Source: Desulfurococcales archaeon (GTDB taxonomy: Archaea; Thermoproteota; Thermoprotei_A; Sulfolobales; NBVN01). Taken from it: 42,853 bases of DNA. Positions within the stretch are counted from its first letter, which is position 1, and each line of letters begins with the position of its first letter. The stretch is taken from NCBI GenBank assembly GCA_027023255.1, contig JALVVU010000094.1, positions 1 to 42,853 on the forward strand. The letters are read 5' to 3'. Below the pieces are notes generated by a model. It ran no database searches. It saw nothing but the letters and a program-made list of their open reading frames with translations, and was not told the DNA's origin. Below are positions 1-42,853 of this stretch, one piece after another. A program made the position numbers and the translations under genes.

Positions 1-2
1 TG

Positions 3-290
3 AGACCCAGCAACGTCACGTTATTCCTAGACAAGTCTGTTAGCATGAGCGCAGAGCATTCCAGGATGATACGTATGCGATCCCCTCAATGGGAGGTTAT
101 CCTGGCGTCGAAAGCGGATACTGAGGTAATAGCTTCTAGAGGAGTTATCGCTAGCAGCGACTACGTCATACTTATGGAAGCCAAGGAGGTCTACGACTTG
201 GCGGGCTCCATAGTCCTCAGGAAGTTCTCAAATCAGATAATAGATCTACTAGGATACCTTAAGCGAAACCTAAATAACCCAAAGAACTAA
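3..290 (+). CDS. DUF434-like protein, C-terminal part (5' truncated by window edge)
   Basis: Frame 3 is open from base 3 (RPSNVTLFLDKSVSMSAEHSRMIR...WEVILASKADTEVIASRGVIASSDYVIL); the pattern resembles DUF434 C-termini. The ORF-track start at 45 is probably internal. Confidence 0.6.
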   Translation, partial: RPSNVTLFLDKSVSMSAEHSRMIRMRSPQWEVILASKADTEVIASRGVIASSDYVILMEAKEVYDLAGSIVLRKFSNQIIDLLGYLKRNLNNPKN

Positions 291-305
291 AACACCAATT
301 GGCGA

Positions 306-380
306 GGGCCCGTAGCCTAGCCAGGATAGGGCGCCGGCCTTCTAAGCCGGCGGTCCGGGGTTCAAATCCCCGCGGGCCCG
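306..380 (+). tRNA. tRNA-Arg (TCT), CCA encoded at 381-383
   Basis: Acceptor GGGCCCG/CGGGCCC, anticodon stem CCGGC/GCCGG with loop CTTCTAA, T-loop TTCAAAT. Confidence 0.95.
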
Positions 381-489
381 CCACACACAACACGCGGGTT
401 CTTAAGGCTACGGGTACTATGAGATGCTATCTCGACGCTACAGCTCAAGTTTAATAATGAGAATATTCTGATGATCAAGCCTCTAGGCA

Positions 490-2142
490 CTAAGTAGTTG
501 GGTATATTGGCTGTAGTGCTTGAGACATTACTGAACTCAGTGGTTTCATCATTATATTCACTAGGATGTTTGACGCGTAGGCGCTTATGCCACCTAAGAG
601 TAATAATAAGCCCATGTAGTACATTACTGTGTGACGGAGTCCTCCATTCGTCATGGTTAGTGCACAGGAGTTTATCACTGTTAACGCTACTGCTGTACTT
701 AAGCTAAGTAACATTATTATTGGTTGGGGGATGGCGTAGAACGGTATTAGCGTTTGAATGCTTGATAGTGCCCTAGCAAATATTGACATTAGGCTTGTTA
801 TGAAAGTTATGAGTAATATGTTTGTTACGTGTAGCGCGTAAACTGAAGTCTCGAATGTTTTATGGACTTGGAACCTGCGTCTCCTTATCCTGTTTATCAT
901 TAGGGAGAGGTCGGAAAGTATTAGACCTACTTTATAGGTGTTGCCTCCGAACTTCAGTGTGTCACTTATTATTTCTGAGGACCTCCTGACGAGCTCAGAT
1001 GCGCTGCTTTTAGCGAATTCCTTTATGGCTACGCTGAAGCTAATGTTATTAGCTAGGAGAGTGTGTAGTCTTCTCACAGCTGACGCTATGCGCCCGAAAA
1101 CCACGCTTGTGAGGGGTTCAATGGCCTTCAGGGGGGACGGTATTATTGAAAGGTTATTGCCATACATACGGACGAAGACGGGGAAGTCCTCATCAACTAG
1201 GCGCACGTGATTCTCTATCTTCCTGATCAGATAGCCTGGCGCGAGCAGGAGTAACCCAACTACCGCTATCAAGAGGTACGCATCAATGTTTATGATGTAG
1301 AACAGGTACATTATAAAGATCCAGAGGCTAGCGGCAACACCCGCAAGTGTGGCCATGAATGGTACCTCAAGTACCTTCTTACGGGCTTTCCCCGCAATCA
1401 CGAGGAAGTCCTTAGGTAGACCTATGCGAAGCGTGATAAGCACAGCAGCCAAGGCTATGAAGGAACCTATGAAGGACACGTAAATAATCGTCAAGTCTCC
1501 ACCAAAGATTATGGATAGTACGAGTAGGTTAGAGATAACGAATATCACTGAAGTCATAACAGCTGTGTATACCCCTAGAAGTACACGTACAGAGTCCATA
1601 ACTCTGGAGTATATGTACTCGAACGTGTTCATGGAGTTTCTTAACTCGACCTCCATGAATCTCTCGATGTCCTCACCGACCTTAACGGCGGCTGCGTAAC
1701 GCTCCATGAAGTCCTTAAGGTACTTAACTTTCTCGGCATCCCTACTAACAATCATCATTGCACGCGGGAAGTCGTAGCCGTATTCCTTAACTAGAAGGTA
1801 AACGCGTTTGAAGAACTTAGCGTACTTGCCGTAGATGTTCTCCTTAGATACTGAGCCGACGACATTCATGTTGGATGTCTTGCTCGATGCTACTGAAAGC
1901 ATGTGTGCCAGCATGAATATGAAGTCAATGTCTGGTTCGTATTTTTCTTTCTTTACGCCCATAAGTTGAGGCATATAGAAAATAATGAACAACGCGAAGG
2001 AAACTGTACCCAGGATCACATAATTTGTTGGGTACGGTATCTTGACATACATTACGACATAGTATACGACATAAGCAATAACGGATATCGCCAGAGACTT
2101 AAGCACGACATCCTTAGGCTTAGGTAATTTCATATGCTTCAT
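490..2142 (-). CDS. arlJ: Archaellum assembly membrane protein ArlJ (FlaJ)
   Basis: 550 aa polytopic T2SF-like protein directly downstream of arlI; position and TM pattern match FlaJ. Confidence 0.92.
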   Translation of the reverse strand: MKHMKLPKPKDVVLKSLAISVIAYVVYYVVMYVKIPYPTNYVILGTVSFALFIIFYMPQLMGVKKEKYEPDIDFIFMLAHMLSVASSKTSNMNVVGSVSKENIYGKYAKFFKRVYLLVKEYGYDFPRAMMIVSRDAEKVKYLKDFMERYAAAVKVGEDIERFMEVELRNSMNTFEYIYSRVMDSVRVLLGVYTAVMTSVIFVISNLLVLSIIFGGDLTIIYVSFIGSFIALAAVLITLRIGLPKDFLVIAGKARKKVLEVPFMATLAGVAASLWIFIMYLFYIINIDAYLLIAVVGLLLLAPGYLIRKIENHVRLVDEDFPVFVRMYGNNLSIIPSPLKAIEPLTSVVFGRIASAVRRLHTLLANNISFSVAIKEFAKSSASELVRRSSEIISDTLKFGGNTYKVGLILSDLSLMINRIRRRRFQVHKTFETSVYALHVTNILLITFITSLMSIFARALSSIQTLIPFYAIPQPIIMLLSLSTAVALTVINSCALTMTNGGLRHTVMYYMGLLLLLGGISAYASNILVNIMMKPLSSVMSQALQPIYPTT

Positions 2143-5100
2143 AGCAGGGTCCCCGCCCTTAACCTCCTCAGAGCTTCCTCAACACCTAACTCATCAGCCT
2201 TCACAACAGCTTTCCACACGTCCCAGTAGTTGAATATCTTACGCCTAACCATTTCCTCTAGGAACGTTCTCCTTAGCTCGAGCTCATCGTATATCTCCTT
2301 TATCCTGCTCCTAGGTATGCCCTTCATTACCGCTATCTTCTCCTCAAGTAAGTAGCTTGCTCCCCTACCGCTGAATATGAATCTGTCGGTCGACGGGTCC
2401 CAGACGAAGACCGGTACGGCTAGGATGCTGTCAGTTGAGGGGTCATAACCTATTAGCTCGTAGAGCTTAATCATTCTTCTCGCAAGGAACCCTTGCTTTG
2501 TGTACACGGCGCTTTGGAACCAAGCAAAGTTCAAGGAATCCATGTTGGTTTTCGGCACGTTTATTGGGTGATTAGTGAGCCTCTGAACAAGTCTGTCGAT
2601 GTCAGCAGCGTGGAACGTGGAGAGTACGGGGTGACCAGTGTTATGTAGTGCTATTGGTATTTCTCCTCCAATGAATAACTCTGTTCCGGGTACGGATATA
2701 TCATAGACATAACCATCATACCTCTTTTTCTTCACATCGATGACTTTCAGTAGTGCTATATCGCTTTCCAAGATCTTTTTTGCTCTTTCTAGTAGTTTCT
2801 TGGATTCCTCGTCAAGGCTCTTCTTGTATTTCTCTATGAATTCTATTATCTTCTTAGCAGTCTTCCTCAAAACAAATCTTTGTCTTCCGTACTTATATCT
2901 ATGTATAACGTATGTTAAGGCTAGCGGAAGTTTCTTCTCTAAATTATTTCTCTCTATTATCTTGATTAAAGGCTTTAGTGGTATCCGATCACTCCAATTC
3001 CTAATACTTTGTCTTGGGAATAGTCTTACGTGAATATCATAGTATCTGCCGTATCTTTTATCTTCGATTTCAAACATTTTTGATTCTAAGCCGGCTAGCC
3101 TTGCAAGCCATACAAGCTCTACCGCTAGTCTCCTATTCTTCGTAGTGTACACCACTATTCCTCCTCTGACATTAGTTCTCCGGGCATCAGCCACGTAACC
3201 CTCAAAGAATCCTCTAGTTACGCTAGGCGGTGAACTCCAAAGCTCGTTTGGTACGCGCTTCTCAGTCAATTTCCTACCAACTAAGCTTGCAATAGTATAT
3301 GCTAGTGGGGCATTGTGCACTTTAACAACACTATAGGTTTGCCTATCTCTTATTGAAATATTTGCACTAAGCTTCTTAATGATCCTAATGGTCTTCTCCA
3401 TTAAGGTTTTCTCACTAGCACCCATGGACATAGCTACTACGGGATTCAGCCCATTCTTATACTCGATGCAACCGTCAGCCAAATAAGTGCCCAGAAGGAA
3501 TGCTATCTCCCTATCCAGAACTAGTTGTCTCTTTAAGGGTTTGCTGCTTCCTATCTTAACATCGTTATTCACTAACCTTACTCTATGGTTATGTTTTCTC
3601 AATAAGTCATATACGTCAATAATCTCTAGCTTTCTCTCGTCTGTATGTCTCTTGACAAATGATACAAGTAGGTCGCCCTTCTTTAATTGACTAACAGGTT
3701 TAGGAGACACTTCTAAAGTGTCTTCATCCAATACGAATACACTGTGAGAGCCTGTAGCCTTTAGGACTCCTTTACCCTCATATGTTATCTCATAGATTTC
3801 TGAAGCTCTGTGTCGAAGTACGTACCTTATCTTAGACCACTTTACCCTGCCATTCTTATCCATTGATAACACAGAGTACTTATCAACAGGCTTAGGTGTT
3901 CTCTCTTCGTCTTCCTCATAGTATTTGTCTACGAATTCCCCTATATTCACGAACTCCACTCTACCTGTTTCGTCATTTCTTACCAGTATTGGCGTGTCCC
4001 AGGAAACACTTTGCATTGCTTGGAACGCTATGTTACCCTCAGCTCCACGTATCTCACCGACTATGATGTAGTTAGGTCGCTGTCTGAGGGCGGCCTTGAG
4101 TAAGTCGAACATTGTGACGCTGCTTTCCGGCTTACCAGTGTCTCTAGTTAGTTCCCTTGTCCAGTTGGGGTGCGGTACTATGACCTCGGCTGTGTCCTCG
4201 ATAGACACTATCTTGGCGCTTGGTCTTATGAACACAAGCATGGCTGTTAGTGAGGTCGTCTTGCCACTGGCTGTCTCGCCACATATGAAGCCGCTCATGC
4301 CTTCCCTCAGCAGGATCCACATGTATGCTGCGACCCTAGCGTCGAAGGTGCCCCAGTTTATGAGCTGAGTTACGCTTAGCGGGGTCTTTGACACTTTACG
4401 GATCGTGAAGTTGGAGCCTCTTAAGCTAACGTCAGTTCCGTACACTATGTTTATACGTGAACCGTCAGGTAATGTCGCGTCCACTATGGGCCTAGCGTTT
4501 GATAGTGGCTTACCGATCTTCTCGGCTAGCGCTATTAAGTACGCGTTAAGTTCATCATGACTCTTGAACCCTATGTTGCTCTCCATGGGCCCGAATACCT
4601 TATGTATTATAAAGATGTTACCTAATCCACTGCATGATATGTCCTCTATGTATGGGTCACGTATGAAGGGCTCAAGCAATCCTACACTTATCTTATCCCT
4701 GACTATGTGGTATATCACAGCGTTAAGCAGCTCCTCAGGCTTCACGTACTTGATCGTCTCCTTACCTCCATTGCCGCTATTGCTCCCGCGCTTCCTGAAC
4801 GCTAACCTCCTCTTACCTCCGTTAGGGCCTCCTAAGCTAGTGAAGGACGATTTAACTAACTCGAGTAACATGCAGGCCTTCTCTTGCGGCGACTTCGGTA
4901 TATAGCCCTCAGGAATCTTAGCCGCAATTAATTCCTCAGCCTTACGCAATATCTCTTCAGGAGGCCTAGGCGGCTCTATAACTATGTACCTAGCGTATCC
5001 TCCCTCAGTTCGCTCGCTGAGCGCGTGAATGAATATCCCGCCACCGACCGGGTAGATCACGTTGAATTGTTTCTTGAACTTATATTCGCCGGGTACCTTA

Positions 5101-5279
5101 TCAACGAAGTCAGGCTCTCCGTAATTTTCTCTAACCTGCGCTATGTACTCCTTCAAGTACCACGGCTCTCCCTCCTCATGGTAAGGCAGTTTACACTCCG
5201 CACTAAACTTAATCTCCTCAACCCTCTTCTTCCTGAGCCGTAGTTTCGGGACAGGCACCTTCAGTGCCACACGCCTCAC
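2139..5279 (-). CDS. arlI: Archaellum motor ATPase ArlI (FlaI), intein-containing precursor
   Basis: Walker A GETASGKTT, GEIRGAEGNIAFQAMQ, TGHPVLSTFHA. 1046 aa precursor interrupted by an intein; joined exteins about 589 aa. Confidence 0.95.
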   Translation of the reverse strand: MRRVALKVPVPKLRLRKKRVEEIKFSAECKLPYHEEGEPWYLKEYIAQVRENYGEPDFVDKVPGEYKFKKQFNVIYPVGGGIFIHALSERTEGGYARYIVIEPPRPPEEILRKAEELIAAKIPEGYIPKSPQEKACMLLELVKSSFTSLGGPNGGKRRLAFRKRGSNSGNGGKETIKYVKPEELLNAVIYHIVRDKISVGLLEPFIRDPYIEDISCSGLGNIFIIHKVFGPMESNIGFKSHDELNAYLIALAEKIGKPLSNARPIVDATLPDGSRINIVYGTDVSLRGSNFTIRKVSKTPLSVTQLINWGTFDARVAAYMWILLREGMSGFICGETASGKTTSLTAMLVFIRPSAKIVSIEDTAEVIVPHPNWTRELTRDTGKPESSVTMFDLLKAALRQRPNYIIVGEIRGAEGNIAFQAMQSVSWDTPILVRNDETGRVEFVNIGEFVDKYYEEDEERTPKPVDKYSVLSMDKNGRVKWSKIRYVLRHRASEIYEITYEGKGVLKATGSHSVFVLDEDTLEVSPKPVSQLKKGDLLVSFVKRHTDERKLEIIDVYDLLRKHNHRVRLVNNDVKIGSSKPLKRQLVLDREIAFLLGTYLADGCIEYKNGLNPVVAMSMGASEKTLMEKTIRIIKKLSANISIRDRQTYSVVKVHNAPLAYTIASLVGRKLTEKRVPNELWSSPPSVTRGFFEGYVADARRTNVRGGIVVYTTKNRRLAVELVWLARLAGLESKMFEIEDKRYGRYYDIHVRLFPRQSIRNWSDRIPLKPLIKIIERNNLEKKLPLALTYVIHRYKYGRQRFVLRKTAKKIIEFIEKYKKSLDEESKKLLERAKKILESDIALLKVIDVKKKRYDGYVYDISVPGTELFIGGEIPIALHNTGHPVLSTFHAADIDRLVQRLTNHPINVPKTNMDSLNFAWFQSAVYTKQGFLARRMIKLYELIGYDPSTDSILAVPVFVWDPSTDRFIFSGRGASYLLEEKIAVMKGIPRSRIKEIYDELELRRTFLEEMVRRKIFNYWDVWKAVVKADELGVEEALRRLRAGTLL
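2640..4010 (-). mobile_element. LAGLIDADG homing-endonuclease intein inside ArlI (457 aa)
   Basis: Starts SVSWDTPILVR right after AMQ and ends EIPIALHN right before TGHP. Dodecapeptide-like motifs LLGTYLADGCIE and FFEGYVADARR; block-F-like VYDISVPGTELFIGGEIPIALHN. Confidence 0.93.
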
Positions 5280-5283
5280 CCCC

Positions 5284-6003
5284 TTACGCCTTAGCCGCCT
5301 TGATCGGGACTATCTTAATACCCATTGCGGGGTCAACATCGAAAGTAATTGAGGTCTCAGCCCCAGGAGGCATACCCCTCATCTTGACTACGCTCATGAC
5401 CTTCAGTATCCTACCACCTATGGCCTCATTCCTAACCTTGATGTATCCGTCACACATCCCACGTATTTTAGATGCTAATGCTGGTTCCGTTGCGTTGGGA
5501 TGCATCGTCAGTATCACTGACTTCCCTATACTTGTGAGTAGCCTTAGCCTCTTCATGAAGTTCAGCACGGTACTCGTATCCGCGTATGTCAGTAGCTGCG
5601 TTAAGGAATCTATGAGAGCTACGTCAAAGTGCTTCTGGTTCTTCTCTAGGTACTCAGCTAGTACGGGTAGTATTAAGCGACCTAGCCGACGTCTCCACTC
5701 AAACCTCTTGAGATGAAGAGTAAGTATGCGTAGCTGCCCGAACATGTAGAACTTATCAGCATCAACTAATTGTATTTCCTTCATACTCCTAACCAGCTCC
5801 CTCGGCGTGACCTCAGTAGCTATCACTAACCCCTTAAGCCCCCTCTTCAGTGCTCCGTAAAGGAACTGTTGTCCTAGGGCACTCTTACCGGATCCGTGAT
5901 CCCCCTCAATAAGTATTAGGTTCGGATGCGGGAACCCGCCTCCCAGCCTTATGTCGAGCTCCTCGTTTCCTGTGGAAATTATGACGTGCCTCATCCTTAC
6001 CAC
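5284..6003 (-). CDS. arlH: Archaellum KaiC-like ATPase ArlH (FlaH)
   Basis: P-loop EGDHGSGKSALGQQFLYG, DVALIDSLTQ; between arlF and arlI. Confidence 0.93.
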   Translation of the reverse strand: MVRMRHVIISTGNEELDIRLGGGFPHPNLILIEGDHGSGKSALGQQFLYGALKRGLKGLVIATEVTPRELVRSMKEIQLVDADKFYMFGQLRILTLHLKRFEWRRRLGRLILPVLAEYLEKNQKHFDVALIDSLTQLLTYADTSTVLNFMKRLRLLTSIGKSVILTMHPNATEPALASKIRGMCDGYIKVRNEAIGGRILKVMSVVKMRGMPPGAETSITFDVDPAMGIKIVPIKAAKA

Positions 6004-6506
6004 CCTAGGGCATACTCACCTTTAGAGCCTGATGGGGAGACAAGGATTACCAGTATCGGTTGTGCGCTAGAGGAGGGGGTAGGTAAGGTTATGGTGATCT
6101 CGGCCTTCTCCCCAGGTGCTAGATAGTCTCCTGAAGAAAGTGTTCGAGTTGTGTTGCCGACGTATATCGCGTTAAGTGACCAACCAGGGTTGCTACCGTA
6201 ATCTAGTAGGTACGTTTCTGTTTTGTTTAGTGTGTCAACATACTTGACCACTACTTGCATCGCCGTTAGTGGGATTAGGGAGACACCCTCCACTGTGAAG
6301 TTCACTTCTAGTGTTGTTGAGTTGATGATCGTTCCGTTAAGTATGAGTATCATTTGGTGGACAGCTAGGGCCTCCCTCTCTAAGCTAGTGGTCGCTTGAT
6401 GGTGTAATACAAGCACAGCGGTAACTATTAACGACACACCCGCAACTATTAGCGATATAAGCACAAATGCAACTATAGTGCCCGCTATTGTTATTTCGCT
6501 TGGCAT
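5997..6506 (-). CDS. arlF: Archaellum stator protein ArlF (FlaF)
   Basis: N-terminal TM segment (MPSEITIAGTIVAFVLISLIVAG), beta-rich C-terminal domain, operon position before arlH. Confidence 0.8.
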   Translation of the reverse strand: MPSEITIAGTIVAFVLISLIVAGVSLIVTAVLVLHHQATTSLEREALAVHQMILILNGTIINSTTLEVNFTVEGVSLIPLTAMQVVVKYVDTLNKTETYLLDYGSNPGWSLNAIYVGNTTRTLSSGDYLAPGEKAEITITLPTPSSSAQPILVILVSPSGSKGEYALGW

Positions 6507-6512
6507 GGTTCA

Positions 6513-7001
6513 TCACCCTGGCAACACCTCCTCAGTATATGCACCGGAGGGGAGAACTACCTTAACTTCAACAGCACCTAAGCCTGTGGTGTTATACGGA
6601 ACCTTAATTACTATGGTCTCTCCAGGGCTCCAGACACTATCGCCGTCTAAGTCAACGATGCTTGCGGTTGTCGGCGACGCTATGTTCGATATCAGGAACA
6701 TTCTGGGGTATCCGTTATACGGTCCTATGTACACTTCCGACCTATTGTAAAGGTCTGTCTCAGATATCTCAATACCTCCAACGTTCTTCACGTATATTAC
6801 GTACTCATTTTGAGTCTGGTTGTAGAAGCCAGCCACTATCTTGATGTTTGTCTGTAATTCCTCTAATTTACTATTTATTACGTTAGATAGCACGCTATTG
6901 ACATACCCCATCCTACCTATAACGTAAGCTGCGAATATCGACGCTAGTATTACACCCACTATCGTTAATATTGCATGTACTATCGCTGTTGACTCGCCCA
7001 T
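6513..7001 (-). CDS. arlG: Archaellum stator protein ArlG (FlaG)
   Basis: N-terminal TM (STAIVHAILTIVGVILASIFAAYVIG), archaellin-like beta domain, crenarchaeal gene order. Confidence 0.82.
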   Translation of the reverse strand: MGESTAIVHAILTIVGVILASIFAAYVIGRMGYVNSVLSNVINSKLEELQTNIKIVAGFYNQTQNEYVIYVKNVGGIEISETDLYNRSEVYIGPYNGYPRMFLISNIASPTTASIVDLDGDSVWSPGETIVIKVPYNTTGLGAVEVKVVLPSGAYTEEVLPG

Positions 7002-7011
7002 TCATGATCCC

Positions 7012-7773
7012 TCAGCCCGCCTTATTGGTGGGAGCCTCTCCTGAACGTGCGCGAGGCCCGTCACCACTTCTGGAGGGAGTCCTCCTAGCAATGTTCTCGG
7101 CGATAACTCGTAACGCCTCCTCCTCAAGCACCTCATCATTTATGCCTAGGCCTTTAGCGAGTAACGTCATGAGAAGTATTTGTTCCTCAGGTCCTAACCC
7201 GCTGGCATAGCCCTCGTTAATGGCTCTAAGGACGTTTTTAACTAGGTCTGCGTCTTCCCTCGTTATTAGCCTAAGACCCACGAAGATCTCTATATATCGC
7301 TCAAGTAATTCAGGCGGTACCTTATCTCTTAGGTTAGACACGACACGCATTAACCGCATTATTCTCCGTAATTTATTCTCAGTACCTAGCGCTAGGCGTA
7401 TTACTCCTGGTGACGTATAACTCGCCAGTTTTTCTAGATCACCCTTCTCTTTAGACAATAGGGCGTCTGGTTTGTTTGCTGAGGTCTCAGAAACTAGTTC
7501 GCTATCAGTTCTGTTCGGTATTGTATCCTCCTTGTTTCCTTCCTTAGTAGGCTTACTTAGCGGTATAGCCTCCACCTTAGCTTTATAATTGTGGGCTTCT
7601 TCAGTGCCTTCATTGCTGTACGTGTGTGATATTCTATTCAGGGGATTAGTGAGTTCGGTGACGGTTTCCCTAAGCTCCATTACCGCCTCCTTTAGAGCCT
7701 CAACTAATTGACTCAGATCTTCACTCCTCCTTGCAGTAGTTTCTATTTTACCTGTCTCGCTCACCGGGACCAC
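7012..7773 (-). CDS. Putative archaellum accessory protein in the ArlX slot, with ArlD/E-like C-terminal helical region
   Basis: Coiled-coil-like N-terminus; LRDKVPPELLERYIEIFVGLRLITREDADLVKNVL resembles the FlaD/E domain; no TM segment; in arl operon. Confidence 0.6.
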   Translation of the reverse strand: MVPVSETGKIETTARRSEDLSQLVEALKEAVMELRETVTELTNPLNRISHTYSNEGTEEAHNYKAKVEAIPLSKPTKEGNKEDTIPNRTDSELVSETSANKPDALLSKEKGDLEKLASYTSPGVIRLALGTENKLRRIMRLMRVVSNLRDKVPPELLERYIEIFVGLRLITREDADLVKNVLRAINEGYASGLGPEEQILLMTLLAKGLGINDEVLEEEALRVIAENIARRTPSRSGDGPRARSGEAPTNKAG

Positions 7774-7899
7774 CCCCTCCTTACTTTTCCTCTCATACGA
7801 CCACCTCTGTGCAAGAAAGCGAAGTAGTTTCCGTATGCTAGATCTACAGATAATGCACTTGCAAGGCCATGTTTCATCGATAATGTCCTCAATTGCTTC

Positions 7900-8145
7900 T
7901 CACCCCCTAGTAAGACCTCTTAGGGCAACCAGAGAAAAGTGAGCAAGGATAATCATAACTGGTACTATTAGCATTGCGCTCCACAAGGGTAGGGGTTTCC
8001 TCAAGTAGACTGCGTAATGATATAGTAGTAACGCGAGAGTAGCTAATGTAACTGTTGATAGTATGAGTATAGTGCAGACTACGTTGGATAATCTGAGCTT
8101 CAAAGAAAAAACATTCATTATTCTTTTATCTGTATTGCTAATCAT
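7900..8145 (-). CDS. Small two-TM protein in arl operon
   Basis: 81 aa with two hydrophobic segments between arlB and the ArlX-like gene. Confidence 0.6.
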   Translation of the reverse strand: MISNTDKRIMNVFSLKLRLSNVVCTILILSTVTLATLALLLYHYAVYLRKPLPLWSAMLIVPVMIILAHFSLVALRGLTRG

Positions 8146-8156
8146 TGCTTACCACC

Positions 8157-8927
8157 TCACCCGAGTGTGATTACGGAATCTGCTGGCAGAGTTGCTGGCA
8201 TAGTACGGTCAACAGTTAACGGCGCACCAGAGGGTGGATGAATTTCTATACTTATGGAATCGTAAGCACTGAGTGCCGTCGCGTTCGGTAGGTAGGTTAG
8301 TACTAAAGCTTTCTCACCATTCTGTAGTACGGCATCGATCTTCGTATTCTTTATGAATACTATAAATACTACCGGTGTGTTTGCCGAAACATTGCCGTTC
8401 GCCACTAATTTACTAGTAATGTTACCTATTACTGTCCTGAGGGCATCTAGATTGCTGATGTTCGAATCGGTTAGCGTTAAGTTAAGCTTCCCTGCTCCAA
8501 AGCCTAGATAGTTACTTATTATATACTCAACTGCCGGGTTGTCTGAGGTTAGTCCATTACTACCGATGTAGAGGGCGCCTTCATACGCATTCTCTAAAGC
8601 CGCTTTATTCGTTATCAGTACCGATATTGTCGTCCTGCTGTAGCCTAAGTCGACAGCTTGTTTGCCAGGCGCTAGCTTTATGGGGACTGCTATGAAGTCT
8701 ACTTTACTATTACTGTTAACTAGGGCTGCAGTGCTACCATCAACCTGAAGTGCTGAGGTGGCGCCCTCCAAACCTGTTTGTATTGCTTCTTTGGCTTTCT
8801 GGGTTGTGAACATACCCATATTTAGCACTACGAATGCTAGTGCTGCAGCGACGACTACGAACGCTATCATGACGATGGCTGCTTCAATACCGGTTATACC
8901 TTTTCTGGATTTCCTTCCGAGGTTCAT
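8157..8927 (-). CDS. arlB: Archaellin ArlB (FlaB)
   Basis: Class III signal peptide MNLGRKSRKG|ITGIEAAIVMIAFVVVAAALAFVVLNMG. Start at 8927 preferred over ORF-track 8978 because AGGTGACACC precedes it. Confidence 0.93.
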   Translation of the reverse strand: MNLGRKSRKGITGIEAAIVMIAFVVVAAALAFVVLNMGMFTTQKAKEAIQTGLEGATSALQVDGSTAALVNSNSKVDFIAVPIKLAPGKQAVDLGYSRTTISVLITNKAALENAYEGALYIGSNGLTSDNPAVEYIISNYLGFGAGKLNLTLTDSNISNLDALRTVIGNITSKLVANGNVSANTPVVFIVFIKNTKIDAVLQNGEKALVLTYLPNATALSAYDSISIEIHPPSGAPLTVDRTMPATLPADSVITLG

Positions 8928-8958
8928 GTTAGGTGTCACCTCATGAAGAGAGGCGAGC

Positions 8959-8980
8959 GCGTGTCGCTTATAAGACACGC
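8959..8980. promoter_or_regulatory. arlB TATA-like element inside an inverted repeat
   Basis: GCGTGTC-gcttataa-GACACGC, perfect 7-bp arms around CTTATAAG, about 40 nt upstream of the proposed arlB start. Confidence 0.6.
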
Positions 8981-9124
8981 AGTAGTTCGGTGGTTCTACG
9001 GTACGTTGTGATAGCCTTGGGACTACGTGGAACGCCTAATTGATTAAAGCGTGGTTCTGAGGACCGCAGAATGTCGACTTGTCTTTTTTTACGAATGCCT
9101 GCGACCTACTGGTAGGGAAGCGGA

Positions 9125-9499
9125 GTGGATGTACCTAAGGAGTTCCTTAGCATGTTTGTTGACGGTAGGCTGATAGTTGATGCTTGTTTACTTGGCGATG
9201 GGAATATGCTTGGGTGCCACGTGGGCGATGATAGCGAAGTTGACTTCATCGCGGTCTTAGCTGGTAGGTTGCCGGGTCATCCAGGCTACGTTTACATGTT
9301 TTACAGGAGGCGATCGGGGTGGGTGTATTTCCTGGTTCCCTTAGCAAGAGGTATCTGGCTCCTTCTTAAGGCCTCTTACGGGTACTTAGCTGAGAGACGT
9401 AGCATGCACGTTTTACTGGATACCTTGACGGAGATGTCTTACCGCATAGGTAGTATATTAGAAAAGAAGTATTCAAAAACTTTTCTTCCAACGAACTAG
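9125..9499 (+). CDS. Hypothetical protein between arlB and an archaellum-regulator-like gene
   Basis: 124 aa ORF from GTG, divergent from arlB; no recognised family. Confidence 0.5.
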   Translation: MDVPKEFLSMFVDGRLIVDACLLGDGNMLGCHVGDDSEVDFIAVLAGRLPGHPGYVYMFYRRRSGWVYFLVPLARGIWLLLKASYGYLAERRSMHVLLDTLTEMSYRIGSILEKKYSKTFLPTN

Positions 9500-9556
9500 T
9501 AATTCTATGGGTATTTCGACTATTAACTACTCTTTTATCGTAATACGTAGGGAGGG

Positions 9557-10456
9557 ATGATGTGCGCGTTATCACAGAAGAGTGATGTATTACTTGCGAG
9601 TGGGATAGAGCTTCTAAGGGAGCTTGATTCAATGCTGGACTTCGCTAAGTCAACGATTCAGCTTGAATTAATATTATACATGGGCAGCAAACCCAAAGGT
9701 ATACGTGCTAGGGAGGCAGCACTAGCCTTAGGCATAAGGACTAAGTCCGTGTATGATGCGCTTACGAAGCTAATTTCCAAGGGTTTAGTATTACGTCGGC
9801 ACGACGGGACCTACGTGCTTACTGAGGAGGGAGAGAGGTTTGTTCGCAAGGTGCTTAAGTTACTGAGTGGGGGTCAACGTAAAGGTACTGGTGTTTCGCC
9901 AGATAGTGCTATTAGTGCTGGTTACAGTAGGCAAGCACATCTTGACGTCTCGAAGAACCTCTTAACATATAAGTACATTTATGATACGTTGCTGATCCTA
10001 GGTTTAACAGAGCACAAGGAAATGTCCTTAAATGAGCTCGCAAAAAGGCTTGGTGTTACGCCAGCAACCTTGTCAAGTTACTTGGACATTGCTACGAGCA
10101 AGTATGGGAGACTGGGTTTCCTTAGAAAGGTGCTGAAGTCGCGTGGGGATGGTAAGATGGATATTTATTATAGGTTAACTGAGGCTGGTTTGCAGGAAGT
10201 TAGCAGGTTTGCGGAATATCGGAAGATAAGGAATAGTAAGGTGCTTAAGGCGCTACTGAGGGTTACTGGTAGCTATAATGTTTGGGGTGCTTTCACGAAA
10301 TTCGGTATGGTGCTTAGCTTATCAACGGCGTTGTTTAGCTTGGGTTACGCGTTAACGTCGCTTGATCCGCTCCTGTGGGTTGCTGAGTGTTTAGTTGCCT
10401 GCATGTTAGGCTTAACAATAGTGCTGAGCAGGGTTGCTTACTCCATCGTAAAGTAA
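9557..10456 (+). CDS. Membrane-anchored winged-HTH regulator (ArnR-like architecture)
   Basis: Two wHTH-like regions (RAREAALALGIRTKSVYDALTKLISKGLV; SLNELAKRLGVTPATLSSYLDIATSKYG) and two C-terminal TM helices. Confidence 0.75.
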   Translation: MMCALSQKSDVLLASGIELLRELDSMLDFAKSTIQLELILYMGSKPKGIRAREAALALGIRTKSVYDALTKLISKGLVLRRHDGTYVLTEEGERFVRKVLKLLSGGQRKGTGVSPDSAISAGYSRQAHLDVSKNLLTYKYIYDTLLILGLTEHKEMSLNELAKRLGVTPATLSSYLDIATSKYGRLGFLRKVLKSRGDGKMDIYYRLTEAGLQEVSRFAEYRKIRNSKVLKALLRVTGSYNVWGAFTKFGMVLSLSTALFSLGYALTSLDPLLWVAECLVACMLGLTIVLSRVAYSIVK

Positions 10457-10899
10457 ACTACATATTCAGCGCAGAGGTTACTGCCCTCACACACTGTTAC
10501 CCTGCATGCTCTAATGTTGCTTAGTATACCTCTCCTAAGTAAGTGTTCGCCCAAGCTCCGGCATATGTCTCTAGCCAGTGACTCAGCGGTGGGAGGGCCA
10601 TCAACATACGTTATCTTAACATCGAAAGGCGCGATTATCTTAACTCTCGATGCGTCTCTCCTGTCGAGGAGTAGTCTGAAGTTATACTCTTGATCAATGA
10701 CTTCTTTCACGATATTGGAAAGGATTGTGAAGTCTATCACCCAGTGTTTCTCTGTTAACTCTCCTTCAACGCAAACGTTAACTACGAATGTATGTCCGTG
10801 TAGTAGTGGTGTACCGTTGACCGGCGTTGCGTGCGCGGCGTGGAATTCTATGTTCTTTACGCACGTTACGTACTTACCCTGCCTACTTCCTTCGTTCAA
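10438..10899 (-). CDS. 6-pyruvoyltetrahydropterin synthase / QueD-like protein
   Basis: FHAAHATPVNGTPLLHGHTFVVNVCVEG metal site and VIDFTIL; PTPS fold. Confidence 0.85.
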   Translation of the reverse strand: MNEGSRQGKYVTCVKNIEFHAAHATPVNGTPLLHGHTFVVNVCVEGELTEKHWVIDFTILSNIVKEVIDQEYNFRLLLDRRDASRVKIIAPFDVKITYVDGPPTAESLARDICRSLGEHLLRRGILSNIRACRVTVCEGSNLCAEYVVYFTME

Positions 10900-11392
10900 T
10901 GATATCTCCCCTAGGTGGTATGGGTTTCGGTTTCTCTGGGAGTTTCTGTAGCACCATGAATGTTTCTGTGGATGCTACCTCCTCTATCTTTGATAGGTAG
11001 TTTAGGAGGAATTTGGAGAGTTCAGCCCAGTCGTGGATCCAGACTTTCAGCATTATGTCGTACGTGCCGGTAACTATGCTTACCTCCTCAACGTAGGGTA
11101 GGTCGTTTCTGGCGGAAGTGTCTTCAAGTATTTTCTTGGCTATCTGCACTTGGTCTAGCCTGGCGTAGATACCTCGCCTTATTCTAAGCATTATGTATGC
11201 TAGGTAATTGTAGCCGAGTTTCCATGGATTCACTACGGCGCTGTATCCCAGGATAATGCCTTCATCTTCAAGTTTCTCCATTCTCTGCAGTATCGTGGAG
11301 CGTGGTCTTTTGAGAATCCTTGCTAGCTCTGATGCTTTGAGACGCGCATTCTCTTGTAACGCCTTAATTATTTTAACGTCTAGTTCATCCAT
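10883..11392 (-). CDS. Lrp/AsnC family transcriptional regulator
   Basis: MDELDVKIIKALQENARLKASELARILKRPRSTILQRMEKLEDEGIILGYSAVV. Confidence 0.93.
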   Translation of the reverse strand: MDELDVKIIKALQENARLKASELARILKRPRSTILQRMEKLEDEGIILGYSAVVNPWKLGYNYLAYIMLRIRRGIYARLDQVQIAKKILEDTSARNDLPYVEEVSIVTGTYDIMLKVWIHDWAELSKFLLNYLSKIEEVASTETFMVLQKLPEKPKPIPPRGDIIERRK

Positions 11393-11485
11393 ATTTGCTC
11401 AGTCCTTCTATGGTGTATTAGAGTTTTTTGCTAATGAGTTTTCATGCATGCTGTGGAAGTGCTTTAGTAAAGTTACTCTTAACCG

Positions 11486-12697
11486 TCATGGTGCGTCAGT
11501 TACGCCTGGGGGTTTGGGGAATGCCGTAGCTTCCCAAACGTACTTTAAGTTCAGTATGTACCTGGTTAGTCTCTCTATCCCTAATCCGAAGCCAGCGGAT
11601 GGCGCTAACCCGACCTTTAGTGCGTCGAGGAACCATGAGTACTTGCTTAGATCCTCTCCTAGCTCATTGAGTCTGGCGAGTATTTCCTCGTACCTGTACT
11701 CCCGTTCACCACCGTCGATTACCTCGCCGAAGCCTCCTGGAAGTATTAAGTTGAAGTCCCGATTATACCTAGGGTCTTGCGGGTCCCTTAAGTAGTAGAA
11801 TCCACGGGATATTGAGGGGAAGTTAACTATCCAGAAGGGCTCGCTGAAGTGCTTGCTTATGGCCTCCTCCCCCTTCTGTGTGAGTTCCCCGTAATCTGGA
11901 GTATGTTCACCGAGGCTCCTTGCCAGTTGGACTGCCTCCCTAAACGTTATTCTCTTGAAGGGCGGTGTAGGGCACTCGAGGCCGGGGTTGAACTCCCTCA
12001 CTATGCTCCCTGCCTCACTCAGCACGTCTACGCATATCCTGCTAATTAGCCTCTCACCTAACCTCATCATGTCCTCCATGCTCGCCCCAGCCTGCTCCAG
12101 GTCAAGCTGAGTAAACTCCACTAAGTGTCGCCACGTTGCAGCGTTCTCAGGCGGTTCCTCCCTAACGTTCCTAGCAATAAAGTACACCTTCCCTAAGGCT
12201 GATGCCGTTACCTGCTTAAACATTATGATGCTGGACATCAACTCATACTCCCGGCCGTAAAGCACGGTCTTAAGCTTCCGAGCACCTCTCAGACCTGGGT
12301 CGCTCGCGGTGCTAATCACTGGCGGGAGCAGCTCGATAAAGCCCTCCTCCTCCAGAAACCGGCGTGCAGACCTCAGTATGGTGTGCTGCACCTTCAGTAT
12401 CTTCTGATACTTAGGAAGCCTTATAGCTAAGTAACTCCTCCTAGCAAAGATGGTGGGTACCGACGGATCTATATCCTCATAAGGAGGGCTAACCATACCC
12501 TTATGTACAACCCTAACATCTTCCGCAACAATACTGCCGCCGTTAAGGTTCGAGACCTTAAGCCTCACAAGTACTTCAATGCCGTTGCTAACGCTCTCTT
12601 GAAGAAGCTTAATGACTTGAGGATCCCTAACCTTAACCCTAACCTCTCTGCCACCGACCCTAACTCTAAACAACCCAGCACGTGGCGTTGATGTCAT
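11486..12697 (-). CDS. Class II AsnRS/AspRS-like protein, possibly archaeal asparagine synthetase-related
   Basis: Class II motifs (YFIARNVREEP; GFGLGIERLTRYILNL) with short degenerate N-terminal region. Start ATG 12697 (MTSTPRAG). Confidence 0.75.
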   Translation of the reverse strand: MTSTPRAGLFRVRVGGREVRVKVRDPQVIKLLQESVSNGIEVLVRLKVSNLNGGSIVAEDVRVVHKGMVSPPYEDIDPSVPTIFARRSYLAIRLPKYQKILKVQHTILRSARRFLEEEGFIELLPPVISTASDPGLRGARKLKTVLYGREYELMSSIIMFKQVTASALGKVYFIARNVREEPPENAATWRHLVEFTQLDLEQAGASMEDMMRLGERLISRICVDVLSEAGSIVREFNPGLECPTPPFKRITFREAVQLARSLGEHTPDYGELTQKGEEAISKHFSEPFWIVNFPSISRGFYYLRDPQDPRYNRDFNLILPGGFGEVIDGGEREYRYEEILARLNELGEDLSKYSWFLDALKVGLAPSAGFGLGIERLTRYILNLKYVWEATAFPKPPGVTDAP

Positions 12698-13112
12698 CCA
12701 CCCTAATATTTCATGCACTACTAACACCGTAAACAGCCTTAAACTCTTAAAGAAAAGGGAAACTAACATTTTAAGCTATAAGTAAAAACTTATTCGTACA
12801 TTAATCAAAGATTTAGCATTAACTAACATTATATTGACAGATATTACGGCAACCAAATAGACAATATGCCGTAGTAAATCAACATTTTGCATAATTAGTC
12901 AAGCGATATCGCCGAAAAATATTCTCAATACAGGAAACAAATGTGTGTATATTACGCTTTTTCATGACCTACACTCTTGCATTTAATCAATGAATAACGC
13001 ATAATATTTTCAAATTTATTTAATGACTGTGGCGCAACGTTAACGCCATAGTGACCGAATTAAACACTAACCCAAAGGGTCAAGGGAAAAGAGTGTCGCG
13101 AACATGGATTTT

Positions 13113-13188
<76 letters not shown>

Positions 13189-13240
13189 CCAGTGGTAATT
13201 TGTTGTGAGGGGTTTATTAAGTTGTTTAAGCAGGAGCAGG

Positions 13241-13672
13241 TTAATCTAGGGTTGTGGAAGACCTGTCGGCGTACCCTACCTTGTACTTCTTAGGTCTTAG
13301 TGTCCTTAGTATCACGTCGAAGGCTGCCCACGGGTCTGTGTGGGCGCCGCATGTGTATATGTCTACGGTTGCATAAGCGTACTCTACCCATGTGTGGATT
13401 GCTATGTGTGATTCATTAACTAGCGCTATTACTGACACCCCTCCTTTCTTCCCGCCTACTACCCACGACCTCAGCTCTATTAGGGTGGCTCCGGCAGCTT
13501 TAACGGCCTCAAGAACTGTTTCACGAAGTTTAGCTTCATCAATAAGTATGTTCCTGTCTATGCCATACATGTTGGCATAGAGGTGTTTACCCACCACGAT
13601 GTCGTTTTCGATGCTGATTTCGGCCATGTTCCCACGCACTCTCGCATCAATTGCTCTAGAATATGGTGCCAT
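13241..13672 (-). CDS. speD: Pyruvoyl-dependent S-adenosylmethionine decarboxylase family (AdoMetDC or crenarchaeal ArgDC paralog)
   Basis: LVNESHIAIHTWVEYAYATVDIYTCG processing/active-site motif. Confidence 0.88.
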   Translation of the reverse strand: MAPYSRAIDARVRGNMAEISIENDIVVGKHLYANMYGIDRNILIDEAKLRETVLEAVKAAGATLIELRSWVVGGKKGGVSVIALVNESHIAIHTWVEYAYATVDIYTCGAHTDPWAAFDVILRTLRPKKYKVGYADRSSTTLD

Positions 13673-13736
13673 ATAAGCTTATCCCAAGTTTTTTCGTGAG
13701 TCTTTAGGAGAACACTTACTTATTCATTAAACTGGG

Positions 13737-15059
13737 TTAATATCGCTTATGAATGTTTTTAATGGTACGTACATGGATCAGCGAACCCCGCAGGTCGTAG
13801 AAGGTCGCATCCTGAATTAAGACGTGCACCTGCGACCCTATTAAGTTCGGGTCGGCGTTAGTAAGTACTACTGGCTTGTAATTGAATAACCTCCCTATCA
13901 CGGAACCCCGGAAGCTGAGGTGCGTTAACACAGCTTCCGCACGGGAACCGACGTACTGCTTATTCACTATTAGGCCAACCTCCTCGATGAGCTTAGCAAG
14001 GACCGTGCTGCGGCGCTTCTTGACCGGATCAGGCACCTGTGGCATCGCAGCAGCCTCTGTCCGGGGTCTGGGCGTGTATTGAGCTAGGTGGACCTTGTCA
14101 AACATTAACTCCCTAACAGCTTCCAACGTGGTTCGGAAAGCTTCCTCGTCTTCTCCCGGATGACCCACTATTATATCAGTGGCTATGGTGACCTCAGGTA
14201 TCTTGGAACGTAAGTGCCGGATAATATACTTGAACTCCTCAAAGGTGTATCTTCTACGCATTATCTTAAGCACATGGTTACTTGCGGACTGTAATGGTAT
14301 GTGAACGTACTTGAAGACTCTAGGTTCCTTAAGAACCTCTATTAAGTCATCCAGTATGGGTTCCAAGGTATCGGGGTTCGCCATACCTACACGAATAAAG
14401 TAGTTGCCAGAAACACCTCTTAATATTTCACTAATCAGGTCAGGTAATCTCGGCCCTTCTGACCCTAGATCTAAGCCATAGGATGCAGTGTCCTGGGCCG
14501 TCAGGTCGATCTCGACAGCACCGCTCTCGACAGCCTTACGGACAGCGTCAACTATTAGCTGAGGAGGGTAAGACCTTAACCTACGCCTGGCTATCTTAGT
14601 TATACAGTACGTGCAATTACCTAAGCACCCCTCAGCAATAGGTATGATAGCGATACTGCCTTCAATATGGAGCGGTAGCTTGCTGGTGTCGCGCTCTCCC
14701 TTAATAAGGAACTTGGTTTTCCTTGACCATACGACCTCGCATATATTGTGTATGTTTTGAGGTGATATAAGTGAGGCTTCGGGAACGAGCTTATGGAGTG
14801 TGTAGGGTTGAGCGGAAACCATGCAACCAGCAATAACTAGTTTAGCGTTTGTCTTCTTCGCAATTTCCTTAAGTTTCCTTAACCTCTTAAGTATTCGTTG
14901 TTCGGTGTCCAAACGCACTGTGCATGTATTAACTATTATGACGTCCGCGTCCTCGATACTGCTGACTACCTCACACCCACATTTCTGCAGGAGTGCCTTC
15001 ATTAAGGATGTGTCAGCCTTGTTCAGAGCACATCCGTAGGTCTCAATATACACCCTCAT
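13737..15059 (-). CDS. tRNA methylthiotransferase (MiaB/CDKAL1-like radical SAM)
   Basis: MRVYIETYGCALNKADTSLM, GCLGNCTYCITKIARRRLRSY, TRAM-like C-terminus. Confidence 0.92.
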   Translation of the reverse strand: MRVYIETYGCALNKADTSLMKALLQKCGCEVVSSIEDADVIIVNTCTVRLDTEQRILKRLRKLKEIAKKTNAKLVIAGCMVSAQPYTLHKLVPEASLISPQNIHNICEVVWSRKTKFLIKGERDTSKLPLHIEGSIAIIPIAEGCLGNCTYCITKIARRRLRSYPPQLIVDAVRKAVESGAVEIDLTAQDTASYGLDLGSEGPRLPDLISEILRGVSGNYFIRVGMANPDTLEPILDDLIEVLKEPRVFKYVHIPLQSASNHVLKIMRRRYTFEEFKYIIRHLRSKIPEVTIATDIIVGHPGEDEEAFRTTLEAVRELMFDKVHLAQYTPRPRTEAAAMPQVPDPVKKRRSTVLAKLIEEVGLIVNKQYVGSRAEAVLTHLSFRGSVIGRLFNYKPVVLTNADPNLIGSQVHVLIQDATFYDLRGSLIHVRTIKNIHKRY

Positions 15060-15133
15060 TAGCCTTGTCCATCGGTATAGCCCGATAAATCAGCTTAAAA
15101 GCTTCAGAGCAACAAGCCTTAGTGGTGCGCTAA

Positions 15134-15553
15134 ATGGAGGATGACGTGCTGGACTACCAACGGTTGCTGGATCGCCTATACGAGAGGTTGCCTGAGCGGA
15201 GAGAGCCTCCAAAGCTGGACATACCATCACTAAACATAGTGCATGTCGGCTTACAAACACATATAAAGAACTTCAAGGAAGTGTGTGATGTCCTACTCCG
15301 TGAGCCGAGAATCTGTGCTAGGTACCTTCTGAAGGAGCTCGCTGCGAGGGGATCGATAGATGATTCGGGGGTGTTCATAATATATTCAAGGGTATCAACG
15401 CAGACAATCAACTCATTATTCAAGCGATTCCTAGACACTTACGTTAAGTGTCAAACCTGCGGATCGTACCAGACCGAGCTAAGAAGGAAGGGCAAAGTGT
15501 GGATCATCAGGTGTTTAGCGTGCGGTGCTGAAACACCCGTAAAACCGATATAA
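15134..15553 (+). CDS. Translation initiation factor aIF2 beta subunit
   Basis: Zn ribbon CQTCGSYQTELRRKGKVWIIRCLACGAETPV; RYLLKELAARGSIDDSGVFIIYSRVSTQTINSLFKRF. Confidence 0.93.
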   Translation: MEDDVLDYQRLLDRLYERLPERREPPKLDIPSLNIVHVGLQTHIKNFKEVCDVLLREPRICARYLLKELAARGSIDDSGVFIIYSRVSTQTINSLFKRFLDTYVKCQTCGSYQTELRRKGKVWIIRCLACGAETPVKPI

Positions 15554-15579
15554 GGGTTCATACCAAGGACTGAACGATT

Positions 15580-15915
15580 ATGAAGCAACATATTGAAAAC
15601 AGTGGTAAGGTGTATGTGAAGGTACATGATGTGAGTGATGAGTTAGGGTACCCTAGGATAGTTGTGGCTATCTGCGACGAGGACGCGCTAGGCAAAACAT
15701 ATAGTGAGGGGGAAGTCAGGCTTGAGGTAAATGAGGAATTCTTCGGAGGATTTCTTGCGGACGTGAGTGAGGCCCTAGACTACGTCAAGCAGGCCTACAC
15801 AGGCATGCTTGTCGGGAAGAACATTGTGGAGAGCGCCGTACGTGCTGGCTTAATACACCCGGAATCAGTGTTAAGGGTGAATGGGATACCTTACGCCCAG
15901 TTCGTAAGGATGTGA
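15580..15915 (+). CDS. DUF424 family protein
   Basis: VAICDEDALGKTYSEGEVRLEVNEEFFGG; typical aIF2beta-DUF424-NMD3 neighbourhood. Confidence 0.8.
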   Translation: MKQHIENSGKVYVKVHDVSDELGYPRIVVAICDEDALGKTYSEGEVRLEVNEEFFGGFLADVSEALDYVKQAYTGMLVGKNIVESAVRAGLIHPESVLRVNGIPYAQFVRM

Positions 15916-15945
15916 AGATTAGAGGTACTCGCTCAGGTTGGAATC

Positions 15946-16980
15946 ATGGGTAGGAGATTCTGCGTGCGTTGTGGTCGAGAGGAGGGACCCGATACCCCTA
16001 TAATAGATGGTTTGTGCCCGAAATGTTTTATGAAGGAGAGAGGGATACTAGAGTTACCGACAAAGATACGGGTTACGATATGTCCTATATGTGGGGCGCT
16101 CTACATCCATGGAGACTGGATTCGCGTAGGGGGGAGTGTGGAGGGCGCTATTGAGTACTTTATAAACGAAACTATAGTGAAGAGGCATAATATCTACCCT
16201 GGGTTAGAGGATGTGAAGGTAAAGGTCGTGAGGATGGATTCCGGAGTGATTTACTTACGCATAATGGCTCGCTACAAGGACGTAAGCCTATCTCAGGACG
16301 CCGTAACTCACGTGGAGTTACAGAAGAAGCCATGTCCTTCATGCCTACGTAGTCGTAGCGGAAGCTACGAAGCAATGCTTCAGATAAGGACCATAGCGCC
16401 TGTGAGGTTTGACGTGATGCGCGACATAGGCAATAGGTTAGCTAGGGTTAAGGAATTCAGGGAGAGTATAGTCGAGATTAAGGAGCATAAGGATGGTGTG
16501 GACGTTAAGTTAAGTAATCAAGCGATTGGACGCTACGTAGCAAACATACTGAAAAGAGAGTACGCAGCAAAGATAACCATGACATGGGAGAACACGGGAT
16601 ACCTAGGTGGGAAACGCAGGAGCAAGCTAACCATTTCAGCTAGACTGCCAGGCCTGGTCTCGGGTGACATCATAGAGTATGAAGGGGAACCTGCCGAGGT
16701 TATGAGGCTGAAGAAGGGAAGAGTGATAATTAAGAGATTAAGCGACGGCAAGGTCGTGTCACTCAGGCATGATGACATATGGAGAGGTGACTTCAGGTAC
16801 TTAAACGAGAAAGACTACGCCATCCTAGATGGGAGGATACTAAACTATGAAGGAGGAAGGGCCGTCGTTCAAGCTACGGGCTCAGGTAACATATATTTCA
16901 TTAAATCCCCGAGAATACTCAACCTCGGATCACGTGTTAAAATACTAATTTATAAGGGTAAGGCATACCTACTCATATAG
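15946..16980 (+). CDS. NMD3-like 60S/50S export/assembly family protein
   Basis: Zn motifs CVRCGREEGPDTPIIDGLCPKC and CPICGALYIHGDW ... CPSCLRSRSGSYEAMLQIR. Confidence 0.9.
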   Translation: MGRRFCVRCGREEGPDTPIIDGLCPKCFMKERGILELPTKIRVTICPICGALYIHGDWIRVGGSVEGAIEYFINETIVKRHNIYPGLEDVKVKVVRMDSGVIYLRIMARYKDVSLSQDAVTHVELQKKPCPSCLRSRSGSYEAMLQIRTIAPVRFDVMRDIGNRLARVKEFRESIVEIKEHKDGVDVKLSNQAIGRYVANILKREYAAKITMTWENTGYLGGKRRSKLTISARLPGLVSGDIIEYEGEPAEVMRLKKGRVIIKRLSDGKVVSLRHDDIWRGDFRYLNEKDYAILDGRILNYEGGRAVVQATGSGNIYFIKSPRILNLGSRVKILIYKGKAYLLI

Positions 16981-16984
16981 GTGG

Positions 16985-17335
16985 ATGGGGAAAGTGGCTA
17001 AAGGAAAGAAAAAGAAAAAAGCCCGGCGTGAGGAGAGTGAAGAGCTTCTCTTACCGACAGAGGAAGGGCAGGTACTGTGCGTGGTTACAGATATTATTGG
17101 GGGTAACTACGTGAAGGTATTCTGTATGGACGGTAAGGAGAGAATGGCTAGGATACCTGGCAAGTTACGGCGTAGGATGTGGATAAATAAGAAGGACATA
17201 GTGTTGTTAGGTATTTGGGAATTCCGTGACGATCGTGGTGACGTACTGTACAGGTATACCCGCGACGAGAAGAAAAAACTTCTAGAGCAGGGATACCTCG
17301 ACCCCGCGCTCCTTGAGTACGAGGGTGAGTTCTAA
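16985..17335 (+). CDS. Translation initiation factor aIF1A
   Basis: GQVLCVVTDIIGGNYVKVFCMDGKERMARIPGKLRRRMWINKKDIVLLGIWEF. Confidence 0.95.
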   Translation: MGKVAKGKKKKKARREESEELLLPTEEGQVLCVVTDIIGGNYVKVFCMDGKERMARIPGKLRRRMWINKKDIVLLGIWEFRDDRGDVLYRYTRDEKKKLLEQGYLDPALLEYEGEF

Positions 17336-18156
17336 TAGCGCGGAAAGATATTGACAGGTTTCTGGATGAGTACTATAGGATAACGGGCAAGGAGAGACGA
17401 GAGGTAGATAAGGACTTATTTGAAACCGTAGAGGAGGTTTTCGACGCCGCCACCGTAAAATCATTGCTGGATCTAGTTCGAAGAGGTGTGCTCTACGAGT
17501 TAAAGGGGGTTGTGAGTGCTGGAAAAGAGGCCCGAGTTTACTGGGGTATTTCGCCTAAGGGCGTCGACTTAGCAGTTAAGATATACTTAACAGCGACAGC
17601 GGAGTTCAGGAAAGGTATGCTAAAATACATAATTGGTGACCCGAGGTTCGATTCCTACATACCTAAGTCAACCAGGAAACTAATGACACTATGGGCACGG
17701 AAGGAATTCAAGAACTACAAGCTACTATACAATGCAGGTGTTTCTGTCCCGGAACCTATAGCGCAGCATGACAATATCCTAGTGCTTCAGTTCATTGGGG
17801 AGAAGGGGGTGAGGGCACCGCTCCTTAAAGAGGTGAGCCTAGATGATAGAGAGTATGAAAGGATCTTCTGGGCGGTGCTTGACGACGTACGCAAAGCATA
17901 CAGAGGTGCGCGCTTGGTTCACGGTGACCTCAGCGAGTATAATGTAATGGTATGGCGAGGTAAGCACTACATAATCGATGTGAGTCAAGCCGTAAAGATA
18001 AGTCATCCTCACGCCATGGAACTACTAGTCAGGGACTTAAGGAATATTAAACGCTTCTTCAGTGACGAAGTAGGTATTGATACCCCAGACATAAGGGAAA
18101 TGTTTAGGTTCGTAACAGGCGAGGACCTAAAAGGGTACTTAGCACTGATTTCTTAA
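17335..18156 (+). CDS. rio1: RIO1-type serine/threonine protein kinase
   Basis: VVSAGKEARVYWG, VHGDLSEYNVMVW, IIDVSQAV. The conserved N-terminal part is open upstream of ORF-track start 17464, back to ATA at 17335 preceded by GGTGA. Confidence 0.88.
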   Translation: MARKDIDRFLDEYYRITGKERREVDKDLFETVEEVFDAATVKSLLDLVRRGVLYELKGVVSAGKEARVYWGISPKGVDLAVKIYLTATAEFRKGMLKYIIGDPRFDSYIPKSTRKLMTLWARKEFKNYKLLYNAGVSVPEPIAQHDNILVLQFIGEKGVRAPLLKEVSLDDREYERIFWAVLDDVRKAYRGARLVHGDLSEYNVMVWRGKHYIIDVSQAVKISHPHAMELLVRDLRNIKRFFSDEVGIDTPDIREMFRFVTGEDLKGYLALIS

Positions 18157-18189
18157 CCTGTGGAGACATTTTAGTGTAGAGGTGGGAGC

Positions 18190-18792
18190 GTGAGTCAAGA
18201 AGGGGACTTAACGCCAGGAGCAACGAGGCTATACCTAAGAATCCCGGTGGATAGGATAGGTGCGTTAATTGGCGAGGGTGGCAAGGTACTACGGGAACTA
18301 GAGGCTAGGACCGGCACAAAGATCACGGTGGACAGCACAAATGGTGCGGTGATAATAGAGCCAGCCACACCAGCAACCCGGGTTGACAGGTTACTTAAGG
18401 CCCGAGACTTCATAAGGGCGGTCGCAGCTGGCGTGTCCCCCGAGAAAGCGTGGAGGGTTCTCGAGGAGGATCAGGTGTTAATGATAATAGACCTAAAGGA
18501 GGCGATCGGAGAATCGCCTAATCACCTTAAGAGAATTAAGGGAAGGCTAATCGGTGAGAAAGGGAAAGCACGGAGGAACATAGAACAAATGACTGGCACC
18601 ACAATAAACATTGGCCGGGACAAGGTAGTCATAATAGGAGATTACGAGAGCGCGCAGGTCGCCAGAGAGGCGCTCGAAATGTTAATTCAAGGGCGTAAAC
18701 ACTCCACTGTTTACAAGTACATTGACAGGCTCATGAGAGAAGTTAAGAGGAGGAGAATGACGGAGTACTGGAGCTTTAATCCGCTCGAGTGA
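18190..18792 (+). CDS. KH-domain rRNA-processing protein (Pno1/Dim2-like)
   Basis: RIPVDRIGALIGEGGKVLRELEARTGTKITVD and KRIKGRLIGEKGKARRNIEQMTGTTINIG; GTG start downstream of RIO1. Confidence 0.92.
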   Translation: MSQEGDLTPGATRLYLRIPVDRIGALIGEGGKVLRELEARTGTKITVDSTNGAVIIEPATPATRVDRLLKARDFIRAVAAGVSPEKAWRVLEEDQVLMIIDLKEAIGESPNHLKRIKGRLIGEKGKARRNIEQMTGTTINIGRDKVVIIGDYESAQVAREALEMLIQGRKHSTVYKYIDRLMREVKRRRMTEYWSFNPLE

Positions 18793-18824
18793 CATAATTG
18801 AGAGATATTAGGAATTAAAAAGTA

Positions 18825-18889
18825 ATGATGAGTTAAGGGAAGGATCCCCTAGCTGAGCCTCACGCTATGATGTGGGGCCAAAGCGCTGA
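18825..18889 (+). ncRNA. Candidate C/D box sRNA
   Basis: C ATGATGA (18825-31), D' CTGA (18853-56), C' ATGATGT (18867-73), 12-nt guide GGGGCCAAAGCG, D CTGA (18886-89). First guide interval is long (21 nt). Confidence 0.5.
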
Positions 18890-19026
18890 ATACCATTAGC
18901 TCCTCCCGCGCCAGTTAAGTGTAATTGCTCTAACGTAAGTTATCCTATAGCTTAGGCACCCGTAGGATAAACCTTAGGGATGTGGTAGAAAGGGTTAGGA
19001 GCCCTTTCGTCCCGCTTGGGGTGTGG

Positions 19027-19176
19027 TGGGCCCGGGGGGATTTGAACCCCCGACCTACGGGTCTCTCCCAGGGGATTCTTCATGTCATCCCTCACTAGGT
19101 CCGCAGACCCGTAGTGTTGGACTGGAGCTTCGGCCCCGAAGGGGTCCGCCGCTCTACCTGGCTGAGCCACGGGCCC
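19027..19176 (-). tRNA. tRNA-Trp (CCA) with two introns; CCA encoded at 19024-19026
   Basis: Exons 19176-19146, 19128-19122 (GCTCCAG), 19062-19027. Introns 19145-19129 (17 nt, position 30/31) and 19121-19063 (59 nt, position 37/38). Spliced: GGGCCCGTGGCTCAGCCAGGTAGAGCGGCGGGCTCCAGACCCGTAGGTCGGGGGTTCAAATCCCCCCGGGCCCA. Confidence 0.9.
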
Positions 19177-19261
19177 ACCATAGGTCATCCACGTAGTCTC
19201 GTGAAAATGTGTTCTCAGAGAGCTTTTAATCCTTATCTGTCATGAAAAGGTGGAGTAGACA

Positions 19262-19411
19262 ATGACATCGTGGAAACTTAGGTGCGCGAAGTGTGGTTTT
19301 GTCTGGGTTCTTAAGGTCAGCTATAACATAAGCGACATGGATAAGATCTATCACTACTGCCCGAAATGCAAGAAAAACACGTTTCATGAGATCCTTGAGA
19401 GATTAGACTAA
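19262..19411 (+). CDS. Small zinc-ribbon protein, 49 aa (absent from supplied ORF track)
   Basis: MTSWKLRCAKCGFVWVLKVSYNISDMDKIYHYCPKCKKNTFHEILERLD; two CxxC pairs. Confidence 0.75.
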   Translation: MTSWKLRCAKCGFVWVLKVSYNISDMDKIYHYCPKCKKNTFHEILERLD

Positions 19412-19432
19412 CGCTTCAATTAAATTAGTTGG

Positions 19433-19482
19433 TCAGGGGAGGTGCATTAACATCATCTAATCAGACCGGCAACGCTCATCAT
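19433..19482 (-). ncRNA. C/D box sRNA
   Basis: RC: ATGATGA-GCGTTGCCGGT-CTGA-TTAG-ATGATGT-TAATGCACCTCCC-CTGA; C, D', C', D with 11- and 13-nt guides and a 4-nt D'-C' spacer. Confidence 0.87.
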
Positions 19483-19498
19483 TCACTCATTATTAAAA

Positions 19499-21175
19499 CT
19501 ACTCCTCATAGATATATGGGCATGTCGCCTTGACTACTCTTACTAAGTCACCTACACTCATAGATCTTTGAACACCTTCGACACGCATACGCACGTTAAC
19601 CGTTCCAGAGAGCACTTCCCTATCGCCGACTACGACTATGTACGGCACCCATTCCTTGCCCGCATCACGTATCCTCCTGCCTAAACCAGTGTTCCTTGCA
19701 TCTACATCGGCTCGAATACCCTCATTAACCAGTCTACTACACACCTTTTCGGCGTAGTCTCGATGCTCGGGCTTCACGGGGATTATGCGGACCTGGACAG
19801 GGGACATGCATGTAGGGATATAGGGTGTTTTACCGGAGTCCATCATTTGCAGGGCATTACTAAAGACGGTGTAGATTAGCCTTAAGAAGGGGCCTGTAAG
19901 AGTCGATGCTACTGCCACGGGTGAGGATGAGTCACTCGAAGATAAGAGCGTTACGGAAGTTAGCGGAATACGTGTCTTGTCAAGCAGGGTGGTTAGGGCT
20001 ATCTCAAAGAATTCGCTACCATTAGCATCGCAAGCCACACCTATAGCTCGCGCCAACCTTAACTTACCAAGAACTTTCCTTGCAATGTTTTTCTTGCCAA
20101 TCACTACGGCTATTAATTCAATGTCCATGCATTTCGTAAGTACTTCAGCAACAATGTTGATGATACTAGCTGCCGAACTCACCGCTTTAGAGGAGTCACG
20201 AAACGCCTGAATGAAGACCGGGACGGTGTCAGAGGATAGTAGATCACCTCTCCCGTCACACGTCGCATTCCCTATCCACGAGACCTCAGTCAACAGCGCT
20301 TTGTCCTCCATATCGTTGATTATGCCTGACTCCTTCATGTTAAAGTATACAGAGGAGCATAGTGCGTGTAAGTCCGTTCCTAGTCTCTCCCTAGTCACTG
20401 TGTAACCTCCTAGCGACATTACCTTACTTAACGTTGTTATTCCTCCTACCTGTTGAATGACCTTCTCGTTAAGCCTACGTATTTCAGCGACGATAATTTC
20501 CCCTTTGCCTAGGAGGTTCTGGTTAAGTACCCCGAATTTACTAGTAAGTAGGCGCACCTTACTCATGTAGCCCCTATCTAAGGCGTTCTTTCTGGTACCC
20601 ATGAGTTGTTCAAGCAGGTTAATTACATCGGTGTACTTAGCTGTGCCGGGTTCTAAAAGCTGTAAGCCATTGTCCTCCTTCAAGAGAATTTCACACTTTA
20701 GTTGCTCGATTAGCTTCGAAGGTTTTAAAGGAGCCGATGTGTTGCCTATGTGGTACTCTCTTGAAAGTTCCGATAATGGGTGTCCATAGCAAGCTATTTT
20801 GAAAGCTTTATACCAACCGAAGGGTGCTCGCATAATGCTTACATCAGTACAGGCCCCTCTTAAGGTAGTTTCGAGATCCTTAAGGATTCGTAGGGCACAC
20901 TTAGCTTTAGCTAGATTGCTTGAGAGGTGGGCGTACGGATAGAGCACGATGTTCTCTGCCTTAACGTTATGTGCGTGACGGCATATGTCCTGCGCGATAT
21001 TCGAAAGGTACTCCTGCGGGGCATTGCAATCACTCTGCTCGACGGCTGTAAAAACAACCAGTGCGTTCTGCACGCGGGTGCATTCCCTTCCCCTGATATC
21101 CTCCTCAGCCTCACAGATTGCCTTAGATTTTACATCATATGAAAAATCCTCAGCATGAATTAAGAGGACCCTCAT
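19499..21175 (-). CDS. Threonyl-tRNA synthetase-like protein of the crenarchaeal editing (ThrRS-ed) type
   Basis: Archaeal ThrRS editing-domain N-terminus MRVLLIHAEDFSYDVKSKA...; anticodon-binding-like C-terminus PVQVRIIPVKPEHRDYAEKV...GLGRRIRDAGKEWVPYIVVVGDREV; no clear class II motifs 2/3 between them. Confidence 0.8.
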   Translation of the reverse strand: MRVLLIHAEDFSYDVKSKAICEAEEDIRGRECTRVQNALVVFTAVEQSDCNAPQEYLSNIAQDICRHAHNVKAENIVLYPYAHLSSNLAKAKCALRILKDLETTLRGACTDVSIMRAPFGWYKAFKIACYGHPLSELSREYHIGNTSAPLKPSKLIEQLKCEILLKEDNGLQLLEPGTAKYTDVINLLEQLMGTRKNALDRGYMSKVRLLTSKFGVLNQNLLGKGEIIVAEIRRLNEKVIQQVGGITTLSKVMSLGGYTVTRERLGTDLHALCSSVYFNMKESGIINDMEDKALLTEVSWIGNATCDGRGDLLSSDTVPVFIQAFRDSSKAVSSAASIINIVAEVLTKCMDIELIAVVIGKKNIARKVLGKLRLARAIGVACDANGSEFFEIALTTLLDKTRIPLTSVTLLSSSDSSSPVAVASTLTGPFLRLIYTVFSNALQMMDSGKTPYIPTCMSPVQVRIIPVKPEHRDYAEKVCSRLVNEGIRADVDARNTGLGRRIRDAGKEWVPYIVVVGDREVLSGTVNVRMRVEGVQRSMSVGDLVRVVKATCPYIYEE

Positions 21176-21353
21176 TCTCTAACCTCTATCACCTTCTGAG
21201 TACAGCGCATTAAAATAAAGACATTTCAATGTAATACCGCACATGATCATACCCCAGCATTAGGTAATATCGACTACGGCACGTAAGGTTCAACCTCATG
21301 CCTACAAAACTTAATAGCCTAGAGAAAGGGTTTCAACTGGTGTAGAGGGGGTA

Positions 21354-22319
21354 ATGGAAGAGGCCGAAACTGAAAAGAGGGTCAAGAGCCTGGAGGACCT
21401 AGGTTTAAGCCCCTCATTACTTAGGAAGTTATCTGAAGCCGGATATAAGACATTGGAAGCCCTCGCAGTAGCTAACGTTAGCGAGTTAGCAAGTGTTGTT
21501 GGAATACCGACACCAACAGCGCAGAGAATAGTTAATAAAGCTAGGGAGGCACTTGGCCTTAGGTTCAAGACGGCCCTCGAGCTGAAAAGGGAAAGAATGA
21601 ACTTAGGCAGGATAACCACAGGATCTAGGCGCCTTGACGAATTGCTCGGAGGCGGCGTAGAAACGAAAACCATAACAGAATTCTTCGGAGAGTTCGGAAG
21701 CGGGAAAACCAACATTTGTCACCAGCTTTCAGTGAACGTGCAGCTTCCTAAAGAGAAGGGTGGGCTAGAGGGCAAGGCCCTGTACATCGATACTGAGGGA
21801 ACGTTCAGGTGGGAGCGCATAGAGGCGATGGCTAGGGGCTTAGGGTTAGACCCAGATAAGGTGATGGAGAACATAATCTGGGCTAGGGCATTAAGCACCG
21901 ATCACCAAATGGCAATCGTAAAGGAGGCAATGGAACTCATACCTAAAGAGAACATTAAGTTAGTGGTCGTGGACTCCGTCATGAGTCACTTCAGGGCCGA
22001 GTATCCAGGCAGAGAGAACCTAGCTACCCGACAACAGAAACTTAACAGGCACCTACATCAACTAGCCAGGATAGCTGACATATACGACGTTGCCGTGGTC
22101 GTAACTAACCAAGTTATGGCCAAACCAGATGTATTCTACGGTGACCCAACGCAGGCTGTAGGAGGCCACGTCCTAGCCCACGCACCGGGAGTTAGGGTAC
22201 AGCTAAGGAAGGGTAGGGGCAACAGAAGAATAGCGAGGGTCGTCGACGCACCGCACTTACCTGAGGGTGAGGCAGTTTTCGTGATCACTGACGTTGGCAT
22301 CAGGGATATTGAGGAGTGA
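21354..22319 (+). CDS. radA: DNA repair and recombination protein RadA
   Basis: HhH N-terminus; [34 protein letters not shown]. Confidence 0.97.
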
Positions 22320-22323
22320 AGTT

Positions 22324-23049
22324 TTGTGGATCGAAGCCAAGACGCTGATAGTGATATCCATCCTAGCCACACTTGCGTACGCATCCTACAGAGACATTAA
22401 GTATAGAGACATACCGGAAGTAACTTGGGTACCAGCAATAGCTATATCCATAACAATTAACGTCCTTTCAGGAGGGTATGATCTCCTACACACAGTTCTT
22501 TCTATGTTTCCGGTCCTTATAGTCTTCGTGATGTCTTTGCTGGGCATGATCGGTGGTGCAGATTTCCTTGCCCTACTAACGATAGCGCTTGCACACCCGC
22601 AGTTCCTTGTGTTCCCGATATCGTTGCTCACGCTATTATACTCCCTGTTAATACCTCTGGGCTTAATGATGTACTACGCTCTATGCAACACTCTCCTCTA
22701 CAAGTCGTTTCTCAATAAGATAAGGTGTAAGGAGGGCAGGAAAATGTACCTCATATTCTTCGGGAGGCCTATGAGTGTTAAAGAAATGCTGGAGAAGAAG
22801 TTTACGTACCCACTCACAATTCCGGTAGGTAAAGGAGAGTTTATATGCCGGCCGTCCTTTTCTGACGATGATGAGGAAGAGGAACGCATTAAGGAACGTA
22901 TTAAGGGTGCTATCGCGAGAGGAGAAATTCAAAACGACGAGAAAATATGGGTCACACCAGGCTTACCGCACGTAGTGTTCTTCTTCATAGGGTACATACT
23001 GGCGCTCCTTACGCCACAACACTACATCCTGACGATATTGACACACTAA
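22324..23049 (+). CDS. A24-type prepilin/pre-archaellin peptidase (PibD/ArlK-like)
   Basis: ASYRDIKYRDIPE and GMIGGADFLALL aspartate motifs, polytopic. Start TTG 22324 likely; radA ends 22319. Confidence 0.85.
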   Translation: MWIEAKTLIVISILATLAYASYRDIKYRDIPEVTWVPAIAISITINVLSGGYDLLHTVLSMFPVLIVFVMSLLGMIGGADFLALLTIALAHPQFLVFPISLLTLLYSLLIPLGLMMYYALCNTLLYKSFLNKIRCKEGRKMYLIFFGRPMSVKEMLEKKFTYPLTIPVGKGEFICRPSFSDDDEEEERIKERIKGAIARGEIQNDEKIWVTPGLPHVVFFFIGYILALLTPQHYILTILTH

Positions 23050-23097
23050 CGGCAACGGAAATAAATAAACGCACCACGAACTATCATTACGCAGACG

Positions 23098-23610
23098 GTG
23101 AAAACGATGCGCATACTATGGGCTCCCTGGAGGATGGCTTACGTAAAAAACGCCAGTAAAACCAAGACATGCATATTCTGCAAGGCCCTAAGGATGAGTG
23201 ATGAGGAGGCGCTAGTGGTTTTCAGAAGCGAACACACCATAATTATGTTGAATAAGTTCCCATACAATACAGCGCATGTCATGATCGCCCCTAAAAGGCA
23301 CGTACCCCGTCCGGACCTACTAACGAATGATGAAGCCCTAGACATGCATAAAGCATTAAGCATTACACTACGCGCGATAGATTATGAATACGCGCCTCAA
23401 GGGTATAACATAGGCCTAAACCTAGGTAAGGTGGCGGGAGCAGGGATCGAATCACACATGCACATACATGTCGTCCCCAGATGGTCTGGAGACACAAACT
23501 ACATGCCCGCCACAGCAGGCACCAAAGTAATCCCTGAAGATCTACTAGTTACGTTCACGAGACTAAAGAAAGCATTCAGCGAAGTACTCTCAGATACCCA
23601 AAGCAAGTAA
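23098..23610 (+). CDS. HIT family hydrolase
   Basis: CIFCKAL, NKFPYNTAHVMIAPKRHV, ESHMHIHVVPRW. Confidence 0.93.
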   Translation: MKTMRILWAPWRMAYVKNASKTKTCIFCKALRMSDEEALVVFRSEHTIIMLNKFPYNTAHVMIAPKRHVPRPDLLTNDEALDMHKALSITLRAIDYEYAPQGYNIGLNLGKVAGAGIESHMHIHVVPRWSGDTNYMPATAGTKVIPEDLLVTFTRLKKAFSEVLSDTQSK

Positions 23611-23706
23611 AGCTTAATTACTGCGTATCATCAATAACCTCATCCTAAATTACCTGCCACGGCACCATTTACATTCCATGCGTGAAGCAATGGTTTATAA
23701 TTAATA

Positions 23707-24771
23707 ATGCGTGATTTACGACGAAGGTGTAACGAAATGAGGAACTTTATAGCCGACCTAACAGGCAAAGACTTAATCACAACCCAAGACTGGGAAATAG
23801 AGGAACTAAAGATTGCCATAGGGCTTGCAGAAGAGTTAAAGTGGAGGTACCATTACTTTGGGATGGATGAAATACCTAAGTTACTGGACAGAAAGACCTT
23901 CTTCATGCTATTCTTCGCACCGTCCACCAGGACTAGAGCAGCCTTCGAGGCGGCAATGACGTACTTAGGTGGTCACGCGCAGTATATTGAATCAAGGCAG
24001 ACCAGGGCGGGTGAAGGGGAGGCGGTTAAGGACATTGTAGCAATGTACGACAGGTACGGTCACGGACTAGGTATAAGAATACTTGACAAAGCAATAGACT
24101 TCAAGCATGGCGTCGGTAACCAACTAATAAGAGAGGCTGCGAAACACGTTAAGATACCAGTAATAAATATGGCTGACGACCAGTTCCACCCAACTCAAGC
24201 CCTAGCGGACTTCATGACCTTCAAGGAAAGATTCCCCCACTATAAAGGCAAGAAATACGTGATAATGTGGGCGTACTCACCGCACATTAGGGGGCCCTGT
24301 AGCATTAACGCAGACCTACTACTCTTCACACGTATGGGGGTCGACGTCACAGTAGCCTATCCCTCAGGCTTTGATCTATACCCAGACATCATTGAGATGG
24401 CGAAGAAGAATGCGGAGGCTAGCGGAGCGCATCTAGAGTTCACGAACGACTACAAGGAAGCACTACGCGGTGCTCACGCAGTCTTCCCGAGGAATTGGGC
24501 ATCAAGGCAACTTCAAGAACTAGGCTACAGCAAGTTCGCTGAGGAAGAACTGAAGATTTACGAGAAGTACAAGGACTGGAAGGTAACTGCTGAGCTCATG
24601 GAGTTAATGGATAAGTCAGGTGTGCTGATGCACGTAATGCCCATAATGAGGGGTTACGAGGCGGACGACGACGTCGTGGATAGCCCGAGGTCGATCCTGT
24701 ACGAGCAGGCCGAGAACGGCTTATGGACCAAGGCTGCTGTGTTAGCGCTCACGATGGCTAATATAAGGTAA
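23707..24771 (+). CDS. Divergent ornithine-carbamoyltransferase-family transcarbamylase (paralog A)
   Basis: APSTRTRAAFEAA carbamoyl-P loop and QFHPTQALADFMT; canonical HCLP replaced by HVMP. Confidence 0.85.
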   Translation: MRDLRRRCNEMRNFIADLTGKDLITTQDWEIEELKIAIGLAEELKWRYHYFGMDEIPKLLDRKTFFMLFFAPSTRTRAAFEAAMTYLGGHAQYIESRQTRAGEGEAVKDIVAMYDRYGHGLGIRILDKAIDFKHGVGNQLIREAAKHVKIPVINMADDQFHPTQALADFMTFKERFPHYKGKKYVIMWAYSPHIRGPCSINADLLLFTRMGVDVTVAYPSGFDLYPDIIEMAKKNAEASGAHLEFTNDYKEALRGAHAVFPRNWASRQLQELGYSKFAEEELKIYEKYKDWKVTAELMELMDKSGVLMHVMPIMRGYEADDDVVDSPRSILYEQAENGLWTKAAVLALTMANIR

Positions 24772-24926
24772 TGAACAAGTAGGACTAGTTATCTAGCAAC
24801 ACCGTTTTACGATAAGCAGTTAAATTGCTTTAATTTTTTGCGGTAAAAACCATGTGGCGATTCACTAAACACAATTAGCACATATTTTTTATTAAATAAG
24901 CACCCTAAGACACGAGGTAGTGCCTT

Positions 24927-25997
24927 ATGGGCAAACCTTGGTATGTTGGTATTTGGGAAGGCCAAGACTACTTAACGAACATTAACAGGACACAAGAAGA
25001 AATAAAAATGATAATTGAGGCGGCCAGGGACCTAGAGCGCAAGTTCAAGTCTAAGATACCGACGCCCTACCTTGCTGGTCAGACACTCTTCATGCTCTTC
25101 TACAACAGATCCTTAAGAACTAGGAATAGCTTTGAAGCTGGGATATTCCAGCTAGGTGGTCACGGCAACTTCCTGAGCCCCAATGATGTCTACACGCCTA
25201 CGCTGCCCGAGGACATGGTTGCTTACAAGACCGAGGCAATAAGCGACGTAGCTAGGGTACTGAGCAGGTACGGGAACGCCATTGCCATCAGGATCTATGC
25301 GGACGCTGCGAAGTGGATTATCGGTCGTGGTCACAGGATAATTGAGGAGTTCGCTAAGTGGGCAAGCATACCGGTACTGAACATGGAGGACGACATATTC
25401 CACCCGTTCCAGGCCCTAGCGGACATAAAGGCGGCTCTTGACGTCATGCCAAACCTACGTGGCAAGAAGTTCGTGGTATCCTACGCATACTCAGGCGGAT
25501 TAAAGCCATTAGCAGTGCCTCAGAGCGTTGCGCTAATAGCAGCTATGATGGGAGCCGAGGTCGTCGTAGCCCATCCACCAGGATTCGAGTTACAGGACGA
25601 AATAATCCAGAAGGGCAAGGAATTCGCCGATCAGTACGGTGGATCCTTCGAAGTCACGTACAACATGAAAGAGGCATTCGAGGGCGCAGCCTTCGTCTAT
25701 CCGAAAGCGTGGAGCCCCAAGGGCTTCTTCCCACCATATAGCGCTGATGGGAAGGTTCATAAGGAGGAGGCTAAGGAGTATCAGGCTAAGTTTAAGGACT
25801 GGATAGTCACCATGGATCTCCTAGAGGAGGCTGGCAAGCCCTACTACATGCACTGCGGTCCTGCGGACAGAGGCATGGAAGTAACGGACGAGGTGCTAGA
25901 CACTTACGAGAAGTCACTATACTTCGAGGAAGCGGAGAACAGGCTCCACGTGCAGAAGGCCGTAATGGCCATGGTAATGGGAAGCCGCTACGACTAA
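24927..25997 (+). CDS. Divergent knotted/AOTCase-like transcarbamylase (paralog B)
   Basis: NRSLRTRNSFEAGIFQLGGHG, IFHPFQALAD, YYMHCGPADRG, EAENRLHVQKAVMAMV; resembles acetyl/succinylornithine transcarbamylases. Confidence 0.85.
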   Translation: MGKPWYVGIWEGQDYLTNINRTQEEIKMIIEAARDLERKFKSKIPTPYLAGQTLFMLFYNRSLRTRNSFEAGIFQLGGHGNFLSPNDVYTPTLPEDMVAYKTEAISDVARVLSRYGNAIAIRIYADAAKWIIGRGHRIIEEFAKWASIPVLNMEDDIFHPFQALADIKAALDVMPNLRGKKFVVSYAYSGGLKPLAVPQSVALIAAMMGAEVVVAHPPGFELQDEIIQKGKEFADQYGGSFEVTYNMKEAFEGAAFVYPKAWSPKGFFPPYSADGKVHKEEAKEYQAKFKDWIVTMDLLEEAGKPYYMHCGPADRGMEVTDEVLDTYEKSLYFEEAENRLHVQKAVMAMVMGSRYD

Positions 25998-26042
25998 GCA
26001 GCTTAAAAACCAAAGCCACTATGATATTTAGGTGAATCAAAG

Positions 26043-27005
26043 ATGGAAAGAAACGAAAAATACATACTAATAGCCCTGGGTGGCAACGCATTCCAAACTA
26101 AGGGCGAGCCAGGCACAACTGAAAACTACTGGAAGAACGCTTATAGGGCCGCCAACACCATAGTCCGGATAGTTAAGGAGGGCTACAAGGTAGCTATAAC
26201 TCACGGAAACGGACCCCAGGTAGGCACGATACTCGAGTGGATGGAGCGCTCAAAGGATAGGATACCACCGCTCGCAATGGACATCGCGGGCGCCATGACT
26301 CAAGGATGGTTAGGTTACTTACTAATGCAGGCAATCGACAACACCCTAGTGAAGGAGGGAATTAGGGATAGTGTCAAGGGAGCCGTCGCGATAGTTAACC
26401 AAGTACTTGTCAGTAAGGACGATCCAGCGTGGCAGAACCCAACAAAGTATGTCGGAAGCTACTACACCAAGGAGGAGGCGGAAAGGCTAGCTAAGGAAAA
26501 GGGGTGGATAATAAAGCCCGATCCCCGAGGAGGGTACAGAAGGGTAGTACCATCGCCTGATCCTAAGGAGAACATAGAGGTAGGTGCGGTCAAGAAACTC
26601 ATAGAGGAAGGGTGGATAGTAATAGCCTCAGGAGGCGGCGGAATACCCGTAATAAGGAATGAGGACGGTACACTACAAGGTGTCGAGGCAGTAATCGACA
26701 AAGACCTAGCAGGCGAGGTACTGGCAACCGCACTCGGCGTAGGCACATTCGTCATACTCACGGATGTTGACGGTGCATACATAAACTATGGTAAGCCTGA
26801 CCAGAAGAAACTGGACGTAGTGACGGTCTCTGAGCTTGAGAAGTATTACAAGGAAGGTCACTTCAAGCCGGGATCCATGGGGCCAAAGGTGTTAGCAGCC
26901 ATAAGGTTCATTAAGCATGGCGGCAGGAAGGCAATGATCGGGCACTTACAGAAAGGGTACGAAGTAATCAAAGGCGAATCCGGAACAATAGTTGTACCCG
27001 ATTAA
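26043..27005 (+). CDS. arcC: Carbamate kinase
   Basis: IALGGNAF, ITHGNGPQVGTIL, ASGGGGIPVI, ILTDVDGAYINYG, GSMGPKVLAAI. Confidence 0.95.
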   Translation: MERNEKYILIALGGNAFQTKGEPGTTENYWKNAYRAANTIVRIVKEGYKVAITHGNGPQVGTILEWMERSKDRIPPLAMDIAGAMTQGWLGYLLMQAIDNTLVKEGIRDSVKGAVAIVNQVLVSKDDPAWQNPTKYVGSYYTKEEAERLAKEKGWIIKPDPRGGYRRVVPSPDPKENIEVGAVKKLIEEGWIVIASGGGGIPVIRNEDGTLQGVEAVIDKDLAGEVLATALGVGTFVILTDVDGAYINYGKPDQKKLDVVTVSELEKYYKEGHFKPGSMGPKVLAAIRFIKHGGRKAMIGHLQKGYEVIKGESGTIVVPD

Positions 27006-27198
27006 CGTACCTAATCACTATAACCGCTATTATTTTTCGTTAAGGAACAAAGAGCAGAGATTCTTTTTCTGTAATGGCATTAAACGATTCTCGAAGGTTT
27101 CAGTCACTGAAGAAGTGCATCTGTTAATATTTATCACTTTACAATAAACGAATACTTAATAAAATTAACAGAGTGTCTTTGAATGAGGGCATAGTTTT

Positions 27199-28587
27199 AT
27201 GCGTGAGAAGGTAGACAAACTCATAAATAATGCATTGATAGTTACGATGAACAAGGACAGGGCGGTAATACCTCGCGGTTACGTTGCTATCTCTGAAGGA
27301 AAAATCGTGGATGTAGGTGTTGGTGACGGTAAATCCAAGTATGATGCTGAGGAAGTAATTGAAGTGAAAAGGCAGGTCGTCACTCCGGGCTTTATATGCG
27401 CGCACACTCATTTCTACGGCATACTACTCACTGGCTCGCCTTGGTTCGGAGTTATAGAGCCTCCATCCGATTTCCAGCAGAACCTCCAAAGGATCTGGTG
27501 GGCTTTAGATGAATCGCTAACGTATGAGGACATTTACATTAGTGCGTTGCTGGGGGCGATAATGCTTGCAAGAACGGGTACAACGTTCTTCAAGGACTTG
27601 CTGGATGCCCCGAACGCCATTGAGGGTTCATTGGATTACATAGAGAAGGCTGTCAATGAAGTAGGCATTAGGGGGTTTGCGGGCTTCTCGGTGACACAGA
27701 GGAGAAGTATAGAGGAAGGCTATCAAGGGATAAAGGAGAACGAGCGCTTCGCGAAGAAAACCTGGAGTGATAAAAATACTAAGGTTAAGGGAGTCTTTAC
27801 GGTACACGCGTCATTCACGGTAACAGATGAGATACTAATACGGACGAAAGAGCTAGCGGACAAGTACGGCACGATATACGCTCTCCATGTTGAGGAAGGA
27901 TTGATAGATGTGTACCATAGTATAGAAAGGTATGGAAAACGCCCCATCGAAAGAATGCGTGACATAGGTTTCCTCTCACCGAGGCTACTTGCAATACACG
28001 TCGTGCAAGCTATCGAGGATGAACTAAAGATACTCAAGGAATTCGACGTTAAAGTAGCTCATAACCCGATGAGTAATATGATAAATGGTGTGGGTGTACC
28101 TCCCGTCCCTAAAATGTTGGACATGGGGATAACCGTCGGCATAGGGAATGACGGGTACATCATGGATGTATTCGATAACATGAGGACAACTTACCTACTA
28201 CATAAGGTGGCGTTAAAGGATCCGCGAGTAATGCCTGTCGATAAGGTTGTTGAGATGGCGACGATAGATGCGGCAAAAGTGCTTGGAGTGGATGATCGCA
28301 TGGGTTCCATTGAGCCAGGTAAGGATGCGGACATAACAATAATAGTGCCTGACTTCGTACACACGCCTCTTGATGAGAGGACAGTGTATGGACACCTAGT
28401 GAATACGTTCACAGGAAATGACGTGTGGGGCGTGCTAGTTGAGGGTGAGTGGGTAACGAAAGAAAGGAAACTTGTTAATGTGGACGTCGAGGAAGTCATG
28501 GAACGCGCGCATAAGGTAATTAACAAGTTATGGGAGCGAATGCTGTCTATGGAACCCAAATACAAGATCGAGTATCTTAAACCATGA
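27199..28587 (+). CDS. SsnA-like amidohydrolase/aminohydrolase
   Basis: VVTPGFICAHTHFYG, NLQRIWWALDESLTYED, VHASFTVTDEIL, VAHNPMSNMINGVG, VGIGNDGY. Confidence 0.85.
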   Translation: MREKVDKLINNALIVTMNKDRAVIPRGYVAISEGKIVDVGVGDGKSKYDAEEVIEVKRQVVTPGFICAHTHFYGILLTGSPWFGVIEPPSDFQQNLQRIWWALDESLTYEDIYISALLGAIMLARTGTTFFKDLLDAPNAIEGSLDYIEKAVNEVGIRGFAGFSVTQRRSIEEGYQGIKENERFAKKTWSDKNTKVKGVFTVHASFTVTDEILIRTKELADKYGTIYALHVEEGLIDVYHSIERYGKRPIERMRDIGFLSPRLLAIHVVQAIEDELKILKEFDVKVAHNPMSNMINGVGVPPVPKMLDMGITVGIGNDGYIMDVFDNMRTTYLLHKVALKDPRVMPVDKVVEMATIDAAKVLGVDDRMGSIEPGKDADITIIVPDFVHTPLDERTVYGHLVNTFTGNDVWGVLVEGEWVTKERKLVNVDVEEVMERAHKVINKLWERMLSMEPKYKIEYLKP

Positions 28588-28610
28588 GCTTTTGTGGGGG
28601 TGATTCAGGT

Positions 28611-29825
28611 ATGGTAGACATAACGGTCGAAATAGCCGGTTTAAAGTTCAAGAACCCCATAATGAACGCAGCATGCCCCATTTCGAGAGATGGTAAGGCG
28701 ATGGAGGAGCTGGCTGCTGGCGGTGCGGGAGGCATAGTGTCGAAGACCATAGGTGTTGTGCCGGCAAAGGTACCGAGACCGCATATGGGTGTAGTGAATC
28801 GAGGCCAGCTCACAGTACTGACCCCAGTGAAGAAGGGAGGAGAGCTCGAGACAAAGATAACGCGTATACGTGGCGCGTACTACGGGTTCCTGAACGCCGA
28901 ACTGTGGACTGACCTACCCCCAGAGCAGTGGTTCGAGAAAGAACTGCCGTACGCAAAGAAAGTGGCTGAACGCTACGGCATACCGCTCCTAGCAAGCATA
29001 GGGTACAAAGCACAGGAATTAGCCGAGTTAGGGCCTAAGGCGGTAAAGGCGGGTGCGCAAGGCATTGAGTTCTCAACCCACTACCTAGGGCACGACTACA
29101 CACCAGTTGTCGAGTCAGCTAAGGCGCTTAGGGAGGCCGTTGACGTACCCATATTCCCCAAGTTAAGTCCACACATTTGGGGTCTCAAGGACTTAGTGAG
29201 GGAACTTGAGAAGGTAGGGGTTGACGGTATCGTAGCCATAAACACGTTAGGGCCAGCGCTTCACATAGACATAGAGACTGGCAGACCAATAATGGGGGGA
29301 CCCCACGGTCACGGTTGGTTATCGGGACCAGCCCTCAAGCCCGTCGGCATAGCCACCGTAGCTGAGATAGCCAAGGTCACGAAGCTCCCCATAATAGGTG
29401 TTGGCGGGATATCTCAACCAGAGGACGTCATAGAATATATAATGGCTGGTGCGTCAGCTGTTCAGGTATGCACCCAAGTAATAGTTGAGGGACCTAAAGT
29501 ATTCAGAAGATTAGCTGAGGGCGTTGCTACGTGGCTAAAGGAGCACGGGTATACCTCACTAGAGGACATAAGGGGTAAGGCCCTCAAGTACCTGACGGAT
29601 CCAGCTGGTTGGTACGAAATCAAGAACCCCGTGGTTGATGAGTCAAAATGTATAGGGTGTGCACTATGTGAACAGTCATGTATTTACGACGCTGTGCATG
29701 TGCAGGAAATTAACGGCAGGAAAGTAGCTGTGGTCGACAAGTCAAAATGCTATGGCTGCGGACTCTGCACAACCCTATGCCCGACTAGGGCTATTCACTT
29801 CCCGGAAGACTACTGGCCCAAGTAA
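28611..29825 (+). CDS. PreA/dihydroorotate-dehydrogenase-like FMN oxidoreductase with C-terminal 2x[4Fe-4S] domain
   Basis: FKNPIMNAAC, IIGVGGISQPEDVIEYIMAGASAVQV; ferredoxin CIGCALCEQSC and CYGCGLCTTLCP. Start 28611 preferred (GGGGGTGAT upstream). Confidence 0.85.
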   Translation: MVDITVEIAGLKFKNPIMNAACPISRDGKAMEELAAGGAGGIVSKTIGVVPAKVPRPHMGVVNRGQLTVLTPVKKGGELETKITRIRGAYYGFLNAELWTDLPPEQWFEKELPYAKKVAERYGIPLLASIGYKAQELAELGPKAVKAGAQGIEFSTHYLGHDYTPVVESAKALREAVDVPIFPKLSPHIWGLKDLVRELEKVGVDGIVAINTLGPALHIDIETGRPIMGGPHGHGWLSGPALKPVGIATVAEIAKVTKLPIIGVGGISQPEDVIEYIMAGASAVQVCTQVIVEGPKVFRRLAEGVATWLKEHGYTSLEDIRGKALKYLTDPAGWYEIKNPVVDESKCIGCALCEQSCIYDAVHVQEINGRKVAVVDKSKCYGCGLCTTLCPTRAIHFPEDYWPK

Positions 29826-29996
29826 CACTTCTCTTCGGGTTACCCCCATAAACTATCCTGACCTTTTAACTGAAGCTAGCAAACTACCCTATGTCCTCTT
29901 TGCTTTTGTGTGGTTAAATTAGCCGAGGTGATGCTTCGGCCTACGTTAAAACTCCTTTAAAAACTTACATGCCTCTCAGTGAGTGAGGTAAGGGTA

Positions 29997-31271
29997 ATGA
30001 CAAAGCACATAATGTATTTGCAGTGCTCAAGGTGCGGTAAGAAATACTATTACGATGAGAAGCCCATAACCTGCATTAACAATGACCTCGGGAGGCTAGA
30101 CATAGTCTACGACTATGAGGCCCTGAAGGAGTTCTACACGCGCGACTACGTAGCTAAGAAGCCCCTAATTAATCAATGGAAATACTTTGACCTTCTCCCC
30201 CCAACTAAGGAAGAGAACATAGTAACCTTAGGTGAGGGTGCAACCCCCCTCATAAGAGCGAATAGGCTAGCCGAGAAATTAGGCATAAGGAAACTTTGGT
30301 TAAAAGACGAGACCCGAAACCCCACGGCATCATTTAAGGATAGGGGCATGTCGGTATCAGTTAGTGTGGCTAAGGAGTTTGGGTTCAAAAGAGCCACCAC
30401 CGCATCATCGGGCAACGCAGCCGCGGCCCTCGCAGCCTACGCCGCTAAGGCAGGAATGGAGGTTTACGCTTTCGTCATAGAGCAGGCCGGATACGGCAAG
30501 ATAGCGCAACTACTGTTCTACGGTGCCCGCGTCTTTAAGGTCAGGGGTCTTGGACGTGAAGACCCAACAGTGAAGCTCATGAAATTAACATACGAGAAAT
30601 TTGGATTCTACCCGTCCCCAAGCTTCGGACCGTTCAATCCGTACCAAATTGAGGGCCCGAAGGCAATATCGTATGAAATAGTGGAGCAGATGAACTGGGA
30701 GGTTCCTGACTGGGTCTTCGTACCCGTAGGCGCGGCATCCCTACTTACTGGTGTGTGGAAGGGATTCCGGGACTATCGTGAATTAGGACTCATAGATAAG
30801 ATGCCACACTTATTCGCTGTACAGTCAAAAGGCAATCCTCCCTTCGTTAGGGCATTCAAGGAAAGTCAGGATCCACACAATATCAAGCCATGGGATAAAC
30901 CCCACACGATAGCTTGGGGGCTCGAGGATCCGTACCCGTGGGATGGTGATGCCGGAATAATGGCTCTAAGGACAACGAACGGAGATGCTGAGGAAGTAAG
31001 TGACGACCTAATACTTAAGGCCATGAAGTGGCTGGCGCAATACGAAGGGATATTTGCAGAACCTTCTGGGGCGGCAGGACTAGCTGGCTTAATGGTAGCG
31101 CTTGAAGGCGGTAGGGTGGGTAGGGATGACGAAGTTGTTGTACTAGTCACCGGTCACGGTTTAAAGGACCCTGACATAGTCAAGGAAACTGCTGGAGACG
31201 CACCGATAATCAATCCGGACCTTAACGAATTCAAGGAGGTCCTAGGGAAGAGGTACGGCATTCAACTCTAA
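29997..31271 (+). CDS. Threonine-synthase-like PLP-dependent enzyme with N-terminal zinc ribbon
   Basis: CSRCGKKYYYDEK; NPTASFKDRGMSVSVSVA PLP lysine; ASSGNAAAALAAYAAKAG. Start 29979 or 29997; TATA-like tttaaaaac near 29955. Confidence 0.82.
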   Translation: MTKHIMYLQCSRCGKKYYYDEKPITCINNDLGRLDIVYDYEALKEFYTRDYVAKKPLINQWKYFDLLPPTKEENIVTLGEGATPLIRANRLAEKLGIRKLWLKDETRNPTASFKDRGMSVSVSVAKEFGFKRATTASSGNAAAALAAYAAKAGMEVYAFVIEQAGYGKIAQLLFYGARVFKVRGLGREDPTVKLMKLTYEKFGFYPSPSFGPFNPYQIEGPKAISYEIVEQMNWEVPDWVFVPVGAASLLTGVWKGFRDYRELGLIDKMPHLFAVQSKGNPPFVRAFKESQDPHNIKPWDKPHTIAWGLEDPYPWDGDAGIMALRTTNGDAEEVSDDLILKAMKWLAQYEGIFAEPSGAAGLAGLMVALEGGRVGRDDEVVVLVTGHGLKDPDIVKETAGDAPIINPDLNEFKEVLGKRYGIQL

Positions 31272-31331
31272 TATAGGTTTTCCGCAATTTCGGATTAACT
31301 TACCCTTTTAAGCCTAGACCTACGGGAATTA

Positions 31332-32342
31332 ATGGCGGTTTTAGTGACTGGGAAGCAACCAGCGATATTGATAAACAGCGACGGAGGCATAATAATAGAT
31401 TCAACAGTGATTATAGATGGTCATGAGGATCTAGTGCCAAGGATCGTAACACACATACACTCCGACCACACAAGAAGGCTTAAAACATCTATTCAAAAAT
31501 CCAGCCTCCTCATAGGCACACCATTAACTCTGGAATGGCTGAAAGTTCTGGGCTTCAAAATTCCTGACTCAAAGATCATGCCGCTAAACTACGACCAAAG
31601 CATAGAGCTAGGGGAGCTAAAGATATCGCTAAGGGAGGCAAACCACATACCAGGAACAGCTCAGGTTGTCGTAGAGACTACGGATCAACGTATAGTATAC
31701 ACGAGTGACTTCAAAAAACCAGGTGAACGAACACCTATCCTAAGCGCTGACACGCTGGTGATTGATGCTGTCTATGGGGACCCAACATTTCAGAGACCCT
31801 TCGATGACTATATAGATGAGGTGCTAACAGACCTCATAAGAGAGTTACTTGCTAAGGGTCCTGTATACGTTTACGGTTATTACGGTAAGGTGCAGGAAGT
31901 AATGGATATACTTAGGAGAAATGGCCTAGACGCTCCCTTCGTGCTAAGCCATAAGCAGTACGTACTAGCGAGAGTGGCTGAGAGGTTCGGCATGAACTTC
32001 GGAGATTACCTGCACGCTAATTCCAGGGAGGCAGAGGATGTAATGCGTGACGGTTGGTACGTATATTTCACGCATTTAACAGCCTCAAGACGTGCACCCA
32101 ACGGATTAGGTAATCACGTATTGCTGAGTGGCTGGGAATTCAGCAGGCCCTTCAAGAGGCTCGGAGGCAGAAGATGGTTAATTGCCTTTAGTGACCATGC
32201 TGACTTTGTGGGCTTAGTTAAGTATGTTAAGGAAGCTAAGCCAAAGCAGGTCATAGTCAATGTCCGAAGAAGCACTGCTGGCGAGAAGTTTGGGGAATAC
32301 GTAGCAAAGAAACTTGGCGTTAAGGTAAAATTACTCCCTTAG
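31332..32342 (+). CDS. Metallo-beta-lactamase fold exonuclease/mRNA 3'-end-processing-like protein
   Basis: VTHIHSDHTRRL, NHIPGTAQVVVE, VYTSDFK, FSDHADFVGLVKYV. Confidence 0.8.
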   Translation: MAVLVTGKQPAILINSDGGIIIDSTVIIDGHEDLVPRIVTHIHSDHTRRLKTSIQKSSLLIGTPLTLEWLKVLGFKIPDSKIMPLNYDQSIELGELKISLREANHIPGTAQVVVETTDQRIVYTSDFKKPGERTPILSADTLVIDAVYGDPTFQRPFDDYIDEVLTDLIRELLAKGPVYVYGYYGKVQEVMDILRRNGLDAPFVLSHKQYVLARVAERFGMNFGDYLHANSREAEDVMRDGWYVYFTHLTASRRAPNGLGNHVLLSGWEFSRPFKRLGGRRWLIAFSDHADFVGLVKYVKEAKPKQVIVNVRRSTAGEKFGEYVAKKLGVKVKLLP

Positions 32343-33338
32343 TTCCTCGTACTTAAACTCAACCTGCTCTCTGGATAGGACATCACTTATGCTTAGTCCG
32401 TACTCCTCCATGAGTATTAGTATGGCTGCTTGAGGCGGTATGATTCCCTTCTCCGTTATTATTGCGTCTATGTACTCCGGTGGCGTAACGTCGAATACAG
32501 GATTATACACCCTTACCTGGGGATTAGCCTTTAGCCATTCATCTTCTACTATCTCTCGAGGATCTCTCACTTCAATAGGTACCAATTCTCCTATGACTGT
32601 CTGCGGGCTAAACTTGTATGTCTCGGCAGCCACGTAGAGCCTTACCCTAGCTTCCTTCGCAGCTAAGGCTACGAGGGACGTACCTATCTTATTTATAACA
32701 GCGCCGTTAGCGGCTATGGTGTCAGCCCCAACAACGACCTTATTCACGCGCTTCATAAAGTACCTCACTGATGAATCAGGTATTAGTATGACGTCAAGCC
32801 CAGCATCAGCTAGTGCCTTAGCGGTGATTAGGCCCTGCATCTTCGGCCTAGTCTCCTTAACATATACCTTACTCACCTTACCTTGATTATGGGCCTCAAC
32901 GATGACCGACACAGCCGCTGTGCTATGACAGTGAGTCATGATAACGTCTCCGTTCTCTATGCGCTTCGCACCGAGTTCCGCAATCACCTTAACAGCGTTC
33001 TTGGAATACTCTATGAATTCCTCCGCAGCCGATATTACAATTTGCCTGGCTTCCTCAACGCTCCCGGGAGATGCTCTGAGTAGCCTAGTCATTACGTATG
33101 ATATTGCATTCGGTAATGATACTGCGGTGGGTCTTGCGGATTTAACGTATTCAGCAGCTTTCTTCATGTAACTTATGAAGTCCTCAACGTTATTGCCTCT
33201 ATATTCCTCGGCGGCAATGGCTAATGCTTTAGCTCCTGCTCTGGCGATCCTTCCTGCTCCTCGGATTATCATTGTTCGTATGTCTTCCCTTATTTTCCTA
33301 ACTTCCTTGGGGAGCGTGTTAATGTTAAATTCCGTCAT
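32331..33338 (-). CDS. Ribose-1,5-bisphosphate isomerase / eIF2B-alpha-like protein (putatively catalytic paralog)
   Basis: DVIMTHCHSTAAVSV (Cys present), KVVVGADTIAANGAVINKIGTSLVALAAKE. Confidence 0.85.
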   Translation of the reverse strand: MTEFNINTLPKEVRKIREDIRTMIIRGAGRIARAGAKALAIAAEEYRGNNVEDFISYMKKAAEYVKSARPTAVSLPNAISYVMTRLLRASPGSVEEARQIVISAAEEFIEYSKNAVKVIAELGAKRIENGDVIMTHCHSTAAVSVIVEAHNQGKVSKVYVKETRPKMQGLITAKALADAGLDVILIPDSSVRYFMKRVNKVVVGADTIAANGAVINKIGTSLVALAAKEARVRLYVAAETYKFSPQTVIGELVPIEVRDPREIVEDEWLKANPQVRVYNPVFDVTPPEYIDAIITEKGIIPPQAAILILMEEYGLSISDVLSREQVEFKYEELRE

Positions 33339-34255
33339 AAGTTCCTCACCTCCGAAATGAGTGACTCTATACTAGGGACTTTCGGAGGCCAACCATATAC
33401 TTCTTTGATTAGTAGTGGGACAGCTTGGGGAGCTATGAGCCCAACCTCCGTTATTATTGCGTCTATGTATTCTGGCGGCGTGACGTCGAAGAGCGGGGCA
33501 CGAACCAATACCTTACCAGCTAACTCACTTATCTTGTCTTTGGGAATTATTAGGTTAGCATCACTCAGCACAACCCCCTCTATTAACTCACCAAAGACTG
33601 TTTCCAACCCCATCTTATAGGTGCCAGCAGTAACGTAGAGCCTTACTCTAGCTTCCTTAGCCGCGAGCGCTATCGCCGAGGTCCCAACCTTATTGACGAC
33701 GGCCCCATTAGCAGCCACAGCATCTGCACTTACGAAGACCTTACTTATACGCTTCATCACGAAGCGTACGGCGGAATCTACGATGAGTGTAGTGTCTATA
33801 CCTAGCTTACTGATCTTAGCAGCCGCTAACTTCCCTTCCCCTATGGGTCGTGACTCAGTTATGTATACGGAGAACTTTATTCCCCTGTCATACGCCTTCT
33901 TGAAGAGCTCCAATATTGTGCTACTATATGAATGAGTTAGAACGACGTCACCGTCTGTTATCCTGCGGGAACCTAGTGTTGCGACGCGTTCCTTCACCCT
34001 CTCAACACGTTCAATTATCCTGCTAATGATCTTGGGGACCTTACCTACAGCTTCATCAACTCCTTTCTCTTTAGCTAATCGTATGAATTCCTCGAGAAAG
34101 TTACGTGTTAAGTTAACCATCACTATGGATGTGGGGCGTGCCTGAATCATTAACGGGATCGCTATCTGAACGAAGTGTGGGAATCCTTCACTGCATTTTT
34201 CAGCTGCCTCCCTCAATATACTAAGCACGTGATACGCTGCCTCTGTAGAGCCCAT
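33335..34255 (-). CDS. eIF2B-alpha/R15P-isomerase-like paralog lacking the motif cysteine
   Basis: DVVLTHSYSSTILELF (Cys replaced), KVFVSADAVAANGAVVNKVGTSAIALAAKE; overlaps its neighbour by 4 nt. Likely longer N-terminus. Confidence 0.8.
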   Translation of the reverse strand: MGSTEAAYHVLSILREAAEKCSEGFPHFVQIAIPLMIQARPTSIVMVNLTRNFLEEFIRLAKEKGVDEAVGKVPKIISRIIERVERVKERVATLGSRRITDGDVVLTHSYSSTILELFKKAYDRGIKFSVYITESRPIGEGKLAAAKISKLGIDTTLIVDSAVRFVMKRISKVFVSADAVAANGAVVNKVGTSAIALAAKEARVRLYVTAGTYKMGLETVFGELIEGVVLSDANLIIPKDKISELAGKVLVRAPLFDVTPPEYIDAIITEVGLIAPQAVPLLIKEVYGWPPKVPSIESLISEVRNL

Positions 34256-34434
34256 TATTTTTCCTTCTCTTAATTCCCTTGCAACTTTCTCTGCTTTCTT
34301 AAGGAACTCGTCGCACCTGGGCTTGCCTTCTCTCAGAAATCATCACCTATACAAAATAGGACATGAAATGTTAATTAAACTATCCAACATTGAATTGTTC
34401 CTCTTGGCTGAAAATTATTATCCTATTCGCAAGG

Positions 34435-35409
34435 TTACCGCATTTTCTCCTCCTTTACTTGAATGAGCACTTTACATGCCTCAAACCACTTAAGTAGCGC
34501 TTGCTTGGGCGGGACTCCTCTGGGTCCTTCGTAAGCGGCATTTAATGTTGCGGCGCAGGCAGCTAATTTCATGGCATCTACCTCACTATATCCCAGTATT
34601 AGGAAGGCTGTGAAGACACCTACGTAGGCGTCGCCACAGCCTACAGTTGATGTTGTTTTGTACCCTAGCGCCTCAGGCGGGACGGCATTTACGCGTATCA
34701 GGGTGTTTGATAAGGGATTCGCGAGTAGGGAGCCTTTTTCTCCCCGCTTTACAAGGACTTTCAAACGCTGGTTGACTTCCTGAACATGTCTAATTGCCTC
34801 AAGTAGGTTCTTTGATCCCGTCATGGTCAGCAGTTCACCTTCATTTGGGGCTAAGTAATCTACTTTCTCTAAGACCGGCTTTAGCACCTCTAATCCATGC
34901 TTTGACTGCGCCCCTGGGTCCCAAATAACGGTTTTTCCTAGGTCCCTCGCTTTACTGACGAGCTCCAATGCTGTAGGTAATGGCGGATTAGTTATTAGTA
35001 CGTACTGGACAGCCTCTAGGTAAGCGAGTACTTTCTCATCTATTTCTTCCGGAGTGAGTTTAGTGTTTGCGCCGTAGTAACTGTATATTGCTGTGTTTCC
35101 ATTCCTATCCACAGCTACGAAGGCTTGACCCGATTCTACACCGTCTACAACCCTTATTATGTCCGTTATGATTCCTTCCCTCCTTAACGCATCTATGTGT
35201 TTCTTCCCTATGTCGTCATTTCCTACCGCCCCAAAGAAAACCACGGTCTCCTTATCTAAGATCCTTGCTGCCGCGACAGCCGAGTTGCCTCCTGAACCAC
35301 CGAGGTACCTAGTTAGCTTCCGCACTACTGTTTTCGGTGGTGCGAACCTATCCACGTATAAAGTTACGTCGTAATTTAGTGAGCCCACTACCATTAATTT
35401 AGGAGCCAT
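34435..35409 (-). CDS. PfkB family carbohydrate/nucleoside kinase
   Basis: GSLNYDVTLYVD, GGSGGNSAVAAARIL, TSTVGCGDAYVGVFTAFLI. Confidence 0.88.
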   Translation of the reverse strand: MAPKLMVVGSLNYDVTLYVDRFAPPKTVVRKLTRYLGGSGGNSAVAAARILDKETVVFFGAVGNDDIGKKHIDALRREGIITDIIRVVDGVESGQAFVAVDRNGNTAIYSYYGANTKLTPEEIDEKVLAYLEAVQYVLITNPPLPTALELVSKARDLGKTVIWDPGAQSKHGLEVLKPVLEKVDYLAPNEGELLTMTGSKNLLEAIRHVQEVNQRLKVLVKRGEKGSLLANPLSNTLIRVNAVPPEALGYKTTSTVGCGDAYVGVFTAFLILGYSEVDAMKLAACAATLNAAYEGPRGVPPKQALLKWFEACKVLIQVKEEKMR

Positions 35410-35475
35410 AGGCACTCCTCTCTGGTGAAATGATAGGCATTAATTCTTGTTAAATTTAACTTAATTGATGATGAA

Positions 35476-35535
35476 GAGGCCCGCTGGGAGAGGCCCTGAT
35501 CATTCTGAGCCGTAAAAGGCTCTGTCCCGGGCCTC
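35476..35535. repeat. Long-range inverted repeat / candidate structured RNA
   Basis: Arms GAGGCCCG (35476-83) and CGGGCCTC (35528-35) enclosing hairpin GAGCC-gtaaaa-GGCTC (35507-22), in intergenic DNA. Confidence 0.6.
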
Positions 35536-35596
35536 GAGTATACTTTACTTGTTGAGAGTAAAAAGAGTTTTATGTTCAGTTGTTTAGGAGGCCTGC

Positions 35597-37414
35597 TTAG
35601 GACAGATTAATGAAGCGCTCTAGCTGGGTTGCTATGTCGCTTAGCCCGTACTTAATCAAGGTTTCCTTCTTAGGTATTCCGCGGTTGTCCCATCCTCTGA
35701 CTTCGTAGTACTTCATGAGAAGCGCGTCGTAGCCTTCTTTGTTTAGCTTGGCTCCGGCTAATGGTCCCTTAGTTAGGGGGTCCTTGAACCAACGCTCTGG
35801 TGGATAGTCCATAGACTTACTCCAGCTCATACCCATGGCTACGTGTTCTCTGACCCAGAATGCCCTTATCAGTGAGTATACTCTATGGGCAAACTCGTGT
35901 AGCTCGTCCCAGGTGAAGTCAACGCCTGTTGATGCCCTGATGAAGTTGAGATAGTAGTCTAGGTCTAGTCCTAACTCAACCCATGGGAGGCGGCACATGA
36001 CGAAGGACTCGAATAGCGCGCCCCTGATGTTTTGCATCCACACAAGCTTCTCTGCCTTCTCTGGCGAGTAATTATCACGTCCCATCTTCAGCTCGAGGGA
36101 TATGAACCATGCGTCCTTGTGGTGTGCGCCGATACTACACGTACCGTAAGCTAAGGCCATGCCAGGGGCTGCATGGCAGTCGTATGCGGAGATCTCGAGT
36201 CCCTTAACGTGCATTGCGTACCTTTCTGAACCCCCGCCGAGCTTTCTTGCGGCCCGCATGGTTCCGTCCGCCAGCAAGTTACCTACTCCTTCCCTGTATG
36301 CTATCTTGCGTATGAGGTCGGCAGCCGCCTTATAATCACCCCACTCTATTCTGTCGTCCTTGCTGAGCAGGCTATTCTCCGATGCTTCCATGGCGAACCC
36401 TATTACCGAGCCCGTGCTTATAGTGTCGATACCCATGTCATCCACGATATCATTGAGGTGAGAAACCCTGTCAATACCTGTTATGCCTAGGTTTGAGCCG
36501 AGCATCGCGACGTTCTCATAGTCAGGCTCGGCTATCCTCTCCTCTCCATTCACGGTGTACTTTACATAGTTACGGCAGGGCATATTGCAGAATGGGCAGG
36601 CCTCCGTAGAGACCTTTATCTTCTCCATCGCGTCGCCCGAGATACTCTCGAACCCATCGAATACTCCTTCGCGGAAGTTGTATGTTGGTAGGACGGAGTT
36701 CTTCTGCGACCACACGATAGTCATCATGGTGCCTTGCCTAGTCCAGAAGTCGTAGTTCGGTGCCTCCTTAAGTTTCTTGTATGCTTCAGCACCGAGCTTG
36801 TTGAGCGCTTGCTTATCAGCTGGCTCAGGAAGAGATTCACCCTCAAATATTATTGCCTTAACTCTCTTCGACCCAAGTACTGCACCCATTCCCGGACGTC
36901 CTCCGGAACGCCCATGCTCGCTAATCACGGTCGCGTAAAGTACCTTGTTCTCGCCTGCTGGACCTATGAAGAGTGCTGCGAGATTCTTGCCGAATTGCTT
37001 CTGAAGCCTGCGCTCTGTTTCATGAGTCCCTAATCCCCATAAATCATCGGCAAGTAAGAACTCCACACCCTTTGACGTGATCTTTAGCGTTACAGGTTTT
37101 TCTGAAGTGCCCTTAATCACTACTGCGTCGAATCCGCATTTTCTCATTTCGACTGCCGCGCGCGTCCCTATGTTACCATCGCCATACCCTAGCGTTAACG
37201 GTGATTTTGACGCTATGATCATCTTACCGGAAGAGGGTAGTGGGAACCCCGTCAGCGGACCTACAGCGAGTATTACGTGGTTTTGTGGCGAGAATGGGTC
37301 TATCCCTGGCTCATTTAGATCCCAGAGAAGCTTAGCAGCTAACCCTCTTCCACCAATGTACTTACGCAGGAAGTCACTGCTTAATTCCTTCAAATTTGAC
37401 TCCTTCTTAGTCAA
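35597..37414 (-). CDS. Tungsten-containing aldehyde:ferredoxin oxidoreductase family
   Basis: FLRKYIGGRGLAAKLLWDLNEPGIDP, GPLTGFPLPSSGKM, ACPFCNMPCRNYVK. In-frame homologous sequence GWSGRLLYVDLTKKE continues upstream of the ORF-track start. Confidence 0.93.
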   Translation of the reverse strand: MTKKESNLKELSSDFLRKYIGGRGLAAKLLWDLNEPGIDPFSPQNHVILAVGPLTGFPLPSSGKMIIASKSPLTLGYGDGNIGTRAAVEMRKCGFDAVVIKGTSEKPVTLKITSKGVEFLLADDLWGLGTHETERRLQKQFGKNLAALFIGPAGENKVLYATVISEHGRSGGRPGMGAVLGSKRVKAIIFEGESLPEPADKQALNKLGAEAYKKLKEAPNYDFWTRQGTMMTIVWSQKNSVLPTYNFREGVFDGFESISGDAMEKIKVSTEACPFCNMPCRNYVKYTVNGEERIAEPDYENVAMLGSNLGITGIDRVSHLNDIVDDMGIDTISTGSVIGFAMEASENSLLSKDDRIEWGDYKAAADLIRKIAYREGVGNLLADGTMRAARKLGGGSERYAMHVKGLEISAYDCHAAPGMALAYGTCSIGAHHKDAWFISLELKMGRDNYSPEKAEKLVWMQNIRGALFESFVMCRLPWVELGLDLDYYLNFIRASTGVDFTWDELHEFAHRVYSLIRAFWVREHVAMGMSWSKSMDYPPERWFKDPLTKGPLAGAKLNKEGYDALLMKYYEVRGWDNRGIPKKETLIKYGLSDIATQLERFINLS

Positions 37415-37551
37415 GTCTACGTAAAGTAGTCTTCCACTCCAACCGTGCGAGGCTGAACACCCATAGACTTAATTTCGCGCCTAGATTAATGAATATTATA
37501 CTCCGAAATCCTTATGAGGATCACAGTAGTGATATTGGGGGAACTGAAAAC

Positions 37552-38220
37552 ATGGCTAAGCTTAAGACCAAGCTTGTATCATGGGATGATGTAGTTGCTT
37601 GGTCACGTGGCCTCGCCAAGAAGATTCACGAGTCTGGATATAGACCTGACATCGTAGTGGCTGTGGCTCGGGGAGGATTTGTCCCTGCAAGGTTAATATG
37701 TGATTTCCTGCTAATAGATAACTTACTCTCAATACAATCCCAGCACTGGACGGAAGCCGCTAAAGCGGAGGACAGGGCAGTAATAAAGTTCCCGTACAAG
37801 ATCGATTTGAGCGGTCGTAAGGTTCTCTTAGTGGATGATATTGTTGATACAGGAGAGTCTCTAGCTTTAGCAAGGAATTACATTTACAGTAATTGGAACG
37901 CAAAGGAAGTAAGGATAGCTGTCCTGCAGTGGATCTCATCGGTTGCTAAATTCAAGCCAGACTACTACTTTATGGAGGTTAAGGAGTGGGTCTGGTTCCA
38001 GTACCCGTGGACAAGGTTAGAGGATACTTTCCAGTTATTCAAGAGGATTCTAAAGGAGGAGGGTAAGTATAAAAGGGAGTGGACGTACGAGGAGCTTGTC
38101 GCTAAGTTCATGGAGTGGTATGAGCTAGACGTGGGAAGTGAGTACTTCAAGGAGGCAATAGAGCTTCTGGTGAGACATGGTCTCCTCAGGAAGGCTGGTG
38201 ATAAGTACCTAATACCCTAA
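37552..38220 (+). CDS. Purine (xanthine/guanine-type) phosphoribosyltransferase-like protein
   Basis: VAVARGGFVPARLICDFL; VLLVDDIVDTGESLALA. Start ATG 37552 likely. Confidence 0.8.
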   Translation: MAKLKTKLVSWDDVVAWSRGLAKKIHESGYRPDIVVAVARGGFVPARLICDFLLIDNLLSIQSQHWTEAAKAEDRAVIKFPYKIDLSGRKVLLVDDIVDTGESLALARNYIYSNWNAKEVRIAVLQWISSVAKFKPDYYFMEVKEWVWFQYPWTRLEDTFQLFKRILKEEGKYKREWTYEELVAKFMEWYELDVGSEYFKEAIELLVRHGLLRKAGDKYLIP

Positions 38221-38269
38221 GTAAAGACTTAAGTGACGATTTTAACTTCAGTGATGCCTTGAGACTGAT

Positions 38270-38806
38270 CTAGGCAGACGTATTTAGCGCTTTAAGTCTT
38301 TCCTCAGCAACACGTCCTGCGTCCACTAATACTTGATTCGCCTCCTCATTGATATGGATAGTGTATGTCCTAGTTTCAGGGAGATATGTGAGCAGGTCTC
38401 CTGCCCGTTCAATTATGTCTTCAACTATTAGTGAGATATCGGGTATTCCTTCACTCATGCTCTTAACGTTGTTAAGCACTTCTTTAATAAGGGCTATCTC
38501 CTTTACTGTGACATTGAGTAATCCCAGAGTATCGAGCTTAACAATCATTATCTCAAAGATTGCTTCGATCCTAGCTATTACTTCCAGTGCTCTTTTATAC
38601 ATCTCTACATTCCTAAGGATCTCCCCCCTTAGTGTGGGGTCTTCTACATACTTCAGGCGTTCCATGTAGTTCAGGATCTTATTCTCGAGCCTACTCCTGT
38701 AATAGTATGCACGCCTATGCAATTGCTTTAAATCAATTATTAACTTAGCAACCTCCCTACGCATCGTCGACCTATCAACCTTTCTTCTCCGGAAGAACAC
38801 CCTCAT
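38270..38806 (-). CDS. ESCRT-III/Snf7 (CdvB)-like protein
   Basis: Long charged helical region RREVAKLIIDLKQLHRRAYYYRSRLENKILNYMERLKYVEDPTLRGEILRNVEMYKRALEVIARIEAIFEIMIVKLDTL. Confidence 0.55.
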   Translation of the reverse strand: MRVFFRRRKVDRSTMRREVAKLIIDLKQLHRRAYYYRSRLENKILNYMERLKYVEDPTLRGEILRNVEMYKRALEVIARIEAIFEIMIVKLDTLGLLNVTVKEIALIKEVLNNVKSMSEGIPDISLIVEDIIERAGDLLTYLPETRTYTIHINEEANQVLVDAGRVAEERLKALNTSA

Positions 38807-38937
38807 CCCTAGGAAACAACTTCGGCGGTAACCACATAAAAACCCTATGCCTAATGCCACCTAATCCTGACCAATTACCGTATTGAGTATGGAGGGCGGC
38901 AATCCTTATAACCCCTAACAATTAACCTAAACATGGT

Positions 38938-39062
38938 CCCCCGGTAGCTCAGCGGTAGAGCGCCCGGCTGTAGTCAGCCCCGGAGGGTACATATCGGTAA
39001 CCCCGGGTGGGGGCCCTCCGGCAGAAACCGGGCGGTCGGGGGTTCGAATCCCTCCCGGGGGA
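38938..39062 (+). tRNA. tRNA-Tyr (GTA) with one intron (38974-39026, 53 nt); CCA encoded at 39063-39065
   Basis: Acceptor CCCCCGG/CCGGGGG (C1-G72), anticodon stem CCCGG/CCGGG, loop CTGTAG^A, T-loop TTCGAAT. Confidence 0.93.
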
Positions 39063-39072
39063 CCACATCACT

Positions 39073-39783
39073 TCAAGTGCTTCTAACGGATTCTAGGCAG
39101 AATTCAAGAGCGTCAAGTAATTCTTTCCGAAATCTTAAGTCAGTTAACAGGGATCTCAAGGATTCTACAACGGCTCTCGCAACATCAGTTTTTCTTCGTA
39201 CTCCAGGCAGTAAAGCTTCTGGGTAATCCAGAGGCCTGATTGCTTCATAAATACCTTCAGCTATCCTGAAGTAATTCACTGCAGTGTCAAAGTCATTTCT
39301 ACCCACTGATTCTAGGGTAAGTCTCTTAAGCTCACCAACAACATCAAGTAGACCCTGAAGGTAAGATACCGGATCTGTGCCTAGTTCCGCTATTGACGGC
39401 ACCTTACTACGCACTGCAATATCGTAAAGTATTCGTGCCTCAACGTATTCGGCCTCAGCATTGAACACTAGCCCCGTAAACCTAAGTTCCGGGAAGTTCT
39501 TGAGGATTGATGAAAACTCCTTGAATAATTCACTCATTTTCTCAAGGTGCTGTGTCGCCTCATTGATTTTCCCACTATGTAACGACGTTATGACGTAGCC
39601 TGACTCCCTAATAATATCCCTGCTAATCCTTATGATGTGTTCGCGTACTTCATCCCGCCTCCTAAGTACTTCATCGGCCTCCCGCACATTACTCCAAATA
39701 GCTTCGATTATACTTCGTGTGGACTTAACTGACATACTTTTACCCTCCTCGCTAATCTCCTGTGGGGAGAAAATTAACTGCAA
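39073..39783 (-). CDS. Translin family protein
   Basis: RDEVREHIIRISRDIIRESGYVITSLHSG; FTGLVFNAEAEYVEARILY; VRRKTDVARAVVESLRSLLTDL. Confidence 0.82.
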   Translation of the reverse strand: MQLIFSPQEISEEGKSMSVKSTRSIIEAIWSNVREADEVLRRRDEVREHIIRISRDIIRESGYVITSLHSGKINEATQHLEKMSELFKEFSSILKNFPELRFTGLVFNAEAEYVEARILYDIAVRSKVPSIAELGTDPVSYLQGLLDVVGELKRLTLESVGRNDFDTAVNYFRIAEGIYEAIRPLDYPEALLPGVRRKTDVARAVVESLRSLLTDLRFRKELLDALEFCLESVRST

Positions 39784-39904
39784 TGCTTAATGTGCTATAC
39801 TACTAGCTTGCGGTACGTCATGAGTAGCGTAGAGAATTAGATTAATTAGAAGTAGTATGGGAAAAAGTTCTCCTCTTTTAACAGGGAAGGAAATCTCCGC
39901 CCGC

Positions 39905-40090
39905 TTAACCCTCTGGGTAGTCGTCGGGTACCTTGGCGCGGAAGTACTTGCCTGTCTCAGGGCTCTTAAATAGCCCTATCTTAACGCCCTTCCTACCGCG
40001 AGGAGCTAGTGTCCACACCTTCTCGGGCACGAGCTCGACTTCCTTCCCAGTGGTTGGATCCTTAACCTTGACGGCCTTCTTCTTGGCCAT
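39905..40090 (-). CDS. cren7: Chromatin protein Cren7
   Basis: [53 protein letters not shown]. Confidence 0.96.
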
Positions 40091-40171
40091 GGTGTCTCAC
40101 CATTACTATTATGGTATATTGAGGTAGTTAAGAATTACTTGAAACCTTCACGTTTTTAACGGGCTAATAAT

Positions 40172-40192
40172 GAATAATTCCTTCAATTATTC
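40172..40192. repeat. Perfect inverted repeat upstream of cren7
   Basis: GAATAATT-ccttc-AATTATTC. Confidence 0.6.
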
Positions 40193-40421
40193 TGAAGTAA
40201 TACTTCCCAGTATTAAGGAGTCCCTCTTTAATTAACACCACTCTAATAACTACGTCTAAGAGGTTTCGAGAGATAATTTACTACGTGCATACAGATTTTA
40301 TAGCTTAACGGTTTCTTAGAAATCTAGTGAGCAAGTAAGTTTGGACGTTAAGTGTCTCCAATTAAAAATTTAAATCAATAGATTTTAAACCCCGCGAGTA
40401 AGCAAGGTGGGGTTGACCTTA

Positions 40422-41141
40422 ATGATAAGGGGAGTGATCTTCCTAGACGTCGACGGCACCCTTACTGAGGATAGACGTACTAGTAATCTGGATCCCGCGG
40501 TGATTCCTTATCTTCGTGTCCTAAGGTCTAAAGGCTATAAGGTAGTGTTAATTTCAGGGAATTCTCTCCCGGTACTTAAGGGACTCTCCATATACTTAGG
40601 AATTGGCGGGGAGGTCATTGCAGAGAATGGTTGCGTAGTGTACACTGATAGGATAGTACAGGTCTGCAACGAATGTAAGGAGTCAGAGGACGCTAAGGAA
40701 TACCTAATTAAGAATTCTGGCGGAATCTTCAGAGACACTTGGCAGAACATGTTTAGGTTATGTGACAAGGCGGTTAAGTGGCGTGGCATAGACGGGCGTA
40801 AGGCTCTGGAGCTTGCAGAGGAGATTTTACTTAAGGGCGGGTTCGACCTAAGCAAACTCCACGTATCATCAAGCGGGTACGCTATACATATCCATCCTAG
40901 GGAGTGTGGGAAGGATGCAGGCATAAGGGCGTACTTGAAGTACTACGGAATAAGCCGAGACCTAACGTACTGTGTAGGTGACTCCGCCACAGACTTACCT
41001 ATGAGAAACGAATGCAATGTGCTCGTAGCCGTGGGTAACGCAGACGACGAACTAAAGGCTGTTGCCGACATAGTAACAAAGAATGGCTCCTCAAAGGGCT
41101 TCATTGAGTTCGCTGAACACTTGATCCGTTTTCAGAGATGA
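40422..41141 (+). CDS. HAD-superfamily phosphatase (phosphoglycolate phosphatase-like)
   Basis: MIRGVIFLDVDGTLTEDRR; VGDSATDLPMRNECNVLVAVGNAD. Confidence 0.88.
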   Translation: MIRGVIFLDVDGTLTEDRRTSNLDPAVIPYLRVLRSKGYKVVLISGNSLPVLKGLSIYLGIGGEVIAENGCVVYTDRIVQVCNECKESEDAKEYLIKNSGGIFRDTWQNMFRLCDKAVKWRGIDGRKALELAEEILLKGGFDLSKLHVSSSGYAIHIHPRECGKDAGIRAYLKYYGISRDLTYCVGDSATDLPMRNECNVLVAVGNADDELKAVADIVTKNGSSKGFIEFAEHLIRFQR

Positions 41142-41186
41142 AAGTAAGTAAAGCTTAAATTCAACCACACAAATCCACGACCTGGG

Positions 41187-41259
41187 GCCGGGGTAGCTCA
41201 GCCGGTAGAGCGCCGGGCTGTTAACCCGGTGGTCGGGGGTTCGAGTCCCCTCCCCGGCG
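41187..41259 (+). tRNA. tRNA-Asn (GTT), CCA encoded at 41260-41262
   Basis: GCCGGGG/CCCCGGC acceptor; loop CTGTTAA; T-loop TTCGAGT. Confidence 0.95.
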
Positions 41260-41412
41260 CCACCTCCTATCTCTCTTGAACGCCAAGTAGTACTTCGCTA
41301 TTTCCTCTAGGTGGCCGATGTAGATTGTTTCAATCCTGCCTTCTTTATCCCTGCCATACAGGCAGACGTATGATCTTTCATTCACCTTTTTAACCACAAA
41401 GCATAGAACCAA
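41221..41412 (-). pseudogene. Candidate N-terminal fragment of an archaeal tRNA-targeting integrase (SSV-type int(N) remnant)
   Basis: ORF starts outside and runs antisense into the 3' half of tRNA-Asn. VVKKVNERSYVCLYGRDKEGRIETIYIGHLEEIAKYYL resembles integrase N-termini (YVGPLDxIVEYYL-type), followed by tRNA antisense GGDSNPRPPG. Confidence 0.5.
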
Positions 41413-41625
41413 GAGAGCTTCCCCGAAAAATTTCTGCGTGGCCCTCTGTTGTGATTAACTCCTGCGTTATGGCTAAACTTATCTTCCGTTCTAGAGGTAA
41501 GGCTTCTTGGTGTGGCTGGAGTGGAAAGGATGCCGGTAGGTAGCTATTGAGAAGTTAAATCTATTTTAGTGTCCAGCACCTTATACACCGCGTGATGGAT
41601 GCTCAGATGTTAGCGGGTGTTAGGT

Positions 41626-42853
41626 ATGGGTAGAGTCGGGGTGCTGAGAGGACAGTATAATCCGCACGAAGTGGAGCCCGAGATAATGAAGTTCTGGGAC
41701 TCTGGGAGAATCTATGAGATTATTAAGGAACTTGAATCGAAACGCACTAAATACTTTAGATTTATTGATGGTCCTCCCTATCCCTCAAGCGGTTTACCCC
41801 ACGTGGGTACTAGCTGGAATAAGGTACTGAAGGACTCCATACTGAGGTACCGTAGGTTAAGGGGTTACCGAGTAAAGGATCAACCAGGCTATGACTGCCA
41901 CGGGCTACCCATAGAGGTTGCTGTAGAGAAGAGAATAGGTACTAGGAGCAAGAAAGACATTGAGGAGAAGGTAGGTGTCGATAAGTTCATAGAGCTATGT
42001 AAAGCCACAGTTCTTGAGAACGTTAAATCCATGACTCACTGGTTCAAGAGCTTAGGAGTATTCATGGATTGGGATAACCCTTACCTTACACTACGTGATG
42101 AATACATAGAGGCCGGCTGGTGGCTAATAAAGAAGGCTGATGAGGAGGGCCTACTCGTTAATGAGAAGAGGGTTGTTTACTGGTGTCCCAGATGCTCAAC
42201 AACGCTTGCCGAGTATGAGGTGGAATACAAGGAACTCACGGATCCCTCAATATACGTAAAGTTCCGGGTGGTTAATTCCGAGAACGAGTACCTACTAATA
42301 TGGACAACCACACCATGGACACTACCTGCAAACACCTTCGTCATGGCACATCCCGACGCTACGTATGTCAAGGTCAAAGTGGGTAACGAGGTGTTGATCC
42401 TAGCTAAGGACAGGCTGGAAGCAGTAATGAGTGAAGCAGGAATAAGCGAGTATGAAGTGCTGAGTGAGTTAAAAGGGAAGGAGTTGAAGGGAGTAAGGTA
42501 TGAACACCCTCTCCGGGGTGTGGTCCCGGTCCAGGAGGTTCTCAGTAAGTACCACGAGGTGGTGCTCGCACCTGAATTCGTGACTATGACTGAAGGTACG
42601 GGCTTAGTTCACGCAGCTCCAGGCCACGGATTCGAGGACTTTACGGTCGCGCAACGTATAGGAATAGGTGATATAATCTCACCAATAGACGATGAGGGTC
42701 GCTTCACTAAGGAGGCAGGTAAGTACGCTGGTAAGTACGTGAAGGATGCTAACCCGGAAATAATAGAGGATCTCAGGCAGGCAGGTGCCCTACTTCATGA
42801 GGGGGTCATCAAGCACAGGTATCCGATATGTTGGCGCTGTAAGTCGCCCGTGG
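41626..42853 (+). CDS. ileS: Isoleucyl-tRNA synthetase, N-terminal part (runs off window)
   Basis: [27 protein letters not shown]...[30 protein letters not shown]...[14 protein letters not shown]; open to the window end, so absent from the ORF track. Confidence 0.93.

Follow-up and report, generated by a model that had tools for sequence, protein, structure and literature searches.

Reductive degradation of uric acid was demonstrated in 2025 by Li et al., and the network of the enzyme families involved names bacterial phyla alone (PMC12507026). In E. coli and C. difficile, urate is converted via yanthine, through the action of YgfK or UacX and SsnA, to ureidomethyl-hydantoin, from which HyuA yields diureidopropionate, YgeW and YgeY produce diaminopropionate, and YgeX releases pyruvate; the associated gene cluster encompasses XdhD, YgfK/UacX, SsnA, HyuA, YgeW/UacY, YgeY, YgeX and YqeA (PMC12507026). 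In bacteria, the second ureido group is removed by the hydrolase YgeY (PMC12507026). A precedent for the replacement of a ureido hydrolase in purine breakdown is the ureidoglycine transcarbamylase (UGTCase) of Rubrobacter xylanophilus (PMC4016543). In the open literature searched, the reductive pathway is reported from bacteria only, and no report from archaea was found; the genome paper on Staphylothermus marinus mentions neither carbamate kinase nor xanthine. The archaeal form proposed below appears to be a new variant of the known bacterial pathway, with priority not certain.

The stretch of DNA analyzed here (hereinafter, the window) consists of 42,853 nucleotides from a Desulfurococcales archaeon with a 1.70 Mb draft genome that is 92.6% complete. 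The segment at 23707-31271 contains six consecutive, intact open reading frames (ORFs), all on the + strand, for two transcarbamylases (CT1 and CT2), carbamate kinase, SsnA, a PreA-like reductase and a threonine synthase paralog (ThrC*), so that the gene content given in a previous sequence-only reading of the window stands. CT1 (23737..24771) probably starts at the ATG at 23737 rather than at 23707, a position that is also open, because its homologs begin there and a putative TTTATA box-like promoter element, a consensus match only, lies 43 bases upstream on the same strand (23694..23699). No arginine deiminase (arcA) was detected among the window ORFs scanned (those at 17.4-37.4 kb and ten others). 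We also considered the AFOR gene (35597-37414) as a part of the set but dropped it, given that it adjoins the other genes only in the nearest relatives.

Both CT1 and CT2 (24927..25997) match the OTCace and OTCace_N domains in Pfam and score below the cut-off of every curated ornithine, acetylornithine and putrescine transcarbamylase model. When aligned to YgeW and a pair of ornithine transcarbamylases (OTCs), both proteins retain the SxRT and HPxQ motifs and contain a proline-rich loop and an extended 120's loop, the features by which knotted transcarbamylases are recognized (PMC4581275), and the DxxxSMG loop of the OTCs is absent, with PRNWASR in its place in CT1 and PKAWSPK in CT2. In the phylogenetic tree, CT1 and CT2 group with YgeW (support 96), apart from the true OTCs, and form old, separate groups, each with members from Desulfurococcales, HR01 and Hodarchaeota. 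The AF2 model of CT1 (pLDDT 93) has AOTC, OTC and YgeW-type proteins as its nearest folds, a search that does not separate knotted from unknotted relatives. By their loop features and position in the tree, CT1 and CT2 are both assigned to the knotted-type, YgeW-class transcarbamylases, and a true OTC is encoded elsewhere in the genome; the possibility, raised in the sequence-only reading as an argument against its own proposal, that these enzymes use only ornithine or acetylornithine is at odds with the sub-threshold scores and the missing DxxxSMG loop. CT1 is a candidate phosphorolytic enzyme of ureido cleavage, and CT2 a candidate replacement for the YgeY step.

The carbamate kinase (26043..27005), of the arcC/YqeA type, exceeds the threshold of its model (TIGR00746, 387 bits against a cut-off of 358), shares 42% identity with E. 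coli YqeA, and is predicted to produce ATP from carbamoyl phosphate. For the predicted opener of the reduced purine ring (27199..28587), SsnA is the best model, at 358 bits and below the cut-off of 444; the tree places it in one clade with E. coli SsnA, itself a long branch, with support 100 and to the exclusion of GuaD and the paralogs from the same genome. The reductase (28584..29825, with 28611 as a possible alternative start) combines a DHO_dh domain with C-terminal Fer4 domains and contains no FAD domain, suggesting an FMN and 2x[4Fe-4S] protein similar to UacX and YgfK. Its best named model is PreA, at 196 bits and below the cut-off of 335, and the loop that carries the catalytic cysteine of E. 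coli PreA is deleted in the alignment, as it is in YgfK. A structure model of this protein (pLDDT 73) was too weak and was set aside.

ThrC* (29979..31271) contains a PALP domain and exceeds the threshold of the threonine synthase model PRK08197 (332 bits against a cut-off of 303), and the PLP-binding lysine of threonine synthase is conserved. The residues T88, N154, S155, R160, N188 and N191 (Thermus thermophilus numbering) are replaced in all 24 ThrC* homologs; the first five of these we take, from the work on the structures 1uim and 1v7c, to be ligands of the substrate phosphate in the T. thermophilus enzyme. A separate, true ThrC, with 39% identity to ThrC*, is located elsewhere in the genome, beside a homoserine-kinase-like gene. 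ThrC*, a threonine synthase paralog that has lost its phosphate-binding residues, is a candidate for the 2,3-diaminopropionate ammonia-lyase that stands in for YgeX, in line with the degradative role proposed for it at the outset; no match to the YgeX class was found in any locus examined. The ammonia-lyase could, in place of ThrC*, be a cysteine synthase (CysK)-like PALP protein whose gene neighbors Xdh; we consider this assignment of the final lyase the less likely of the two.

A search for SsnA across GTDB genomes yielded 55 loci, nearly all of them archaeal, from Desulfurococcales, Nitrososphaerota-type archaea, Baldr-, Geotherm- and Heimdall-/Hodarchaeota, and HR01. The six-gene order is complete, or interrupted by contig ends alone, in 12 Desulfurococcales loci (L005-L016), so the conserved synteny on which the initial proposal depended is indeed observed, and no arginine operon, another potential objection, was seen at the homologous loci. 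Other lineages show rearranged versions of the set: CT2-c18-radicalSAM-CK-SsnA-PreA (where CK is carbamate kinase) in the Thermogladius/Staphylothermus group, SsnA...CT2...CK-CT1 in Hodarchaeota, an SsnA-ThrC* pair in Heimdallarchaeota, and, in HR01 (L053), an F420/luciferase-like reductase followed by SsnA-XdhMSL-CT1-CK-ThrC*, a second luciferase-like gene, PALP and CT2. Linkage to genes outside the six is apparent in L136, where PreA-ThrC*-CT2-cysteine-synthase-like PALP-XdhM-XdhS-XdhL-hydantoinase fall within 10 kb, in L138 and L141, where a guanine-deaminase-like (GuaD-like) gene, adenine deaminase and SsnA are consecutive, and in L144 and L145, where the guanine-deaminase-like gene adjoins CT1. 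The order CT2-ThrC*-PreA-CT1 is found in L139, and a bacterial locus, L055, reads CT1-CK-Xdh-SsnA; CK and PreA adjoin other genes of the set in most of the loci fetched. In L049, PreA and hydantoinase resemble a true pyrimidine pair, and this locus was left out of the support.

The phyletic pattern was examined in 117 genomes of the order, each at least 70% complete, for SsnA, CT1, ThrC*, CT2, the hydantoinase of the type encoded on contig C7 of the window's genome, and Xdh. The first five have their orthologs in one and the same set of 24 genomes, an outcome of the co-occurrence check suggested in the sequence-only reading that agrees with its proposal; the chance of two identical sets of 24 out of 117 is about 10^-25 if the genomes are treated as independent, which related genomes are not. 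The large subunit of the Xdh encoded on contig C82 is present in 22 of the 24 set-bearing genomes and in none of the 93 others. In 10 of the 24 genomes, those of the window's family, the six genes adjoin, and in the 14 from another family, distances between the genes reach hundreds of kb (in G020, CT1 at 491 kb, SsnA at 535 kb, hydantoinase at 653 kb and ThrC* at 701 kb). Three genera each include one member that lacks the whole set (G042, G009 and G114) while its sisters keep it. Among the set-bearing genomes, G097, which is 99% complete, has no Xdh, and the hydantoinase of G030 consists of two overlapping pieces. Because the order is kept in 12 related loci and the pattern of presence and absence is identical across the 117 genomes, the arrangement is far beyond chance.

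Although the six genes form the core of the proposed pathway, they do not make up all of it: Xdh, hydantoinase and the purine deaminases reside elsewhere in the same genome. Contig C7 carries, side by side, an adenine deaminase (above its cut-off), a guanine-deaminase-like gene and the hydantoinase; for the last of these, the allantoinase, dihydroorotase and hydantoinase models all score closely, with allantoinase and hydantoinase below their cut-offs, so that the assignment is at the family level. An operon on contig C156 (Xdh, hydantoinase and a LIV-type ABC transporter; L080) was evaluated as the missing half and rejected, its hydantoinase being found in just 14 of the 24 and, in addition, in 9 genomes without SsnA; it is the C82 Xdh and the C7 hydantoinase that fit the profile. 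The C82 Xdh scores nearer to XdhA than to XdhD, and the alignment reveals no counterpart of Glu606 proposed for XdhD; therefore, yanthine need not be an intermediate, and xanthine or hypoxanthine could be the entry point, by way of another dihydropurine. The proposed route is at its weakest at the first reductive step.

The gene content, conserved synteny, co-occurrence, linkage, the match to the reaction set of the bacterial pathway and the YgeW-class transcarbamylases jointly make it likely, in our assessment, that the six genes represent the core of an archaeal reductive (yanthine-type) pathway of purine and uric acid degradation. We infer every reaction, the order of the steps, which compound is the natural substrate, and how CT1 and CT2 share the work. 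Adenine and guanine would be deaminated by the adenine deaminase and the GuaD-like enzyme, the Xdh-type molybdenum enzyme would adjust the oxidation state of the purine, and the PreA-like reductase would dearomatize it, probably with electrons from ferredoxin; SsnA would then open the six-membered ring, and the C7 hydantoinase the other ring, giving 2,3-diureidopropionate. Each step up to this compound has an archaeal candidate. CT1 and CT2 would phosphorolyse both ureido groups, yielding two carbamoyl phosphates for ATP production by carbamate kinase, and ThrC* would convert 2,3-diaminopropionate to pyruvate and ammonia, a scheme that preserves the nucleobase fermentation originally proposed and fits all the context evidence. 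Given the two co-retained transcarbamylases and the lack of YgeY at the core loci, two phosphorolyses are the simplest reading, and we lean, somewhat beyond an even balance, toward both ureido groups being cleaved by the knotted transcarbamylases, with 2 ATP per purine, and ThrC* acting as the diaminopropionate ammonia-lyase. Carbamoyl phosphate is heat-labile. Counting against the scheme, carbamoyl transfer strongly favors carbamoylation (PMC4016543), so phosphorolysis of two ureido groups is uphill and a strong pull by carbamate kinase would be needed; together with the lability of the product, this implies tight coupling to the kinase.

It is conceivable, albeit unlikely, that one transcarbamylase acts on diureidopropionate in the purine route and the other on a different ureide or amine, with the second ureido group left to an unlinked hydrolase. 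CT1 and CT2 are, after all, old paralogs with different loops, the bacterial pathway employs a hydrolase at this point (PMC12507026), and a single archaeal locus, L027, includes a YgeY-like gene (SsnA-PreA-PALP-ThrC*-YgeY; 318 bits against a cut-off of 321). However, the two transcarbamylases are kept together in all 24 genomes, and a YgeY-class gene is not found near the others; the M20 genes located near the hydantoinase in three genera, considered as YgeY, turned out to be ordinary DapE/ArgE types.

Quite improbable is the simpler reductive pyrimidine route, which the sequence-only reading left as an alternative and in which uracil would be reduced by PreA and opened by a dihydropyrimidinase, a single transcarbamylase would phosphorolyse N-carbamoyl-beta-alanine, and ATP would come from carbamate kinase. 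In its favor, the reductase scores highest, among named models, with PreA, a hydantoinase is present, and a catabolic beta-alanine transcarbamylase has been the subject of speculation (PMC4581275), but the route is disfavored by the active site of the PreA-like protein, which is devoid of the catalytic-cysteine loop of the uracil-reducing enzyme. Furthermore, SsnA is not a dihydropyrimidinase, yet is strictly co-retained, and the pyrimidine route has no role for the second transcarbamylase, ThrC*, Xdh or the adjoining adenine deaminase. That independent biosynthetic or salvage genes (arginine-type transcarbamylases, threonine synthase and a generic amidohydrolase) adjoin by chance can be all but dismissed: ThrC* passes the threonine synthase cut-off, but its substrate residues are lost, the true OTC and ThrC are encoded elsewhere, and the perfect co-occurrence despite scattering already contradicts this reading.

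If the reductive purine pathway is indeed encoded here, its range widens to Desulfurococcales, HR01-type and Hodarchaeota lineages, and purines become a fuel for hot-vent heterotrophs. The archaeal route would be a version of the gut bacterial pathway that conserves energy; it predicts enzymes that phosphorolyse the two ureido groups, and a diaminopropionate lyase activity that arose independently.

Compared with the characterized enzymes, CT1 and CT2 share with E. coli YgeW the proline-rich loop, the extended 120's loop and the absence of DxxxSMG, but identity is about 30% and the extra terminal helices of YgeW are missing in the archaeal proteins. ThrC* has the fold family and the PLP lysine of T. 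thermophilus threonine synthase (1uim), whereas the phosphate-binding residues are replaced in all of its homologs. The PreA-like protein resembles C. difficile UacX, which contains Fe-S clusters and no FAD domain (PMC12507026), and 'dehydrogenase X1' in its FMN DHO_dh domain, Fe-S clusters and lack of an FAD domain, a layout compared by description, as well as in its linkage to ssnA, hyuA and xdh (PMC12507026, PMC4016543). As in the UGTCase system, a transcarbamylase and carbamate kinase would take the place of a ureido hydrolase in purine breakdown in a thermophile, but UGTCase is ATCase-like and unknotted and acts on allantoate in an oxidative pathway (PMC4016543). The archaeal set and the E. 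coli and C. difficile cluster have in common the co-occurrence, with partial clustering, of an Xdh-type enzyme, a DHO_dh-type reductase, SsnA, a hydantoinase-family enzyme, a YgeW-class transcarbamylase and carbamate kinase; in contrast to the bacteria, the archaea possess two transcarbamylases and, at the core loci, no YgeY, and a PLP enzyme derived from ThrC instead of YgeX, with the genes partly scattered across the genomes of archaeal hyperthermophiles.

The operon for proposed reductive purine breakdown is adjoined by genes for a ribose 1,5-bisphosphate isomerase, which scores above the TIGR00511 cut-off, a diverged paralogue and a PfkB kinase (window 32331-35415, minus strand). This group is likewise kept next to the operon in relatives, possibly linking the ribose half of nucleoside breakdown with the base half. 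A phosphoribosyltransferase encoded downstream of the operon (37489-38220, plus strand) possibly functions in purine or pyrimidine salvage. The threonyl-tRNA synthetase-like gene at 19499-21175 (minus strand) matches the Ser-tRNA(Thr) hydrolase model and probably encodes a separate editing protein, a kind known in Crenarchaeota.

The same genome carries a second Mo-hydroxylase/hydantoinase operon (contig C156, 15001-27949) that encodes XdhL-M-S, a cyclic amidohydrolase, a LIV-type ABC transporter and a divergent second XdhL, and is perhaps responsible for the uptake and breakdown of another N-heterocycle. Its hydantoinase is present in 23 of the 117 Desulfurococcales genomes (at least 70% complete) and is distributed independently of SsnA.

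Among the comparison loci, L017 carries, between CT2 and the carbamate kinase (CK), a 315 aa protein with no match in Pfam or NCBIfam and a radical SAM protein (7061-8784), an arrangement that recurs in several Thermogladius/Staphylothermus-type genomes. The phosphoglycerate kinase and GAPDH immediately after PreA in this family (L017:13544-15917) are probably unrelated. At two loci (L039:717-7883, with a HyuA-like gene at its end, and L032:7452-19135), the genes for SsnA and a PreA-like protein stand in rows with those for polyferredoxins, ThiS-like proteins and tungsten enzymes of the AFOR family; in Baldr- and Geothermarchaeota a tungsten enzyme may take the place of Xdh. The HR01 cluster L053 lacks PreA and contains two luciferase-like (F420-type) genes (707-1717 and 10113-11093), a pattern reportedly shared by the uric-acid clusters of Chloroflexota.
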